From Mesorhizobium sp. SARCC-RB16n (GTDB taxonomy: Bacteria; Pseudomonadota; Alphaproteobacteria; Rhizobiales; Rhizobiaceae), in assembly GCF_008520305.1 (NCBI RefSeq), contig NZ_ML703256.1:182815-246814 (forward strand): a DNA stretch of 64,000 bases, read 5' to 3'. The number at the start of each line of letters is the position of its first letter. The stretch's first letter is position 1. The notes under the pieces are model-generated. The model was not told the origin of the DNA, made no database searches, and was given only the letters and a program-made list of their open reading frames with translations. The position numbers and the translations under genes were made by a program. Below, piece by piece: positions 1 through 64,000 of the stretch.

Positions 1-182
1 GCATCCGCGACACGGCGGCGCGTGGCCTCGCCGTGCTGTTGATCTCCACCGACCTCGAGGAACTGCTGAGCATGTGCGATCGTATCGCCGTCATTGCCAA
101 TGGCTCGCTGGTCGGCACCGTCGCGAATGCCGACGACGCCCGCACCAGGGTCGGCCGCCTGATGATCGGACTTGCCGCATGA
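1..182 (+). CDS. BMP-type ABC transporter ATP-binding protein, C-terminal end (partial)
   Basis: Only the last 59 or so codons are inside the window; reading starts at base 3. The visible part carries the switch-like LLISTDLEEL segment followed by CDRIAVIANG, as at the end of the second nucleotide-binding domain of RbsA/BMP-type sugar or nucleoside importers. Its stop overlaps the start of the next permease (ATGA at 179-182), so translation is probably coupled. With the two permeases downstream it forms one importer whose binding protein must lie upstream of the window. Substrate is not shown by the sequence; the neighbours suggest a vitamin B6 compound. Confidence 0.85.
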   Translation, partial: IRDTAARGLAVLLISTDLEELLSMCDRIAVIANGSLVGTVANADDARTRVGRLMIGLAA

Positions 183-1276
183 GCATCGACACCGCACCCG
201 CTGCCGGCGCCACCGCACTCGATGTCACGAGCGCCGGCGCTACGCGGCGCGACGTGATGCACCGGCTGCTGATGACCCTTGGTCCGATCCTTGCCGCTCT
301 CGTCATCGCTGGTTGTATCCTGCTTGCCGTCGGTGTCGACCCGCTCGCCTATTATGGCTACGTGCTGGAGAAAGGCCTGTTCTCGCCGCTTGGCATCCAG
401 CAGACGCTGACGCGCATGGCGCCGCTGCTGTTTCTCGCCGCCGGCTTGATCGTCGCCTTTCGCGCCGGCATGTGGAACCTGGGCGGCGACGGCCAGTTCC
501 TGCTTGGCGCCGTCACGGCCGCCGCCAGCGCTCCCGTTCTGGTGCAGGTCATGCCGTCCTGGCTGGCGCTCTTCTGTTCCTTCCTGATCGCCATGGTGGT
601 GGCCATGATCTGGTCGCTGGTGCCGGCGCTGCTGCGCGCCTATCAGGGTGTCAACGAGATCATCACCACGCTGATGATGACGTTCCTCGGCACCTCGTTC
701 GCCAATGTGCTGGTCAAGCTGGTGTTCCGCGATCCCGGCACCACCGTGCCGCAGACCCGCACGCTGCCGGTGGAAGACCGGCTGCCGCGCCTGTTTGAAA
801 CCACCATCACCAGTGGCCTGCTGCTCGGCCTGGCAGCGATCATCATCGTCCATCTGGTGATGACACGAACGGCATTCGGGCTGAAATTGCGGATTGTCGG
901 CGCCAATCCGCGCGCCGCGGTTCATGCGGGGTTGGGCGTGCCCGGCCTGACGATTGCCGTCTTTGCCATTTCCGCCGGGCTCGCGGGCCTTGCCGGCGCT
1001 GTCGACATCATCGGCGTGCAAGGCAATGTTCGCGCCGACTGGAACCCCGCCTATGGGCTGGCGGTCATTCCGGCCGTCTTTCTCGCCCGCATGAACGGCT
1101 TTGCCGCGATAGGCTTCGTATTCCTGCTTTCGGTGCTGTCGATCGGCGGCGAGAGCGCGGCGCGGCGGCTTGGCGTGCCCAATCACTTCACCCTAGTGCT
1201 GGTCTCCATCGTGCTGATCGTGCTCGCCTTGGCCGAGTATGTCGACCACCGCTATCATCAGTCGAGAAAGGCTTAG
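179..1276 (+). CDS. BMP-type ABC transporter permease
   Basis: 365 residues, a polytopic inner-membrane permease of the branched-chain/ribose/nucleoside importer group (BPD_transp_2 type). The N-terminus is about 35 residues of polar sequence, followed by hydrophobic segments. The middle carries NEIITTLMMTFLG, the cytoplasmic loop motif typical of YufP/TM-type nucleoside permeases. I chose the ATG at 179 rather than the upstream in-frame ATG at 74 because it overlaps the ATPase stop as ATGA and because the upstream extension is arginine-rich shadow sequence. The next permease starts four bases after its stop. Substrate unknown; likely the same as that of the pyridoxine-pathway genes behind it. 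Confidence 0.88.
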   Translation: MSIDTAPAAGATALDVTSAGATRRDVMHRLLMTLGPILAALVIAGCILLAVGVDPLAYYGYVLEKGLFSPLGIQQTLTRMAPLLFLAAGLIVAFRAGMWNLGGDGQFLLGAVTAAASAPVLVQVMPSWLALFCSFLIAMVVAMIWSLVPALLRAYQGVNEIITTLMMTFLGTSFANVLVKLVFRDPGTTVPQTRTLPVEDRLPRLFETTITSGLLLGLAAIIIVHLVMTRTAFGLKLRIVGANPRAAVHAGLGVPGLTIAVFAISAGLAGLAGAVDIIGVQGNVRADWNPAYGLAVIPAVFLARMNGFAAIGFVFLLSVLSIGGESAARRLGVPNHFTLVLVSIVLIVLALAEYVDHRYHQSRKA

Positions 1277-1279
1277 GGC

Positions 1280-2215
1280 ATGACCGGGCTCTTCAGCGAA
1301 GTCTTTCTCAGCGCGTTGCTGTTTGGCGCCGTCACCGCCGCCATTCCGCTGCTGCTTGCCGGCCTCGGGGAACAGATGTCGGAAAAGGCCGGCGTGCTCA
1401 ACATCGGCATCGAAGGCATGATGCTGGCCGGCGCCTATCTCGGCTTCGTCGGCGCATTCTATTCGGGATCGCTGTGGCTGGGCTTCCTCACCGGCGCTGC
1501 CGGCGGCATCGCTGTGGCGCTGGTCATGGCACTGCTTTGCGTGCGCATCGGGCTGAACCAGATCGTCATCGGCATCGCACTGACGCTTGGTCTCGAAGGC
1601 CTGACGGCGCTGCTTCACCATTTCCAGTTCTCGCGCAGCTATCCTCGCCTGCCGGCGGCGGACGCAACCGTCATTCCGCTGCTGTCGAACATTCCGGTGA
1701 TCGGCCCGGCCTTCTTCAAGCACCATTTGATCGTCTATCTGGCGGTCGCCCTAGTGTTCGGCATGAGCTACCTCTACCGGCGCACGCAACTCGGCCTCAA
1801 CCTACAGGCCGCCGGCGATAAGCCGGCCGCGCTCGACGTTGCCGGTATCGACGTCATCAGGACCCGCACCATCGCCGTGCTGACGACCGGCGCGCTGGCC
1901 GGGCTCGGCGGCGCGTATCTCGCCAATGTCGGGGCGGGGCTGTTCATACCGTTCATCACCAACGGCGCCGGCTTCCTCGGCATCGTGCTGGCCATGCTGG
2001 CGCGCGGGCGTCCGGTCTGGGTACTGTTCGGCGCGCTTTTGTTCGGTGTCTGCCTGTCGCTCACCACGGCCATGCAGGTGGCGGGCATCAACATCCCGAC
2101 CGACGTCATCCAGATGCTGCCGTTCCTGGCGGTGATGATCATGCTGGTGCTGTTCGGCCGGCGAGCCAGCCTGCCGGCAGCACTGGGCATTCCATACGAG
2201 CGCGGCGCGCGCTGA
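1280..2215 (+). CDS. BMP-type ABC transporter permease, second subunit
   Basis: 311 residues and strongly hydrophobic. It shows the features of the shorter permease of BMP-type importers: an early GEQMSEKAGVLNIGIEGMM block, NQIVIGIALTLG in the middle, and a conserved C-terminal run ending in IQMLPFLAVMIMLVLFGRR. It pairs with the permease upstream to form the membrane channel. It ends 48 bases before the 4-pyridoxolactonase start, with no terminator-like hairpin between them, so transporter and B6 enzymes are probably one transcript. Confidence 0.88.
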   Translation: MTGLFSEVFLSALLFGAVTAAIPLLLAGLGEQMSEKAGVLNIGIEGMMLAGAYLGFVGAFYSGSLWLGFLTGAAGGIAVALVMALLCVRIGLNQIVIGIALTLGLEGLTALLHHFQFSRSYPRLPAADATVIPLLSNIPVIGPAFFKHHLIVYLAVALVFGMSYLYRRTQLGLNLQAAGDKPAALDVAGIDVIRTRTIAVLTTGALAGLGGAYLANVGAGLFIPFITNGAGFLGIVLAMLARGRPVWVLFGALLFGVCLSLTTAMQVAGINIPTDVIQMLPFLAVMIMLVLFGRRASLPAALGIPYERGAR

Positions 2216-5058
<2,843 letters not shown>

Positions 5059-5059
<1 letters not shown>

Positions 5060-5160
5060 TGCATGTCGCCCGGAAGTGTCCTCGGTTCCGGATAACGACA
5101 TTCATAAAATCAGAAGCTTACGGCAGGTCGGGCGAATTCTATTCGCCGCGACATGCTGTA
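5059..5160 (+). repeat. two-hairpin dispersed repeat, copy 1
   Basis: Begins ATGCATGTCGCCCGG on the last base of the preceding stop codon and ends CGACATGCTGTA. Hairpin 1 pairs ATGCATGTCG with CGACATTCAT; hairpin 2 pairs GGCGAA with TTCGCC inside a longer imperfect stem. It matches 62735-62839 with only scattered substitutions. The same layout in reverse orientation, with a different second hairpin, occurs at 5565-5668. The position right after a stop in both close copies suggests use as a transcript end or mRNA 3' stabiliser. Confidence 0.85.
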
Positions 5161-5363
5161 GGGGCAATCGACAAATCGACAATCACAGCCGGTGGTGTGC
5201 GAGGGGATGGCTCCCCGCCCAAAGCAATGTGGATCGACTCGAACGAAGGCGGCGCCTTCAACACTCGTTCGACAGGCTGAGCCGAGCGGACAGACCCCGG
5301 CTGGAAATCGCAGCCCGGTGCGGTTCGGAGTGAAAGTCGCTGTTACGCAATTAACGGATCGTT

Positions 5364-5396
5364 GACCGCGCTGTCCTATTCTGAGACAGCGCGGTC
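5364..5396. other. perfect 12-bp stem hairpin
   Basis: GACCGCGCTGTC at 5364-5375 pairs perfectly with GACAGCGCGGTC at 5385-5396 around a 9-base loop. There is no T-run on either side, so it is not a standard intrinsic terminator. It stands alone in a gene-free stretch. Confidence 0.6.
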
Positions 5397-5564
5397 TAAC
5401 CCCAACCGGACTGCGCAGGCGGCTCCGGCAACACAGCCCCCGCCGCACTGTCGGAGCCGCCACCACACTCTAGCCTGAAAAATACCAGCAATGGTTGAAT
5501 CAACCGTTACTGCAGTTGTTGCAAATGGAGCGAAACGGCTATCCCACCTTCTTGCCGCCTCCAC

Positions 5565-5668
5565 CTAAAGCGCGTCACGTCGAAACGGATTCATGCGACG
5601 CGCTTTAGGTCTTTGTCTTTATGCATGTCGTCTTCCCAAAACCGAGGTCACTTTTGGGCGACATGCAT
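5565..5668 (-). repeat. two-hairpin dispersed repeat, copy 2 (reverse orientation)
   Basis: CTAAAGCGCGTC (5565-5576) pairs perfectly with GACGCGCTTTAG (5597-5608). ATGCATGTCG plus CCCAAAA (5621-5641) pairs with TTTTGGG plus CGACATGCAT (5652-5668). Read on the minus strand it has the same order as copies 1 and 3: an ATGCATGTCGCCC hairpin, an AAA-rich linker, then a second hairpin. I recall this AAAGCGCGTC/GACGCGCTTT form as widespread in rhizobial intergenic regions. Confidence 0.8.
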
Positions 5669-5956
5669 AGCCGGAACTGCGCGCCCCCAAAATGTGGCGT
5701 CCTCAGGAGGCAACAAGGGTGCCGAGCCTACCTGAGCCCCTTTTCCCTGGGGCGCACGCTGCAAGTGGCGATCACCACAACGTTCGAAGTCTGCTTCGCG
5801 ATCCCCGCCAGAGGGTCGGCCGCCTTTTCCCTCGCCAACCAACTGTGGAAAAAACTGTCGGTTGAAGCATGCGGGCTTTGATCACTTTGGCGCCGAACAG
5901 CTAGCCGATGGGCCCGAAGGCGGGGATAAGCCACTCGCCATTCCGATCGGGCCATT

Positions 5957-7267
5957 TCAAAAGGCCCATTGCAGCGCGAGGCCGACCACGGACAGTCCCA
6001 TTGCTGTCGTCGCGAGCCATCCAAGAAAGCGTAGCCAACCCTCAATGGGGAATTCGCCCATGATGTCGGAGCGCCCGGTCATCAGCATCATGACGACCAT
6101 GACGGGGACGGCGCATATGCCGTTGATGACAGCGCTCCAGTAAAGCGCCTTGATGGGATCGATCGGCGTGAGCATGATCCCCATTCCCAGCACCACGGCG
6201 GCGGCCAAGGTCGCATAGAATGCCATCGCTTCCTTCGGCTTGCGCTCCAGTCCCACTGGCCAGCGGCTTGCCTCGCCCACGGCGAATGCGGCCGAGCCTG
6301 CGAGAACCGGCACCGCGAGAAGGCCGGTGCCGATGATCCCCATTGCAAAGATTGCAAAGGCGAATTTGCCCGCGACCGGCTCCAGCGCCTTGGCCGCATC
6401 GGTGGAGGAATTGATGTCAGTCACTCCGGCCTTGTGCAGCGTGGCGGCGGTTGTGACGATGATTGCGATGGCTATCAGGTTCGAAAAAGCCATGCCCACC
6501 AAAGTGTCGGCGCGAATGCGCTGGAACGCACCCGACGCCTGCCACGGTGCCCACTTCAGCGGCTTGGCCTTCGGGTCGATCGTTTCCTCTTCGACCTCCT
6601 GCGACGCTTGCCAGAAGAACAGGTAGGGAGAAATCGTGGTGCCGAGTATGGCCAGAAGCGTCGTGAAGAACGCACGGTTCCATTCCATGTGCGGAAGAAC
6701 GACCCCCTTCAGGGCCTCGCCCCATGGGATATCAGCCAGAAACGCGGCGACCACGTAGGCAAAGAGGCTCAGCGTTGTCCATTTCAGGACCATGACGTAC
6801 CGGTTGTAGTCGAGAAAGACGATCGCCAAAACGCACGCCACGCCGAATGCAACGACGTAAAGCGAGCTTGGGCCGCCCACCAGCAGTCGCAGCGCGTCAG
6901 CCATCGCGCTCAGGTCCGCCCCGATGTTGATCACGTTGGCGGCGAACAACAGCAAGGCTACAAAATACATCAGGGAAGACGGGTAGTGTCGGGAGAGATT
7001 GCCGGAGATACCTCGACCTGTCGTCCGGCCTATCCGCGCCGCTATTTCCTGGATCGCGGCCATGAGCGGAAAAGTGAAGACCATGGTCCAGCCGACATTG
7101 AATCCCAGCTGGGCGCCCGCCTGGCTGTACGTACCGATGCCGGAAGGATCGTCGTCCGAAGCGCCTGTGATGAAACCGGGTCCGATCGTGCGCAGGAATC
7201 GCTGGATTGGCCCTTTTGCCCGAATGTCGCTCTGTTTTTCAGAGATTTCGGCGCTTATGTCGTTCAT
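5957..7267 (-). CDS. NRAMP-like divalent cation transporter
   Basis: 436 residues, an integral membrane protein with about 11 hydrophobic segments. The first segment holds GPGFITGASDDDPSGIGTY, matching the NRAMP TM1 region. The metal-site DPGN of classical Mn/Fe transporters reads DPSG here, and the TM6 MPH motif is absent (the segment reads TTISPYLFFWQASQ). Both differences point away from classical MntH and toward the divergent NRAMP-related branches, so the transported ion is uncertain. I chose the ATG at 7267 because GGAG lies seven bases upstream; a longer frame reaches 7315 without one. It is monocistronic as far as I can see. Confidence 0.8.
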   Translation of the reverse strand: MNDISAEISEKQSDIRAKGPIQRFLRTIGPGFITGASDDDPSGIGTYSQAGAQLGFNVGWTMVFTFPLMAAIQEIAARIGRTTGRGISGNLSRHYPSSLMYFVALLLFAANVINIGADLSAMADALRLLVGGPSSLYVVAFGVACVLAIVFLDYNRYVMVLKWTTLSLFAYVVAAFLADIPWGEALKGVVLPHMEWNRAFFTTLLAILGTTISPYLFFWQASQEVEEETIDPKAKPLKWAPWQASGAFQRIRADTLVGMAFSNLIAIAIIVTTAATLHKAGVTDINSSTDAAKALEPVAGKFAFAIFAMGIIGTGLLAVPVLAGSAAFAVGEASRWPVGLERKPKEAMAFYATLAAAVVLGMGIMLTPIDPIKALYWSAVINGICAVPVMVVMMLMTGRSDIMGEFPIEGWLRFLGWLATTAMGLSVVGLALQWAF

Positions 7268-7811
7268 GCAGGAGCTCCAGAAACGCGGTCCCTTCGATAT
7301 ATCCGCTTGAAGCAAAATTCAGCGATCGCCGTTCGGTTCCTTTAGTTGTCGCTGAAACGTCGTCGGTATCTGGTCGCGGAGGTGGTGCTTCCTTGCTGGC
7401 GACATGACATTTCCGCGCAGGTCGGTTTCCACGAGACGTCTCTCGCTGAGGTCGAGGCGGCGCAACACTATCCTGGTGGGCACGCTGGCCAGAACAGCCG
7501 CTATGGCCGCCGAGGATGACGATTACATTTCGAAGGGCCTGCCCATCGGCATGGATGTGCCGCGCATTGGTCGGCACCGTTTGCACGGAGATAGCCAGCT
7601 TGGGCCAAATGACTTCTAATCGCAGTTTGGTGAGACTGGTAGCGGGAGAGCGCTACCGCCTTTCCCCACATTCAGAAACCCCGCGATATTTCTTGCGGTG
7701 CTGGGCATGACAGCACCGTTTTCAGGGGGGTGCCTCAACCTGATTCGAATACGCTGCTACGATGCCATGAGCGCGCAGTGGCGGGTGGAACCGTTTCTTC
7801 TCGAGAGGTCT
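7268..7811. other. gene-free stretch upstream of the NRAMP-like gene
   Basis: Holds the 5' region of the NRAMP-like gene and the 3' end of the GntR gene. A small hairpin (GGTAGCG/CGCTACC, 7638-7657) is visible. Short open frames on both strands show no recognisable motif. I could not identify a metal-responsive operator or riboswitch. Confidence 0.5.
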
Positions 7812-8504
7812 TTAAGAGTGTAGCGGCGCGGCTCGCGCATGGTCGTCAACGACAAACACGGCGCTCGCTTCGCTGACGATGGACACGTGTTCCCTGGCGG
7901 CTTTGCCGGCAGCAGCGCCATCGCCACGCAAGATCGCGGTGACGATGGCGTCATGCTCCTGCCAGGATTTCGCCAGGCGTCCGGCCAGCCGGAACTGGGC
8001 GCGGCGAAAGGGGGCCAGCCGGCTGCGCGTCGTCGCAGTCAACTCGTAGATGTGCGTGCTGTGGGCACCGCGATAGAGCCGGCTGTGGAATTCGGTGTTG
8101 AAGTACTCATAGTCTTCCTCGGCACCCAGCCGCACCAGCCGCGCCGACGCCTGATGCTCGGTCTCGAGCGCGCGGCGCTCGTTGCCGGTCATGCGCTCGG
8201 CGCAGAAGCGCGCGCATATGCCTTCCAGCTCGGCCATGCTTTCGAACATCGAGGCGAGGTGCTCCTGCGTGACGACGGCGACGATGGCGCCCCTGTTGGG
8301 CCGCCGCTCGACGAGGCCCATGGCGCTGAGTTGGCCAAGCGCCTCGCGCACCGGCGTGCGTGAAACCTCGAAGCGGGCGGCAAGCGAGACCTCGTCGAGT
8401 TTTTCGCCGGGACGCAGCACGCCGGTGACGATGCGGTCGCCGATCGCCCTCACCATCTGATCGACGGTCGTGCCCGCCCGGATCAAGCTGCGCTTTCCCG
8501 ACAA
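7812..8504 (-). CDS. GntR-family regulator, FCD subfamily
   Basis: 230 residues. The N-terminal winged helix (about residues 15-80) contains LAARFEVSRTPVREALGQLSA, the GntR recognition helix. The C-terminal all-alpha FCD ligand domain follows, with the metal-type Asp/His residues in EYFNTEFHSRLYRGA. The start is a TTG at 8504 with GGAGG ten bases upstream; no ATG gives a full domain. It is divergent from the biuret operon across a 294-base region holding inverted TGCATGC elements, so it most likely controls that operon. Ligand unknown; an intermediate of ureide breakdown would be logical. Confidence 0.88.
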   Translation of the reverse strand: MSGKRSLIRAGTTVDQMVRAIGDRIVTGVLRPGEKLDEVSLAARFEVSRTPVREALGQLSAMGLVERRPNRGAIVAVVTQEHLASMFESMAELEGICARFCAERMTGNERRALETEHQASARLVRLGAEEDYEYFNTEFHSRLYRGAHSTHIYELTATTRSRLAPFRRAQFRLAGRLAKSWQEHDAIVTAILRGDGAAAGKAAREHVSIVSEASAVFVVDDHARAAPLHS

Positions 8505-8639
8505 AACTGCTTCGCCTCCCCTGCTTCGGTGTTCCAGGATCCCTGAATCCTGCGGCCGAACGGCACCATCCCGACTCGGCCGGACCCTCTATGCCTGTGT
8601 TTTAATCTGCCTGTCAAATTGTCTGTTTTCAAGGCAAAA

Positions 8640-8670
8640 AGTGCATGCAATTGCCTTTCGCTTGTGCATG
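8640..8670. promoter_or_regulatory. upstream operator candidate (TGCATGC repeats)
   Basis: AGTGCATGCAA at 8640-8650 is the exact inverse of TTGCATGCACT at 8731-8741. A third GTGCATG lies at 8664-8670, in direct orientation 23 bases after the first. The spread is consistent with a regulator bound at two sites with looping, or with an activator site upstream of the sigma-54-type promoter. The binding protein is inferred to be the adjacent GntR. Confidence 0.5.
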
Positions 8671-8718
8671 GTTCCTCACGACGATCATTGATTTTATTGT
8701 GAAATTACGACACTCGAA

Positions 8719-8735
8719 TTGGCATGACGATTGCA
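8719..8735 (+). promoter_or_regulatory. sigma-54-type (-24/-12) promoter
   Basis: TTGGCATGACGATTGCA has the invariant GG and GC spaced by ten bases (GG 8721-8722, GC 8733-8734) and differs from the TTGGCACG-N4-TTGCA consensus at one position. It faces the biuret operon, with about 65 bases from the -12 element to the first ATG. RpoN control would fit a nitrogen-scavenging operon. Confidence 0.65.
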
Positions 8736-8741
8736 TGCACT
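8731..8741. promoter_or_regulatory. downstream operator candidate overlapping the -12 element
   Basis: TTGCATGCACT, the exact inverse of 8640-8650, shares its first five bases with the -12 part of the sigma-54-type promoter. A protein bound here would block promoter recognition, so repression is the likelier outcome. Confidence 0.5.
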
Positions 8742-8798
8742 TTTCTTGAGAGGGCGTTAACCGACCCGGAAAGGGTCCTACAGGGGAGCATAAGAGAG

Positions 8799-9926
8799 AT
8801 GACCGACAGATTCATGCTTAGCCGTCGCCAGTTGCTCAAGACCTCCGCCGCTGGAGCAGCATTAGGGCTTGCCTCCGCAGCCTTTCCCGTCAGCAAGGCA
8901 TTCGCCGCTGCCGCCACCGTCGGCTTCATCTATGTCGGGCCGAAGGACGACTACGGGTACAACCAGGCGCATGCCGAGGGTGCCGCAGCGTTGAAGGGCA
9001 TCGAGGGTATCACCGTCGTCGAGGAGGAGAACGTGCCGGAGACGGTCGATGTCCAGAAGACGATGGAATCGATGATCAACCTCGACGGCGCCTCGCTAAT
9101 CTTCCCGACCTCGTTCGGCTATTTCGATCCGCACATGCTGGCCATGTGCAAGAAGTTCCCCGACGTCCAGTTCCGCCATTGCGGCGGCATGTGGGACAAG
9201 ACCAAGCATCCGATGAACGCCGGTTCCTATTTTGGTTACATCGGCATGGGCCAGTATCTCAACGGCGTCGTCGCCGGCCACACCTCGAAGACCAAGAAGC
9301 TCGGTTTCGTCGCGGCCAAACCCATTCCGCAAGTGCTGCTTAACATCAACTCCTTCCTGCTCGGCGCGCGTTCGGTCGATCCGGCCATCACCTGCCAGGT
9401 CATCTTCACGGGCGAGTGGTCGCTGGCGGTCAAGGAGGCGGAAGCAACCAACGCCCTGGTCGACCAGGGCGCCGATGTCATCACCTGCCATGTCGACAGC
9501 CCGAAAGTGGTGGTCGAGACGGCGGCCGGACGCGGAGCCTTCGTCTGCGGCTACCACGCCAACCAGAGCCCGCTGGCGCCCGAGAAATACCTGACCGGCG
9601 CCGAATGGAACTGGGCCAAGGTCTACAAGATGTTCGTCGACGACCTGGTCGCCGGCACGCCGCTGCCCAACTTCACCCGCGGCGGACTGGCCGACGGCTT
9701 CGTCAAGATGAGCCCGCTCGGCCCCGCCGTCGGCGAGGCGGCGCACAAGCAGTTCGATGCCACGCTGGCCGAAATGATGAAGGGCGGTTTCTCCGTCATC
9801 AAGGGCCCGCTGAAGAGCAACAAGGGCGCTGTCGTCGCCACTGAGGGCCAGGCGTTCCCGGAAACCGCGATCGAGCTTGAAAGCATGGACTATCTGGTCG
9901 AGGGCGTCGTCGGCTCGACCGCCTGA
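8799..9926 (+). CDS. BMP-family substrate-binding protein, Tat-exported
   Basis: 375 residues. The N-terminus has SRRQLLKTSAAG followed by a hydrophobic stretch ending near SKAFA, a twin-arginine signal peptide, so it is exported folded to the periplasm. The mature part begins TVGFIYVGPKDDYGYNQAH, the usual opening of BMP/Med-family (PnrA-like) binding proteins. I chose the ATG at 8799, placed behind GGGGAGCATAAGAGAG; the upstream in-frame ATG at 8724 falls inside the promoter. It is the first gene of the operon ending with allophanate hydrolase, so the ligand is probably triuret, biuret or a related ureide. Confidence 0.9.
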   Translation: MTDRFMLSRRQLLKTSAAGAALGLASAAFPVSKAFAAAATVGFIYVGPKDDYGYNQAHAEGAAALKGIEGITVVEEENVPETVDVQKTMESMINLDGASLIFPTSFGYFDPHMLAMCKKFPDVQFRHCGGMWDKTKHPMNAGSYFGYIGMGQYLNGVVAGHTSKTKKLGFVAAKPIPQVLLNINSFLLGARSVDPAITCQVIFTGEWSLAVKEAEATNALVDQGADVITCHVDSPKVVVETAAGRGAFVCGYHANQSPLAPEKYLTGAEWNWAKVYKMFVDDLVAGTPLPNFTRGGLADGFVKMSPLGPAVGEAAHKQFDATLAEMMKGGFSVIKGPLKSNKGAVVATEGQAFPETAIELESMDYLVEGVVGSTA

Positions 9927-9944
9927 TCTGAGGGGGATGGGGCG

Positions 9945-11087
9945 ATGACGGATACGGTGACAGGGGCCGGCATGCCGACGCTGTTAGGCGCCAGGGGCTA
10001 TCCGGCGGCGCTGGAATGGATCGCGCGGCGGGCAGAGACGTTCGTCATTCCGCTCGCGGCGCTGATCGTCGGCATGGCGCTGTTCAGCCTGTTCATCGCC
10101 CTGGTCGGCAAGTCGCCGGTCCTGCTCTACGAGACCATGTGGCGCGGCGGCTTCGGCTCGTGGTTCTCGATCCAGAACTCGCTGTCGCGGGCCGCACCGC
10201 TGTTGCTGGCGGCGCTTTGCGTGGCATTGCCGGCGCGGCTGGGCCTCGTCGTCATCGGCGGCGAGGGCGCGATCGTGCTCGGCGGCGTCGGTGCCGCGGC
10301 CATCGGCGTGGCGCTCAGCGGCGCGCCTTCCTTCATCGTCATTCTTGCCATGGGCGTGGCGGGCATGGCCGCCGGCGGCATCTGGATCGGTGCCGTCGGC
10401 GCGCTACGCCACTACCGGGCCGTGAACGAAACGATCTCCAGCCTGCTGATGGCCTACATCGCCATCGCGCTGATGAACCAGCTGGTGGAAGGGCCGCTGC
10501 GCGATCCGGCCTCGCTCAACAAGCCGTCGACCCAGCCGTTGGCGGACATCTACCGCATCGGCAATATTCCGGGCATGGACGTGCATTGGGGACTGGTTGT
10601 CGGCGTCGTCGCCTGCATCCTCTCTTGGGTGGTCATCGAAAAGACCCGCTGGGGCTTTGCCGCGCGCATCGCCGGCGGCAATGTGCGGGCAGCGCAAGTG
10701 CAAGGGCTGGCCGTCGGACCACTTATCGTCGGGTTCACCGCACTTGCCGGCGGCTTCGCGGGGCTGGCGGGCATGCTGGAAGTCGCCGCCGTGCAAGGCA
10801 GCGCCAACGCCTCGCTCGCCGCCGGCTACGGTTACACCGGCATTCTCGTGGCCTTCCTCGCCCGCCACAATCCGCTGGCCATCATTCCGGTCGCTATCCT
10901 GCTTGGCGGCATCGATGCCTCGGGCGGGCTGATCCAGCGCCGCATGGACCTGCCCGACGCCACCGTTCTGGTGCTGCAGGGCATGATCTTCATCGTCATC
11001 CTGTTCAGCGAAACCCTTTACGGCCGCTTCAAGGCCTTCAATCCCGATCTTTGGAAGAGGCCCGATCTCTCGAGGGGGACTGCCTGA
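9945..11087 (+). CDS. BMP-type ABC transporter permease (ureide operon)
   Basis: 380 residues, the longer permease of the importer. After about 30 polar residues it is polytopic, with the loop motif NETISSLLMAYIAIALMNQ in the middle and conserved glycine-rich segments near the C-terminus. It starts 18 bases after the binding-protein stop, behind a GAGGGGGATGGGGCG stretch. Its stop overlaps the start of the next permease by one base, so the two are translationally coupled. Confidence 0.9.
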   Translation: MTDTVTGAGMPTLLGARGYPAALEWIARRAETFVIPLAALIVGMALFSLFIALVGKSPVLLYETMWRGGFGSWFSIQNSLSRAAPLLLAALCVALPARLGLVVIGGEGAIVLGGVGAAAIGVALSGAPSFIVILAMGVAGMAAGGIWIGAVGALRHYRAVNETISSLLMAYIAIALMNQLVEGPLRDPASLNKPSTQPLADIYRIGNIPGMDVHWGLVVGVVACILSWVVIEKTRWGFAARIAGGNVRAAQVQGLAVGPLIVGFTALAGGFAGLAGMLEVAAVQGSANASLAAGYGYTGILVAFLARHNPLAIIPVAILLGGIDASGGLIQRRMDLPDATVLVLQGMIFIVILFSETLYGRFKAFNPDLWKRPDLSRGTA

Positions 11088-12013
11088 TGGACGCGACCGA
11101 GGTCGGGCTCTGGGGCGTGCCTCTGGCCATTCTGGGCGGCGCCATCCGCGTCTCGACGCCCTTCATCTTCGTCTCGCTGGGCGAGGCGATCACCGAGCGT
11201 TCCGGCCGCATTAATCTCGGGCTCGAAGGCACGCTCGTCTTCGGCGCCATGGCGGCCTATGCGGTCGCGGTGATGACCAACTCGCCCTGGCTCGGCCTGA
11301 TCGCCGCCGCCGGCGCGGGCCTGTGCTTCGGCCTGTTCCATGGCTGGATCTGCAAATTCCCGAAGGTCAACGACATCGCCATCGGCATCGCGCTGATGCT
11401 GTTCGGCTCAGGTCTCGCCTTCTTCTTCGGCAAGCCGTTCATCAAGCCGAAGGCGCCCAATCTGCCGGCCATTCCCTTCGGCGGCTGGTCCGACATTCCG
11501 CAGGTGCAGGCGGCGCTCGACGTGAACGTGCTGTTCCTCATCGGGGCGGTGCTGTCGGTCATCCTGTGGTGGGCGTTCCGCAACACGCGCGCCGGGCTGA
11601 TCGTGCGCGTCGTCGGCGACAGTTCGGACGCGGCCCGCGCCATGGGCCTCGACCCCGATACGGTGCGGCTGCTGGCCACCGGCGTTGGTGGTGCCCTGGC
11701 CGGCATCGGTGGCGCCTATCTGTCACTCTACTATCCTGGCAGCTGGACCGAACGCATTTCCTCGGGCCAGGGCCTGATGGCGGTGGCGCTGGTCATCTTC
11801 GCGCGCTGGAACCCGCTCGGCTGTTTTGCCGCCGCCCTTCTGTTCGGCGGGGCGGGCGCGCTCGGCCCGGCGCTGCAATCGGTCGGCGTGACGCAGGGCT
11901 ACTATCTGTTCTATGCCGCCCCCTATATCCTCACCCTCATCATCATGATCGCCACCTCGTCGCCGACACGCTCGCTTGCCGGTGCGCCGGGCGAACTGTC
12001 GATCACAAAATGA
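11087..12013 (+). CDS. BMP-type ABC transporter permease 2 (ureide operon)
   Basis: 308 residues, the shorter permease, with [19 protein letters not shown] near residue 30, the signature block of this subunit, and [13 protein letters not shown] later. I chose the start at 11087 because it overlaps the previous stop (TGATG) behind CGAGGGGGAC; the longer open frame upstream is a shadow of the preceding permease. It forms the membrane channel with the 9945 product. Confidence 0.9.
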
Positions 12014-12027
12014 CTGGAGTTTTGCCT

Positions 12028-12729
12028 GTGAACGCCAGAGCCGAAATCACCCAGCACACGATCGACGCAGAGCCCTATCCGTGGCCCTACAATGGCGATC
12101 TGCGGCCCGACAACACGGCGCTGATCATCATCGACATGCAGACCGATTTCTGCGGGCCGGGCGGCTATGTCGACCATATGGGCTACGACCTGTCGCTGGT
12201 GCGGGCGCCGATCGAACCGATCAAGGCCGTGCTCTCGGTGATGCGGGCCAAGGGCTACACCATCATCCACACGCGCGAGGGACATCGGCCCGATCTCGCC
12301 GACCTACCGGCCAACAAGCGCTGGCGCTCGCGCCGCATCAATGCCGGCATCGGCGACCCAGGTCCGTGCGGGCGCATCCTGGTGCGCGGCGAGCCGGGCT
12401 GGGACATCATCCCCGACCTCTATCCGATCGAGGGCGAGCCGATAATCGACAAGCCGGGCAAGGGCTCGTTCTGCGCCACCGACCTGGAACTGATCCTCAA
12501 CCAGCGCGGGATCGAAAACATCGTGCTCACCGGTATCACCACGGATGTCTGCGTGCACACCACCATGCGCGAGGCCAATGACCGCGGCTATGAATGCATG
12601 ATGCTGGAGGATTGCTGCGGGGCGACCGACCACGGCAACCATATGGCGGCGATCAAGATGATCAAGATGCAGGGCGGCGTCTTCGGCACTGTGTCGAATT
12701 CGAAGGCGCTCGTCGCGCAGCTGCCGTGA
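12028..12729 (+). CDS. biuH: biuret hydrolase (cysteine hydrolase, isochorismatase-like)
   Basis: 233 residues. Converts biuret to allophanate and ammonia. The sequence follows my memory of the crystallised Rhizobium leguminosarum BiuH closely, and the Asp-Lys-Cys triad falls at the same numbers (D36 in [12 protein letters not shown]142 in [11 protein letters not shown]175 in TTDVCVHTT) if translation begins at the GTG at 12028. That GTG has GGAG eight bases upstream; the in-frame ATG at 12010 has none. The product, allophanate, is the substrate of the enzyme encoded at 15277, which supports the call. Confidence 0.93.
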
Positions 12730-12739
12730 GGAGGGCGCT

Positions 12740-14269
12740 ATGAGTGGCAGCGTCAGAAAGGCCGTCGGCGTCGAAACCATCGGCATGACCATGCGCTTCG
12801 GCGGCTTCACGGCGCTGGACGCCGTATCGGTGAAGGTGTCGGCAGGTTCCTTCCACGCGCTGCTCGGCGAGAACGGCGCCGGCAAGTCGACGCTGGTCAA
12901 GTGCATGATGGGTTTTTATCACCCGACCTCCGGCGACATTTTGGTCGACGGCCGGGAGGTCAAGATTGCCAGCCCCAGGGATGCCTCGGCGCTAGGGCTC
13001 GGCATGGTCTACCAGCATTTCACGCTGGTGCCGTCGCTGACCGGAGCGGAGAACCTCGTCATCTCGCGCGAAAAGGTGCCCGGCATCGTCGACTGGCGCA
13101 AGGAGCGGGGCGATCTTGCCGTATTCATGGAGCGCATGCCGTTCAAGCTGCCGCTGGACGTCAAGGTGGCGGAGCTTGCCGCCGGCGAGAAGCAAAAGCT
13201 CGAAATCATCAAACAGCTCTATCTCGGCCGCTCCTTCCTGGTGCTGGACGAACCGACTTCGGTGCTGACGCCGGGCGAAGCGCAGGAGGTGCTGGGGCTG
13301 GTCCGCGCCATGACCAAGGCGGGTGACCTCACCGTGCTGATGATCTCGCACAAGTTCCATGAGGTGACCGCCTTCGCCGACGATGTCAGCGTGCTGCGCA
13401 AGGGCAAGCTTACCGGGACCGGCCGCGTCGCCGATCTCGACCACAAGGCGATGGCGGCGATGATGGTCGGAGACCAGCCGATCGCCGCGCTCGACAGTCG
13501 CGCAACGCCGAAGCCCGATGCTGAGATTGTGCTCAATGTCAGATCGCTGAAGGCGCCGGACCGCACCGGTCTGAAGTCGATCAGCATCCTGGACCTCGGC
13601 GTGCGCTCGGGTGAGATCGTCGGCATCGCCGGCATTTCGGGCAACGGTCAGAAGGAATTCCTGGAAGTTTTGGCCGGCCAACGGCCGCGCGAGGCCGGCG
13701 AGGTGCTGGTGCGTGGCTTAGCCTATGCGGCGACGCGCGCCGAGGCGCGGGCGCTCAATGTGCGCCTCATTCCCGAGGAACCGCTGAAGAATGCCTGCGC
13801 GCCGAAAATGACGGTGGCCGAAAACATCTCCTTCCGCACCTTCGACATGGATGGCAATGGCAGGCCGGTGAACTGGATTAGCGCCAGCGCCATTCGCGCC
13901 TTCGGCGCCCGCCTGGTCGAGCAGTTCAAGGTCAAGACCGCCTCGCTGTCCTCGCCCATCGCCTCGCTGTCGGGCGGCAATGTGCAGCGCGCGGTGCTGG
14001 CGCGCGAGCTGACCGGCGAAGTCGACCTGCTGATCGTCTCCAATCCTTGCTTCGGCCTCGATTTCTCGGCGGTGGCCGAAACCCGCGCTCGCATCATGAA
14101 GGCGCGCAACGCGGGTGCGGCCGTGCTGTTGATGTCGGAAGACCTCGACGAGCTCTTGGAATTGTCCGACCGCATTTTCGTCATGTCGGACGGCGCGCTG
14201 GTCTATGAGACGCCGATCGCCGGGGCGAGCGTACAGACCATCGGCGAGCATATGGCGGGACATCACTGA
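12740..14269 (+). CDS. BMP-type ABC transporter ATP-binding protein (ureide operon)
   Basis: 509 residues with two tandem nucleotide-binding domains. Domain 1 has a good Walker A (GENGAGKST) and Walker B (FLVLDEPTS), with the signature reading LAAGEKQK. Domain 2 has the usual loose Walker A of this group (GISGNGQKE) and signature LSGGNVQR, but its Walker B reads LLIVSNPCFGLD, without the catalytic acidic residue. This suggests one active ATP site. It lies between the two cysteine hydrolase genes and overlaps the second by one base, so transporter and hydrolases are intermixed in one operon. Confidence 0.9.
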   Translation: MSGSVRKAVGVETIGMTMRFGGFTALDAVSVKVSAGSFHALLGENGAGKSTLVKCMMGFYHPTSGDILVDGREVKIASPRDASALGLGMVYQHFTLVPSLTGAENLVISREKVPGIVDWRKERGDLAVFMERMPFKLPLDVKVAELAAGEKQKLEIIKQLYLGRSFLVLDEPTSVLTPGEAQEVLGLVRAMTKAGDLTVLMISHKFHEVTAFADDVSVLRKGKLTGTGRVADLDHKAMAAMMVGDQPIAALDSRATPKPDAEIVLNVRSLKAPDRTGLKSISILDLGVRSGEIVGIAGISGNGQKEFLEVLAGQRPREAGEVLVRGLAYAATRAEARALNVRLIPEEPLKNACAPKMTVAENISFRTFDMDGNGRPVNWISASAIRAFGARLVEQFKVKTASLSSPIASLSGGNVQRAVLARELTGEVDLLIVSNPCFGLDFSAVAETRARIMKARNAGAAVLLMSEDLDELLELSDRIFVMSDGALVYETPIAGASVQTIGEHMAGHH

Positions 14270-14937
14270 TGGCGCAAATCGACGCGCAGCCGTTCGCCTT
14301 TGCGTTCAAGCCCGACACGATGGCGCTGGTCGTCATCGACATGCAGCGCGATTTCGCCGAGCCCGGCGGCTTTGGCGCCAGCCTCGGCAACGATGTCAGC
14401 CGCATCCAGGCGATCGTGCCGACAGTGAAGAGGCTGATCGAGGGGTTCCGCGCCGCCGGCGTGCCTGTGATCCACACGATGGAGTGCCACCGCGCCGACC
14501 TCTCCGACCTGCCGCCGGCCAAGCGCAACCGCGGCAATCCGTCGATCCGTATCGGCGATGTCGGGCCGATGGGTCGCGTGCTGATATCGGGCGAGCCGGG
14601 CACCGCGATCATCGCCGAACTGGCGCCGCTGCCGGGCGAGATCGTCATCGAGAAGCCGGGCAAGGGCGCCTTCTACGCGACCAGATTCGGTGACGATCTG
14701 AAGCGGCTTGGCGCGCAGCAGCTGGTTTTCGCCGGCGTCACCACCGAAGTCTGCGTGCAGACGACGATGCGCGAGGCTAACGATCGCGGCTATGAGTGCC
14801 TGCTCGCCGAAGATGCGACGGAAAGCTATTTCCCCGAGTTCAAGGCAGCGGCCATCGCCATGATCCGCGCCCAAGGTGCCATTGTCGGCTGGACGGCGAC
14901 GACCGACCGGGTGCTGCAGGGAATCGCGAATGGTTAA
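14269..14937 (+). CDS. second cysteine hydrolase, triuret hydrolase candidate
   Basis: 222 residues of the isochorismatase-like cysteine hydrolase family, with triad D24 (VVIDMQRDF), K129 (IEKPGKGAF) and C162 (TTEVCVQTT). It is clearly related to the BiuH at 12028, sharing the HRADLSDLPPAKR and [13 protein letters not shown] blocks, yet differs widely elsewhere, so it is not a recent duplicate. I recall that triuret hydrolase TrtA is a BiuH relative whose product decarboxylates to biuret, and that its gene clusters with biuH and atzF. That is the basis for the candidate call; specificity cannot be proved from sequence. It overlaps the ATPase gene by one base and the cupin by eight. Confidence 0.72.
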   Translation: MAQIDAQPFAFAFKPDTMALVVIDMQRDFAEPGGFGASLGNDVSRIQAIVPTVKRLIEGFRAAGVPVIHTMECHRADLSDLPPAKRNRGNPSIRIGDVGPMGRVLISGEPGTAIIAELAPLPGEIVIEKPGKGAFYATRFGDDLKRLGAQQLVFAGVTTEVCVQTTMREANDRGYECLLAEDATESYFPEFKAAAIAMIRAQGAIVGWTATTDRVLQGIANG

Positions 14938-15280
14938 TCTGAGTTTTGCCGGCCTCGTCGGTGCCGGCTGGCGCGACCTGGCGTTCGAGCCTTTTCGCGA
15001 CGGTATCACAGTTCACTGGCTGTTGAAGGGCGGACCGGTGGAACCCTCGGTCGCGATCCTCAATTACCGGCCCGGCGCCGGCGTGCCCCGCCATCGCCAT
15101 GTCGGACTGGAAACCATCGTCGTGCTCGAGGGCACACAGAGCGACGAGAACGGCGATTATCCGGCCGGCAGCGTTATCTTGAACCCGGCCGGGACCGAGC
15201 ATTCGGTGTGGACGAAGGACGGCTGCGTCGTGCTGATCCAGTGGGACCTGCCGGTAATTATTCTGGGGGAGGCCATATGA
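14930..15280 (+). CDS. small cupin-domain protein
   Basis: 116 residues, a single beta-barrel cupin. PGAGVPRHRHVGLETIVVLEG holds the metal-type histidines and glutamate of cupin motif 1, and NPAGTEHSVW those of motif 2, resembling ChrR-like cupins. It overlaps the genes on both sides (8 bases upstream, ATGA downstream), so it is tightly built into the ureide operon. Its role is unknown: a sensor, a minor hydrolase or an auxiliary of allophanate breakdown are all possible. Confidence 0.82.
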   Translation: MVNLSFAGLVGAGWRDLAFEPFRDGITVHWLLKGGPVEPSVAILNYRPGAGVPRHRHVGLETIVVLEGTQSDENGDYPAGSVILNPAGTEHSVWTKDGCVVLIQWDLPVIILGEAI

Positions 15281-17127
15281 GCGAGATCCGCTTCGATATC
15301 ATCAGCCTGCACGCGGCCTATGCCGGCGGTGTGACTGTCGCGGATATGATTGATGCGGCGCATGCCCGTATCGTGGCGGCTGACGATCCCGGCATCTTCA
15401 TCCATCTCGCCGGAAGGGAGGAGATGCTGGCGCAGTCGCAAAAGCTTGGACCGTTCGATCCGGTTGCCAAGCCGCTGTGGGGCGTGCCGTTCGCGGTCAA
15501 GGACAACATCGATGTCGCCGGCATGCCAACGACGGCAGCCTGCGCCGAATATGCCTATATGCCGGAGAAGGACGCCACGGTGGTCGCCCGGTTGAAGGCC
15601 GCCGGCGCGCTGGTGGTGGGCAAAACCAATCTCGACCAGTTCGCCACCGGCCTCGTCGGTGTCCGCACGCCTTACCCGATCCCAAGGAACGCCGTCGATG
15701 CCAGTCTCGTGCCGGGCGGCTCCTCGTCCGGGTCGGCGGTGGCGACGGCGCGGGGCATTGTCTCCTTCGCGCTGGGCACCGACACGGCCGGCTCCGGCCG
15801 TATCCCCGCCGGCCTCAACAACATCGTCGGGCTCAAGCCGACCGTCGGCGCGCTCTCGGCCGCCGGCGTGGTGCCAGCCTGCCGCACACTTGACTGCGTC
15901 TCCGTGTTCGCACTCACCGTTGACGACGCCTATGCGGTGTTCGGCGTCGCGGCGGCGGAGGACCCGGCCGACGCCTATTCGCGCGCGATCAACGCGCCGG
16001 CGCTTGCCGCGCGGCCACCGGTGCTGAGCGTCGGGGTGCCGGCGAAGAGCGACCTGAAGTTCTTCGACGACGCCTCGATGCCGGCCGGCTTCGAGGCAGC
16101 ACTTGGCCTTCTGGAAACGCTCGGCTGCCGGCTGGTCGAAATTCCGTTCGGCGATTTCTACGCCACCGCCAATCTTCTCTACGAAGGCGCCTGGGTCGCC
16201 GAGCGCTACGCGGCGATCGGCGACTTCATGGACGCCAACGAGGCCGCCATGCATCCGGTGACGCGCAAGATCATCGGCGGCGCCAGAAGTCTGTCGGCGG
16301 CGGACGCCTTTCGCGGCCTCTATGCCTTGCAGGCCTACAAGGCGAAGCTCGCCCCGGTCGTCGCCTCGGTCGACCTCTTCTGCGTGCCGACCGCGCCGAC
16401 GCATTACACTACAGCCGCGGTGCTCGCCGATCCGGTCGCGACCAACAGCCGGCTTGGCACCTACACCAACTTCGTCAACCTGCTCGATATGTGCGGCATC
16501 GCCGTGCCGACTGGCAGGCGCAGAGACGGTCTGCCGATGAGCGTCACCTTGCTGGCGCCCGCTGGCCGCGATGCGCTGACGACAATGCTCGCCCGGGACC
16601 TGCATGGGCAGAGCGGCCTCCCACTCGGCGCAACGGGCTGGCCGCAGCCCGGCCCGCGGCCGGCCGCCGTGCGGCCCTGCGATGGCATGATCGACCTGGT
16701 GGTCGTCGGTGCGCATCTGTCGGGCATGCCGCTCAACGGCCAGCTCAACCAGCTCGGCGCGCAATTCCTGCGAGCGACCAGGACCGCCGCCGCTTACAAG
16801 CTCTATGCGTTGGCCGGCCAGTCCGTGCCCAAGCCCGGCCTGATCCGCGTTGCCGACGGCGGCATGCGGATCGACGTCGAGGTCTGGCGACTTGGGCCGG
16901 AGGCCTTCGGCCATTTCGTCGCCGCTATTCCGGCTCCGCTCGGCATCGGCACGGTCGAACTTGAGGACGGCACCCCTGCCAAGGGCTTTCTGGTCGAAAG
17001 CGCGGGCTTGGACGGTGCCTCCGACATCTCCTCATTCGGCGGCTGGCGCCGCTTTGTCGCGTGCGGCAAAGACATGGCCGATCAAAGTGAAAAGCGGCAG
17101 AACTGGCCCGCTGGCGTCCCGATCTGA
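15277..17127 (+). CDS. atzF: allophanate hydrolase
   Basis: 616 residues, the usual full length with an amidase-signature domain plus a C-terminal domain. Splits allophanate into two ammonia and two carbon dioxide. The Ser-cisSer-Lys triad is visible: K75 (PFAVKDN), S149 (VPGGSSSGSA) and S173 (TDTAGSGRIPA). The 24-residue spacing of the serines matches Pseudomonas AtzF as I recall it. TPTxGxxSxxGVxPACxTLD, typical of allophanate rather than general amidases, is present. The start overlaps the cupin stop (ATGA) behind GGGGGAGGCC. It is the last gene of the operon. Confidence 0.94.
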   Translation: MSEIRFDIISLHAAYAGGVTVADMIDAAHARIVAADDPGIFIHLAGREEMLAQSQKLGPFDPVAKPLWGVPFAVKDNIDVAGMPTTAACAEYAYMPEKDATVVARLKAAGALVVGKTNLDQFATGLVGVRTPYPIPRNAVDASLVPGGSSSGSAVATARGIVSFALGTDTAGSGRIPAGLNNIVGLKPTVGALSAAGVVPACRTLDCVSVFALTVDDAYAVFGVAAAEDPADAYSRAINAPALAARPPVLSVGVPAKSDLKFFDDASMPAGFEAALGLLETLGCRLVEIPFGDFYATANLLYEGAWVAERYAAIGDFMDANEAAMHPVTRKIIGGARSLSAADAFRGLYALQAYKAKLAPVVASVDLFCVPTAPTHYTTAAVLADPVATNSRLGTYTNFVNLLDMCGIAVPTGRRRDGLPMSVTLLAPAGRDALTTMLARDLHGQSGLPLGATGWPQPGPRPAAVRPCDGMIDLVVVGAHLSGMPLNGQLNQLGAQFLRATRTAAAYKLYALAGQSVPKPGLIRVADGGMRIDVEVWRLGPEAFGHFVAAIPAPLGIGTVELEDGTPAKGFLVESAGLDGASDISSFGGWRRFVACGKDMADQSEKRQNWPAGVPI

Positions 17128-17266
17128 TTGTCGCGCAAGGCTGGCCTTGCCGGACCGGCATGGCGGTATCGGTGGCTTTGTGGGCCGCGCGGAGGAATAT
17201 GTCGCGGATGCAGTGGTGTGCAGACCAACCAGATGGCGACGGGCAGGTGATCCTAGCGTCCGTCTA

Positions 17267-18007
17267 TCAAAATTTCGGGTTGGCTGCCCGCCAGGCCTCA
17301 TACTCATCGTTCGCACTTGGATGCAGCGGATAATAGCGTTGCAACGGCCCGCCCTCCATCAGCTTCATGCGTGAGAACTCCTCCCAGTCGTGATGCTTCT
17401 GTGATTCCTCGATCACCTTCGCGGCCATCGCGACGGGAAGCACGACCACCCCGTCGTCGTCGGCGACGATGATGTCGCCGGGGATCACCGTGACACCGCC
17501 GCAGGCGATCGGAACGTTGACGGCGTTGGGATAGATGCTGGTTTGCACATGGTAGTTGGGCGTCCAGCCGCGCAGCCATAGGGCCAGATCGAGCTTTTCG
17601 ACATTGGGCCGATCGCGCATGCACCCGTCGATGACGATACCCGCGCCGCCTCTGCCTTTGAAGTACGTCGACATCATATCGCCGAAGACGCCCGAACTCA
17701 TGTCGCCGCGCGCGTCGACCACCACCACATCGCCCTCTTGCGCGTGGTAGAGCACGTGCCGGTGCAGCTGCTTCTCCGGATCGGCATACTCTCCCTCGGT
17801 GAAGAGGTCCGGCCGCTGTGGCATGAACTGCAGCGTCAGCGCCGGCCCGACGATCGACTTGCCGTGGTTCTGGGCCACCGGGCCGACCATGTGCGGATTG
17901 CGGAAGCCCATATGGCCAAGCGTGCCGGCAACCGTCGCGGCGCCGATCCCCTTCAGCGCGTCAATCAGATCCTTGGGCGGCCGCGTGATGTCGGAAATAT
18001 GCGTCAT
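17267..18007 (-). CDS. RraA/HMG-aldolase-like family protein
   Basis: 246 residues. Holds the family core GAGIVIDGCMRDRPNVEKLDL, where the Arg-Asp pair is the catalytic pair in 4-hydroxy-4-methyl-2-oxoglutarate aldolases, and IPGDIIVADDDGVVVLP near residue 180. Proteins of this family in sugar-acid operons are often mislabelled RNase E regulators; here an aldolase or decarboxylase acting on a keto-acid is more likely. The start at 18007 is the ATG giving the normal family N-terminus. It is the last gene of the minus-strand ABC/enolase operon, 22 bases after the previous gene. Confidence 0.85.
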   Translation of the reverse strand: MTHISDITRPPKDLIDALKGIGAATVAGTLGHMGFRNPHMVGPVAQNHGKSIVGPALTLQFMPQRPDLFTEGEYADPEKQLHRHVLYHAQEGDVVVVDARGDMSSGVFGDMMSTYFKGRGGAGIVIDGCMRDRPNVEKLDLALWLRGWTPNYHVQTSIYPNAVNVPIACGGVTVIPGDIIVADDDGVVVLPVAMAAKVIEESQKHHDWEEFSRMKLMEGGPLQRYYPLHPSANDEYEAWRAANPKF

Positions 18008-18029
18008 TGTGGACTCCGATTGAAGGGAA

Positions 18030-19193
18030 CTACCAGTTCGTGACAGAACCATCGCGGCGCTTGAGGTGGGGCGCTTCCCAGAAACGGAAGCTTTGCGCCT
18101 GGACCGCCTCTTCGTTGACCTCGACGCCGAGCCCCGGCAGATCGCTGACGGGATAATCGGAGCCGTCGAGCCGTGGTTGCACCGGAAAGAATTCGGAATT
18201 GTCGAAGCCCAGCTCTGCTTCGGGCGCCCTGGTCTCGAGCCACGAAAAGTTTGGTACCGCGGCGGCGAGATGCACGGTCGCGGCCGTGCACACCGGGCCA
18301 AGCGGATTGTGTGGCATCAGGTCCACATAGTGCGCCTCGCTCCAACCGGCGACTTTCATCGCTTCCGTGAAGCCGCCGACATTGCAGATATCGAGCCGGT
18401 TGAACTGGTGGATACCGCGCTCGATATAGGGCAGAAACTGCCACTTGCTGGCAAATTCCTCGCCGATGGCGAAGGGGATGTCGGTCATCTTGCGCAGGGA
18501 TTCGTAGGCTTCCGGCGTCTCGTCGCGTATCGGCTCCTCGAGGAAATCGAGCACGCCGCGGTCGAGCTTGCTGCAGAAGCTCGCCGCCTCCGCCACCGAT
18601 AGCCGATGGTGATAATCGATGCCGAGGACGACCTCGTCGCCCAGCGCCCGGCGCGCCTTGTTCAGCATCGTCGCTGTAGCGCCGATCGACTCGCGCGGCT
18701 CGAAGACATCCTTGCTGTTTTGCCCGACGGGAAAGAAGCGGATTGCCTGCCAGCCCTGTGCGTGCAGTTCGCGGGCCCGTTCGATGGCCACGTCGCCCTC
18801 GGCCTCGTCTCCGGTCGAGGCGAAAGTGGGGATCCGGTCGCGCTGCTTGCCGCCCAGCAGCTCGTAGACCGGTATCCCCAGCGCCTTGCCCTTGATGTCG
18901 TGAAGGGCGATGTCGATGGCTGATATCGCCGCCTGCAGAACGCGCCCGCCTTCGAAATACTGGCTGCGGTAAACCTCCTGCCAGATCCGCCCGGTCTGCA
19001 TGGGGTCGCGGCCGACGAGAAACTCGCGATAGTGCTCGACCGCGCCGGCCACGGCCTTCTCGCGGCCGCTCAGGCCGCTCTCGCCCCAGCCGAAGATGCC
19101 GTGGTCGGTCTCGACCTTGACCAGCATCTGGTTGCGCGTTCCCACCCACACCGGATAGGGCTTGATCGCGGTGATCTTAAGCTTCGTAGTCAT
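18030..19193 (-). CDS. enolase-superfamily dehydratase (mandelate racemase/galactonate dehydratase type)
   Basis: 387 residues. The N-terminal capping domain opens KITAIKPYPVW, then follows the barrel domain. Metal ligands can be read as Asp in VLGIDYHHRLS, Glu in FLEEPIRDE and Glu in FAIGEEF, with the general acid/base His in LMPHNPLGP. The DYHH and MPHNPLGP pattern resembles D-galactonate dehydratases, so an acid-sugar dehydratase is likely; the exact substrate is unknown. Two starts are possible, ATG 19193 (chosen, gives the normal N-terminus) or ATG 19214 (seven residues longer). Confidence 0.88.
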   Translation of the reverse strand: MTTKLKITAIKPYPVWVGTRNQMLVKVETDHGIFGWGESGLSGREKAVAGAVEHYREFLVGRDPMQTGRIWQEVYRSQYFEGGRVLQAAISAIDIALHDIKGKALGIPVYELLGGKQRDRIPTFASTGDEAEGDVAIERARELHAQGWQAIRFFPVGQNSKDVFEPRESIGATATMLNKARRALGDEVVLGIDYHHRLSVAEAASFCSKLDRGVLDFLEEPIRDETPEAYESLRKMTDIPFAIGEEFASKWQFLPYIERGIHQFNRLDICNVGGFTEAMKVAGWSEAHYVDLMPHNPLGPVCTAATVHLAAAVPNFSWLETRAPEAELGFDNSEFFPVQPRLDGSDYPVSDLPGLGVEVNEEAVQAQSFRFWEAPHLKRRDGSVTNW

Positions 19194-19222
19194 CCACCCA
19201 CGTTCCACACGCATCCGCCCGC

Positions 19223-20320
19223 TCAGCTGGCCTCGAGGGCCATTTCGGTTTCGCCGTCGAACAGATGCATCCGCTCCTGGTCGAACTCGAGCCAGATCCG
19301 CTCGTCGGGCGTCACCGCAATGTTCGGTGGCACGCTGACGTTGACGATGGCACCGGAGAGAAACGCCTGCACGAAGGTGACGTCTCCGGTTGGCTCCACC
19401 GTGTAGACCTTGGCCGGGATGCTGCCCGGCACGGCACTCTTGTGCAGCTTGATCGTCGAGTGGCGTGCGCCGAGCACGATCTTTTTGGTCGTTGCCTTCG
19501 TGACCTTCTGGACGTTGCGCGGCGAGAGCCCGAGGCTCCAGCCCTCCGCGCTGGTCAACACGGTGCCGCCGTTTGCTGTCGATATCTCCAGCGGAATGAG
19601 GCTCATCGCCGGACTGCCGATGAAGCTGGCGACGAACATGTTCACCGGATGGGCAAAGACCTGTGCCGGTGAATCGTATTGCTGCAGGAAGCCGCCGTTC
19701 ATCACCGCCATCTTGTCGGCCATGGTCACGGCTTCGAGCTGGTCGTGTGTCACATAGATGATCGTCGCCTTGAGGTCCTGGTGGAATCGCTTGATCTCCG
19801 ACCGCATCTGCACGCGCAGTTTGGCGTCGAGGTTGGAGAGCGGCTCGTCCATGAGAAACACGGCGGGGTCGCGTACAAGGGCGCGGCCCAGGGCGACGCG
19901 CTGCTGCTGGCCGCCCGAAAGTTCGCGCGGCTTGCGCTCGAGCAGGTGCGTCATGTCAAGCACCCGCGCCGCTTCCTTGACCTTCTTGTCGATCTCGTCC
20001 CTGGGCAGTCTGCGCATCTGCAACGGGAAAGCGAGATTCATATAGACCGACTTTTGCGGATAGAGCGCGTAGTTCTGGAACACCATTGCGATGTCCCTGT
20101 CCTTGGGGTCGAGGTCGTTGACCACCCGGTCCCCAATGACGATGTCGCCCGATGTGATCGAGGTCAGCCCCGCGACGAGATTGAGCGTGGTTGTCTTGCC
20201 GCAGCCTGAAGGGCCGACGAGCGCAACGAACTCGCCATCATTCACCGTCAGCGAAACGTCGTTGACGGCTTTGAAGCTGCCATAGGTCTTGACGAGATCT
20301 TTGAGGACCACGTGGGCCAT
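19223..20320 (-). CDS. sugar ABC transporter ATP-binding protein (UgpC/MalK type)
   Basis: 365 residues. Walker [11 protein letters not shown]-loop VFQNYALYP, signature [15 protein letters not shown] and Walker [17 protein letters not shown] are all intact. The C-terminal third is the TOBE/OB domain usual in CUT1 importers. GGAG lies six bases before the ATG. Ten bases separate it from the permease upstream, so it belongs to the operon starting at 23729. Confidence 0.94.
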
Positions 20321-20330
20321 CGGCAACTCC

Positions 20331-21221
20331 TTAATGCTTGACCGCGCCTTCTGTAAGGGCGCGTACGAAGTATCGTTGCAGGACGAGGAACAGCACCACG
20401 ACGGGCACGCTCATCATGAAGCTCGCCGCCATCAGGCCCGGAAAGTCCGTCGTATTTTCAGAGAAGAAGCGCTGGATGCCGACCGGCAGGGTCAACTGGT
20501 CGTTCTTGGACAGGAACGTGTAGGCGTAGATGTACTCGTTCCACGCGCCGATGAAGGAATAGATCGCCGTGGCGATGATTCCTGGCGTCGAGAGCGGCAT
20601 GACGATCATGATAAAGGCCTGGAACCGCGTTGCGCCGTCGATGCGCGCCGCCTGCTCGAGCTGCACCGGGATATTGTCGTAGAAGCCCTTGAGCAGCCAG
20701 ATCGCCAGGGGCAGGCCGAAAGTGAGATAGGTCAGGATCAGCGAGCCATGCGTGTTCACCAGCCCGATCGCGCGCATCAGGATGAAGAGCGGCACGAGAA
20801 AGATCACCGCCGGGAACATGTTGCGCAGCAGCACGGCGAAGAACAGGAAGTTCCGGCCTGGGAAAGTGAAGCGCGAAAATGCATAAGCCGCGGGAACAGC
20901 CACGATCACCGAAAGGATTGTCGTGGCGGTCGACACGAACAGGCTGTTCCAGAAGAAGCGCAGGAAGTCCTGGCCGACGCTATTCTGCGGATCGAGCAGC
21001 TTCCGGTAGCTGGCAAGCGTAGGCTCGTCAGGCCACCATTGCGGCGGGAATTGGGTCGCCGCGAAGCCCGACTTGATCGAGGTGATCAGCATCCAAATCA
21101 TCGGCACCGCTGTGTAGAGCAGCATCAACAAGAGGAAGATACGTCCGGCCCAGCGCCACCCGTCGACGCGCATGCTGCTACGGGTCTGGCGTCGAGAGCC
21201 GGTCTCGGCGATCGTGCTCAT
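20331..21221 (-). CDS. sugar ABC transporter permease (MalG type)
   Basis: 296 residues, about six membrane segments. The EAA loop reads EQAARIDGATRFQAFIMIVMPLSTPG, placing it in the CUT1 inner-membrane subunit family. The N-terminus is a short polar leader before the first hydrophobic helix. The start overlaps the end of the preceding permease gene by four bases (ATGA). Confidence 0.93.
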   Translation of the reverse strand: MSTIAETGSRRQTRSSMRVDGWRWAGRIFLLLMLLYTAVPMIWMLITSIKSGFAATQFPPQWWPDEPTLASYRKLLDPQNSVGQDFLRFFWNSLFVSTATTILSVIVAVPAAYAFSRFTFPGRNFLFFAVLLRNMFPAVIFLVPLFILMRAIGLVNTHGSLILTYLTFGLPLAIWLLKGFYDNIPVQLEQAARIDGATRFQAFIMIVMPLSTPGIIATAIYSFIGAWNEYIYAYTFLSKNDQLTLPVGIQRFFSENTTDFPGLMAASFMMSVPVVVLFLVLQRYFVRALTEGAVKH

Positions 21222-22177
21222 GCGCGCCCCTCTTTCCGCTCGTTGCCGCTCAGTGCACGAACGTAGAAGTAGCCCAGCGCCATCAGGATGAGGAACAGGA
21301 GCACCGAATAGGCGGATGCCACGCCCCAGCGTTGCCGGCCGAAAGCGAGTTCGTAAATGTGGGTTATCCAGATATGCGAGGCGTTCGACGGCCCGCCGCC
21401 AGTCATGATCCAGGGGATGATGAAGGAATTGAAGTTGGCCACCGCGAGCAGCAGGATCGTCACCACCGAGACGTTGCGTAAGTGCGGGAAGGTGACGTGC
21501 CAGAAGCGCTGCCATGCATTGGCCCCGTCGACTTTCGCGGCGCGCAACAACTGGTCGGGGACAGTCTGCAGGCCGGCCATCATCATGATCATGGCGAACG
21601 GAAACTCGCGCCAGATATTGACGACGATCAGGGAGGGAAGCACCGTGCTGACGTTGTCGATGAAATTCGGCGGCCGGTCGGCCAATCCGAGGCCGACCAG
21701 CACCGCGCCGATGATGCCGAAGTCCGAATGGTAGATCCACTTCCAGATGTAGGAGGCGGCGACCGCGCTGATGACCCAGGGAATGATCAGGATGGCGCGC
21801 AGGACGCCACGACCGACAAAGTCGCGGTGCAGCGCCAGCGCTGTGGCGAACCCCAGGACAAAGGAGATGAAAGTCGACCCAAATGTCCAGATCAGGGTGT
21901 TCCAGGTGACCTTCCAGAACACCTCGCTGGTGAGGATGGTCGTGTAGTTGTCGAAGCCGATGAAGGTCTTGTCACGCAGTTGCAGGCCAGGCGGCGTTTT
22001 ATAGAACGACAGCTCGACCGTGTAATAGATCGGATAGGCGATGACGATGAGCATCACGGCGATCGCGGGGAGCACGTATGCGTAGTCGGCGCGATGCGCC
22101 CAGATATTCCGCAGCATGCCGGACCTGCCGGGTTGCAATCTTCCGCGAGCCTCGGCCTTGCCGGTCACGATCGTCAC
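21218..22177 (-). CDS. sugar ABC transporter permease (MalF type)
   Basis: 319 residues, six or so membrane segments, with EAA loop LLRAAKVDGANAWQRFWHVTFPHLR near residue 215. Start taken as the GTG at 22177; an in-frame ATG at 22117 would cut 20 polar residues before the first helix, so the start is not certain. It follows the binding-protein gene after 73 bases. Confidence 0.92.
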   Translation of the reverse strand: MTIVTGKAEARGRLQPGRSGMLRNIWAHRADYAYVLPAIAVMLIVIAYPIYYTVELSFYKTPPGLQLRDKTFIGFDNYTTILTSEVFWKVTWNTLIWTFGSTFISFVLGFATALALHRDFVGRGVLRAILIIPWVISAVAASYIWKWIYHSDFGIIGAVLVGLGLADRPPNFIDNVSTVLPSLIVVNIWREFPFAMIMMMAGLQTVPDQLLRAAKVDGANAWQRFWHVTFPHLRNVSVVTILLLAVANFNSFIIPWIMTGGGPSNASHIWITHIYELAFGRQRWGVASAYSVLLFLILMALGYFYVRALSGNERKEGRA

Positions 22178-22250
22178 TGTGGCTGCCCTTGTTCTTCGGA
22201 AGGACCGGCTGCACTCTCGGCGTAGCCGGTGGATCGCAGGTCAGGTCGGA

Positions 22251-23729
22251 CTAGAGTCCGCCCATCAGGTCTTTCACCTTCTTGGCTGCGTCGTCCGCTG
22301 CCTGATCAACGGTCATCGCTCCGGTCAGGGCATTCTGCAGCATGTCCGGGATGATGATGTTCATGATCTCGGGAGACTCCGGCAGCGCCGGGAAGGGGAT
22401 GCCGTAGGGCAGCATCGATGTCGTGACGTCGAGGAACTTGATGTGGTCCAGACGTTCCTTCATCCATTTTGTCTTGAAGCCATTGAGGTTGCCGGGGTTC
22501 GAGCCGGCATAGGCCATCTTCAGTGACCATTCAGGGCTCGCCCACATGCAGATCATCGCCTTCGCGGCCGGCTCGTCCACCTTGCCGCCCTCTACATATT
22601 CGGGCTTCAGGATGTGAATGTTCGAGCCGCCGAACACGACGGCGCGCTTGCCGTCGGGACCAGTCGGAACCAGACCGTAGCGCATGTTGTCGATGACGGT
22701 CTGCGCCTTGTCCTTGTCGGTGCCGGTTGCCTTGGCCTGCAGGTCGAGCATCACGTTGTAGTCTGACGGGTGCGAGATCATCATGCCCAACTGTCCGGCG
22801 ACGAACAGAGGCTGGTTGTCGGCCTGCTGGTTGGTGAGTGCCGAAACCGGAACCGACTTGTCGCGGACATACATGTCGTATGAGGCTTGCAGCGCCGCCT
22901 TGCTCTGCGGGCTGTCGAGCTCCACCTCTTTATATGTCGGGTTCGCGGTGGCTTCGTCGAAGACGCCGCCGCCATAGGCCCACAACTGCGGCATGAAGCG
23001 ATAGGGCGTATTGCCGGCATTCTTGCGAGCCACGAGGCCGTAGCCGGCAATGCCGAGCTTGTCGTGTATCTGCTTGGAATACTTGACAACGTCGTCCCAC
23101 GTTGCCGGAGCCTTGTCCGGATCGAGGCCGGCACGCTTGAAGATGTCGGCATTCCAGATGAACGCCATCGTCTCATTGTTCGTCGGTACGCCGTAAGTCA
23201 CCCCATCCCAGGTTACGGCCTTCATGGCGCCCGGCCAGAAATCCTCGGTCGAATACCCCACATCCTCGGGTTTGAGCGGCTGCAGATAGCCCTTCGAGGC
23301 GAATTCGGTACCGCCGAGGATTTGCAAGCGCACCGCCATCGGTGCGGCATTGCCCAGGAGCGCCGTGCGGAACTTGTCGAGAAGATCGTTATAGGTGAGG
23401 GCTTGTTCCTCGAGCTGGATGTTCGGATAGGTCTTGCGGAAAGTCTCGAAGAAATCCTTGTAGTACTGGCGCAGGAGGTCGGGATCGCCCTCGAACACGC
23501 CCTGATACCAGAAAGTCAGTCGCCCCTTGTAATCGAGCGGGGTGACCTTGGCGCAATCGCCGGCCGTGTCGAAATCCTGTGTTCCCGCGATGGAGCGCAC
23601 ATATTCGGGCGACCACTTGCTCAGGTCGACCGGCGGCGCACCCAGCGCCGATGTCGACATAAGCGATGCAGCCAAGACACCGACGACAGTGCCACGCAGG
23701 ACCGCACTGCCGAGCATAATCCTCGTCAT
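22251..23729 (-). CDS. sugar ABC transporter substrate-binding protein
   Basis: 492 residues, longer than most CUT1 binding proteins. The signal peptide covers about the first 30 residues (cleavage after STSALG or close by), giving a periplasmic protein. The body shows the extracellular solute-binding family 1 pattern, with TFWYQGVFEGD near the start and NETMAFIWNADIFKRAGLDPDKAPATWDD in the middle. GGAGG lies five bases before the ATG. It is the first gene of the six-gene minus-strand operon, divergent from the GntR gene at 23913. Ligand unknown. Confidence 0.92.
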   Translation of the reverse strand: MTRIMLGSAVLRGTVVGVLAASLMSTSALGAPPVDLSKWSPEYVRSIAGTQDFDTAGDCAKVTPLDYKGRLTFWYQGVFEGDPDLLRQYYKDFFETFRKTYPNIQLEEQALTYNDLLDKFRTALLGNAAPMAVRLQILGGTEFASKGYLQPLKPEDVGYSTEDFWPGAMKAVTWDGVTYGVPTNNETMAFIWNADIFKRAGLDPDKAPATWDDVVKYSKQIHDKLGIAGYGLVARKNAGNTPYRFMPQLWAYGGGVFDEATANPTYKEVELDSPQSKAALQASYDMYVRDKSVPVSALTNQQADNQPLFVAGQLGMMISHPSDYNVMLDLQAKATGTDKDKAQTVIDNMRYGLVPTGPDGKRAVVFGGSNIHILKPEYVEGGKVDEPAAKAMICMWASPEWSLKMAYAGSNPGNLNGFKTKWMKERLDHIKFLDVTTSMLPYGIPFPALPESPEIMNIIIPDMLQNALTGAMTVDQAADDAAKKVKDLMGGL

Positions 23730-23779
23730 AGGTATCCTCCCTGATTCTCCGCCCTGCGATCGCGAGGATGGTTCTTTCA

Positions 23780-23851
23780 GTACGGTGTATCCTCTCGATC
23801 ACTTGGTACGTTTTCAGATCATGAATTGCCTGTCAACGCATCAGATCGTAC
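23780..23851. promoter_or_regulatory. divergent control region with repeated GTAC/CAGATC boxes
   Basis: In the 183-base gap between the divergent operons, GTAC occurs at 23780, 23806 and 23848, and CAGATC in direct repeat at 23815 and 23842. These could be sites for the GntR protein encoded next door. The motif is short and no perfect palindrome of usual operator length is present. Confidence 0.3.
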
Positions 23852-23912
23852 ATTGTTTATGCGAACCGTGCGTGATATCGGACAGACTGTGTATTGATTG
23901 GGGGAGCCGGCC

Positions 23913-24623
23913 TTGGCCGAAACAGACGATTTTAAAGCAAAGCCACCTCCGGGGATCGACGCCATCGGAGCCTCCAGCGAGGGCGCCTCGCTTTACGAAC
24001 TGATCAGGGAAGACATCATTGAGGGACGGCTCGCCGCCAACGAACGGCTTGTCGTCACCGATCTCGCCCGCCGCCACGGCACTTCGACGAACCCGGTGCG
24101 CGAGGCCCTGCAGTTGTTGCGGGGCGAGGGCTTCGTCATCTTCTCGCCCAACCGCGGGGCTCGCGTAAGACCCATCGATCAGGATTTCGTCCGCGATATC
24201 TATGAGATCGGAGTCCTGATCGAGCCCGCCTTGACGCGATGGTTTGTGGGTATGGCTACCGGCGAGGACATTGCCGAACTCGAACGTATCCAGGGCTTGA
24301 TTGAAGAAAACAACTTCGCCGACACGTTCAGGCACAGTGAACTGGATACCGCCTTCCACACGGTGATGTACCAGCGGCACTATAACCGCCATGCCGCCGA
24401 GCTTTGGTGGAAGCATCGCGAAGTGCTGCGGGCGGTGAGCCGGCGCTTCAATTTCACGCTCGCGCGGCGTGCCGCGATCATTCGCGAGCACCGCGAACTC
24501 ATTGCGCTCATCAAGGCGGGGGAAGCCGACAAGGCAGCCGAACTCATTTCCCGCCATGTCGAGGGTTCCGGCCGCCATGTTCTCGAACAGATGCGTGCGC
24601 GCAGCGCCGCTCGGGCCGGATAG
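23913..24623 (+). CDS. GntR-family regulator, FCD subfamily (sugar-acid cluster)
   Basis: 236 residues. The winged-helix domain (about residues 25-90) holds LARRHGTSTNPVREALQLLRGEG; the recognition helix reads TSTNPVREAL instead of the usual SRTPVREAL. The FCD domain follows, with ELDTAFHTVMYQRH containing the ligand-metal residues. The start is taken as TTG 23913 with GGGGAG seven bases upstream. It heads the plus-strand operon of three enolase-family genes and probably controls both directions. Confidence 0.88.
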   Translation: MAETDDFKAKPPPGIDAIGASSEGASLYELIREDIIEGRLAANERLVVTDLARRHGTSTNPVREALQLLRGEGFVIFSPNRGARVRPIDQDFVRDIYEIGVLIEPALTRWFVGMATGEDIAELERIQGLIEENNFADTFRHSELDTAFHTVMYQRHYNRHAAELWWKHREVLRAVSRRFNFTLARRAAIIREHRELIALIKAGEADKAAELISRHVEGSGRHVLEQMRARSAARAG

Positions 24624-24682
24624 GACGAGGGGTCGAGTCTGGAGCATCGTGGCTGGCCATCACTGACACTGAGGTAGTTGAA

Positions 24683-25849
24683 ATGAAAATCACGAGCGTT
24701 CGGCCGTGGCTGATCAAGTCCGATGCTTCCTATTGGGGGGAATTCCTGTTCGTCGAGGTGACGACAGACGAGGGGGTGAGCGGCTGGGGAGAGATCACCA
24801 CCACCACCAGGCTCGCCAACCGCGCCCTCTGCACGATCCTTCGACAGATCGGAGCCGCGGTGACAGGCGAGGATCCGGCGCGCATCGAGTATCTCTGGCA
24901 CAAGATCTTCCGCAGCTTCACCTATATGGGCAGCCGCGGCGCCGCGGTCGAATGCGTGAGCGCGATCGACATAGCCCTCTGGGATCTCAGGGGCAAAGTC
25001 TTGGGCAAGCCGGTCTACGAACTGTTGGGCGGACCGGTCCGCGATGAAATCGCGCTCTATACCCATCCCAACCAGGCCAAATTCACCAGCAAGGATGCTG
25101 TGGTCCGCGAAATCCTGGATATCGTCGAGTCCGGACACACTGCTCTCAAGTTCGATCCTTTCCCTCACCAGGGTCGCGATGCCGACGGCATGTCGCGCGA
25201 ACAGCGGAACGGCTACCTCGATGGCAGCATGACGCGCAAGGACGAGCGCGAGGCCGCCGAACTCACGGCTCTGATCCGCGAAACGGCGGGCCCTGACGTC
25301 GACATCCTCATCGATGCGCATGGCCGCTTCGACGTTCCGACCGCCATTCGCCTCTGTCGCAGCCTCGAGGAAGCCGGCCAGATCGACTGGTTCGAGGAGC
25401 CTTGCCCGCCCGAGAGCCTTAACGCCCTCAAACAGGTGCGCGACAAGGTCAGTGCCGCCATTTCTTGGGGCGAGCGCGGCCACACAAAGTGGGATTTCGT
25501 GCCGGTACTCGAGAACAAGCTCGCCGACTACATCATGCCTGACGTCACCTGGACCGGCGGCATTACCGAGCTCAAGAAGATTTCCGCCCTATGCGAAGCC
25601 TACTACATCCCGGTCTCGCCACATGACGCCGCGGGACCGATCAACGTGGTCGCGGGAGCGCAAGTGATGATGACCGTTCCCAATTTCTACAAACTCGAAA
25701 CCTCGGAGTGGAATTTGGGCAAGTACGATCATCTCATCGACAGGCCGCTCGATGTTTCGAACGGCAGCCTCAAGCTGAGGTCGACGCCGGGCCTCGGCAT
25801 CGAGATGAACCGCGACTACCTGCAAGCCCATGAGATCGAACTGGGCTAG
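24683..25849 (+). CDS. enolase-superfamily dehydratase/racemase B
   Basis: 388 residues with an intact two-domain layout. Opening KITSVRPWLIKSD, then the SAIDIALWDLRGK motif common to mandelate-racemase-group enzymes. Metal ligands are in LIDAHGRFD, WFEEPCPPE and ISWGERGH; the His of the barrel end is in VSPHDAAGP. I see the His-bearing dehydratase pattern but not a specific substrate. GAGGT lies eight bases before the ATG. It follows the regulator gene after 59 bases and precedes two further family members. Confidence 0.88.
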   Translation: MKITSVRPWLIKSDASYWGEFLFVEVTTDEGVSGWGEITTTTRLANRALCTILRQIGAAVTGEDPARIEYLWHKIFRSFTYMGSRGAAVECVSAIDIALWDLRGKVLGKPVYELLGGPVRDEIALYTHPNQAKFTSKDAVVREILDIVESGHTALKFDPFPHQGRDADGMSREQRNGYLDGSMTRKDEREAAELTALIRETAGPDVDILIDAHGRFDVPTAIRLCRSLEEAGQIDWFEEPCPPESLNALKQVRDKVSAAISWGERGHTKWDFVPVLENKLADYIMPDVTWTGGITELKKISALCEAYYIPVSPHDAAGPINVVAGAQVMMTVPNFYKLETSEWNLGKYDHLIDRPLDVSNGSLKLRSTPGLGIEMNRDYLQAHEIELG

Positions 25850-25907
25850 CAACGCCATCGCCAGCATGCGGGGCGCCAGGCCTCGCCGACCAGAACGAGG
25901 ATAAGTC

Positions 25908-27266
25908 ATGCCAAAGACGGACGGAGCCGACGAGGCCCTCAACCGGGTCAACACCAACTCGAAGCCGTCCGAGCTTCGCATCACCGACATGCGGGTGGCC
26001 GAGATTGTCGGCGCGCCGTTCACCTCGGCGCTGCTCAAGATCTACACCAACCAGGGCATCGTCGGGCTTGGCGAAGTGCGCGATGGCGCCAGCGCGACCT
26101 ACGCGCTGATGCTGAAGAGCCGGCTGCTCGGCGAGAACCCTTGCGACATCGATCGCCTGTTTCGCCGGATCAAGCAGTTCGGCGCGCACGGCCGGCAGGG
26201 CGGCGGCGTCTCGGCGGTCGAAATCGCCCTCTGGGACCTCGCCGGCAAGGCCTATGGCGTGCCGATCTACCAGATGCTTGGGGGACGTTTTCGCGACAAG
26301 GTGCGTGTCTATTGCGATACCGACGCCGAGAAGCCCAGCGGCGCCGAGACCGGCAAGCGGCTCAAGGCGCGGATGGATCTCGGTTTCACCTTCCTCAAGA
26401 TGGACCTCGGGCTGGCGCAGATCTCCCACATCCCGGGCGCGGTGGTCGCGCCGGCCGGCGTGCTCGACGGTTTCCGCACGCATGTCGGTCGCGGTTGGGG
26501 GAAGACGCTGGACGAACGCCGGGCGCGCAATGCCGCCTATGAGGCACAGAACGTGCCCCACCCCTTCACCGGCCTGCACTTTACCGAAAAGGGCATCGAC
26601 CTGCTCGATCAATATATCCACGAGGTTCGCGAGGTCATCGGCTACGAGATTCCGCTCGCCATCGACCATGTCGGCCACATCTCGCTGCAGGACGGCATCC
26701 GTCTTGCCCGGCGCATCGAGAAATATGCGCCGGCCTGGCTCGAAGACGTGATCCCGTGGCAATACACCGAGCAGTATCAGCGGCTGCAGGAAGCAACGTC
26801 CGTGCCGATCTGCACGGGTGAGGACATCTATCTCAAGGAAGGCTTCGAGCCGTTGCTCAACTCGGGCATCTCGGTCATCCACCCGGACCTCCTCACCTCG
26901 GGTGGCATTCTTGAGACCAAGAAGATCGGCGACGCTGCCCAGGACCGGGGCGTCGCCATGGCCATCCACATGGCGGAGAGCCCAATCGCCGCGATGGCCG
27001 CCGCGCATGTCGCCGTGGCGACGGAAAACTTCATGGCACTCGAGTTTCACAGCGTCGAAGTGGACTGGTGGGACGACATCGTCACCGGTCCTCCCAAGCC
27101 TCTGGTGAAGGACGGCTTCATCACTGTTCCGGACAGGCCGGGGCTGGGCATCGACGACGTGGTCGATGAAGTCATCAGCCAACACTTGCAGCCGGGTGTC
27201 ACCGGCGTCTGGCTGCCCACGGATCGCTGGGACGACGAATATTCCTGGGATCGTACCTGGAGCTGA
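25908..27266 (+). CDS. enolase-superfamily enzyme C
   Basis: 452 residues, longer than most relatives because of an N-terminal 25-residue extension, an insert near residues 170-220 and a C-terminal tail rich in Trp and Asp. Family motifs are [45 protein letters not shown] and [12 protein letters not shown]; the barrel-end His appears in [11 protein letters not shown]. It shares the WLED...TGExIYL pattern with enzyme D, so the two are paralogues. Substrate unknown. It starts 58 bases after enzyme B. Confidence 0.85.
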
Positions 27267-27280
27267 AGAAAGAACCGAAG

Positions 27281-28480
27281 ATGAAGATCACGGACCTCCG
27301 CTGTGCCGTCATCGGCAAGCATCCCATCGTTCGCGTCGTCACCGACGAAGGCCTCTATGGCCTGGGAGAAGTCGAGTTCACCAAGACCTACCTCAAGCCT
27401 TGGGTGCTGCATTTCCGCGAGGCGCTGATCGGTGAGGATCCGACCGACGTCGAGCGGGTCATGTTGAAGATCCGCCAACGCGGCTCTTTCAAGCCCTATG
27501 GCGCGGCGGTCAGTGCGATCGAACATGCGCTTTGGGATATCGCCGGCAAGGCCGCGGGCGTGCCGGCATACAAGCTGCTCGGTGGCAAGGTGCGCGACAA
27601 GGTGCGCGTCTACAATGGCTCGATCCGCCAGAAGCGCACAGGCGACCGGCCGGAGGACTACGCCGCTGACGTCAAATGGATGATGGAGCAGCCGCAGAAC
27701 TTCTTCATGGTCAAGCAAGGCATCTCGTTCCATTCCAACATGAAGGACACCATCGAGGATTTCCATTACGGCGTGACGCAGAAGAAGGCCGGCTATCACG
27801 GCGCCATGGATCAGGGCGTGATCAGCGAGCGTGGTTTCAACCACATGCTCGACTGCGTGATCGCGATGAAGGAAGTGCTGGGCGACAAGGTCAGCCTGGC
27901 ACTCGACTGCGGCCCGGGCTGGATGCTGCCCGATGCGATCAAATTCGCTCGCGCGGTCGAGAAGTACAATCTGATGTGGCTCGAGGACATGTTGACCGGC
28001 GACTATGTGCCGTGGGTCAATCCGCAGGCCTATAGGGAGCTGACCACCTCCACCTCGACGCCAATCCATACCGGCGAGCAGATCTACCTCAGGCACAATT
28101 TCAAGGAGTTGATCGAGACGCAAGCGGTGCGCGTGATCGGCCCCGATCCTGCCGACATTGGCGGCATTGCCGAACTCAAATGGGTCGCCGAGCACGCTTA
28201 CATGCACTCGATCCTGATGGCGCCGCACGGCACTGCGAACGGGCTCCTCGGCCTCGGCGCGCTGATCAATGTCTGTGCCACCTTGCCCGCCAACTACGTG
28301 GCGTTCGAATATCCCAGCGCCTCGGACCCCTGGTGGAACGACATCGTCATCGGCCTGCCCAAGCAGATCGTTAAGGATTCGATGATCGATGTGCTCGAAG
28401 CCCCTGGGCTCGGCCTAGACATCGACGCCCAAGGCGCCAAGAAATATTTGCTGGCGGAGGATGCCGGGTTCTTCGACTGA
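27281..28480 (+). CDS. enolase-superfamily enzyme D
   Basis: 399 residues. Family motifs are SAIEHALWDIAGKAAG, FFMVKQGIS, LALDCGPGW (metal Asp), WLEDMLTGD and HTGEQIYLRHNF (metal Glu residues), with His in MAPHGTANGLLGLG. It starts only 14 bases after enzyme C, and is closest to C among the four enolase-type enzymes in this cluster. Last gene of the plus-strand operon. A 225-base gap without a clear gene separates it from the convergent flavin oxidoreductase gene. Confidence 0.87.
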   Translation: MKITDLRCAVIGKHPIVRVVTDEGLYGLGEVEFTKTYLKPWVLHFREALIGEDPTDVERVMLKIRQRGSFKPYGAAVSAIEHALWDIAGKAAGVPAYKLLGGKVRDKVRVYNGSIRQKRTGDRPEDYAADVKWMMEQPQNFFMVKQGISFHSNMKDTIEDFHYGVTQKKAGYHGAMDQGVISERGFNHMLDCVIAMKEVLGDKVSLALDCGPGWMLPDAIKFARAVEKYNLMWLEDMLTGDYVPWVNPQAYRELTTSTSTPIHTGEQIYLRHNFKELIETQAVRVIGPDPADIGGIAELKWVAEHAYMHSILMAPHGTANGLLGLGALINVCATLPANYVAFEYPSASDPWWNDIVIGLPKQIVKDSMIDVLEAPGLGLDIDAQGAKKYLLAEDAGFFD

Positions 28481-28705
28481 TTAACATCGAGCGGAGATGA
28501 GCGCTTGTCGTCTGCTCCAAGGCGAGAAACCAGCCGCGACAGAGTGGTTTCGGCGGCAATGTGCGCTTCAATGCTGTCCCGCTCGGCCTTTGCTTTAGCT
28601 GCCCGGGTGAAAAAAACTCGAGTGGGATTGTTGCTGTTGATACAGGCGTCACACGCACCTTCCATGCGCTTTGGCGGCAGCACTTTTCCCCGGCCCGCTA
28701 CCGAA

Positions 28706-30016
28706 CTAACCTTTGCTTGCATGGTCGAGCCGGTCGCGCAGCATGCTCCAGGGGAGCAGCATGTTCGGCGCATAGCGGACCACGCTGTGCAGCGGGATCG
28801 GCGACGGCGGACCGAAGGGAAGCGGCAAGTCTCGGGCATTCGCCCCGCTTGCCCAGTCCGCCAGCACCTTGCCCATCGCCGTGGTCATAGCGATGCCGCG
28901 CCCATTGCAGGCAAAGCCGGCGATCAAGCCTGCCCCGAGGTCGACGAGGCGCGGCAGGAAATCTGGATCAACGGCTGCTATCCCCGACCAGCTAAAGGCA
29001 AGCGCCGGCAGGTCGGGCAGGTCGAGATGCCGGGCAAGGCGCCGCCGGATCGCTTGCGGCACCCGCGCATCAGCGCCGGGCTCGAAAATATGCATGCCGC
29101 CGCTGATCAGCCGGTTGTCGGCGTCGAAGCGGAAGGTGAAAAGATTGCGTCTGGTGTCGCCGACGCCTTGCCCGCCGGGCAGGAGGCGGCTGCGGATGTC
29201 GCGCGGCAGCGGCGCGGTCGCGATCTGGAAGATCTTCAGCGGAAAATAAGTTCGCCGCAGCGTCGGGCTGAGCGGTCCGCCATAGGCGTTGGTGGCGACC
29301 AGTACCTTGGCCGCACGCACCGCACCCGAGGGCGTTTTCAGTGACCAACCATCGGCCGCGCGATCGATCGATGTGACGCGCGTCCGTTCGAAGATGCGTG
29401 CGCCGGCCTTCTCCGCCGCATCGGCCAAACCTCGTGCGTAGGCTACCGGATTGAGTACGCCGGCCGAACGGTCCATCCAGCCGCCGACATAGCCGCGCGC
29501 GCCCGTCAGAGCCTCGACGTCGTGCCGATCCAGCATGACAGCCGGCCGGCCGCGCCGTGCCCATTGCCCGGCTCGCGATTTGACCTTCTCGAAGGCGGCG
29601 GGCGAATGCGCCGGCTGGATCCATCCGTTCCGCACGGCGTCGCAATCGATGCCGTGCCGCCGGATCAGCTCGAATACGAGGTCGGCGCTGCCGGCGGCAA
29701 AATCGATCAGACGTTCGCCGCGCTCGGGGCCGAGATGTGCAAGGATGCTGTCCGGGTCCATCTTGGCGAAGTTCGGCACGACGAAACCGGCGTTCCGCCC
29801 GGTCGCGCCCCAGGCGATGATTTCGGCTTCGAGGACGGCGACGGACAATCCTCTCCCAGCTGCGTGCAGTGCCGTTGAGAGGCCGACAAAGCCGCCGCCG
29901 ACGATGGCTAAGTCGACATCCAAGCCCCCTTGCAGCGCCGGCCGGTCGCGGCGGTTGCGGCTGACGGCGTGCCAGAGCGAAGCGTCATGCGCCTCTTGCC
30001 GGACCACTGCGTTCAT
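28706..30016 (-). CDS. FAD-dependent amine/amino-acid oxidoreductase (DadA/PuuB type)
   Basis: 436 residues. FAD-binding DLAIVGGGFVGLSTALHAAGRGL at residues 34-56 with the GxGxxG pattern, and ATGRNAGFV near residue 70, the block typical of the gamma-glutamylputrescine oxidase and D-amino-acid dehydrogenase group. The C-terminal SGIAAVDPDFLPR and GFACNGRGIAMTTAMG complete the family pattern. It overlaps the LivM-like gene by four bases, so its substrate is probably delivered by that importer; a secondary amine or N-substituted amino acid would fit the family. Confidence 0.88.
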   Translation of the reverse strand: MNAVVRQEAHDASLWHAVSRNRRDRPALQGGLDVDLAIVGGGFVGLSTALHAAGRGLSVAVLEAEIIAWGATGRNAGFVVPNFAKMDPDSILAHLGPERGERLIDFAAGSADLVFELIRRHGIDCDAVRNGWIQPAHSPAAFEKVKSRAGQWARRGRPAVMLDRHDVEALTGARGYVGGWMDRSAGVLNPVAYARGLADAAEKAGARIFERTRVTSIDRAADGWSLKTPSGAVRAAKVLVATNAYGGPLSPTLRRTYFPLKIFQIATAPLPRDIRSRLLPGGQGVGDTRRNLFTFRFDADNRLISGGMHIFEPGADARVPQAIRRRLARHLDLPDLPALAFSWSGIAAVDPDFLPRLVDLGAGLIAGFACNGRGIAMTTAMGKVLADWASGANARDLPLPFGPPSPIPLHSVVRYAPNMLLPWSMLRDRLDHASKG

Positions 30017-30996
30017 GACCCGGAACCGCTCTTGGCCGCGACCGCCTTCGCCCGCTTGCCCAGGCGTGGTCGCCGCGGCATGTCGCCGAACAATCCATTT
30101 GGCCGGATCAGCAGAATGACGCAGAGCATGACGCCGATCGCGACGATCTGCAGCGAGGCGGCGCGTGCCTGCTGCTCGGGCGCAAACAGCATGCTGGTCA
30201 GCGTGCCCGACCCTGCCCAGATCGCCCAGACCAGTATGCTGCCGATGACGGCGCCAAGATTGCTGCCAGAGCCGCCGACAATCAGCATCACCCAGACCTG
30301 AAAGGTCAGGATCGGCAGGTAATTGTCCGGCGCGATGAAGCCGGTGAAGTGCGCCTGCAGCGCACCGGCCAGAGCCATGATGGCGCCGCCGACGGCAAAG
30401 GCCTGGACGCGGTAGAAGCGCGCGCTCTTGCCGAGCGATATCGCCGCCCGCTCATCCTCCCGCAATGCCTTCAGCACACGGCCCCAGGGGCTGCGCGACA
30501 GATGTTCCAAGGCGAGATAGGCGACCAGCGCCACAGCGCAAACAACGGCAAGGTTCGACAGATTGAACAGCAGCGGCGTCTCCGCAAGGCTGCCGAACGG
30601 GCGCGGGATGAAGCCTATGCCGAACGGGCCGCCGGTCAGCTTCTGCGCGTTGAGCGCAACCAGTTGCACGACCACGGCGACGCCGAATGTGGTGATCGCC
30701 AGATAATCGGATCGGAGGCGCAGTGTGGCCATGCCGGTAAGTGCCGCGGCAATGCCGCCAACCACCATGGCACCCGCCCAGCCGATGAGGATCGGCAGGC
30801 CGAAGCCGCCCAGCCTTGCGGGGTCGTCCGGGGTCGTCAGCAGCGCCGAGGTATAGGCGCCGATGGCGACAAAACCAGCGAGGCCGACATTGAACAGGCC
30901 GGTCAGTCCCCATTGCAAATTGAGCCCCAGCGTGACCAGCGAGAAGATCAGCGCCGTGGTCAGAAAGAAGGCGCCATAGCCGATGAGATCGATCAT
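30013..30996 (-). CDS. branched-chain amino-acid-type ABC permease (LivM-like)
   Basis: 327 residues, a polytopic permease with LGLNLQWGLTGLFNVGLAGF near residue 25, the LivM hallmark, and GRVLKALREDERAAISLGKS in the middle cytoplasmic loop. The C-terminal tail is basic. The ATG at 30996 follows GGGAG and overlaps the end of the LivH-like gene by four bases. Confidence 0.93.
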   Translation of the reverse strand: MIDLIGYGAFFLTTALIFSLVTLGLNLQWGLTGLFNVGLAGFVAIGAYTSALLTTPDDPARLGGFGLPILIGWAGAMVVGGIAAALTGMATLRLRSDYLAITTFGVAVVVQLVALNAQKLTGGPFGIGFIPRPFGSLAETPLLFNLSNLAVVCAVALVAYLALEHLSRSPWGRVLKALREDERAAISLGKSARFYRVQAFAVGGAIMALAGALQAHFTGFIAPDNYLPILTFQVWVMLIVGGSGSNLGAVIGSILVWAIWAGSGTLTSMLFAPEQQARAASLQIVAIGVMLCVILLIRPNGLFGDMPRRPRLGKRAKAVAAKSGSGS

Positions 30997-31901
30997 CTCT
31001 CCCGAACTCCGAAAAGGCCGATCGGCCGCACGAACAGCACCGCCATCAAGATGATGAAGGAAACGGCGGCGCGCCATTCGGCGCCGATCAGTTGCACCGC
31101 GCCGGCTTCGGCGAGCCCGATGATCAGGCCACCGAGCACCGCACCTGGGATGCTGCCGATGCCGCCCAAAATGGCGGCTGCGAACATCGGCAGCAGCATG
31201 TCGAAGCCCATGAACGGGCGGATCTGCACCAGGATGCCGATCATCACGCCGGCCACGCAGGCCAATGCGCCGCCGACGATCCAGGTGACACAGACCACGC
31301 TGGCGACGTCGATGCCGACGATGCGGGCCAGTGCCGCGTTCTGGCTCAGCGCCTGCATGGAGCGGCCGGTCTGCGTGCGTGTCATCAGCAGATGCACGCC
31401 GAGCACGAGTATGGCGGTCAGCAGCAACAGGGCGATCTGGTCAGGTGTGACGCGGATCCCGAAGCCGACCGGCATGGCGATCTGGATCGCCCGGCTGAAA
31501 TAGGTCGGCCGCGAGGTGAAAGTGAATTCGAGCAGGCTCCTGAGCGCCATCGAGGCGCCGAAACTCGCCATCACCACGATGATCGCCTGGCCTTGCGACC
31601 GCAGCCGCGAAAACAGCACCTTGTCGAGCAGCAGCGCCAGCAAAGCGGTGAATACCATGCCGACGACCAGCGCAACAAGAAGCGGCCAACCGAAGGACAG
31701 CGGCGCGATCGGGGCTACCTTGCCGAATGTCGCGCCGATGGTGCTGACGACGGCCAATGTCGCATAGGTGCCCCAGGCCATGAAGTCGCCATGCGCGAAG
31801 TTCGAGAAGCGCAGGATCGAATAGGTGAGCGTCACGCCGATGGCGCCGAGGCCGATCATCGAGCCCGTCAGCAATCCGTCGACGATGAATTGCAGGCTCA
31901 T
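30993..31901 (-). CDS. branched-chain amino-acid-type ABC permease (LivH-like)
   Basis: 302 residues. GSMIGLGAIGVTLTYSILRFSNFAHGDFM at the N-terminus is characteristic of LivH, and SMQALSQNAALARIVGID is the conserved loop. GGGAGG is found upstream of the ATG. The start overlaps the LivF-like gene by four bases. Confidence 0.93.
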   Translation of the reverse strand: MSLQFIVDGLLTGSMIGLGAIGVTLTYSILRFSNFAHGDFMAWGTYATLAVVSTIGATFGKVAPIAPLSFGWPLLVALVVGMVFTALLALLLDKVLFSRLRSQGQAIIVVMASFGASMALRSLLEFTFTSRPTYFSRAIQIAMPVGFGIRVTPDQIALLLLTAILVLGVHLLMTRTQTGRSMQALSQNAALARIVGIDVASVVCVTWIVGGALACVAGVMIGILVQIRPFMGFDMLLPMFAAAILGGIGSIPGAVLGGLIIGLAEAGAVQLIGAEWRAAVSFIILMAVLFVRPIGLFGVRER

Positions 31902-32644
31902 GCCATGCCTCCCTTCCGATGCTGGGGGCGCTGACCGAGATAGAGTTCGGCGACGATCGGGTCGTTCCACAGTTCGGAGGCGATGCCCTGGTGCCGGTCC
32001 TTGCCTTCGACCAGCACGTAGGCACGGTCACCGATGGCAAGCGCTGCCTTAGCGTTCTGCTCGACCAGCAGGATTGTGACGCCGGACTTGCGGATGCCGG
32101 CCAGCATCTCGAACACCATCGAGACGAACTTTGGCGACAGGCCGGCCGACGGTTCGTCGAGCACCAGCACCTTGGGGTGGACGATCAGCGCCCGTGCGAC
32201 GGCAAGCATCTGCCGCTGGCCTCCCGACAGATTGCCGGCTGCCGTGCGCCGCTGGCGGACGAGGTCGGGGAAGGCGGCGTACATCTCCTCGATGCGACCG
32301 GGGATATCGCGGCGATCGAGAATGCCGCAAGCGACCCTGAGATTGTCCTCGACCGACATCAGCGGAAAGATGTTCTCGGTCTGCGGCACGAAGGCGAGGC
32401 CAAGCCGCACCATGGTGTGGGCCGGCGCGGCGGTGATGTCCTTGCCGTCCAGGAACACCGTGCCGCCGGTGATCGGGACAAGGCCGGCGATCGCCTTGAT
32501 GAAGCTCGACTTGCCAGCGCCGTTGGGACCGAGGACGACGACGATCTCACCTTTTCTGACCGTGATCGAGGCGCCACGCACGATCGGCACGCCAGGTTCA
32601 TAACCGGCTTCGAGATTGCGGACGTCGAGGACGGTCTCGCTCAT
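31898..32644 (-). CDS. branched-chain amino-acid-type ABC ATPase (LivF-like)
   Basis: 248 residues. Walker A GPNGAGKSS, signature LSGGQRQMLAVARAL, Walker B VLVLDEPSAGL, switch histidine replaced in LLVEQNAKAAL as in all LivF proteins. It overlaps LivG and LivH by four bases on either side. Confidence 0.94.
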   Translation of the reverse strand: MSETVLDVRNLEAGYEPGVPIVRGASITVRKGEIVVVLGPNGAGKSSFIKAIAGLVPITGGTVFLDGKDITAAPAHTMVRLGLAFVPQTENIFPLMSVEDNLRVACGILDRRDIPGRIEEMYAAFPDLVRQRRTAAGNLSGGQRQMLAVARALIVHPKVLVLDEPSAGLSPKFVSMVFEMLAGIRKSGVTILLVEQNAKAALAIGDRAYVLVEGKDRHQGIASELWNDPIVAELYLGQRPQHRKGGMA

Positions 32645-33441
32645 GCGGTGCCTCCGAGATAGGCCTCGATGACGCGCGGATCGCGGGCGACCTCCTCGGC
32701 TGTGCCTTCGCTCAGCAACTGGCCGCTCGCCATGACGAGGACGCGATGGCAGAGCCGCGTCACCATGTCGATGTTGTGCTCGATCAGCAGGAAGGTGATG
32801 CCGAGCGCGTTGATCTCGCGGATGCGGTCGATGATGACTTCGAGCAGCGTCGCGTTGACGCCGGCTGCCGGTTCGTCGAGCAGGATGATCGCCGGGTTGG
32901 CCATCATGACGCGGGCGAGCTCGAGCAGCTTGCGCTGGCCGCCGGACAGCACGCGTGCCGGCTCATGGGCGAGATGGGTGAGCGTGACGAGTTCCAGCAG
33001 TTCGAGCGCCTTTGTCCGGGCGGCTCTTTCCTGCGCCGCCACCCGCCATGGCGTGACGAAATTGGCGAGCAGCCTTTCGCCGGCCTGGCCCTGTGCCGCA
33101 AGCATGATGTTTTCGATCAGCGTCAGATTGGGTAGCGGGCGCGGAATCTGGAAGGTGCGGCCAAGGCCGCGGCCGATGCGCAGATGGGCGGCCTCGCCGG
33201 AGACGCGCACGCCATTGAGAAGAATCTCGCCGCCGGTGGGCAGGATGCTGCCGGCGAGTAGGTCGAACATTGTCGTCTTGCCGGCGCCGTTCGGTCCGAT
33301 CAGGCCAAGGATTTCGCCCGCTTTGACATCGAACGAGACATCGTTGACGGCGACAAGGCCGCCGAAACGCCTGACGACATTGCGTGCCGTCAGAACCGGC
33401 GCACGGGTCTCCTTCCCCTGCCTTTCCGCTGCCTCGCTCAT
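32641..33441 (-). CDS. branched-chain amino-acid-type ABC ATPase (LivG-like)
   Basis: 266 residues. Walker A GPNGAGKTT, signature LSGGQRKLLELARVM, Walker B IILLDEPAAGVN, switch LLIEHNIDMV. GRTFQIPRP is the LivG-specific segment after the Q-loop. I chose the ATG at 33441 because the upstream extension runs through the divergent control region. It is the first gene of the five-gene minus-strand operon. Confidence 0.93.
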   Translation of the reverse strand: MSEAAERQGKETRAPVLTARNVVRRFGGLVAVNDVSFDVKAGEILGLIGPNGAGKTTMFDLLAGSILPTGGEILLNGVRVSGEAAHLRIGRGLGRTFQIPRPLPNLTLIENIMLAAQGQAGERLLANFVTPWRVAAQERAARTKALELLELVTLTHLAHEPARVLSGGQRKLLELARVMMANPAIILLDEPAAGVNATLLEVIIDRIREINALGITFLLIEHNIDMVTRLCHRVLVMASGQLLSEGTAEEVARDPRVIEAYLGGTA

Positions 33442-33490
33442 CAAACCCTCGGGTCGAAGACGATCATCGTCGCCTCCTGATTTTTGATTT

Positions 33491-33513
33491 GTGATCACAC
33501 TTGCTTTGATCAC
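33491..33513. promoter_or_regulatory. operator candidate, paired TGATCAC
   Basis: Palindrome GTGATCAC at 33491-33498 is followed 15 bases on by TGATCAC at 33507-33513. This lies in the 127-base gap between the divergent liv operon and GntR gene. TGATCA-centred sites are common for GntR/FCD proteins, so autoregulation and control of both operons is plausible. Confidence 0.5.
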
Positions 33514-33568
33514 GCTATTCGGCTTTAATTCCGACCGCAAGCCGAAAACCCGCCAACGACGGAATTCC

Positions 33569-34303
33569 ATGCAAAAGGCTGCCATCGAAAAGAACAACGA
33601 GGCGATCGCCGCCCAGCTTGCGCCGGTCGGCCGCGAAACGGTGCAGGATCGCGTCTATTCCGAATTGCGGCGCGCCTTGATCGGCGGCCTGTTCGAGCCG
33701 AGCCAGGTGCTGACGATCCGTGGCCTTGCGGATGCGCTGGTCACCTCGACCATGCCGGTACGCGAGGCGCTGGGACGGCTGATCACCGAAAAGGCCCTGG
33801 AGGCGCTGCCCAACCGGTCTGTGCGCGTGCCGCCGATCACGCTGGAACGCCTCGACGATCTCTTGCGGGCCCGCATCCTGATCGAGGGCGAAGCGATCGC
33901 GCTTGCCGCCGCGCGCATGGGGTCGCGCCAGATCGCGACCATCGAGACCATTCTGGCCGAATGGGACGAGATGCGGGCGCTGAAACACAAGAAGGATGTC
34001 GACCGCGAAGTGACGCTCAACCAGAGTTTTCACTTCGAGATCTATCGCTCCTGCGGCTCGGCCGTTCTGATCCCGATGATCGAGAGCCTGTGGCTGCAAT
34101 CGGGGCCTTGCATTCGCGTCGCCATATACGCCTTCTCGGAAGCCGGCGAGGTCGACACCGCGCAGTATCACCGCCGCATCGTCGAGGCGCTGGCCACACA
34201 GGACGCGCAGGCGGCGCGCGAAGCGCTGGTCGCCGACATCAGCCGGCCCTTCACCTTCCTGCGCAGCAAGCTGCAAACCGCCGCCGCGAGAGACCAGACA
34301 TGA
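33569..34303 (+). CDS. GntR-family regulator, FCD subfamily (liv cluster)
   Basis: 244 residues. The winged-helix domain at about residues 25-90 contains LADALVTSTMPVREALGRLITEKAL; FCD residues are in LNQSFHFEIYRSCGS. I chose the start at 33569; the longer frame from 33491 would run through the operator. It heads a plus-strand operon of five further genes, the first overlapping by four bases. Confidence 0.87.
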   Translation: MQKAAIEKNNEAIAAQLAPVGRETVQDRVYSELRRALIGGLFEPSQVLTIRGLADALVTSTMPVREALGRLITEKALEALPNRSVRVPPITLERLDDLLRARILIEGEAIALAAARMGSRQIATIETILAEWDEMRALKHKKDVDREVTLNQSFHFEIYRSCGSAVLIPMIESLWLQSGPCIRVAIYAFSEAGEVDTAQYHRRIVEALATQDAQAAREALVADISRPFTFLRSKLQTAAARDQT

Positions 34304-34791
34304 CCTCCATCAGGATCAGCGAACCGCGCTCGAAGCTCTCCGTCACGGCGCTGTTGCTGCCAGAGAAGGCACCAGAAAACGCTGCCTTTCTCACGGCATA
34401 TCTAGCTACGCCACGCGTGGTCCCCGGCATCCACGCCATGTGGACGGGACCTGAGATTTCCTGTCCGGTTCCCGCCGCCGATCTTGAAGGCCAAACCTAT
34501 GCCAGGCCGTTGCCGGCGGAAAACGCGACGCTGACGCCGCAGCCCGGCGATATCGGGCTATCCTACGTGCCGCAGCGCATGTGGGGCGGCAATCCCAATG
34601 CCATTTTCGACATCGGCCTGTTCTACGGGCAAGGGGCGCGGCTACTGTTCCCGATCGGTTGGCTGGCCGGCAGCGTGGTGGCGCAGGTGGTTGCCGAGGA
34701 GCGCGATCAGTTCGCCGCCGCATGCGGGGTGATCCGCCGCAACGGCGCCTGCGACATCACCTTCAGCCTGGTGGAGGCCTCAAATGGCTGA
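34300..34791 (+). CDS. DUF3830-like protein (cyclophilin-like fold)
   Basis: 163 residues, soluble. It contains GDIGLSYVPQRMWGGNPNAIFDIGLFYG, a block I associate with DUF3830, small proteins of cyclophilin-like fold found beside transport and amidase genes; their function is not established. The start overlaps the regulator stop (ATGA) and the end overlaps the next gene by eight bases, so it is a core member of this operon. Confidence 0.65.
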   Translation: MTSIRISEPRSKLSVTALLLPEKAPENAAFLTAYLATPRVVPGIHAMWTGPEISCPVPAADLEGQTYARPLPAENATLTPQPGDIGLSYVPQRMWGGNPNAIFDIGLFYGQGARLLFPIGWLAGSVVAQVVAEERDQFAAACGVIRRNGACDITFSLVEASNG

Positions 34792-35137
34792 CGACAGTTT
34801 CGAGCTTTTCGATCTTCGCGTCGAGGCGGTCATCCCCGACGGCAAGCCGATCTATTGCGGCGCCAAGGCCGGCGATTATTTCGAGCTCAGGGGTGAGATG
34901 CTGTCGATGCCTGCCGGGCAGGGGTTTTCGATCTACTCGCTTGCCGCCGTGTTGCCGCTGCTGCCTGCAAAGCAGCGCTCGACAGACCGCAACGACTGGA
35001 TGACATCGGACGCCGAGATCGCCTGTCCCGATCCCAATTGCGCCAGCCGGCTGCGGATCGTCAGGTTGGCCAAGCGGCGGTTCAGCCATGCCGAAACCAC
35101 GGCCGTGCCGCTGCCGGAGGAGAATGACGAGAGATGA
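34784..35137 (+). CDS. TIGR04076-like small protein
   Basis: 117 residues. The core MPAGQGFSIYSLAAVLPLLPAKQR followed by NDWM and the cysteine pair in IACPDPNCASRLRI is what I remember of the TIGR04076 family, whose function is unknown. The CPDPNC motif could bind metal. It overlaps both neighbours (8 and 4 bases), so its product is probably needed in fixed ratio with theirs. Confidence 0.65.
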   Translation: MADDSFELFDLRVEAVIPDGKPIYCGAKAGDYFELRGEMLSMPAGQGFSIYSLAAVLPLLPAKQRSTDRNDWMTSDAEIACPDPNCASRLRIVRLAKRRFSHAETTAVPLPEENDER

Positions 35138-36189
35138 CCGCCAAGACCTTCGAGCTCGGCCCCGGCTACACCATCTCGCGCGTCATCCGCGGAGGCTGGC
35201 AACTGGCCGGCGGCCATGGCGCCATCGATCGCAGCCAAGCGGTGACCGACCTGATCGCCACCTTCGATGCCGGCATCTGGACCTATGATTGTGCCGACAT
35301 CTACACCGGCGTAGAGGAACTGATCGGCGCGGCACGCCTGCGGCTGGCGAACGAACGCGGCCTCGATGCCGCGGCCAAAATGAAGGTGCACACCAAGCTG
35401 GTGCCCGACCTCGAGCGGCTGGCCACCATCAGCCGCGATTACATCAGAGGCATTGTCGACCAGTCGCTGCGGCGGCTGAAGACCGAGCGGCTCGACCTCG
35501 TGCAGTTCCACTGGTGGGATTATGCGATGGCCGGCTATGTCGAGGCGATGGGCTGGCTCAACGAGCTTCGGCTCGAGGGCAAGGTGCGCAATCTCGGCAC
35601 CACCAATTTCGACACGCCTCGGCTTGCCGAAATCCTGGCCGCCGGCATCCCGCTGGTCAGCCAGCAACTGCAATATTCAGTGCTTGACCAACGCCCTGCG
35701 AACAGCCTTGCCGCACTCGCCGCGAAAAACGGCGTCAGCTTCCTCTGCTACGGCTCGGTGGCCGGTGGCTTCCTCAGCGACAAATGGCTCGGCGTGGCCG
35801 AACCCGCTACACCGCTCGAAAACCGCTCGCTGGTCAAATACAAGCTGATCATCGACGATTTCGGCGGCTGGGACCTGTTCCAGCAGCTGCTTTGGGCACT
35901 GAAGGCTGTCGGCGACCGCCACGGAGTCGACGTCGCCACCATCGCCAGCGCCTGGGTGCTGGAGCAACCGCAAGTGGCGGCCGTCATTGTCGGCGCCCGC
36001 AACCAGGCCCATGCGCTGGCCAATGCGAAAATCATGGCCGTCGAACTTGATGCCGGAGACCGGGCCAAGATCGCCGCCGTGATCGCGCAAAGCCACGGCC
36101 CCGAGGGCGACGTCTACACGCTGGAGCGTGACCGCCATGGCCGCCACGGCTCGATCATGCACTACAATCTGAATGCAGGCCGGACATGA
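35134..36189 (+). CDS. aldo/keto reductase
   Basis: 351 residues, a TIM-barrel NAD(P)H oxidoreductase. Tetrad residues can be read in WTYDCADIYTGVE (Asp and Tyr), KVHTKLVP (Lys) and LVQFHWWDY (His). The C-terminal cofactor segment VIVGARNQAHALANAK is present. It overlaps the TIGR04076-like gene and the next gene by four bases each. The substrate is unknown; with the flavin oxidoreductase on the other strand it suggests redox chemistry on an imported amine or amino acid. Confidence 0.88.
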   Translation: MTAKTFELGPGYTISRVIRGGWQLAGGHGAIDRSQAVTDLIATFDAGIWTYDCADIYTGVEELIGAARLRLANERGLDAAAKMKVHTKLVPDLERLATISRDYIRGIVDQSLRRLKTERLDLVQFHWWDYAMAGYVEAMGWLNELRLEGKVRNLGTTNFDTPRLAEILAAGIPLVSQQLQYSVLDQRPANSLAALAAKNGVSFLCYGSVAGGFLSDKWLGVAEPATPLENRSLVKYKLIIDDFGGWDLFQQLLWALKAVGDRHGVDVATIASAWVLEQPQVAAVIVGARNQAHALANAKIMAVELDAGDRAKIAAVIAQSHGPEGDVYTLERDRHGRHGSIMHYNLNAGRT

Positions 36190-36617
36190 GCGCCATCAAC
36201 ACGACGCTGTTTTCAAGGGCCAGTGCCGAGGTCATGGATCTGCATCGGTTCTTCGTCGACTGGTTCGTCGCCGCGCGCGCCGACAAAGTCGATTTCCGTC
36301 GCTTCGAAACCGCCATGGGTGACGGCTTCAGCATGGTTCCGCCGGACGGCCATGTCCTTGATCGTGATGCGGTCGTCGATCACGTCCGCTCCAGCCGCGC
36401 CACCTGCGACGACGGCTTTGCCATCTCGATCGAGGATATCCGGCCCGGTTGGCAGACCGCCGATACGATCGTCGTCCTCTACGTCGAGGCGCAGCTGCGC
36501 GGCGGCAAGCGCAGTCGTCGCCAGTCGAGTGCCGTCTTCACCACCAGTACATCGGCGCCCAACGGCGTCGAATGGCGACATCTGCATGAAACCTGGCTGC
36601 AGGTGCCGGAACACTGA
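36186..36617 (+). CDS. NTF2/SnoaL-like small protein
   Basis: 143 residues. No strong motif, but the pattern of an N-terminal helix (MDLHRFFVDWFVAARADK), then MGDGFSMVPPDGHVLDRDAV and a C-terminal strand ending WRHLHETWL is like NTF2-fold proteins. It could be a small isomerase or dehydratase or a binding accessory. It overlaps the aldo/keto reductase gene by four bases and lies 47 bases before the binding-protein gene. Confidence 0.6.
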   Translation: MSAINTTLFSRASAEVMDLHRFFVDWFVAARADKVDFRRFETAMGDGFSMVPPDGHVLDRDAVVDHVRSSRATCDDGFAISIEDIRPGWQTADTIVVLYVEAQLRGGKRSRRQSSAVFTTSTSAPNGVEWRHLHETWLQVPEH

Positions 36618-36664
36618 CACTTTCCAGACGTCAAACCAGTTCGTGTAACTCAAGGGGAACAACA

Positions 36665-37924
36665 ATGAGAAAGACGATGCTACAACTCACCACCGCGCTT
36701 GCTCTCGTGACGATGGCAGGTGCTGCACACGCCGCCGACTGCAAGATCACCGTCGGCCTTGTCATGGAACTGACCGGCCCGGCCGGCGAATACGGCCAGG
36801 CTGGCGCCAAGTCGGTCGAAATGGCCTTCCGCGACATCAACGAAGCCGGTGGCGTGCGCGGCTGCGACCTCGTCACCGATACGCGCGACAGCCAGAGCCA
36901 GGGCAACATCGCGGTCGACGCCGCAACCCAGCTGGTGCAGGTCAAGAAGGTGCCGGTCATCATCGGCGGTATCATCTCATCGGTGTCGATCCCGATCCTT
37001 ACGTCGGTTACGGCACCGGCCAAGATCGTCCAGGTGTCGCCCGCTTCATCCTCGCCGACGCTGACCGCACTCGGCCGCGAGGGCAAGACCAACGGCATCT
37101 TCTTCCGCACCATCACCTCGGACGCGCTGCAGGGCGTGGCTGCCGCCAAATACGCCATCGACAGGGGCTTCAAGAAGCTGTCGATCATCCACGTCAACAA
37201 CGATTTCGGCGTCAACATGGTGACTGAGTTCTCGCGCGCCTATAAGGCGCTCGGCGGCACCATCGTTTCCGATACGCCCTATAATGAGAAGCAGTCGAGC
37301 TATGCCTCGGAGGTGACGGCGGCGATGGGGGGAGAGCCCGATGGGCTCTATCTAGTCAGCACGCCAGTCGATGGCGCTACCATCGCCCGCACCTGGATTT
37401 CGCAAGGCGGCGTGCAGAAATTCCTGCTCAATGACGGCATGAACAGCCCTGACTTCATCGAGTCAGTCGGCGCCGACTATCTGAAGGATGCCTATGGCAC
37501 GTCCTCCGGCACCAGCCCGACGGCTTCCACCGACTACTTCATGAAGAACTACAAGGCGTTTTCCGGCATCGAGCCGTCAAATCCCGCGGCCGACCGCTCC
37601 TATGATGCCGGCGCCATTGTCGGGCTCGCCATCGCGATTGCCGGGTCCGAGGACCCGGCCAAGATCAAGGACGCCATGTACAAGGCGGTCGATCCGGCCG
37701 GCACGCCGATCTATGCCGGCAAGGAAGAATTCGCCAAGGCGCTCGGCCTGATCAAGGACGGCAAGCCGATCCGTTACGAAGGCGTCATCGGCCCTGTCGC
37801 CTTCGACAAATTTGGCGACATCACCGGCCCGTTCCGGCTGTGGAAGATCGTTGACGGAAAGGTGACCACCGACGGTGAGATGACCACCGACGACGTCAAC
37901 GCGCTGCAGGCAAAGCTTCAGTAG
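36665..37924 (+). CDS. branched-chain amino-acid-type substrate-binding protein (LivK-like)
   Basis: 419 residues with a clear Sec signal peptide (MRKTMLQLTTALALV... cleaved near AHA-A). The mature protein begins DCKITVGLVMELTGPAGEYGQ, the usual opening of periplasmic-binding-protein family 6. An AAGG-type ribosome site lies in CAAGGGGAACAACAATG. This is the missing binding subunit of the LivHMGF-like importer encoded on the opposite strand; splitting it to the other side of the cluster is a little unusual. Ligand unknown. Confidence 0.92.
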   Translation: MRKTMLQLTTALALVTMAGAAHAADCKITVGLVMELTGPAGEYGQAGAKSVEMAFRDINEAGGVRGCDLVTDTRDSQSQGNIAVDAATQLVQVKKVPVIIGGIISSVSIPILTSVTAPAKIVQVSPASSSPTLTALGREGKTNGIFFRTITSDALQGVAAAKYAIDRGFKKLSIIHVNNDFGVNMVTEFSRAYKALGGTIVSDTPYNEKQSSYASEVTAAMGGEPDGLYLVSTPVDGATIARTWISQGGVQKFLLNDGMNSPDFIESVGADYLKDAYGTSSGTSPTASTDYFMKNYKAFSGIEPSNPAADRSYDAGAIVGLAIAIAGSEDPAKIKDAMYKAVDPAGTPIYAGKEEFAKALGLIKDGKPIRYEGVIGPVAFDKFGDITGPFRLWKIVDGKVTTDGEMTTDDVNALQAKLQ

Positions 37925-38002
37925 GCCGGCGAGACCTTGCCCCGGCGCGATCCCCCTTTTTCGCTGGGATCGACGCCGGGCAGGTACCTGCCTTCCGCCG
38001 GA

Positions 38003-38275
38003 CTAACCGGCAGGGCGGAAGGGCTTTGCAAGCGATGCCGGGAAGTGCAGCGCCAGCATCTGGCGATTCCGTGAGATGAGCACCAACACGATGATGGTCG
38101 CCAGGTAGGGCAGGGCCGACAGCAACTCCGACGGCACTTCCAATCCCAAAGCCTGGCCCTGCAGCTGCAGGATCGTGATGCCGCCGAACAGCCAGGCGCC
38201 AAGCAGGATGCGCAGCGGCCGCCATGTGGCGAAGACCACCAGCGCCAGCGCGATCCAGCCAAAAATTGCCGGCCA
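38003..38275 (-). pseudogene. truncated BMP-type sugar/nucleoside ABC permease (C-terminal remnant)
   Basis: About 90 codons encode GWIALALVVFATWRPLRILLGAWLFGG and then LLSALPYLATIIVLVLISRNR and FPASLAKPFRP, the characteristic end of the shorter permease of BMP-type importers. Upstream of about 38275 the reading frame continues in sequence without any family similarity, so the first two thirds of the gene are missing. No partner transporter genes remain around it. Confidence 0.8.
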
Positions 38276-38469
38276 CGGAACGTCTGGCTTTTCGTTGGCC
38301 TCCAGCCTCCCGGCCAGGTCAACGTGTTCCCAAAGCCTGGCGTCTCCCGGCGGCGTTATCGGGGTGCACCTCGATAACGGCGCCGGGACTGTTTGTGCGA
38401 CACGCGGTTGCGAGCGATGCATCCGGCCGCTATGCCGGGCCGGGATTTCCTGACGAGAAGGCAGAGCAG

Positions 38470-39305
38470 ATGAAAGTCGTTTCCACGTCCAAGTCGCATG
38501 GCGGTGTGCAAGGTGTTTATGCGCACGCCTCCGAAGCCTGCGCCTGCGACATGACCTTTGCCGTCTTCGTGCCGCCGCAGGCCAAGGATGGCCCGGTGCC
38601 GGTGCTTTGGTATCTGTCGGGCCTCACCTGCACCCATGCCAATGTCAGGACAAGGGCGAATACCGGCGCCTGGCGGCCGAGCTCGGCCTGATCGTGGTCT
38701 GCCCCGACACCAGCCCACGCGGCGAGGGTGTCGCCGACGAAAAGGACAATTGGCAGTTCGGCTCGGGCGCCGGCTTCTATGTCGACGCGACGCAGGAGCC
38801 CTTCGCCAGGAACTACCGGATGTACTCCTATATCGTCGACGAGCTGCCGGCCCTGATCGCCGGTCGGTTCCCCGCCGACATGGCGCGCCAGTCGATTTTT
38901 GGCCATTCCATGGGTGGGCATGGTGCGCTGACCATCGCGCTGAAGAACTCCGAGCACTTCAGGAGCTGCTCGGCCTTCTCACCGATCGTTCAGCCGATGA
39001 CGGCAGACTGGTCGCGGCCGGCCCTGGAAAAATATCTCGGCAAGGACGAGAAATCCTGGCGCGCCTACGACGCCACGGCGTTGATCGAAGACGGGCACCG
39101 CTTCGGCGAATTCCTGGTCGATCAGGGCACCGCCGACGGCTTCCTCAAGGACGGCCTGCGGCCATGGCTTCTGGACGACGCCTGCAAGAAGTCCGGCATC
39201 GCGCTGACCTTGCGCATGCAGGAAGGCTACGATCATTCCTACAATTTCATCTCGACCTTCATGGGCGACCATTTGAAGTGGCACGCCGCGCGCCTGGCCA
39301 AGTAG
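38470..39305 (+). pseudogene. fghA: S-formylglutathione hydrolase with frameshift
   Basis: Codons from ATG 38470 give KVVSTSKSHGGVQGVYAH... to WYLSGLTCTHANV, then the frame must shift near 38647 to continue DKGEYRRLAAELGLIVVCPDTSPRG through to the stop at 39305. Intact family members read HANVMEKGEY or similar; loss of one base (ATG GAC to AG GAC) would explain it. Both halves are otherwise well conserved, with the nucleophile elbow GHSMGGHGA and active-site His in EGYDHSYNF. Repaired length is 278 residues, normal for this glutathione-dependent formaldehyde-detoxification esterase. A sequencing error is the alternative to a recent mutation. Confidence 0.85.
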
Positions 39306-39323
39306 GAGCATGCCAGGGGCCGC

Positions 39324-39512
39324 TCACTCCGTCAGGATCGAGTTTGAGTCCGGCAAGGCCATCCCATAGGCGGTGTCGGCCGCGCCTTCGGCTATGTCGC
39401 TGGTCAGCCTGTAGCCTTTGTTAGCGCGCACGCCGCGCGGCGACATGCCGAACTGTTCGGATATCTGCCGCGAGAAGTGGAACGGGTTCTTGTAGCCGCA
39501 TTGGCGAACCTG
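39324..39512 (-). pseudogene. AraC-family regulator, C-terminal remnant
   Basis: 62 codons begin after an in-frame TGA and read VRQCGYKNPFHFSRQISEQFGMSPRGVR, the second helix-turn-helix of an AraC/XylS DNA-binding domain, then a 30-residue tail ending ILTE. The ligand domain and first helix-turn-helix are gone. It lies between the frameshifted fghA and tRNA-Met. Confidence 0.75.
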
Positions 39513-39596
39513 TCACGGTGTTTCGAGATCCATCAAGGATCGGCGGGATCGAAGTCGAAATCGCTGGGAGGCTAACGGCACTCTTGGGAGAGGGTG

Positions 39597-39631
39597 CCTT
39601 CCCCACCGGTGTCAAAGGAGTGGGGGAAAGG
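39597..39631 (-). terminator. hairpin immediately 3' of tRNA-Met
   Basis: On the minus strand CCTTTCCCCCAC pairs with GTGGGGAAGG around a 13-base loop, directly after the tRNA CCA end. No T-run follows, so it may be a processing or weak termination hairpin. Confidence 0.4.
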
Positions 39632-39708
39632 TGGTAGCGGGAGAGGGACTTGAACCCCCGACCCCAGGATTATGATTCCCGTGCTCTAACCAACTGAGCT
39701 ACCCCGCC
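39632..39708 (-). tRNA. tRNA-Met (CAT, elongator type)
   Basis: 77 bases with encoded CCA. On the minus strand the acceptor arm GGCGGGG pairs with CTCCCGC-type sequence, the D-arm is AGCTCAGTTGGTTAGAGC, the anticodon loop ATCATAA reads CAT and the T-loop is GGTTCAAGTCC. The first base pairs normally with the acceptor 3' strand, unlike initiator tRNA. A CAT anticodon is also used by tRNA-Ile2, but the body matches elongator tRNA-Met of rhizobia as I recall it. Confidence 0.93.
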
Positions 39709-39946
39709 AGGGCGGCGACAGGCCCGAAATCCGCCTCAAATCGAAAGGCATTTCTAGGCGTTCGCCAAGGTCGCGCGGATATAAGGTTGGGAGGGCGAGC
39801 CTGTCAAGCTTCGATGCATTCGATATCGGCGCATATTCCCATTGGCGAAAAGCTTTGCCGCGAACAGCCTGGTTGCAGCCGCTGGGGTTGAGTTCGACGG
39901 GGCACGTCGCTATGTCTCGGCCACGAGTTTTTAGAGTTTGAAACAG

Positions 39947-40906
39947 ATGAAGCCGCGCATTGCAGTCCTCGGTTGCGGATACTGGGGCTCCAACCACATC
40001 CGCACCCTCAAGGCGCTCGGCGCATTGCACGCGGTTTCCGACACCAATCGTGCCCGCGCCGAAGGTTTCGCCAGCGAACAGGACTGCCTGGCGATCGAGC
40101 CGGACCAGCTGTTCGTCCGCGACGACATCGACGCCATCATCATGGCCTTGCCGCCGCAGTTCCATGCCGATCTTGCCGTGCGCGCCGTCGAGAACGGCAA
40201 GGACGTGCTGGTAGAAAAGCCGATCGCGCTGACGGTGCCGGATGCCGAGCGCTCGGTGCAGGCGGCCAAGGACAATGGCCGCGTGTTCATGGTCGGCCAT
40301 GTCCTGCGCTTCCATCCCGCCTTCGAGACGCTGAAAGGGCTGATCGACAAGGGCGAGCTCGGCGAGGTCCGCTACATCCATTCGCACCGGCTGGGGCTCG
40401 GCAAGTTCCATACCGAGAACGATGCGCTATGGGACCTGGCGCCGCACGATCTGTCGATGATCCTGGCCATCACCGGCACCGAGCCGATCGAGGTGCGCGG
40501 CGAGGGGGCGGCACTCCTCGACAATCTCAGCGATTTCGCGCATCTGCACATGCGCTTTCCCAACGGGCTGCGGAGCCATCTTTTCACGTCGCGGCTCAAC
40601 CCGTATCGCGAGCGGCGGCTGACGGTGGTCGGCACCAAGGCGATGGCGGTGTTCGACGATGTCGAGCCATGGGAGCGCAAGCTTGCCGTCTACCGCCACG
40701 CGGTGTGGCAGGACAGCGGCCAGTGGGCGTTCACCACCAACGAGCCGTCCTATGTCGCGGTTGCCCAGGGCATGCCGCTGACGCGCGAGCTGGAGCATTT
40801 CATCCAGTGTATCGAGACGCGCGCCGAACCGCGCACCAGCGGCGAGGAAGCGATCAGGGTGCTGCGCATCCTGACGGCCGGCACCGTCACCCACACCAAA
40901 TCCTGA
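39947..40906 (+). CDS. Gfo/Idh/MocA-family oxidoreductase
   Basis: 319 residues. The NAD(P)-binding motif VLGCGYWGSNHIRTLKALG lies at the N-terminus, then DVLVEKPIALT (the EKP motif) near residue 90 and WDLAPHDLSMI, holding the catalytic-type histidine, near residue 165. GYWGxNHxRT together with WDLAPHD is the pattern of UDP-sugar 3-dehydrogenases such as GnnA/WbpB-like enzymes. M. loti lipid A contains the 2,3-diamino sugar made with GnnA, so that role is possible, but no partner aminotransferase gene is adjacent. I chose ATG 39947 over the TTG at 39938. Confidence 0.83.
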   Translation: MKPRIAVLGCGYWGSNHIRTLKALGALHAVSDTNRARAEGFASEQDCLAIEPDQLFVRDDIDAIIMALPPQFHADLAVRAVENGKDVLVEKPIALTVPDAERSVQAAKDNGRVFMVGHVLRFHPAFETLKGLIDKGELGEVRYIHSHRLGLGKFHTENDALWDLAPHDLSMILAITGTEPIEVRGEGAALLDNLSDFAHLHMRFPNGLRSHLFTSRLNPYRERRLTVVGTKAMAVFDDVEPWERKLAVYRHAVWQDSGQWAFTTNEPSYVAVAQGMPLTRELEHFIQCIETRAEPRTSGEEAIRVLRILTAGTVTHTKS

Positions 40907-41003
40907 CACTGTTTGGAAATTCTACTCTGACGGCCATCTGATGGCGTTTTCTGCGCTTCCGGTGCTCACGGACGCTGACAGCTGGTGCGACGGGGAGCGA
41001 GAG

Positions 41004-42194
41004 CTACTCGGCGGGAACCTGCGACGGCTTCGCGGCCAGCCGGCTCAGCATCGCTTCGGCCTCGGCGCCGCGCTCGGAGCGCCCGATGAAGCCGCCGCCG
41101 AAGACACGGGCCTCGTTGCCGTCGTCGGAATAGAGCACGCAGGCCTGTCCGGGTGCGATGCCCGACTCGCCATCAGCCAGTTCCACCGACGTCACGCCAG
41201 CCTCGTGGCGCAGAACGGCCGGCCGTGGCGGCCTTGTCGAGCGCACCTTGGCGAACAGCTCGATGCCGCCGGCGGGCACATCGGCGAGGGCGCCGTCTCC
41301 CAGCCAGTTCATGTTGCGCAGATAGATCTTGTGCGTCTCCAGCGCCTCGCGCGGGCCGACCACGACACGGGCGCGCTCGGCGTCGAGATGGACGACATAG
41401 AGCGGCTCGCCGGACGCGATGCCGATGCCACGGCGCTGGCCGATCGTGTAGCGCAGAATGCCCTCGTGGCGGCCGAGCACGCGGCCGTCGATATGGACGA
41501 TGTCGCCTGGGTTGGCGGCGGCCGGCTTCAGCTTGGCGATGATGTCGGAATATTTGCCCTGCGGCACGAAGCAGATGTCCTGGCTGTCCTGCTTGGCGGC
41601 GACCGTCAACCCCATCTCCTCGGCGATGGCGCGAACCTGTGGCTTCGACAGGCCGCCAAGCGGAAAGCGCAGATAGTCGATCTGCGCCTGCGTGGTGGCG
41701 AACAGGAAATAGCTCTGGTCACGGTCGGCGTCGACCGGCCTGTAGAGGGCGCGGTGGCCACCATTGGCGCCGGAGCGGATGTAGTGGCCGGTGGCGAGCG
41801 CATCGGCGCCGAGATCCTTGGCCGTGGCCAGGAGATCGGCGAACTTGACCGTCTGGTTGCAGGAAACGCAAGGAATGGGCGTTTCGCCGGCGACATAGCT
41901 CTCGGCGAAGGGGTCGATAACCGCCTTGCGGAACCGCTCCTCATAATCGAGCACATAGTGGGGAATGCCCAGCGTCTCGGAGACGCGGCGGGCATCGTCG
42001 ATGTCCTGGCCGGCGCAGCATGATCCGGCTCGATGCGTTGCCGCACCATGATCATAGAGCTGCAAGGTGACGCCGACGACATCGTAGCCCTCACGCTTCA
42101 GCAGGCCGGCGACCACGGATGAATCGACGCCGCCCGACATGGCGACGACGATGCGGGTGTTTTCGGGGCGTCCGGGAAGGTCGAGGCTGTTCAT
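41004..42194 (-). CDS. mnmA: tRNA-specific 2-thiouridylase
   Basis: 396 residues. Makes 2-thiouridine at the wobble base of Lys, Glu and Gln tRNAs. PP-loop [17 protein letters not shown] lies near residue 20, catalytic cysteines in [13 protein letters not shown] and [13 protein letters not shown], and the [13 protein letters not shown] segment is present. Length and motif order are typical for the family. Monocistronic; divergent from sciP. Confidence 0.96.
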
Positions 42195-42390
42195 GGTGCT
42201 TTCGTTCTAACGCGGCGTCTGAATGCCAATGTCGAGAATATAGGTCAAGCTTTCCTGCTGCGCCAGCTTGCAGGGCGACTGGTTGCGCGTCGCGGACGCT
42301 GTCAACGGATACATTTCTCCGGGCTAAGACAGGGCTTCCAGCCGGATATTTCAAATGCCCGCCAAAAGACTAACGCGGCGTTCACGATCC

Positions 42391-42405
42391 TTACCTAGTC
42401 ATTAG
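42391..42405. promoter_or_regulatory. possible CtrA box upstream of sciP
   Basis: TTAC-CTAGTCA-TTAG differs from the CtrA site TTAA-N7-TTAA at one base in each half and lies 79 bases before the sciP start. sciP is under CtrA control in Caulobacter. Single-site evidence only. Confidence 0.3.
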
Positions 42406-42483
42406 GGTCTGCTTAGGCAATTTTTAAAGCTGTGGCGGTAACGTGGCGGGGATTGGGTCTTTGAGTTTTTTGTAGAGAGTACG

Positions 42484-42759
42484 ATGACCGATCTGGTTAG
42501 ACCTAGAGTCAAATATGTTATCGGGCCTGACGGCAGCCCTCTCACGATTGCCGATCTGCCGCCGACGAACACGCGTCGCTGGGTTATCCGGCGCAAGGCG
42601 GAAGTGGTTGCAGCGGTGCGCGGCGGACTTTTGAGCCTTGAAGAGGCATGCCAGCGCTACAAGCTGACCACGGAGGAATTCCTGTCCTGGCAAGCGTCGA
42701 TCGACGAATACGGCCTTGCCGGGCTGCGCACCACGCGTATCCAGCAATACCGGCACTAG
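42484..42759 (+). CDS. sciP: SciP, CtrA inhibitor (DUF1153)
   Basis: 91 residues. IGPDGSPLTIADLPPTNTRRWVIRRKAEVVAAVRGGLLSLEEAC then YKLTTEEFLSWQ is the highly conserved SciP/DUF1153 sequence, a small helix-turn-helix protein that binds CtrA and keeps it from activating transcription early in the Caulobacter cell cycle. ctrA itself lies 1.4 kb downstream. A perfect palindrome follows the stop. Confidence 0.94.
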   Translation: MTDLVRPRVKYVIGPDGSPLTIADLPPTNTRRWVIRRKAEVVAAVRGGLLSLEEACQRYKLTTEEFLSWQASIDEYGLAGLRTTRIQQYRH

Positions 42760-42945
42760 GCCGGTTTCATCACAATCAAAGGGCGCGGCATGCCGCGCCC
42801 TTTGCTTTCGGTGTCATCGCTCAGATCCGTCACTACCTTGCCGATCGGCTTAGTGGCGAGAAAGGCGTGAGCGGCTCTCGCCTGGTCAAGCGGAACGGCA
42901 AGCTTTTGCGCGTCGATCAACCCGGCGAGTTCAAGCAGGCTTCGC
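42756..42945 (-). pseudogene. zinc-type/quinone oxidoreductase, C-terminal remnant
   Basis: The minus strand reads SLLELAGLIDAQKL, then VPLDQARAAHAFLATKPIGKVV, the conserved end of NADPH:quinone reductase-type alcohol dehydrogenases. The frame then runs through the palindrome at 42778-42803 and stops at 42756, overlapping the sciP stop. The N-terminal 250 or so residues are missing to the right, where an HxlR remnant begins within 20 bases. Confidence 0.72.
42778..42803 (+). terminator. sciP terminator hairpin
   Basis: AAAGGGCGCGGCATGCCGCGCCCTTT is a perfect 26-base palindrome 18 bases after the sciP stop, ending in TTT. It is the likely transcript end and may work in both directions. Confidence 0.7.
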
Positions 42946-42962
42946 GGTCGGGCACGACCGAC

Positions 42963-43199
42963 ATGCGTTCGACCCTGGACTGCGTCGGGACCTTGCGCGT
43001 GCTGGAACGTGATGGCCTGGTGCGGCGAGAGGTCTATCCGGTCATTCCGCCACGCGTCGAATATGAACTGATCGAGCTCGGCCAGAACCTAGCGGGACTG
43101 CTTACCCAGATCAGGTCATGGGCGGAGCAGCATGCGCCCGATATCAAGGATGCCCGGGCGAGGGCGATGGCCGGAAATGAGGGGGACTGGGCGGCTTAG
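42963..43199 (+). pseudogene. HxlR-family regulator, C-terminal remnant
   Basis: From ATG 42963 about 78 codons encode GTLRVLERDGLVRREVYPVIPPRVEYELIELGQ then IRSWAEQHAPDI, the second half of an HxlR winged helix. The first half, including the recognition region, is missing. A short protein could still be made, but there is no ribosome site of note. Confidence 0.75.
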
Positions 43200-43309
43200 G
43201 TCTTGCGTGCCACCAGCGTTTTCGCGGCGGCCGCCGGCGCGGGATTCAGGCCGTCGCCCGACAGGTTGCGCGCCTGTGCGCGCGCCGAATAGTGTCGATG
43301 TCGGCCGGT

Positions 43310-43687
43310 TCAGCCGATCATGGCGCTGCGGCCACCGGTTTCGGTCTCGCGAATCTTGGTATCGCGCGATTCCAGCATCTCGGCCTTGGAAAGCTCCGCT
43401 TCAGCTTCGCCGAGTAATGATTCGGCGGCGCTTCGCTGATGGGCGAGATCGCCTTGCGAGTTCCTGAGATTGTCGCGGCGCAGGCGCGCCGCCTTGGCGA
43501 AGGTCGGATAGGCGAAATGGTTGATATCGGTGATGCCGGCTTTCTTTTCCTCGGCAGTGATCTGAAGCTCCAGTTCGACCGCCATGCGTTCGAACTCGGC
43601 GATCATCATGTCGAGCTGCAGCAGCTGGCGACGCTTCTCATTCACCTGAAACTGTTTCAGCCGTACGAGGTTTTCACGTGACTTCAT
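43310..43687 (-). CDS. FliJ-like coiled-coil protein
   Basis: 125 residues, almost all helical with high Glu, Arg, Lys and Leu content. SRENLVRLKQFQVNEKRRQLLQLDMMIAEFE at the N-terminus resembles FliJ, the stalk of the flagellar export ATPase, and FliJ genes do occur near ctrA in alphaproteobacteria. I chose the ATG at 43687; an eight-residue longer frame exists. No other flagellar gene is in the window, so the assignment rests on sequence pattern and location. Confidence 0.65.
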   Translation of the reverse strand: MKSRENLVRLKQFQVNEKRRQLLQLDMMIAEFERMAVELELQITAEEKKAGITDINHFAYPTFAKAARLRRDNLRNSQGDLAHQRSAAESLLGEAEAELSKAEMLESRDTKIRETETGGRSAMIG

Positions 43688-43907
43688 GATTCGGTACTCC
43701 CGGAAACGCACACCCGCACATATCGTCCAAACCCCTTGGAAAGGCCCAAGCGCTGCCCGTATCCACCGGCTTTCCCCGCACTATAGGAAACAAAACCCTA
43801 AAGTTTTTTGCGGACGGTAACCATTCGTTTACGGGCATTGTTAATCATACGGGTCAGGGCTTAAGGCCGGGTAAAAATTCCAGCCGCCGAAGCGAAGCCG
43901 CGTCGAT

Positions 43908-43984
43908 GAGTCCCTGGAGTCACTTAGTCCAGGTTATTAATGTGTCGCATTAGGAATTTTGGCCTGTGATTCGTTATTAGATTC
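43908..43984. promoter_or_regulatory. ctrA upstream region with four GANTC methylation sites
   Basis: GAGTC at 43908 and 43917 and GATTC at 43968 and 43980 are all CcrM (GANTC) sites within 77 bases, 155-231 bases before ctrA. CcrM methylation of a GANTC in the ctrA P1 promoter delays its firing in Caulobacter. TTAACCAT at 44046-44053 is a possible CtrA half-site for autoregulation. The rest of 43688-44138 holds no gene. Confidence 0.6.
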
Positions 43985-44138
43985 AAGAGGGTGTAGAAAG
44001 GGGTTAAAAAATCTGATACCGTATTGGACGGGAAATTAGGTTTTGTTAACCATTCGATGGCAGCCTCTCTACAAGGCAACCACTGCTCCGGGGCAGGACG
44101 GGTCGTGAAATGGTCCGGCAGCAGAAAAGGGGAATGAA

Positions 44139-44834
44139 ATGCGTGTTCTGCTGATAGAAGATGACAGTGCAACCGCACAAAGCATCGAGTTGATGCTGAA
44201 ATCGGAAAGCTTCAACGTCTATACGACGGACCTCGGTGAAGAGGGTGTCGATCTGGGCAAACTCTACGACTACGACATCATCCTTCTCGACCTCAACCTG
44301 CCCGACATGTCCGGCTACGAGGTCTTGAGAACGCTTCGCCTCTCCAAGGTAAAGACGCCCATCCTCATCCTCTCCGGCATGGCCGGCATCGAGGACAAGG
44401 TACGTGGCCTCGGCTTCGGCGCTGACGACTACATGACCAAGCCGTTCCACAAGGACGAGCTGGTGGCGCGCATTCATGCCATCGTGCGCCGCTCGAAGGG
44501 CCACGCCCAGTCGGTCATCACCACGGGCGACCTGGTGGTCAACCTCGATGCCAAGACCGTCGAGGTCGGTGGCCAGCGCGTGCACCTCACCGGCAAGGAA
44601 TATCAGATGCTGGAGCTGCTCTCGCTGCGCAAGGGCACCACGCTGACCAAGGAAATGTTCCTCAACCACCTCTACGGCGGCATGGACGAGCCGGAACTGA
44701 AGATCATCGACGTCTTCATCTGCAAGCTGCGCAAGAAGCTTGACGCCGCGTCCGGTGGCCAGAACTACATCGAGACCGTCTGGGGCCGCGGCTATGTGCT
44801 GCGCGAACCGGAAGACATCCGCGTCAGCGCCTGA
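44139..44834 (+). CDS. ctrA: cell-cycle response regulator CtrA
   Basis: 231 residues, OmpR-type. Receiver domain: acidic pocket E7-D8-D9, phosphoacceptor D51 ([15 protein letters not shown]), Lys101 ([12 protein letters not shown]). C-terminal winged helix with [32 protein letters not shown] and a recognition helix in [14 protein letters not shown]. The sequence is the highly conserved alphaproteobacterial CtrA, the essential master regulator of cell-cycle, division and envelope genes. AGGGGA lies before the ATG. An intrinsic terminator follows. Confidence 0.98.
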
Positions 44835-44864
44835 GCGACGAGCACCGTCCGAATTTCTTTCAAC

Positions 44865-44891
44865 AAAAACCCGGCTACGGCCGGGTTTTTT
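44865..44891 (+). terminator. intrinsic terminator of ctrA
   Basis: AAAAACCCGGC-TACG-GCCGGGTTTTTT: an 11-base A/G-C-rich stem, a 4-base loop and a run of six T. A textbook rho-independent terminator 30 bases after the ctrA stop. Confidence 0.93.
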
Positions 44892-44941
44892 GCGTGATGG
44901 GCTGGTAACTATCCGGTTCTACGCAATTCCAAGCGGCACCG

Positions 44942-45346
44942 TCAGGCACTTTTCCTGGAACTGCTCGTCAGCGCCGAATCAGGTGCGATCTTCAAGGCGC
45001 GAAAGCGTTCGAGCAATTGCGGGCGATTGAAGGGCTTCAACAGATAGCCCTGGGCGCCGGCGCGCTTGGCCCGCATGATCGAGGCGATATCGAGCTCGAC
45101 CAGCGAGATCAGGATCTGCGGCCTGATCGGGCTTTCCATGGCGCGCACGCGGCGGATGAGGTCGACCGCCTGCACGTCCGGAAGGGCGCCGTCGACGACG
45201 ATGATGTCGGGCATGTCTGCGGCGCACATCTCCAGTGCGTCAAGCCCACTGGCTGCCTCGATGACCATCATGTCGGAACCGCCCAGGATGCGTTTTGCAA
45301 CCTTCCTGATGACGCTTGAACCGTCGACGAACATGCAGCGTTTCAT
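44942..45346 (-). CDS. single-domain response regulator (atypical receiver)
   Basis: 134 residues, receiver domain only. Phosphoacceptor D52 in IIVVDGALPDV, Lys104 in GYLLKPFNRPQ, but the acidic pocket has a single Asp (MFVDGSS, D8) where two acidic residues are usual, and the Thr/Ser position lies in ILISLVE. GAGGA lies eight bases before the ATG at 45346. It sits between ctrA and chpT, so it may receive phosphate from ChpT or compete in the CtrA phosphorelay. It is not CpdR or DivK by sequence. Confidence 0.85.
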   Translation of the reverse strand: MKRCMFVDGSSVIRKVAKRILGGSDMMVIEAASGLDALEMCAADMPDIIVVDGALPDVQAVDLIRRVRAMESPIRPQILISLVELDIASIMRAKRAGAQGYLLKPFNRPQLLERFRALKIAPDSALTSSSRKSA

Positions 45347-45593
45347 TTCCGGGATCCTCTTTGCCCTTGGGCAATCCGGTCGTGCGGGCATCTGAGGCGT
45401 AGCCTAGGCCGATCTGGTAAAGAAGCCGAAAAGCCGTTAGGTAAAATTTTTGCAAAGATCCCGTTCGGCGGGCTTTTCCTTGCGGATGCTTGCGTGTTTG
45501 CCGGGCGGGCAAAGTTCATCGCACCCCGATTGGGGCGTCAATGAAATATTTCAGATTGAAATACTTTGTTCAGTCGCGCTGCCAGCGCCGATC

Positions 45594-46223
45594 TCAGGCC
45601 GCTGAAAGGACGATTTCTTCAGCCGTCGCATGGATCGAAATCGTCATGTTGGCCTCGCGGGCCAGCAGCAGCGTGTAGTAGGGCTGCACCGAATGCGCGT
45701 CGATCGGCTCCTCCGGCTTGTGGCCGGAATGCAGTTCGAGGAATTTCGGCGGCACACGCAGCATCGGCCCGCTTGCCGAAAGCGAAAAACGTGGCTCGGT
45801 TTCGAGATTCTCGAGGGTCGCGACTAGTTTTCCGCCGCGCGGAATGGCGGCATTGGCGACCAGGAGCAGGTTGAGCAGCAGCTTGACCTTGTTCTTGGGG
45901 AGCAGCGCGCGGATTCCGTTCCAGACCAATTCCGGCTTTTCGTTCTTCAGAAAGGCGATGGCGACGGCCTCGGCATCTCCGGTATCGATCATCATGCCGG
46001 CCGAGCCGGCGGCGCCGAAGGCGATCCTGGCGAACTGCAACCGAGCGGAAGCGTTCCTTGCACTTTGGCGGATGAGCCGCATGGCGTCTTCGTCGGCCCC
46101 ACCCTCGTCGAGCAGTTCAAGCCCGTTGTTGATCGCGCCGACCGGCGAGATGATGTCGTGGCAGACACGGCTACACAAAAGCGCCGCCAGATCGGGAGCG
46201 GAGAGGGTGAACAGATCGGCCAT
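45594..46223 (-). CDS. chpT: histidine phosphotransferase ChpT
   Basis: 209 residues. RVCHDIISPVGAINNGLELLDE carries the phosphorylated His22 in the DHp-like helix; the C-terminal part is a degenerate HATPase-like domain without ATP-binding motifs. ChpT passes phosphate from CckA to CtrA and CpdR. I chose the ATG at 46223 with AGGGA upstream; a TTG gives a longer form from 46241. It is divergent from eipA and neighbours ctrA, as in Brucella. Confidence 0.92.
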   Translation of the reverse strand: MADLFTLSAPDLAALLCSRVCHDIISPVGAINNGLELLDEGGADEDAMRLIRQSARNASARLQFARIAFGAAGSAGMMIDTGDAEAVAIAFLKNEKPELVWNGIRALLPKNKVKLLLNLLLVANAAIPRGGKLVATLENLETEPRFSLSASGPMLRVPPKFLELHSGHKPEEPIDAHSVQPYYTLLLAREANMTISIHATAEEIVLSAA

Positions 46224-46564
46224 CGGTGAAAATCCCTGCAAATTCCACTAGTCGTGACCGGGCGACCTGTCATCGCGCCTGCCCGCACGAATCACGTTCC
46301 AACCCGAGGCCTTCTGAATACACAGCACTCGTACGTACAGCAACAAATCGAAAATTGTCGTCGGGGCAAATGGCGTGTTCGGGCAGGCTGCCAGCCCGTA
46401 GCGATCCCTAAACAGCCTTCGAACCGCCATCTTCCTGTGGAAGTTTAATGGTTGAAAAAGGATTACGGCATAGTTTGCCCCTAACAGTCATCCTTAACGG
46501 CCGCCTAAAGAGCCGTACGGATGCGAGGCGTCGGCGAAAGTGCTTCATGACGGAGATTGGAAGC
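46224..46564. other. intergenic region between chpT and eipA
   Basis: 341 bases with the divergent promoters of chpT and eipA. TTAA occurs at 46446 and 46494 but no TTAA-N7-TTAA pair. Short open frames here have no recognisable product. Confidence 0.5.
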
Positions 46565-47146
46565 ATGTTTTCCCGATTCTATGACCGGAGTCTTCTCCGC
46601 GTCCTTTCAATGGCGATCACGCTCATGGGCGTTCTCGTTTTCACGACATCGCCCTTGCGGGCCCAGGAGTACACCGCTCAGGAAATTGTCGATTCCGGCC
46701 ACAAGTTCTTCGGCGCGACGTCGGGCGGGTTGGCCACCGTGGTGGAGAAGATTTTCGCCTCCTACGGTCTGCCCAATGGCTATCTGCTCGGCGAAGAGGG
46801 ATCCGGTGCGCTGATCGGCGGCCTGACCTATGGCGAGGGCACGCTCTACACCAAGAATGCCGGCGATCACAAAGTGTTCTGGCAAGGCCCGTCGCTGGGC
46901 TGGGATTTCGGCGGCGAGGGCTCACGCGTGATGATGCTGGTCTACAATCTCGACGATGTCGGCAACCTCTACAATCGCTATGGCGGCGTCGCCGGCTCGG
47001 CTTATGTGGTGGCGGGTATCGGCTTCAACGTGCTGAAGAACAACAATGTGCTGCTGGTGCCGATCCGTACCGGCGTCGGCGCCAGGCTCGGCGTCAATCT
47101 CGGCTACTTGAAACTGACCGAGCGCGCGACCTGGAATCCGTTCTGA
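46565..47146 (+). CDS. eipA: EipA-like periplasmic envelope-integrity protein (DUF1134)
   Basis: 193 residues. A signal peptide with basic N-terminus (RFYDRSLLR) and hydrophobic core ends near SPLRA-QEY. The mature domain has SGGLATVVEKIF, NGYLLGEEGSGALIGGLTYGEGTLYTK and GWDFGGEGSRVMMLVYNL, the conserved DUF1134 sequence. EipA is needed for cell-envelope integrity in Brucella and lies next to chpT-ctrA there too. ATG 46565 chosen (GGAG nine bases before); ATG 46547 would add six residues. Confidence 0.88.
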   Translation: MFSRFYDRSLLRVLSMAITLMGVLVFTTSPLRAQEYTAQEIVDSGHKFFGATSGGLATVVEKIFASYGLPNGYLLGEEGSGALIGGLTYGEGTLYTKNAGDHKVFWQGPSLGWDFGGEGSRVMMLVYNLDDVGNLYNRYGGVAGSAYVVAGIGFNVLKNNNVLLVPIRTGVGARLGVNLGYLKLTERATWNPF

Positions 47147-47209
47147 TCTGTCCGATATGATCGAATCGCGGACCGGTCCACCGGATTCCCGAGCCATGAC
47201 CCGAATGAG

Positions 47210-47231
47210 CCGCGGCAAGCCCTTGCCGCGG
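47210..47231. terminator. hairpin downstream of eipA
   Basis: CCGCGGCAAG and CTTGCCGCGG form a perfect 10-base stem with a two-base gap, 64 bases after the eipA stop. There is no T-run. Confidence 0.4.
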
Positions 47232-47277
47232 TGCCGGATTTCCGCCATGCCAACATGGCACAGTCCAGCCTTCCAAG

Positions 47278-48456
47278 TTGTCGTCGATAACGGGTAGTCC
47301 TTTGGTTCAGTCGGTTCTGTTCTTTGCCCTCGGCTTTCTCTGTGCCGGCTTTCTGGCGCTGATGGTGGCTCCGGCCGTCTGGCGGCGTGCCGTCGCCCTG
47401 ACCCGCAGGCGCATCGAAGCCTCCATCCCGCTGACACAAGCTGAAATCCAGGCCGACAAGGACCGGATCCGGGCCGAGTACGCCATGTCGACGCGTCGCC
47501 TTGAAATCAACGTCAAGACGTTGCGCGAAAAGGCGGCCGAACAGCTCGTCGAGATCAATCGAGGCCGCGAGGCGTTGAAGGCGCTGGCGGTCGAGCGCAC
47601 GGACAAGGACCGCGCGCTCGCCGAACTCGGCGCCAAGAGCGAAGCATTGCGGCAGCGCGAAGGGGAACTGCATCAGCTTTCGGAGCGGCTCAAGGAGACC
47701 GAACGAAAACTGGAAAGGCGGGCGCTCGAGCTCGAGAAGCTGGAGCACATGTATGACGACGCCAGTTTTGCTTCCAGCAGCCGACAGATCGAGCTCGTGG
47801 CCCGCGAATCCGAATTGCAGAAACTCGCCAGCGACATTTCGCTGCTGCGCGGCCAGCGCAAGGAAGCGGATCGGCGCAGCCAGGAGATCGCGGCTGAAAG
47901 CAAGGCTGCGCGCGATGCCCTGAAGGCCGAGAAGAAAAGGGCCGCCGAACTCGACAAGAAGGTCGAGCGGCTGCTGGCAACGCTCGCCGACCGTGAGGAC
48001 AAGCTTGATCGGCGCGAAAAGGAGTTGGCGCGGTTGCGGGAAAAAGCGAAAGTCGACGACGGCGCACCGGCCTTGCGGCTGGTCGGCAAACCCGATGAGG
48101 CAGGCCGGCATGACGAGGCCGGCAAGCGCGACGATGTGGACCTGGCGATCGCCAAGCTCGACGGCGACCGCGAACGGCTGGAGGCCAGGCTGACGGCGCT
48201 GGCGCGCGAGAACAAGCGCCTGAAGGCGGATCTCGGCGCCGCGGCGTCGTCGGGTTTGACGAATGGCAATGGTGCCGCGCTGCGTGAGCAGATGAACGAA
48301 CTGGCGGCGGAGGTCGTCCATCTGACGGCCAAGCTCGAAGGACCCGATTCACCAATCGCCAAGGCGCTGGCGGCACCGCAGGACAACCGCTCCGCCGGCC
48401 ACGACCGCAGCCTCGCTGACCGCGTGCGCGCCCTGCAGAAGGCGGAAGCCAACTGA
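47278..48456 (+). CDS. membrane-anchored coiled-coil protein
   Basis: 392 residues. One N-terminal membrane helix (SVLFFALGFLCAGFLALMV), then about 300 residues of heptad-like, Lys/Glu/Arg-rich helix (for example REKAAEQLVEINRGREALKAL), then a looser tail. Topology suggests an inner-membrane anchor with a cytoplasmic rod. I know no functional family; such proteins are common in the Rhizobiales. No ATG precedes the membrane helix. The start is a TTG, 47278 or 47302, neither with a good ribosome site. Confidence 0.75.
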   Translation: MSSITGSPLVQSVLFFALGFLCAGFLALMVAPAVWRRAVALTRRRIEASIPLTQAEIQADKDRIRAEYAMSTRRLEINVKTLREKAAEQLVEINRGREALKALAVERTDKDRALAELGAKSEALRQREGELHQLSERLKETERKLERRALELEKLEHMYDDASFASSSRQIELVARESELQKLASDISLLRGQRKEADRRSQEIAAESKAARDALKAEKKRAAELDKKVERLLATLADREDKLDRREKELARLREKAKVDDGAPALRLVGKPDEAGRHDEAGKRDDVDLAIAKLDGDRERLEARLTALARENKRLKADLGAAASSGLTNGNGAALREQMNELAAEVVHLTAKLEGPDSPIAKALAAPQDNRSAGHDRSLADRVRALQKAEAN

Positions 48457-48501
48457 CGGTTGCGGGCTGGCCGCTTTCGCCGCGTCCTGGCTCACACGCC
48501 G

Positions 48502-49296
48502 TCAGCGCGAGAAATGATGCAGGGCAATGGCTGAGGCGGCAGCGACGTTCAAGCTGTCGAAGCCTTTCGACATGGTGATCCGCATTGTTTGCAAGCGGGC
48601 AAGCAGGCTTTCGGGCAGGCCTTCGCCCTCCGTGCCGAGATAGAGCGCCAGGCGCTCGCCGCGCCGTGCGTCGCGTATGTCGATCCGGCCGCGCGGTGAC
48701 AGTGCGAACTGGTCATAGCCCCGCCGATCGAGGTCCGCCGTGAAGTCGGCCGTATCGGTGAAGGACGCGAAAGGGATCTTGAGAGCGGCGCCGACCGAAA
48801 CCCGGATCGCCTTGCGGTACAGCGGATCGCAGCATGTCGCGTCCATCAGCACCGCATCGGCGCCGAAAGCGGCGGCGTTGCGGAAGATCGAACCCATATT
48901 GTCATGATTGGCGATGCCGACAAGCACGACGACCAAGGCTTGAGCGGGCAAGGCATCCAGCAATGAAGCGGCCGGGTGCGGTGTCTCCTTGCGACCGATG
49001 GCCAGGATGCCGCGATGCATGTAGAATCCGGCAATGGCGTCCATCACAGCACCGGCGACAACGTAGACCGGCAGGTCGGCTTGTGCCTTGCGCAGGATAT
49101 CCTCCAGGCCGCCCAGCCGGTTTTCCAGGATCAGGATGGATTCGGCGCTGAAGCGGCTCGACGACAAAAGCAGGTCGAGCACCACCTTGCCTTCGGCGAC
49201 GAAGCGGCCTTGCCGGCCCGCCAGATCACGCTCGCGGATATCGAGATAGGCAGCGACACGTGGGTCGCGTGGATCGTCGATGCGAATTGGGTCCAT
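48502..49296 (-). CDS. TrmH/SpoU-family RNA methyltransferase
   Basis: 264 residues, SPOUT fold with the trefoil-knot motifs 1 (NHDNMGSIFRNAAAFG), 2 (LYLGTEGEGLP) and 3 (SLNVAAASAIALH). The N-terminal 100 residues are the substrate-binding part (RFVAEGKVVLDLLL), as in 23S rRNA 2'-O-methyltransferases. The exact target nucleotide is not decidable. It follows a strong hairpin that ends the ArsR transcript. Confidence 0.92.
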   Translation of the reverse strand: MDPIRIDDPRDPRVAAYLDIRERDLAGRQGRFVAEGKVVLDLLLSSSRFSAESILILENRLGGLEDILRKAQADLPVYVVAGAVMDAIAGFYMHRGILAIGRKETPHPAASLLDALPAQALVVVLVGIANHDNMGSIFRNAAAFGADAVLMDATCCDPLYRKAIRVSVGAALKIPFASFTDTADFTADLDRRGYDQFALSPRGRIDIRDARRGERLALYLGTEGEGLPESLLARLQTMRITMSKGFDSLNVAAASAIALHHFSR

Positions 49297-49315
49297 GTCC
49301 CGCTCAACAATAAAG

Positions 49316-49355
49316 AGCGCGGTTCGTGTGCCGGGAAAGACACACGAACCACGCT
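49316..49355 (-). terminator. long-stem hairpin between arsR-type and trmH-type genes
   Basis: AGCGCGGTTCGTGTG pairs with CACACGAACCACGCT (15 bases, one mismatch) around a 10-base loop. On the minus strand it is followed by CTTTATTGTT, consistent with termination of the ArsR-type transcript 43 bases after its stop. Confidence 0.65.
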
Positions 49356-49397
49356 CCGGAAATCGTCAGCGAGGTAAACGGCCGCGGTAGCGTCCGG

Positions 49398-49766
49398 TCA
49401 AGTCCCGGCGCGGCGCAACCTCTGCGCCATCTGGGACAGATCTTCCTTGCCGCTGCCGAAAATGCCATCAAGCATGGCGAGCAGTTCGCGCACTGCATCG
49501 GATTTGCAGGAATAATAGATCATCTGGCGATCGCGGCGGGTGTCCACGAGGTCGAGCGCCCGCAACTTGGCCAAGTGCTGTGAGAGGGCGGATTGGCTGA
49601 GCATCACCTTTTCGGCGATGGCGCCGACCGACATTTCACCGTCGATCAGATAGCTCATGATCAACAGCCGTTTTTCGTTGCCCATCAGCATCAGAAATTC
49701 GGCAGCCGATTCGGCGTTGGCGATTAGCTTTGTCGAGACCATTGATGCCCCATGCTCTTTGCTCAT
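49398..49766 (-). CDS. ArsR-family regulator (NolR-like)
   Basis: 122 residues. The winged helix has GEMSVGAIAEKVMLSQSALSQHLAKLRALDLVDTRRDRQMIYY, close to the NolR/BigR group of rhizobia. The metal-binding ELCVCDL cysteines of ArsR/SmtB sensors are absent, and I find no paired cysteines for a thiol switch, so it is likely ligand- or dosage-controlled. Start ATG 49766 or 49742. Confidence 0.88.
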   Translation of the reverse strand: MSKEHGASMVSTKLIANAESAAEFLMLMGNEKRLLIMSYLIDGEMSVGAIAEKVMLSQSALSQHLAKLRALDLVDTRRDRQMIYYSCKSDAVRELLAMLDGIFGSGKEDLSQMAQRLRRAGT

Positions 49767-49906
49767 CGAGGCGCCATGGGGGCAATGGTGCCTGAATCCA
49801 TAAATTCACTTGTGAAGGTGCCGACGAGTCAGCACCACATCTAAGCCTAGAACATTTCTTTCAAATCTCAAGCGTTGCTTTTGATCAAATGCAATTTAGT
49901 TTCGTC

Positions 49907-50677
49907 TTATGCCTCCGATGCGGTCCTGCCGGCCTTGGCCATTTCGACCAGCGCGGGACGTAATTCAGAAGCCTTTACCAGTGGTTGCGGGAAGAATACC
50001 CGGCAAACATTGTCGCCCGACACCAGATCCATGCCATCGGCGTCCAAACCGGCAATGGTCCAGCCATCGCCGGCTGCCTTGGCGAAATGGCGGGCATAGA
50101 TGGCGATCGCGTCGAGATGATCCTTATTCATGTGTTCGACGGCCGATTGTTCGCTTCCGGCGAGTTCCTCGATGATGGGCCCATTGGTGAGGAGGTCGGG
50201 CCGTTCGAGCAGATAGGCCTTGCCGAAACCACCGTTGAGGCTGGCGCGTTGCGGCTCAAAGCGAAAGATTGAAAAGTCGCCGAGCCCGGCATAGAGGCTC
50301 GCCTTGGGATTGCGGTTGAGATAGCGGCGCTCGGCACGGGCATGCGCCTGCGAGCCGCGCTCCAGCCGCGATGCCTGGCAGATCAGCATCAGCCGCGGAT
50401 GCGCCAGTGGATCGCCTTTGCCGGGCTCGCCAAGCAACAGGGAACAGCGCGGATCGGCAAGCAGGGCCGACGTGTGCGCCGCGAGCATCGACACCAGGAT
50501 GAGCGGCGCGCCGTCGACGTCGGTGGCGACGCCGACCCGGCTCGCCAGTGGCGATCCGGTCTGTGGTTCCAGCACCGCCAGGGCGCCGAAACGGGCACTG
50601 CGCAGAAGCGTTTTCGCCAACCGGATCGCCTCGGCGTCGGTCTCGCGGATCACATCCTTATTTTGATTTTGCTGCAT
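49907..50677 (-). CDS. HugZ-like heme-utilisation protein (split-barrel plus DUF2470)
   Basis: 256 residues. The N-terminal FMN-binding-like split barrel has SPLASRVGVATDVDGAPLILVSMLAAHT, and the C-terminal DUF2470 domain has EQSAVEHMNKDHLDAIAIYARHF. HugZ-type proteins bind or degrade heme, the C-terminal part supplying the heme-ligand histidine. Whether this one is active cannot be told. ATG 50677 was chosen; a GTG five codons upstream is possible. Confidence 0.82.
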   Translation of the reverse strand: MQQNQNKDVIRETDAEAIRLAKTLLRSARFGALAVLEPQTGSPLASRVGVATDVDGAPLILVSMLAAHTSALLADPRCSLLLGEPGKGDPLAHPRLMLICQASRLERGSQAHARAERRYLNRNPKASLYAGLGDFSIFRFEPQRASLNGGFGKAYLLERPDLLTNGPIIEELAGSEQSAVEHMNKDHLDAIAIYARHFAKAAGDGWTIAGLDADGMDLVSGDNVCRVFFPQPLVKASELRPALVEMAKAGRTASEA

Positions 50678-50746
50678 CAAAACGCTCGCCACAATTTGTC
50701 TCGCCTATCGGTGTCGGCGGCCGGACTTCCGGCAGTTCGGCTGGCG

Positions 50747-51508
50747 CTACTTTGGCGCCATGCGGATGGCGCCGTCCAGGCGGATGGTCTCGCCGTTCAG
50801 CATCTGGTTTTCGATGATGTGCAGGGCAAGTGCGGCATATTCGGATGGTTCGCCGAGGCGTGACGGGAAGGGCACGGCGGCGCCCAGCGAATCCTGAACT
50901 TCCTGCGGCATGCCGGCCATCATCGGCGTCTTGAAGATGCCGGGCGCGATGGTGCAGACCCGAATGCCGGAACGGGCGAGATCACGCGCCACGGGTAGCG
51001 TCATGCCGACCACGCCGCCCTTGGAGGCCGAATAGGCCGCCTGGCCGATCTGGCCGTCATAGGCGGCGACCGAGGCGGTGTTGACGATAACGCCGCGCTC
51101 ACCGCCCTGCAGCGGCTCGAGTTTCGCGGCGCGGTCGGCGACCAGGCGGATCATGTTGAAGGTGCCGATCAGATTGACCTCGATCACCTTGCGGTATTGG
51201 TCGAGCGGATGCGGGCCATCCTTGCCGATCGTCTTCACGCCAATGGCGATGCCGGCGCAATTGACCAGGATGCGCGGCTCGCCCAGCGCGGCGGCGACAT
51301 CGGAGAGGGCGGCGGCGGTACTGTCGGCGCTGCTGACGTCGCACTGGACCGCGATGCCGCCGATGTCGGCCGCGACCTTGGCCGCGCGCTCGATGCCAAC
51401 GTCGAAGATGGCGACGCGGGCTCCCTTGACGACAAGCGCGCGAGCGGTTGCCTCGCCAAGGCCGGAGCCGCCGCCGGTCACGATCGCTATCTGGCCGTTG
51501 GGATTCAT
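50747..51508 (-). CDS. short-chain dehydrogenase (3-hydroxyacyl-CoA dehydrogenase type 2-like)
   Basis: 253 residues. [15 protein letters not shown] cofactor motif, NCAGIA, catalytic Ser in [24 protein letters not shown] with Tyr and Lys, and C-terminal [17 protein letters not shown]. The [11 protein letters not shown] and [10 protein letters not shown] patterns are those of the HSD17B10/type-2 hydroxyacyl-CoA group. It stands alone, with no other fatty-acid genes nearby. Confidence 0.9.
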
Positions 51509-51592
51509 GGCGTCATCCTTCCTGTGAGCATGGGCTTCCTATGAGAACAGGGACGGATCAGGCCCGGATCGACGGGCCAGGTCAAGCCATCG

Positions 51593-52117
51593 CTAGACGT
51601 GCTCGGCGACCCTGGCCTGGCTGGCGTGACCGACCTCGCCCGTGAGCCTGGCAACCGCGCCCGGCTTGATCTCGTGCGACAAAAGGCGGTCGAGGTCGAC
51701 AGGCCGCGGCATCGAAATCTGGCCGCGCGGAATGCGCTTGAAGCCGAGCGGCCCGTAATAGGGCTCGTCTCCGACCAGGATCACGGCGGGTGCACCGGCC
51801 TTAGCGGCCGCCTCCAGCGCGATTGCCACCAGCCGGCGGCCGATGCCGAGATTCTTGAAGGCCGGCCGTACCGCGAGCGGCCCAAGCATCAGCGCCCGGC
51901 CGGCACCGGCCGCTATACGCGTCATGCGCACCGAGGCGACGACGAGGTCGCCGTCGACAGCGACGAAGGAGAGGGCGCGCTCGTGGCCGCCGGCCTCGCG
52001 GATCTTGTAGGCGGCCAGGACGAAACGGCCGGGGCCGAAGGCCTCGTCGTTGATGGCTTCGATTTGAGGGTCGTGCGCCGGGGTTTCCGGCAGGTACTTC
52101 ACGTCGGCAAGGCTCAT
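51593..52117 (-). CDS. GNAT-family N-acetyltransferase
   Basis: 174 residues. The acetyl-CoA motif A is MLGPLAVRPAFKNLGIGRRLVAIALEAA, and VGDEPYYGPLGFKRIP closes the fold. The family layout matches YhbS-like predicted acetyltransferases. ATG 52117 is chosen; the frame extends upstream without a start signal. Confidence 0.88.
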   Translation of the reverse strand: MSLADVKYLPETPAHDPQIEAINDEAFGPGRFVLAAYKIREAGGHERALSFVAVDGDLVVASVRMTRIAAGAGRALMLGPLAVRPAFKNLGIGRRLVAIALEAAAKAGAPAVILVGDEPYYGPLGFKRIPRGQISMPRPVDLDRLLSHEIKPGAVARLTGEVGHASQARVAEHV

Positions 52118-52384
52118 GGTCTTTGCGTTCCGGTAGAGGAGGAAAGGTTGCTGCAAACGGCAGCATTCGCCAGTCAGCGCTTCATCAAGCGCGGGCGCCC
52201 TTTCGTCGTCGGTCAAACCGGATCAAGGCAAAGTCGAACATGCGGAGTGTCCGCTAGCATCAATTTTGCGCCGCCGCAATCGACCCGTTCGCTGGTCCTA
52301 CCGATTGACGATGTGTTCAGCCCTGGATGATTTCCGCCTTACCGCATCGCGCCCTACATGACGGGAAACGCGAAAGGACAATTC

Positions 52385-53377
52385 ATGGGATTACTCGTCG
52401 ATGGCAAATGGCAGGACCGCTGGTACGACACGAAGAACAGCGGCGGCAAGTTCGAGCGGGCGCAGTCGCGGTGGCGCGACTGGATCACGCGCGACGGCGA
52501 GCCCGCCAAAGAACGGAGCCGCGGCTTCAAGGCGGAGCCCGGCCGCTATCACCTCTATGTCTCGCTCGCCTGTCCGTGGGCGCACCGGACGCTGATTTTT
52601 CGCGCGCTGAAGAAGCTGGACGCTATTATTTCGGTATCGGTGGTGCACCATTTCATGGGCGCCGATGGCTGGACGTTCGTGGCCGAGGACGGCGCGACAG
52701 GGGACACGCTCTACGGCCTCGACTTCCTGCGCCAGATCTACACCAGGGCCGATCCAGCCTATTCGGGCCGGGTGACGGTGCCGGTGCTTTGGGACAAGAA
52801 GGAACAGACTATCGTCTCCAACGAATCCTCCGAGATCATCCGGATGCTCAATTCGGCCTTCGACGAATGGGGTGATGCGAGCCTCGACTTCTACCCGGAA
52901 GCCTTGCGTGGCGAGATCGACGCGATCAATGCGCTGGTCTATCCCGCAGTCAACAACGGCGTCTATCGCGCCGGCTTTGCCACCACGCAAACCGCCTATG
53001 AAGAAGCGTTCGGCGAGCTGTTTTCGACGCTGGATGCGCTGGAGGATCGCCTTTCCAGGCAACGCTATCTGGTTGGTGAGCGCATCACCGAGGCCGACTG
53101 GCGGCTGTTCACCACTCTGGTGCGCTTCGACCCGGTCTATGTCGGCCACTTCAAGTGCAATTTGCGCCGCATCGCTGACTATCCGAACCTGTCGAACTAT
53201 CTGCGCGACCTCTATCAGGTGCGTGGTGTCGCCGAGACAGTGAACCTGCACCACATCAAGGCGCATTATTACGGCAGCCACGAGACCATCAATCCGACCC
53301 GGATCGTGCCGGTGGGACCGGAACTGGACTATGGCGCGCCGCATGATCGGGCGCAGTTCAGGAAGGCCGCGGCCTGA
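52385..53377 (+). CDS. glutathionyl-hydroquinone reductase (omega/xi-class GST)
   Basis: 330 residues. The catalytic Cys is in YVSLACPWAHRTLIF, the hallmark of glutathionyl-hydroquinone reductases (YqjG/PcpF type), which reduce glutathionyl-hydroquinones. VVHHFMGADGWTF and the ITEADWRLFTTLVRFD C-terminal domain segment also fit. AAAGGA lies eight bases before ATG 52385; an in-frame ATG at 52358 is less likely. Confidence 0.93.
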   Translation: MGLLVDGKWQDRWYDTKNSGGKFERAQSRWRDWITRDGEPAKERSRGFKAEPGRYHLYVSLACPWAHRTLIFRALKKLDAIISVSVVHHFMGADGWTFVAEDGATGDTLYGLDFLRQIYTRADPAYSGRVTVPVLWDKKEQTIVSNESSEIIRMLNSAFDEWGDASLDFYPEALRGEIDAINALVYPAVNNGVYRAGFATTQTAYEEAFGELFSTLDALEDRLSRQRYLVGERITEADWRLFTTLVRFDPVYVGHFKCNLRRIADYPNLSNYLRDLYQVRGVAETVNLHHIKAHYYGSHETINPTRIVPVGPELDYGAPHDRAQFRKAAA

Positions 53378-53378
53378 C

Positions 53379-53876
53379 CTACCAGTATGCTGACGCCGGC
53401 TCGCCCAGAAAAACCTCGGCGATCCGCCGCAGCGTTGCCGGCGTCGTGCCTTCGGGCAAGCGATCGAGCGGGAAAAAGCCGGCCTCGGCGATTTCATGAT
53501 CGGGCAGCTTCGGTGCGGTCTGGCTGAAATTTTCGATGAGATAGAGGCCGACGTGGTCGCGCCGGCTGGCCCGGCGGTTGAAGTGCATCGACTTCAGCAC
53601 CGGCGTGGCGGCCAGCGCGATGTTGCCCTCTTCGGCGAGTTCGCGGGCCAGCGCCTCTACCATTGTCTCGCCAACCTCGACGCCGCCGCCGGGAAGCTGC
53701 CAGCCAGGCACATAGGTATGGCGGATGAGGAAAACGGAATTGGCCGCAGCATCGTGGATCAGGCCGCGCACACCGAGCGTCATCGGCCGCCGCAGCACGA
53801 AATAGAGATGGAACAGCCGGGCCCTCAAACCCGCCCAGCCGGTTTGTTGGAACGGAGCCTCCTCATCGGTCGCCAT
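53379..53876 (-). CDS. Nudix hydrolase
   Basis: 165 residues. The Nudix box GGGVEVGETMVEALARELAEEGNI is complete (Gx5Ex7REUxEExGU). The N-terminal 45 residues carry RARLFHLYFVLRRPMTLGVRGL, common to a rhizobial subgroup. Substrate, a nucleoside-diphosphate compound, is unknown. It ends one base after the stop of the convergent GST gene. Confidence 0.93.
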   Translation of the reverse strand: MATDEEAPFQQTGWAGLRARLFHLYFVLRRPMTLGVRGLIHDAAANSVFLIRHTYVPGWQLPGGGVEVGETMVEALARELAEEGNIALAATPVLKSMHFNRRASRRDHVGLYLIENFSQTAPKLPDHEIAEAGFFPLDRLPEGTTPATLRRIAEVFLGEPASAYW

Positions 53877-53929
53877 CAGTAGCGAAACCGTGGGTGGAAA
53901 GCCGCGTGCACGTCGCCTATGAAGGAGGA

Positions 53930-54859
53930 ATGTTCAGGCTCGCGCATATTTCCGATGTCCATTTGGGGCCGCTCCCCGATGTATCCTATCGCGATCTCGC
54001 GTCCAAGCGTGTGCTCGGCTATGTCAACTGGCAGCGCAATCGCCGCCGCCACATGCACGATGCCGTCATCGACGCCATCGTCGCCGACATCAAGGCGCAA
54101 AACCCGGACCATCTCGCCGTCACCGGCGACCTCGTCAACCTAGCGCTCGACGGCGAGATCGAGATGGCCAAACACTGGCTCGAGACGCTAGGGTCGCCGC
54201 ATGACGTTTCGGTCGTGCCGGGAAACCACGATGCCTATGTGCCCGGTGCCTTCGACAAGATCTGCCGGTCGTGGGCGGCGTGGATGAGCGGCGACGGGGT
54301 CAACACACCGGTCGATCGCAATGCCTTTCCGTATCTGCGCGTGCGCGGCAACGTCGCGCTGATCGGCGTCTCGACCGCTCGCGCCACCGCGCCCTTCATG
54401 GCCAACGGTTTCTTCATGGAGGGGCAGGCGGAGCGGCTCAGCAAGATCCTCGAGAACACGGCAAAGCAAGGGCTGTTTCGAGCGATCATGATCCATCACC
54501 CGCCGGTGCGGGGCGCCGTCTCCCAGCACAAGCGGCTGTTCGGCATCGCCCGTTTCCACAAGATCATTCGCCGCCACGGCGCGGAGCTTGTGCTGCACGG
54601 CCATTCGCATCTGCCGTCGCTGTTCCAGATAGGGCTTCGCGGTGCAAAGGTCCCGGTCGTCGGCGTCGCCGCCGCCGGCCAGGCGCCGGGGGGCAAACAT
54701 CCCGCCGCGCAGTACAATCTGTTCGATATCGACGGCGAAAAGGGAAACTGGCGCATCCGCCTGACGCGGCGCGGCCTGACCGGACCGTCCATACCGCCCT
54801 CCGATCTGCAGACCCTGGAACTCGGTGTCGAAGCCGGCGAGGCTATGGCCGCCAGTTGA
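53930..54859 (+). CDS. calcineurin-like metallophosphoesterase
   Basis: 309 residues. Metal motifs in order: HISDVHLGPL (DxH), AVTGDLVNLA (GDxx), VVPGNHDAYV (GNHD), MIHHPPVRG and LHGHSHLPSL (GHSH). This is the class III cyclic-nucleotide phosphodiesterase-like group, but the substrate is unknown. ATG 53930 sits almost on an AAGGAGGA sequence; a GTG at 53894 would add 12 residues. It overlaps the end of the convergent membrane-protein gene by 17 bases. Confidence 0.9.
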   Translation: MFRLAHISDVHLGPLPDVSYRDLASKRVLGYVNWQRNRRRHMHDAVIDAIVADIKAQNPDHLAVTGDLVNLALDGEIEMAKHWLETLGSPHDVSVVPGNHDAYVPGAFDKICRSWAAWMSGDGVNTPVDRNAFPYLRVRGNVALIGVSTARATAPFMANGFFMEGQAERLSKILENTAKQGLFRAIMIHHPPVRGAVSQHKRLFGIARFHKIIRRHGAELVLHGHSHLPSLFQIGLRGAKVPVVGVAAAGQAPGGKHPAAQYNLFDIDGEKGNWRIRLTRRGLTGPSIPPSDLQTLELGVEAGEAMAAS

Positions 54860-55457
54860 GAACCATGGCCGCCAGGCGGTCCCAGAACAGCGCGGCCGAT
54901 ACCGCGAGACCAACCAGTGCGCCGGCGGCGATCAGCCCAAGGCCGGACAGGAAGGCCGACCAGCCCTTGCCTCGCGTCGACGCCCGCAGCGGCGGCTCGG
55001 CTTCCGCGACCTGGGCGCGTCTCATGCCGGCGACCGCCGGCTCGACGCCACCCTCCATCATCCTTCGCCGCTCGACGATGCGCTCGGCGACGTAGCGCGT
55101 CACGGAATCGGCGACCGGCTTCATCTCTGTCGATTCGGCAAGCACGACACGGCCAATGCGAGTGTCCTTGAGGAAGCGGTAGGTGCGGCGGTCGCGTCCC
55201 ATCGCGACATGGCTGACGGCGTCGATCCACAGGCGCGGCTGCAGCCCCGAGGAGACGACAAAGTCGAAATTGTCCATGTCGGCTGGAACATCGGCAAAGA
55301 CGGGCGCGAGGTCCGCGGCCAGGAGGTCGAGGCGCATGCGGTGCGCCTCGCGCATGTCGACGACGACATCGTCGCGGTCGGCGAAGGCGTTCTTCACGTC
55401 ACGGATGGCATCGGACAGTTTGTTTGACGGATCGATCTTCTCGCCTGCGTCCTTCAT
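54843..55457 (-). CDS. small conserved membrane protein, putative CtrA target
   Basis: 204 residues. The first 170 residues are soluble and charged (DNFDFVVSSGLQPRLWIDAVSHVAMGRDRRTYRFL stands out), and a single C-terminal membrane helix (FLSGLGLIAAGALVGLAVSAALF) near residue 170 anchors it. Tail-anchored layout with the soluble domain in the cytoplasm is most likely. I recognise no named family. A perfect CtrA box lies 23 bases before the ATG. Confidence 0.82.
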   Translation of the reverse strand: MKDAGEKIDPSNKLSDAIRDVKNAFADRDDVVVDMREAHRMRLDLLAADLAPVFADVPADMDNFDFVVSSGLQPRLWIDAVSHVAMGRDRRTYRFLKDTRIGRVVLAESTEMKPVADSVTRYVAERIVERRRMMEGGVEPAVAGMRRAQVAEAEPPLRASTRGKGWSAFLSGLGLIAAGALVGLAVSAALFWDRLAAMVLNWRP

Positions 55458-55479
55458 CGGCGTCTGCCTCGCGGGTTGG

Positions 55480-55494
55480 TTAACACGCAGTTAA
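55480..55494. promoter_or_regulatory. perfect CtrA box (TTAA-N7-TTAA)
   Basis: TTAACACGCAGTTAA, exact to the CtrA consensus and also reading as a full site on the other strand. It lies 23-37 bases upstream of the start at 55457. If it overlaps the core promoter, repression is as likely as activation. Confidence 0.65.
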
Positions 55495-55565
55495 CACAGC
55501 CGCCGGCAAAATGCACTGGCGCGATCAAGGCGGCGAGGCGCCAGGGCGGTGTTTCACAGGAAGTG

Positions 55566-56366
55566 TCAGCCGGTCGCGGCGAGTTTCGGGCGCAAGGGCC
55601 TGGCGCGGCGGTTCATGTTGCGCTGGATGATCGTGGCGACCAGCCCGGGCGCCTCCTCGACCAGCATATGGCCAGCCCCCAGCACGTGGTGCACATGAAA
55701 GTGCACGGGTAGGTCATCCGTCTGGGTGACGGGCAACACGGCATCATCGCTTCCCCATACCACCATCACCGGCATGGCCAGCGTCTCCAACCGGTCGCGC
55801 GGGATAACGCCCTGCCGGTCGCCGCTGGTCATGGCGGCAGCAATCTCGATGAGCCTCTCCACCTGGCCGGGTCGCCCGCGCATGTCGCCAAGGGCATCCA
55901 CGGTGTGATCGATGGGCCGCGTCAGTGGTCCCGACATTGCCAAGAGGCACGCCCGGATGTCGGATGGGTCCCTTGCGGCGGCAAAGCGGCGCAACAGCGG
56001 GCCGTTGATCTCGGCGCCGAAGCCGCCAGGCGCCAGAAGGGTCAGAGACGCCACTTTCTCGGGCTCGGCCAGCGCCATCAGCGCCGCCACCGCGCCGCCC
56101 ATCGAATGGCCGACCAGATGAACGCGTTTCACCGATCGCGCGGTGAGATCGGCCAGGACGGCCCTTGCCGCCACCTTGGCCGGGCCGGCACCGGGGAAAT
56201 CGAGCGACAGCCCGTGCCCCGGAAGATCATAGGCCAGCGTGCGAGCGGAAGTCGGGAGGGAGGAAATCACCTCGCGCCAGACATGCTGGCAACCGCCGAA
56301 ACCATGCAGTAGAACGATGGTCTTCGAACCGGCGCCTTGTTCGGCGGCATGAAGCGATGAAATCAT
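55566..56366 (-). CDS. alpha/beta hydrolase
   Basis: 266 residues. Oxyanion segment LLHGFGGCQHVW, nucleophile elbow LVGHSMGGAVAAL (Ser), Asp in VVWGSDDAVLP, and His in GAGHMLVEEAP. The layout is that of the dihydrolipoamide-acetyltransferase-like/MhpC group. The ATG at 56366 gives the normal N-terminus. Substrate unknown. Confidence 0.9.
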   Translation of the reverse strand: MISSLHAAEQGAGSKTIVLLHGFGGCQHVWREVISSLPTSARTLAYDLPGHGLSLDFPGAGPAKVAARAVLADLTARSVKRVHLVGHSMGGAVAALMALAEPEKVASLTLLAPGGFGAEINGPLLRRFAAARDPSDIRACLLAMSGPLTRPIDHTVDALGDMRGRPGQVERLIEIAAAMTSGDRQGVIPRDRLETLAMPVMVVWGSDDAVLPVTQTDDLPVHFHVHHVLGAGHMLVEEAPGLVATIIQRNMNRRARPLRPKLAATG

Positions 56367-56573
56367 GAAGCTGGGGGCTTGTTGCAGGGCTATGAGAAAC
56401 GGGAGACCACAGTCAATTGCGGCTGGATTGCGCCTCGTCCAGCGCGATGGCCAGTAAAATTTTCGCGATTTGTACGGTTGATGACAAAACTCACCAGCCA
56501 ACCGACATTCGATGATCGGTGCGTACGAAATCGACAATGGTCGGCGGGACGAGCCCGTCGACGTTGCTTGGCG

Positions 56574-58394
56574 TTAGCCGGCGCTGCCGAGTCCGGCGGC
56601 GCGTAACGCGTCGACCAACCGCTCGGTCAGATCGGGCGGGTATTTTCGGTCGATGAAGGTCGCGCGCGGGTTGGCGGCGAATTTCGGAAATTTGGCGGTC
56701 AACTCGTCCAGCAGCTTGCGCGCCAGATTGTCTTGACCGGCAATCTTGGCGCCGATCAGCCGGGCGGCAAGATAGTGCGACTTCGTTGCGGTTGTTCTCA
56801 GTGAGGAACTAGCGATCGCGGCCTTGTTCGTGTCGCCAAGCATGAATTCGCCGGCGAAAAGTCCGAAATCCCACCATGTCGGATGGCCGCTGGAGGCGTC
56901 CACCGCCTGGGCCAGGATCGGCGTCCCCTCGGCATACCGGCCGGCGAAAATCAGCGCGTAGCCGTAAGCGGCGGCCATGGCGAGATCGTAGGGATTGAGG
57001 TCATAGGCCTTGCGCATCCAGCGCAACGCCTCGTCGGCATTGCCAAGACGGGAATTGATGTAGCCGTAGGAGCGATGCGCATAAGGGCTGGTCGGTCCCA
57101 TCTGCACGGCGCGGTGAGCGAATGTCATCGCCTTCTCGATGGTGGCATCGGGCGGATAGGCGTAGTGGTCGTTCACGGCCTCCAGGTGGAGCGAGGCGAG
57201 TTCCGAATAGACCAGCGGTGACTTGGCACCGTTTTCGGCGAGGGTTTCGAGGCAGCGATAGGCGGCCTCGTGGGTCCTGGCGTTCTGGTCGAGATAATAT
57301 TTGTCGTTGAGCGTCAGGCACTGCGTGAGGGCGGTCTGAATGCCGCTTTGTTCGAGATAGCTGTAGATCGTGCCGGAAGCGGGAAGAGCGGACGTCAAGA
57401 TGCCGGCTATACTGTTCTCGACGGCGGCCGGTGCGCTGTCGGCGGCGGTCAGGTTGCGCGACAAAAGCACCCGTCCGGTCGCCACGCTCTGCAGTTCGAT
57501 CATGATTTCGCTCGTATCCGGCCCAGGCAGAATATCGAAGATGAAGCTCGTGGCATTGGTGGCCGGATCGGTCATGTCGACCGTGTCGCGACCGATGAAG
57601 TCGATCGTATCGAAGCCGCTCAGGCCGGCGCGCAGCGATGCCGCGATACGGCTGGCATCCGTGCCACCGGCCTTGACGGCGATGTAGACGAGCGGCAAGG
57701 CCTCGCTCGCGGGGGACGGCGAGACGCTGCCGGTCAGGCCGGCGGTCTCGAGCGTCGCCGCAAGGTCGCCGCCTGCAAGCAGCCCACCGCTGCCTTGACG
57801 CAGGATCAAAACGCCGAGCATGGCGATGACGACAGCGATCGCCATCCAGAAGAATCTGAGGTGACGTGCCACCGACGGTACTGGCGCGACCATCGGTGCC
57901 AGCAAGGCGGCGGCCGGAATGGCATTCTCGGCAGTACCGCGTTGCGCCGATGGATCGGCCGGAACGACACTCTCGGCAGTGCCGCGTTGCGCAGACGGAG
58001 CCGCCGCCGCTTCGGCTTGGATGGCGAATTCGGCCGTCTCCGGCAAGCGGATCGCGTTGAGCTCATAGGCAGGGACATAGCCGCCGCGCGGAATGGCTAT
58101 GCGGACAGGCTCGGCTACACCTTCATTGGCAAAATATTGCTGCAGCAGGTCGCGCAGCCGACCGGCCTGAACCCGCACCACCGCGTCGGTCGAAGGATCG
58201 AAATCGCCATCCTTGCCGAAGACGTCCATGGCGATGGAAAAGCCCTTGAGCCTGTCGGCTTCGCCTGCCTGTTCGCGCTCGACAAGATAACGCAGCAGCT
58301 TGCGTGCCCGTTCGGATCTTCCGAACGTCTCGCTGGCAAGCAGTCGCTCCAATGTTTCGCGCACTGCGGGGGCGGCAGGCGTGGCATGCTGCAA
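56574..58394 (-). CDS. winged-helix, transmembrane and TPR protein
   Basis: 606 residues in three parts. N-terminal 100 residues: LLRYLVEREQAGEADRLKGFSIAMDVFGKD then STDAVVRVQAGRLRDLLQQYF and IPRGGYVPAY, a winged-helix-like domain common in rhizobial proteins often mislabelled adenylate cyclase. Next, a Pro/Ala linker with a repeated PSAQRGTAE unit and one membrane helix (FFWMAIAVVIAMLGVLIL) near residue 190. Last, a periplasmic domain with TPR-type helices (about 350-600). No cyclase catalytic residues are present. The layout is CadC/ToxR-like, suggesting a membrane-bound transcription factor. The start is TTG 58394 with GAGAGGA seven bases before. Confidence 0.82.
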   Translation of the reverse strand: MQHATPAAPAVRETLERLLASETFGRSERARKLLRYLVEREQAGEADRLKGFSIAMDVFGKDGDFDPSTDAVVRVQAGRLRDLLQQYFANEGVAEPVRIAIPRGGYVPAYELNAIRLPETAEFAIQAEAAAAPSAQRGTAESVVPADPSAQRGTAENAIPAAALLAPMVAPVPSVARHLRFFWMAIAVVIAMLGVLILRQGSGGLLAGGDLAATLETAGLTGSVSPSPASEALPLVYIAVKAGGTDASRIAASLRAGLSGFDTIDFIGRDTVDMTDPATNATSFIFDILPGPDTSEIMIELQSVATGRVLLSRNLTAADSAPAAVENSIAGILTSALPASGTIYSYLEQSGIQTALTQCLTLNDKYYLDQNARTHEAAYRCLETLAENGAKSPLVYSELASLHLEAVNDHYAYPPDATIEKAMTFAHRAVQMGPTSPYAHRSYGYINSRLGNADEALRWMRKAYDLNPYDLAMAAAYGYALIFAGRYAEGTPILAQAVDASSGHPTWWDFGLFAGEFMLGDTNKAAIASSSLRTTATKSHYLAARLIGAKIAGQDNLARKLLDELTAKFPKFAANPRATFIDRKYPPDLTERLVDALRAAGLGSAG

Positions 58395-58649
58395 GTGTCG
58401 ATCCTCTCGAAGTCGGCACAGGTTAAGGCACGGATCATATAATGCCCGCACAGCCGCACAAGTATACACCCATTATGCGATCGCGTACCTAACCGGATAA
58501 TTTTCCGGTGGTTAACGGCGCGGCCTGTATCGGCCGCGCAATGGCCACGGGAGACACCATCAGCCAGCCGAGGCCAAAGCCTTGTGCGGGCTTGAAAAAA
58601 TTGGCGGCGCGAGAGAGCTGCTCCTGCCTTCCGCGCCGACCGGCCGATG

Positions 58650-60419
<1,770 letters not shown>

Positions 60420-60525
60420 TCAGACGGATGGATGGCGAGTGGCGCCTTTACCAGATTTTCGTTCGCTTGATGTGAATTGCCAAGGAGCATGCGCTTGCGC
60501 GGCGGTTCGACCGCCGGGCGCTCCT

Positions 60526-60642
60526 TCAGCGAACCCGGCGATCGCCGATAAGGCCGAGAAGAAGCAGGGTCGAGGCAAGCGCGCGCACGGTCTCGCCGGC
60601 AAAGCCGGTCTGACGGGAAGCGGTGGTGGCGCGCGTATTCAT
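60526..60642 (-). CDS. leuL: leuA leader peptide
   Basis: 38 residues ending ALASTLLLLGLIGDRRVR: six leucines in nine residues, the mark of a leucine-controlled attenuation leader. It ends 139 bases before the leuA start. After its stop a GGCGGT/ACCGCC hairpin and other GC-rich self-complementary stretches could act as terminator or antiterminator, although no T-run is seen. ATG 60642 has GAGAG upstream; an in-frame ATG at 60654 would add four residues. Confidence 0.75.
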   Translation of the reverse strand: MNTRATTASRQTGFAGETVRALASTLLLLGLIGDRRVR

Positions 60643-60787
60643 GGCCGCTCTCATACAGGAGCGGCCTGTTGGAGGCAAGCGGGGCCGGCCCCCTCGAATT
60701 TTATCCCTAACGCGGATGCCCTTCCCCGCGCGCTGCAAATGCGCCAGACTTGAACGGTGGCGGGGTACCGCCGGCAGGGGGTCGTCC

Positions 60788-61954
60788 ATGAATTTCGTGT
60801 TCTTCTCGCCGCATTTTCCCGCCAACGGCGCCGATTTCTGCGACCGGCTGAAGAAGGCCGGCGCCACCGTGCTCGGCATTGGCGATGCGCCTTTCGATGC
60901 GCTCGACGGCAAGTTGAAGCAGGCGCTATCGGAATATTACCGCGTGGCGGACATGGAGGACTACGAGCCGGTTTTCCGGGCGATGGGCCATTTCATCCAC
61001 AAATGGGGCCGCATCGACCGGTTCGAATCGCTCAACGAGCACTGGCTGGAACTGGAAGCCAACATTCGCACCGACTTCAATATCTATGGCACCAAGCTCG
61101 ATTTCGTGAAGAACCTGAAGCGCAAGAGCCGCATGCGCGCCTTCTTCCGCAAGAGCGGTGTCGAGACCATCGCGCAGCGCAAATGCTCCGACCGGGCCGG
61201 CGCCATGACCTTCATCCGCCGTGTCGGCTATCCCGTCGTGGTCAAACCGGATTCAGGCTCCGGCGCTTCGAACACGTTCAAGATCTCCAACGCCAAAGAG
61301 CTCGATCAGTTCTTCCGGGACAAGCCGGAGGATGTGACCTTCGTCATGGAGCAGTTCATCGAGGGGCTGGTGGTGACTTATGACGGGTTGGTCAACCGCG
61401 AGGGCGAGGTGGTGCTGGCGGCCAGCCATCGCTACGACCAGAGCGTCATGGAAGTGGTCAACAAGGACCGCCACATGAGCTACACCTGCTTTCCCCGGAT
61501 CAGGCCTGTCGTCGAGGAGGCCGGCCGCAAGATCCTGAAGGCGTTCGACGTGCGCGAGCGCTTTTTCCACATCGAGCTGTTCGAGACCAGGGACGACCGC
61601 ATCATCGCTCTGGAGGTCAACATGCGCCCGCCCGGCGCCTGGATGACCGACGCGATCAACTACACGTTCGACATCGATGTCTACGCGGCATGGGCAGACA
61701 TGGTGGTCAAGGACGCCGCCGGCGGCCCTTATGAGGGCAAGTATTTCACCGCCTACGCCAGCCGCAAGCGCCACATCGACTATTTGCACAGCCATGCGGA
61801 CGTGCTAGCCGCCCACCGCGACAAGATCGTCCACCATCAGCCAATAGAAGAGGTTTTCAGCCGCGCCATGGGAAATTACGCCTACCAGATGCGCTCGAAG
61901 GATCAGGCGGCGCTGCGCGAGGCGGTGGCCTATATCCACGCTGAAAAGGCTTGA
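60788..61954 (+). CDS. ATP-grasp family ligase
   Basis: 388 residues. The ATP-grasp fold is shown by GYPVVVKPDSGSGASNTFKI (central lysine and glycine loop), FVMEQFIEGLVVTYDGLV, and the metal-binding ALEVNMRPPGAWM near the end. A 110-residue N-terminal pre-ATP-grasp domain opens NFVFFSPHFPANGADFCDRL. Such enzymes join a carboxylate to an amine, thiol or another acid; the substrate is unknown. It is followed after four bases by an esterase gene, so the two work together. The ATG at 60788 lies behind GGGGGTCGTCC. Confidence 0.9.
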   Translation: MNFVFFSPHFPANGADFCDRLKKAGATVLGIGDAPFDALDGKLKQALSEYYRVADMEDYEPVFRAMGHFIHKWGRIDRFESLNEHWLELEANIRTDFNIYGTKLDFVKNLKRKSRMRAFFRKSGVETIAQRKCSDRAGAMTFIRRVGYPVVVKPDSGSGASNTFKISNAKELDQFFRDKPEDVTFVMEQFIEGLVVTYDGLVNREGEVVLAASHRYDQSVMEVVNKDRHMSYTCFPRIRPVVEEAGRKILKAFDVRERFFHIELFETRDDRIIALEVNMRPPGAWMTDAINYTFDIDVYAAWADMVVKDAAGGPYEGKYFTAYASRKRHIDYLHSHADVLAAHRDKIVHHQPIEEVFSRAMGNYAYQMRSKDQAALREAVAYIHAEKA

Positions 61955-61958
61955 GGGC

Positions 61959-62735
61959 ATGGACATTTCCTATCACAAGGCCTTCGCCCGCAATCTCGGC
62001 CGCGACATGGAGTACAAGCGCTACGGCCATGCCGGCCGGCCCGTCGTGGTGTTCCCGACCTCGCAGGGGCGGTTCTATCAGTTCGAGGATTCCGGTGGGG
62101 TGGGGGCGCTCGCAGAGTTCATCGACACCGGCCGCATCCAGTTGTTCACCGTCGACGGCATCGATTCGGAATCCTTCTTCGCCAGGCATGTCGATGCCGC
62201 GCATCGTATCGCCCGGCACGAGGCCTATTTCCGCTATGTGCGAGAGGAGGCGCTGCCGGAATTTCTGGAAACCGCCGCGCAAGCCAATGGCGGACGGCGG
62301 CTGAAGCCGCTGTTTTCAGGCTGTTCGATGGGCGGCTACCATTCCTCGAACTTCGTCTTCCGTTTTCCCGAACTCGCTAGTGGCGTCATCTCGCTGTCGG
62401 GGGTCTATTCGGCGCGCGATTTCTTCGGCAAGGCGCTCGACGGCGACATCTTCTACAACTCGCCGCTCGATTATCTGCCAGGGATCGTCGACCCGAAACT
62501 GCTGGCGCGGCTGAAGACGCTGAGGCTGATCTTCTGCTGCGGGCAGGGCGCCTGGGAGGAGCGCATGCTGGTCGAGACGCGTCAGCTGGAACAGATCCTG
62601 CGCGACAAGTCCATTACCGCCTGGGTCGACTATTGGGGCGGCGACGTCAGCCATGACTGGCCGTGGTGGCACAAGCAACTGGTCTATTTCTTCGGCCGCT
62701 GGCTCGATGACGATCTGATGCACAGGCTGGACTAA
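61959..62735 (+). CDS. esterase-family alpha/beta hydrolase
   Basis: 258 residues. Nucleophile elbow FSGCSMGGYHSSNF, His in DYWGGDVSHDWPWWHKQL near the C-terminus, and an N-terminal RPVVVFPTSQGRFYQFEDSGG. It resembles the esterase D-like group. It begins four bases after the ATP-grasp stop. The stop codon is the first part of the repeat that follows. Function probably tied to the ATP-grasp product, either release or trimming. Confidence 0.88.
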   Translation: MDISYHKAFARNLGRDMEYKRYGHAGRPVVVFPTSQGRFYQFEDSGGVGALAEFIDTGRIQLFTVDGIDSESFFARHVDAAHRIARHEAYFRYVREEALPEFLETAAQANGGRRLKPLFSGCSMGGYHSSNFVFRFPELASGVISLSGVYSARDFFGKALDGDIFYNSPLDYLPGIVDPKLLARLKTLRLIFCCGQGAWEERMLVETRQLEQILRDKSITAWVDYWGGDVSHDWPWWHKQLVYFFGRWLDDDLMHRLD

Positions 62736-62839
62736 TGCATGTCGCCCGGAAGTGTCCTCGGTTCGGGATCATGACATGCATAAAATCAGAAGCTTACAGC
62801 AGGTCGGGCGAATCCTGTTCGCCGCGACATGCTGTAAGC
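62735..62839 (+). repeat. two-hairpin dispersed repeat, copy 3
   Basis: Same sequence family as 5059-5160, again starting on the last base of a TAA stop (CTAATGCATGTCGCCCGG). Hairpin 1 pairs TGCATGTC with GACATGCA; hairpin 2 pairs GCTTACAGCA (62792-62801) with TGCTGTAAGC (62830-62839) and continues inside as GGCGAA/TTCGCC. It separates the ATP-grasp/esterase pair from the convergent transporter gene. Confidence 0.85.
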
Positions 62840-62876
62840 TGCATTGATATCCAGCTGGCCTGCAAATGGCTGATGC

Positions 62877-64000
62877 CTACCCTTCCTGGCAGGCCGGCAG
62901 CGGGACGACCTCGTGTTCCGCCACCGATCCGCGACGCAGGCCGAGGAACACGACGAGGGCGGTGACAATGGTGATTGCCGCCAGCACGATCAGCAGCCTG
63001 TCGAACGCCGTTTCGTAGGCCTCGACCAGAACGGCGGCGCTGCCCGCCGGCAAATGTTGGGCGGTTCCATCGACATTGCCGGTCACCAGCAATTGCGCCG
63101 CGGCGGCCGCATTGCTGGAAGATGCCGCGCCTCGAGCGGCGAGCTGCGCGGCGGTGAAGCCTGACAGGGTCGCCATGACTATGGCCAGCGCCACACCCTC
63201 GCAAGCGACACGGGTGGTGTTGAAGATGCCGACCGCCATGCCGGCGCGCTCCGTCGGCACGACGCTGACGGCGAGCCCATCCATCAATCCCCAGGGCAAG
63301 GCGATGCCGACACCGATCAGGATCAGCGGCGCGACCAGCGCGGCGTCGACCGCTGGCGTCAGGCTCAGCCAGACCAAACCGGCTGCCGCGACGAGCAGGC
63401 CGACGCCGCAGATCGTGGCAGGCGCGATCCAGCGCGCCAACTGGCCGGCGAGCAGGGGCAGGACCAGCAACGGTCCCGAGAGGCAGATCATCAATTGCCC
63501 GGCCTTGATCTCGCTCATCTCTTCGATGCCGATGAAGCGGATTGGCAAAAGCACAAGCAGGACGACGAAGCCATAGGCGGGTGCCGCCGCCAGGAACTGC
63601 ACGCCGACGAAGCGCGGATAGCGAAACAGGGTGAGATCCAGCATCGGCCGGCGCACGCGCCGCTCGACGATGACAAACAGGACAAAGCAAAGGACGGCAA
63701 CGCCGAGAAGCGTTACCACAAGTGGATCGGCCCAGCCGTTCTGCGGCGCCTGCAGCACGCCATAGGTCAGCGAGGCCAGCGCGACGGTGAACGTGCCGGC
63801 GCCCGCCCAGTCGAGGCCGGTCGCATCCGGATCACGCGACTCCCTGATGGTGCGCAGGCCCAGTAGAGCGGCTGCAATTGCGAGCGCGGTGACCAGAAGG
63901 AAGATCGACCGCCAGCCAAAGGCGGAGATGAGCAGGCCGGAGGCGATCGGGCCGAAGGCGAGGCCGACGCCGAAACTGGTGCCGAGAAAGGAGAAGGCGC
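62877..64000 (-). CDS. MFS drug-type exporter, DHA2 family (partial, N-terminus outside window)
   Basis: About 374 codons, the C-terminal three quarters of the protein. The frame stays open to the window edge, where it reads FLGTSFGVGLAFGPIASGLLISAFGWRSIFLLV, motif C of drug/proton antiporters. Then follow at least eight further hydrophobic segments and the ERAGMAVGIFNTTRVACEGVALAIV segment of the 14-helix DHA2 group. An exporter of unknown substrate. Confidence 0.88.
   Translation of the reverse strand, partial: AFSFLGTSFGVGLAFGPIASGLLISAFGWRSIFLLVTALAIAAALLGLRTIRESRDPDATGLDWAGAGTFTVALASLTYGVLQAPQNGWADPLVVTLLGVAVLCFVLFVIVERRVRRPMLDLTLFRYPRFVGVQFLAAAPAYGFVVLLVLLPIRFIGIEEMSEIKAGQLMICLSGPLLVLPLLAGQLARWIAPATICGVGLLVAAAGLVWLSLTPAVDAALVAPLILIGVGIALPWGLMDGLAVSVVPTERAGMAVGIFNTTRVACEGVALAIVMATLSGFTAAQLAARGAASSSNAAAAAQLLVTGNVDGTAQHLPAGSAAVLVEAYETAFDRLLIVLAAITIVTALVVFLGLRRGSVAEHEVVPLPACQEG

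Follow-up and report, generated by a model that had tools for sequence, protein, structure and literature searches.

What does the ABC importer carry that Mesorhizobium sp. SARCC-RB16n encodes among its genes for triuret and biuret breakdown? The operon in question lies in a window of 64,000 nucleotides and, with one binding protein and few candidate ligands, offers a sharp test of importer cargo. Biuret and triuret are impurities of urea fertilizer, and triuret is possibly also a natural product of purine oxidation (PMC7948467). The enzymes of the pathway were published in 2020 (PMC7948467), and the accessible part of a 2025 report describes biuH, trtA and atzF beside a "nucleoside" ABC transporter of the BMP type (PMC12625717). 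The operon is already known and not a new discovery, its relatives including that of Rhizobium johnstonii 3841; what is new here is the evidence on the importer. In agreement with the original prediction, which held that biuret and triuret importers are not biochemically defined, no study of a bacterial one was found among the open-access papers searched; PMC7700744, judging from its accessible part, concerns biuret uptake by rice plants.

With a probability of roughly 70%, we propose that the genes form one nitrogen-starvation operon, in which NtrC/σ54 and a GntR regulator would control ABC import of biuret (and triuret) and its breakdown by TrtA, a cupin, BiuH and AtzF.

Organization and conservation of the operon

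Eight tightly packed genes occupy positions 8799-17127 of the + strand, with intergenic gaps of 18, -1, -4, 10, -1, -8 and -4 bases. The original prediction of a single operon of eight named genes was accurate in all positions. The whole span (8719-17127) is bounded on the left by a σ54-like -24/-12 site and on the right by the stop codon of atzF, and both the ATPase gene and trtA are placed between biuH and the cupin gene:

7812-8504, - strand: GntR/FCD-family regulator (PF07729 and PF00392), divergent, candidate substrate-responsive repressor
8638-8651, - strand: upstream copy of the candidate GntR operator in reverse orientation, AAAGTGCATGCAAT
8719-8735, + strand: σ54 -24/-12 promoter, TTGGCATGACGATTGCA, 0 mismatches to the consensus
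8730-8743, + strand: candidate GntR operator, ATTGCATGCACTTT, overlapping the -12 element
8799-9926, + strand: periplasmic binding protein of the BMP family (PF02608; AtzT-type) carrying a Tat signal, proposed receptor for biuret (and triuret)
9945-11087, + strand: ABC permease 1 (BPD_transp_2)
11087-12013, + strand: ABC permease 2 (BPD_transp_2)
12010-12729, + strand: BiuH, biuret amidohydrolase (NF050097), isochorismatase-like hydrolase
12740-14269, + strand: ATPase of the ABC importer (PF00005), with a tandem pair of ATPase domains like that of sugar/nucleoside importers
14269-14937, + strand: TrtA, predicted triuret hydrolase, isochorismatase-like, 13 of 13 diagnostic residues
14930-15280, + strand: small cupin (Cupin_7) of 116 aa whose metal site, H-x-H-x3-E...H, is invariant; candidate for the decarboxylation of carboxybiuret
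15277-17127, + strand: AtzF, allophanate hydrolase with amidase and AH_C domains (TIGR02713, PRK08186, PF21986)

The best NCBIfam match of the ATPase covers residues 13-507 of 509. Because the core gene order recurs in 104 core loci (counting the window itself and a few loci fetched twice: L063/L171, L174/L185 and probably L054/L135), the arrangement is not a product of chance. Loci L001-L080 were gathered via trtA, so this collection is biased towards trtA and contains many close relatives. In a plasmid collection, the nearest DNA is a plasmid of Mesorhizobium sp. B1-1-8, with 85.5% identity over 97% of the queried stretch.

On plasmid pRL10 of R. johnstonii 3841 (locus L018), the importer genes, biuH, the ATPase gene, trtA and the cupin gene are ordered as in the window. 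The 3841 operon also holds a formamidase gene (AmiF type) and atzD; the window has neither but has atzF. PMC7948467 places AtzF in the operons of both of its species, Herbaspirillum sp. BH-1 and R. johnstonii (leguminosarum) 3841, whereas we did not find atzF in L018 within 10 kb on either side of trtA.

A predicted enzyme path from triuret to ammonia and CO2

BiuH scores 421.8 bits against the curated equivalog NF050097 (cut-off 370) and shares 85% identity with the R. leguminosarum enzyme (6AZO). When residues are counted from the GTG at 12028, it has all 12 signature residues (D36, F41, Y47, Y53, K142, K145, S147, D173, C175, T200, Q215 and V218), a list compiled from PMC7948467 and PMC5806882, partly through an alignment to TrtA.

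The second hydrolase reaches only 238 against the same BiuH profile. Its best match among solved structures is Herbaspirillum TrtA (58% identity), and all 13 TrtA residues given in PMC7948467 are present (D24, F29, F35, N41, E72, K129, K132, A134, E160, C162, Y187, Q202 and I205), among them N41, E160, Y187 and I205, which separate TrtA from BiuH. The idea of a second BiuH was dropped in view of these residues and the structure match. In this comparison, which covered BiuH and TrtA but left guanylurea hydrolase outside, the 14269 product is assigned as TrtA, predicted to act on triuret and hardly at all on biuret.

AtzF exceeds both of its family cut-offs (TIGR02713, 800.5 bits against 511; PRK08186, 847.5 against 487) and contains the AH_C domain PF21986. 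Its Ser-cisSer-Lys triad K75/S149/S173 is present as originally described, and so is the BiuH triad D36/K142/C175. TrtA would convert triuret to carboxybiuret, which would give biuret via the cupin or by spontaneous decay; BiuH would then form allophanate, and AtzF would release ammonia and CO2. In PMC7948467, carboxybiuret in the absence of an enzyme has a half-life of about 20 min. This closed path, also part of the original prediction, is well supported at the sequence level by the family cut-offs and the residues specific for TrtA and BiuH. TrtA, BiuH and AtzF also make up the pathway published for BH-1 and 3841, and their diagnostic residues there agree with those in the window (PMC7948467).

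The cupin is a candidate carboxybiuret decarboxylase

An alignment of 20 homologues shows no change at any of the four metal-site residues of the cupin, and the cupin gene accompanies trtA: it is found in 78 of 97 core loci with trtA compared with one of seven without (Fisher p 0.0007, for loci that are not independent, were mostly gathered via trtA and include many close kin). Among the loci collected with the binding protein as query, the cupin gene is present in ten of the 20 with trtA and in none of the six without. These patterns fit a role as carboxybiuret decarboxylase. The published carboxybiuret decarboxylase is reportedly named TrtB; we dropped this name for the cupin and keep it as a candidate for that activity only.

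Alternatively, the cupin could stand outside the enzyme pathway, as a ChrR-like sensor or an accessory protein. Its closest matches in both sequence and fold are indeed the cupin domains of ChrR anti-σ factors, and it is missing from 19 of the 97 trtA-containing core loci. Yet it is a stand-alone protein that lacks an anti-σ domain, and the unchanged metal site and the co-occurrence with trtA also speak for the decarboxylase. We regard a role outside the pathway as less likely than not.

A σ54-type promoter overlapped by a putative GntR operator

Promoters dependent on σ54 follow the consensus TGGCAYR-N4-TTGCW with GG/GC spacing, which the site at 8719-8735 matches perfectly. A site with at most one mismatch is found in 72 of 101 upstream regions, compared with 0.7% of shuffled sequences; the remaining 29 have no good site (at least two mismatches, or none at all). 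The -12 element of this promoter is overlapped by the putative GntR operator; of 50 intergenic regions between gntR and the SBP gene, 49 contain one or more copies of its motif, TTGCAT[GA]CA. A divergent gntR gene borders the operon in the Mesorhizobium loci and in most Rhizobium loci, and was not found next to the operon in many loci of Rhodobacterales. Nitrogen limitation would lead to activation of the operon by NtrC and σ54, and GntR would leave the operon once its effector is present. The atzRSTUVW operon of Pseudomonas sp. ADP is likewise a σ54-dependent, nitrogen-controlled operon for a nitrogen-rich compound, but its regulator, AtzR, responds to cyanuric acid (PMC6834077), whereas the neighboring regulator in the window belongs to the GntR family.

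The ABC importer is linked to biuH

A tblastn search with the binding protein drew on the class to which the Mesorhizobium genome G001 belongs (385 genomes) and provided a sample that is free of the bias towards trtA except for this centre genome. It returned 29 matches with at least 53% identity, 26 of them with more than 9 kb of downstream sequence. In all 26, biuH lies downstream (25 have a gene with the BiuH signature, and in L146 it is spread over two frames), and 20 contain trtA within the locus; without G001, biuH follows in 25 of 25 and trtA is present in 19 of 25. The signatures come from automatic alignments. The weaker matches L161-L163 (<50%) have no biuH in the 12 kb examined.

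Since the importer travels with biuH, biuret is most likely its conserved cargo. Linkage alone does not separate biuret from triuret, because most operons also contain trtA, and triuret is a probable second cargo where this gene sits in the operon. The dedicated importer of the original prediction thus stands as far as its very tight linkage to biuH is concerned, while its ligand is something we infer.

We also considered that the ABC importer might occur in genomes without any triuret metabolism. This proved mostly wrong, as five of the six genomes whose ABC operon is without trtA carry a TrtA-type gene elsewhere.

The binding protein has the AtzT fold but a different pocket

The motif SRRQLLK agrees with the original description of the binding protein as Tat-exported, and the Tat profile scores 22, just below its cut-off of 22.7. 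Its structural model (pLDDT 89.8) superimposes on AtzT (6pi5) with a TM score of 0.90 at 37% identity. AtzT, the closest solved relative, shares the Tat signal and binds guanine (110 nM) and 2-hydroxyatrazine (2.2 µM) (PMC6834077); 3s99, with adenine modelled, and then nucleoside binders come next.

These neighbors would suit an importer of purines or nucleobases (or nucleosides), with the enzymes clearing nitrogen-rich purine fragments after uptake, and the accessible part of PMC12625717 names such genes an ABC nucleoside transporter. The pocket, however, differs from that of AtzT. At AtzT positions 45-47, 97-99, 139, 165, 166, 169, 194, 218 and 220, taken from a sequence alignment to AtzT, 99 of 110 relatives carry the string YNQSFGQQVNWHD, as opposed to YTYSFGTEVNWNN in AtzT. 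The guanine-contacting Glu165, Asn218 and Asn220 are not kept and correspond to Gln, His and Asp (the latter two non-discriminating on their own, as 3s99 carries both), and Tyr47, two positions from the stacking Tyr45, is Gln. Moreover, family profile searches matched no operon gene to a purine-degrading family, and the linkage goes to biuH throughout. We therefore consider a purine importer unlikely. The binding protein is, from its sequence and model, an AtzT-type (guanine-binding) fold with a changed and strongly conserved pocket, and we favor biuret as its ligand. The ammonia-oxidizing bacteria in PMC12625717 have the same pathway (biuH-trtA-trtB-atzF) with a co-located BMP-type ABC transporter (bmpA-nupABC); the accessible part of that study treats it as a nucleoside transporter, unlike our biuret reading, which suggests that "nucleoside" BMP transporters adjoining biuH may be misnamed.

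The split of the binding-protein clade from AtzT, 3s99, the second BMP protein of L153, L161 and L163 is well supported. A first test of the biuH-linked proteins as a perfectly clean clade failed: L162, a diverged paralogue (38%) that does not adjoin biuH, falls inside. Some pocket residues are also seen in outgroups: His218/Asp220 in 3s99, Gln165 in L161 and L163, and Gln47 in L162.

A second transporter is linked to trtA

Sixteen genomes encode an unclassified permease, a membrane protein of about 525 aa, which adjoins a TrtA-type gene in 14 of them (neighbors within about 1.5 kb). In locus L180 it is encoded at 8085-9671. Searches of Pfam, NCBIfam and PDB sequences gave no family placement, the hits resembling noise (one DUF at E 0.61, one PDB entry at E 0.85). 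Seven of the 14 have neither BiuH nor such a binding protein. G174, G271 and G628 possess both transporters, and in these genomes trtA accompanies the permease and biuH the ABC importer. The linkage of biuH to the ABC importer and of trtA to the permease is a double dissociation, and from this contrast the cargo of each transporter can be predicted.

It also bears on the idea that the real cargo of the ABC importer is triuret (or cyanuric acid), biuret uptake being merely incidental. The presence of trtA in 20 of 26 loci and of an inserted atzD (cyanuric acid hydrolase) in 18 of 104 core loci would be in line with this. But among the 16 genomes with the permease, 13 lack an ABC binding protein of this clade, and in 11 of these 13 a TrtA-type gene adjoins the permease. 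Six of the 26 operons contain biuH and neither trtA nor atzD. Together with L167 these six make up the seven loci without trtA, among which the pocket takes four forms; three of the four recur in trtA-containing loci. According to the accessible part of PMC12625717, ammonia-oxidizing archaea combine biuH with bmpA-nupABC without a co-located atzF. Triuret or cyanuric acid as the sole true cargo is thus improbable, and biuret remains the preferred one. Tentatively, and at somewhat less than even odds, there may be two unrelated dedicated importers: a biuret ABC importer with a re-tuned purine-binding protein, inherited with BiuH, and a triuret permease inherited with TrtA.

Some loci depart from these pairings. 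In G539, G651 and G640, biuH occurs with the permease in place of the ABC importer, and in L173 with neither nearby. The permease has no adjacent TrtA in G563, where it is split over two matches, and in G331, where the match begins at query residue 147 and the neighbor is a BiuH-type gene with Arg aligned at the catalytic Cys. Several genes are broken and were kept in that state: in-frame stops interrupt trtA in G640, biuH in G251 and, once, the binding-protein gene in G265; biuH of G353/L146 is spread over two frames, and the permease gene of G563 is also broken.

The operon and its enzymes

Eight plus-strand genes, overlapping or at most 18 bases apart, occupy positions 8799-17127, next to a divergent regulator gene:

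7812-8504, divergent from the operon: GntR/FCD regulator
8799 (start), +, gene 1: Tat-signal BMP-type binding protein
+, genes 2 and 3: two BPD_transp_2 permeases
+, gene 4: isochorismatase-like hydrolase (BiuH)
+, gene 5: tandem-domain ABC ATPase
+, gene 6: second isochorismatase-like hydrolase (TrtA)
+, gene 7: cupin, 116 aa
+, gene 8: amidase with an allophanate-hydrolase C-terminal domain (AtzF)

The operon originally predicted at 8719-17127 was thereby confirmed, with 8719 being the start of a σ54 site. TTGGCATGACGATTGCA begins at this position and contains an exact match to the σ54 consensus. For this reason, the binding-protein gene most likely starts at 8799 rather than at the ATG further upstream (8724).

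For BiuH, the score of 421.8 bits exceeds the curated cut-off of 370; the protein shares 85% identity with the solved R. leguminosarum enzyme and carries 12 of 12 BiuH residues. The second hydrolase stays below this cut-off (238 bits). Among solved structures, it matches Herbaspirillum TrtA best (278.8 bits, 58% identity), compared to 194 bits for the best BiuH-type structure. It contains all 13 TrtA residues named in PMC7948467, among them four that distinguish it from BiuH: N41, E160, Y187 and I205. AtzF reaches 800.5 with TIGR02713 (cut-off 511) and carries K75, S149 and S173. Together, the cut-offs and diagnostic residues provide good support for the predicted enzymatic path to ammonia and CO2, which is already known: BiuH, TrtA and AtzF would form the route triuret → carboxybiuret → biuret → allophanate → NH3 + CO2 described in PMC7948467.

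The four metal-site residues of the cupin (H55, H57, E61, H91) are invariant in 20 of 20 homologs, and its confident model (pLDDT 94.2) is structurally similar to ChrR cupin domains, small dioxygenases, DddK and KdgF. Among the loci compared below, a cupin gene is present in 78 of 97 with trtA versus one of seven without; the genome of this single exception (L167) has an unlinked trtA. Decarboxylation of carboxybiuret is a plausible candidate role for the cupin.

Adjoining the operon at 17267-23729 (minus strand) are genes for a sugar-type ABC importer, an RraA/aldolase-like protein and an enolase-superfamily enzyme, apparently a distinct cluster for sugar-acid catabolism.

Conservation of the locus

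From a trtA-led scan using one genome per species, the best 80 of 570 confirmed loci were taken. Most of those with enough context, including the R. johnstonii 3841 pRL10 locus (L018), show the order SBP-perm1-perm2-(formamidase)-biuH-(atzD)-ATPase-trtA-cupin (SBP, binding protein), in which atzF often closes and a divergent gntR often opens the locus. We then counted 104 core loci with enough sequence past the ATPase gene, the window included: 97 contain trtA, 79 the cupin, 48 the formamidase, 18 atzD and 66 atzF, the latter within the stretch examined per locus. Based on this shared gene order and these counts, the operon is of a known, widespread type.

The AmiF-type formamidase (NF009803) of these 48 loci lies between permease 2 and biuH (e.g., L082:11098-12114) and is absent from the window. 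A Klebsiella pneumoniae plasmid typed as conjugative (L083, NZ_CP056374.1) carries atzF-SBP-permeases-formamidase-biuH-ATPase-trtA-gntR between insertion sequences; other Klebsiella and Enterobacter plasmids have binding-protein matches with the same score.

PMC12625717 describes biuH, trtA, trtB and atzF with bmpA-nupABC, termed a nucleoside-type transporter, in ammonia-oxidizing bacteria. According to this paper, comammox have a similar set that lacks trtB, and archaea have biuH together with bmpA-nupABC, though atzF is not co-located. At two loci (L181, L183), hydrolases with the TrtA signature lie near oxamate carbamoyltransferase (All) genes, as the same paper reports for comammox bacteria. 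At L184:3728-9583 (genome G652), TrtA occurs with AtzD, AtzE, a molybdenum hydroxylase FAD subunit and a weakly ureidoglycolate-lyase-like protein, possibly a natural way of reaching carboxybiuret from purines or cyanuric acid.

Predicted promoter and operator motifs

The 101 regions compared upstream of the binding-protein gene include many close relatives and are not independent cases. Among them, 55 contain a perfect σ54 site, 17 a site with one mismatch and 29 no good site; in shuffled sequences, one-mismatch sites occur in 0.7% and perfect sites in none. The motif TTGCAT[GA]CA, picked after the sequences had been inspected, is found at least once in 49 of 50 divergent gntR-SBP intergenic regions and at least twice in 27, while two copies occur in none of 1000 shuffles. 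In the window, one copy (8730-8743) spans the –12 element of the σ54 site; a second, inverted one is found at 8638-8651. The natural reading is that a repressor would block the σ54 promoter at its –12 element.

Linkage of the ABC importer to biuH

As a linkage test independent of the enzymes, only the binding protein was used as query against 385 genomes from the class to which G001 (Mesorhizobium) belongs. Thirty genomes contained a hit with an E-value of at most 1e-70. The count was based on 29 matches of at least 53% identity, 26 of them with more than 9 kb downstream. In 25 of these 26, an intact BiuH-signature gene follows on the same strand; in the remaining locus (L146), biuH is split over two reading frames. 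TrtA is encoded inside the locus in 20 of 26. Removing the center genome G001 leaves 25 of 25 for biuH and 19 of 25 for TrtA. At three more distant matches (41-45% identity), biuH is absent from the 12 kb examined. A biuH-led search of 369 genomes of the class of G003 (Burkholderiales) yielded ten with a BiuH-signature gene, which adjoins the ABC importer in six, a ∼525-aa permease in three and neither in one (L173). Of the dedicated importer originally predicted, the importer role is thus well supported by linkage to biuH (26 loci); the inferred ligand is biuret, and probably also triuret where trtA belongs to the operon.

No biochemical study of a bacterial biuret or triuret transporter was found in a search of open-access literature; PMC7700744 appears to deal with biuret uptake by rice. 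A related BMP importer (L161:5014-6111, L163:5887-6981; binding protein ∼41% identical) occurs with an isochorismatase-like hydrolase of another kind (signature DFWIWKFADCT-L); importer and hydrolase probably act together on some other ureide-like compound.

The binding-protein pocket

The binding-protein AlphaFold model (pLDDT 89.8) has a TM score of 0.90 to 6pi5, the structure of guanine-binding AtzT. With the AtzT ligand contacts taken from PMC6834077, 13 positions were inspected, at which 99 of 110 aligned relatives (at least 50% identity, some near-duplicates) share one pattern, including Gln47, Gln139, Gln165, His218 and Asp220 (AtzT numbering), where AtzT has Tyr, Thr, Glu, Asn and Asn; the others are variants, one only partly aligned. 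His218 and Asp220 do not discriminate, because 3s99, modeled with adenine, has both. Neither purine binder has any of the three glutamines, although L161/L163 share Gln165 and L162 shares Gln47. Since three of the four patterns in the seven trtA-less loci are also found in trtA-bearing ones, the pocket gives no clear indication of whether trtA is present.

A second transporter linked to trtA

The most interesting part of our analysis, a contrast between two transporters, lies outside the operon region. ABC operons without trtA occur in six genomes (G174, G271, G129, G366, G303, G381), five of which encode a TrtA-type gene elsewhere; the match in the sixth, G381, is only a related protein without the TrtA signature. 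The first seven genomes inspected for unlinked trtA include three (G174, G271, G628) in which it adjoins the ∼525-aa permease. A crude hydropathy count gives this permease about 11 membrane spans, and it matches nothing in Pfam, NCBIfam or PDB.

Permease genes beside TrtA-type genes
L179:7780-9354
L180:8085-9671
L175:8461-10110
L164:5152-6684
L165:4653-6191
L166:5921-7441 (-)
Further permease loci: L190-L195; L203-L212

With two members as queries against 754 genomes (369 + 385, two classes), the permease was found at about 50% identity or more in 16, and a TrtA-type gene directly adjoins it in 14 (exceptions G563, G331). All of N41, E160, Y187 and I205 are present in 13 of these 14; the trtA of G640 is readable only up to an in-frame stop. 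Distant homologs (at most 40% identity, eight genomes) have no TrtA-type neighbor within 1.5 kb. No ABC binding protein belonging to this clade is present in 13 of the 16 genomes. Seven of the 14 have TrtA but no BiuH (G044, G047, G107, G192, G269, G288, G482); any further hydrolase matches in these genomes show 38-43% identity, and the BiuH signature is missing from the one inspected (G047). Three genomes (G539, G651, G640) carry a trtA-permease-atzF-biuH-cupin cluster, in different order in G640, without an ABC importer of this type. Where both transporters occur (G174, G271, G628), biuH stays with the ABC operon and trtA with the permease.

On sequence grounds, the simplest reading would be that the ABC importer carries biuret and the permease carries triuret; the permease belongs to an unclassified family and is a candidate for triuret transport. 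Where an operon contains trtA but the permease is missing, triuret uptake would also fall to the ABC importer, unless there is a further carrier.

A BiuH-type gene lies beside the permease in two genomes, and both copies look damaged: in G331 (L215:1498-2175, minus strand), Arg aligns at the catalytic Cys, and in G251 (L216:1498-2187, minus strand), the gene contains an in-frame stop.
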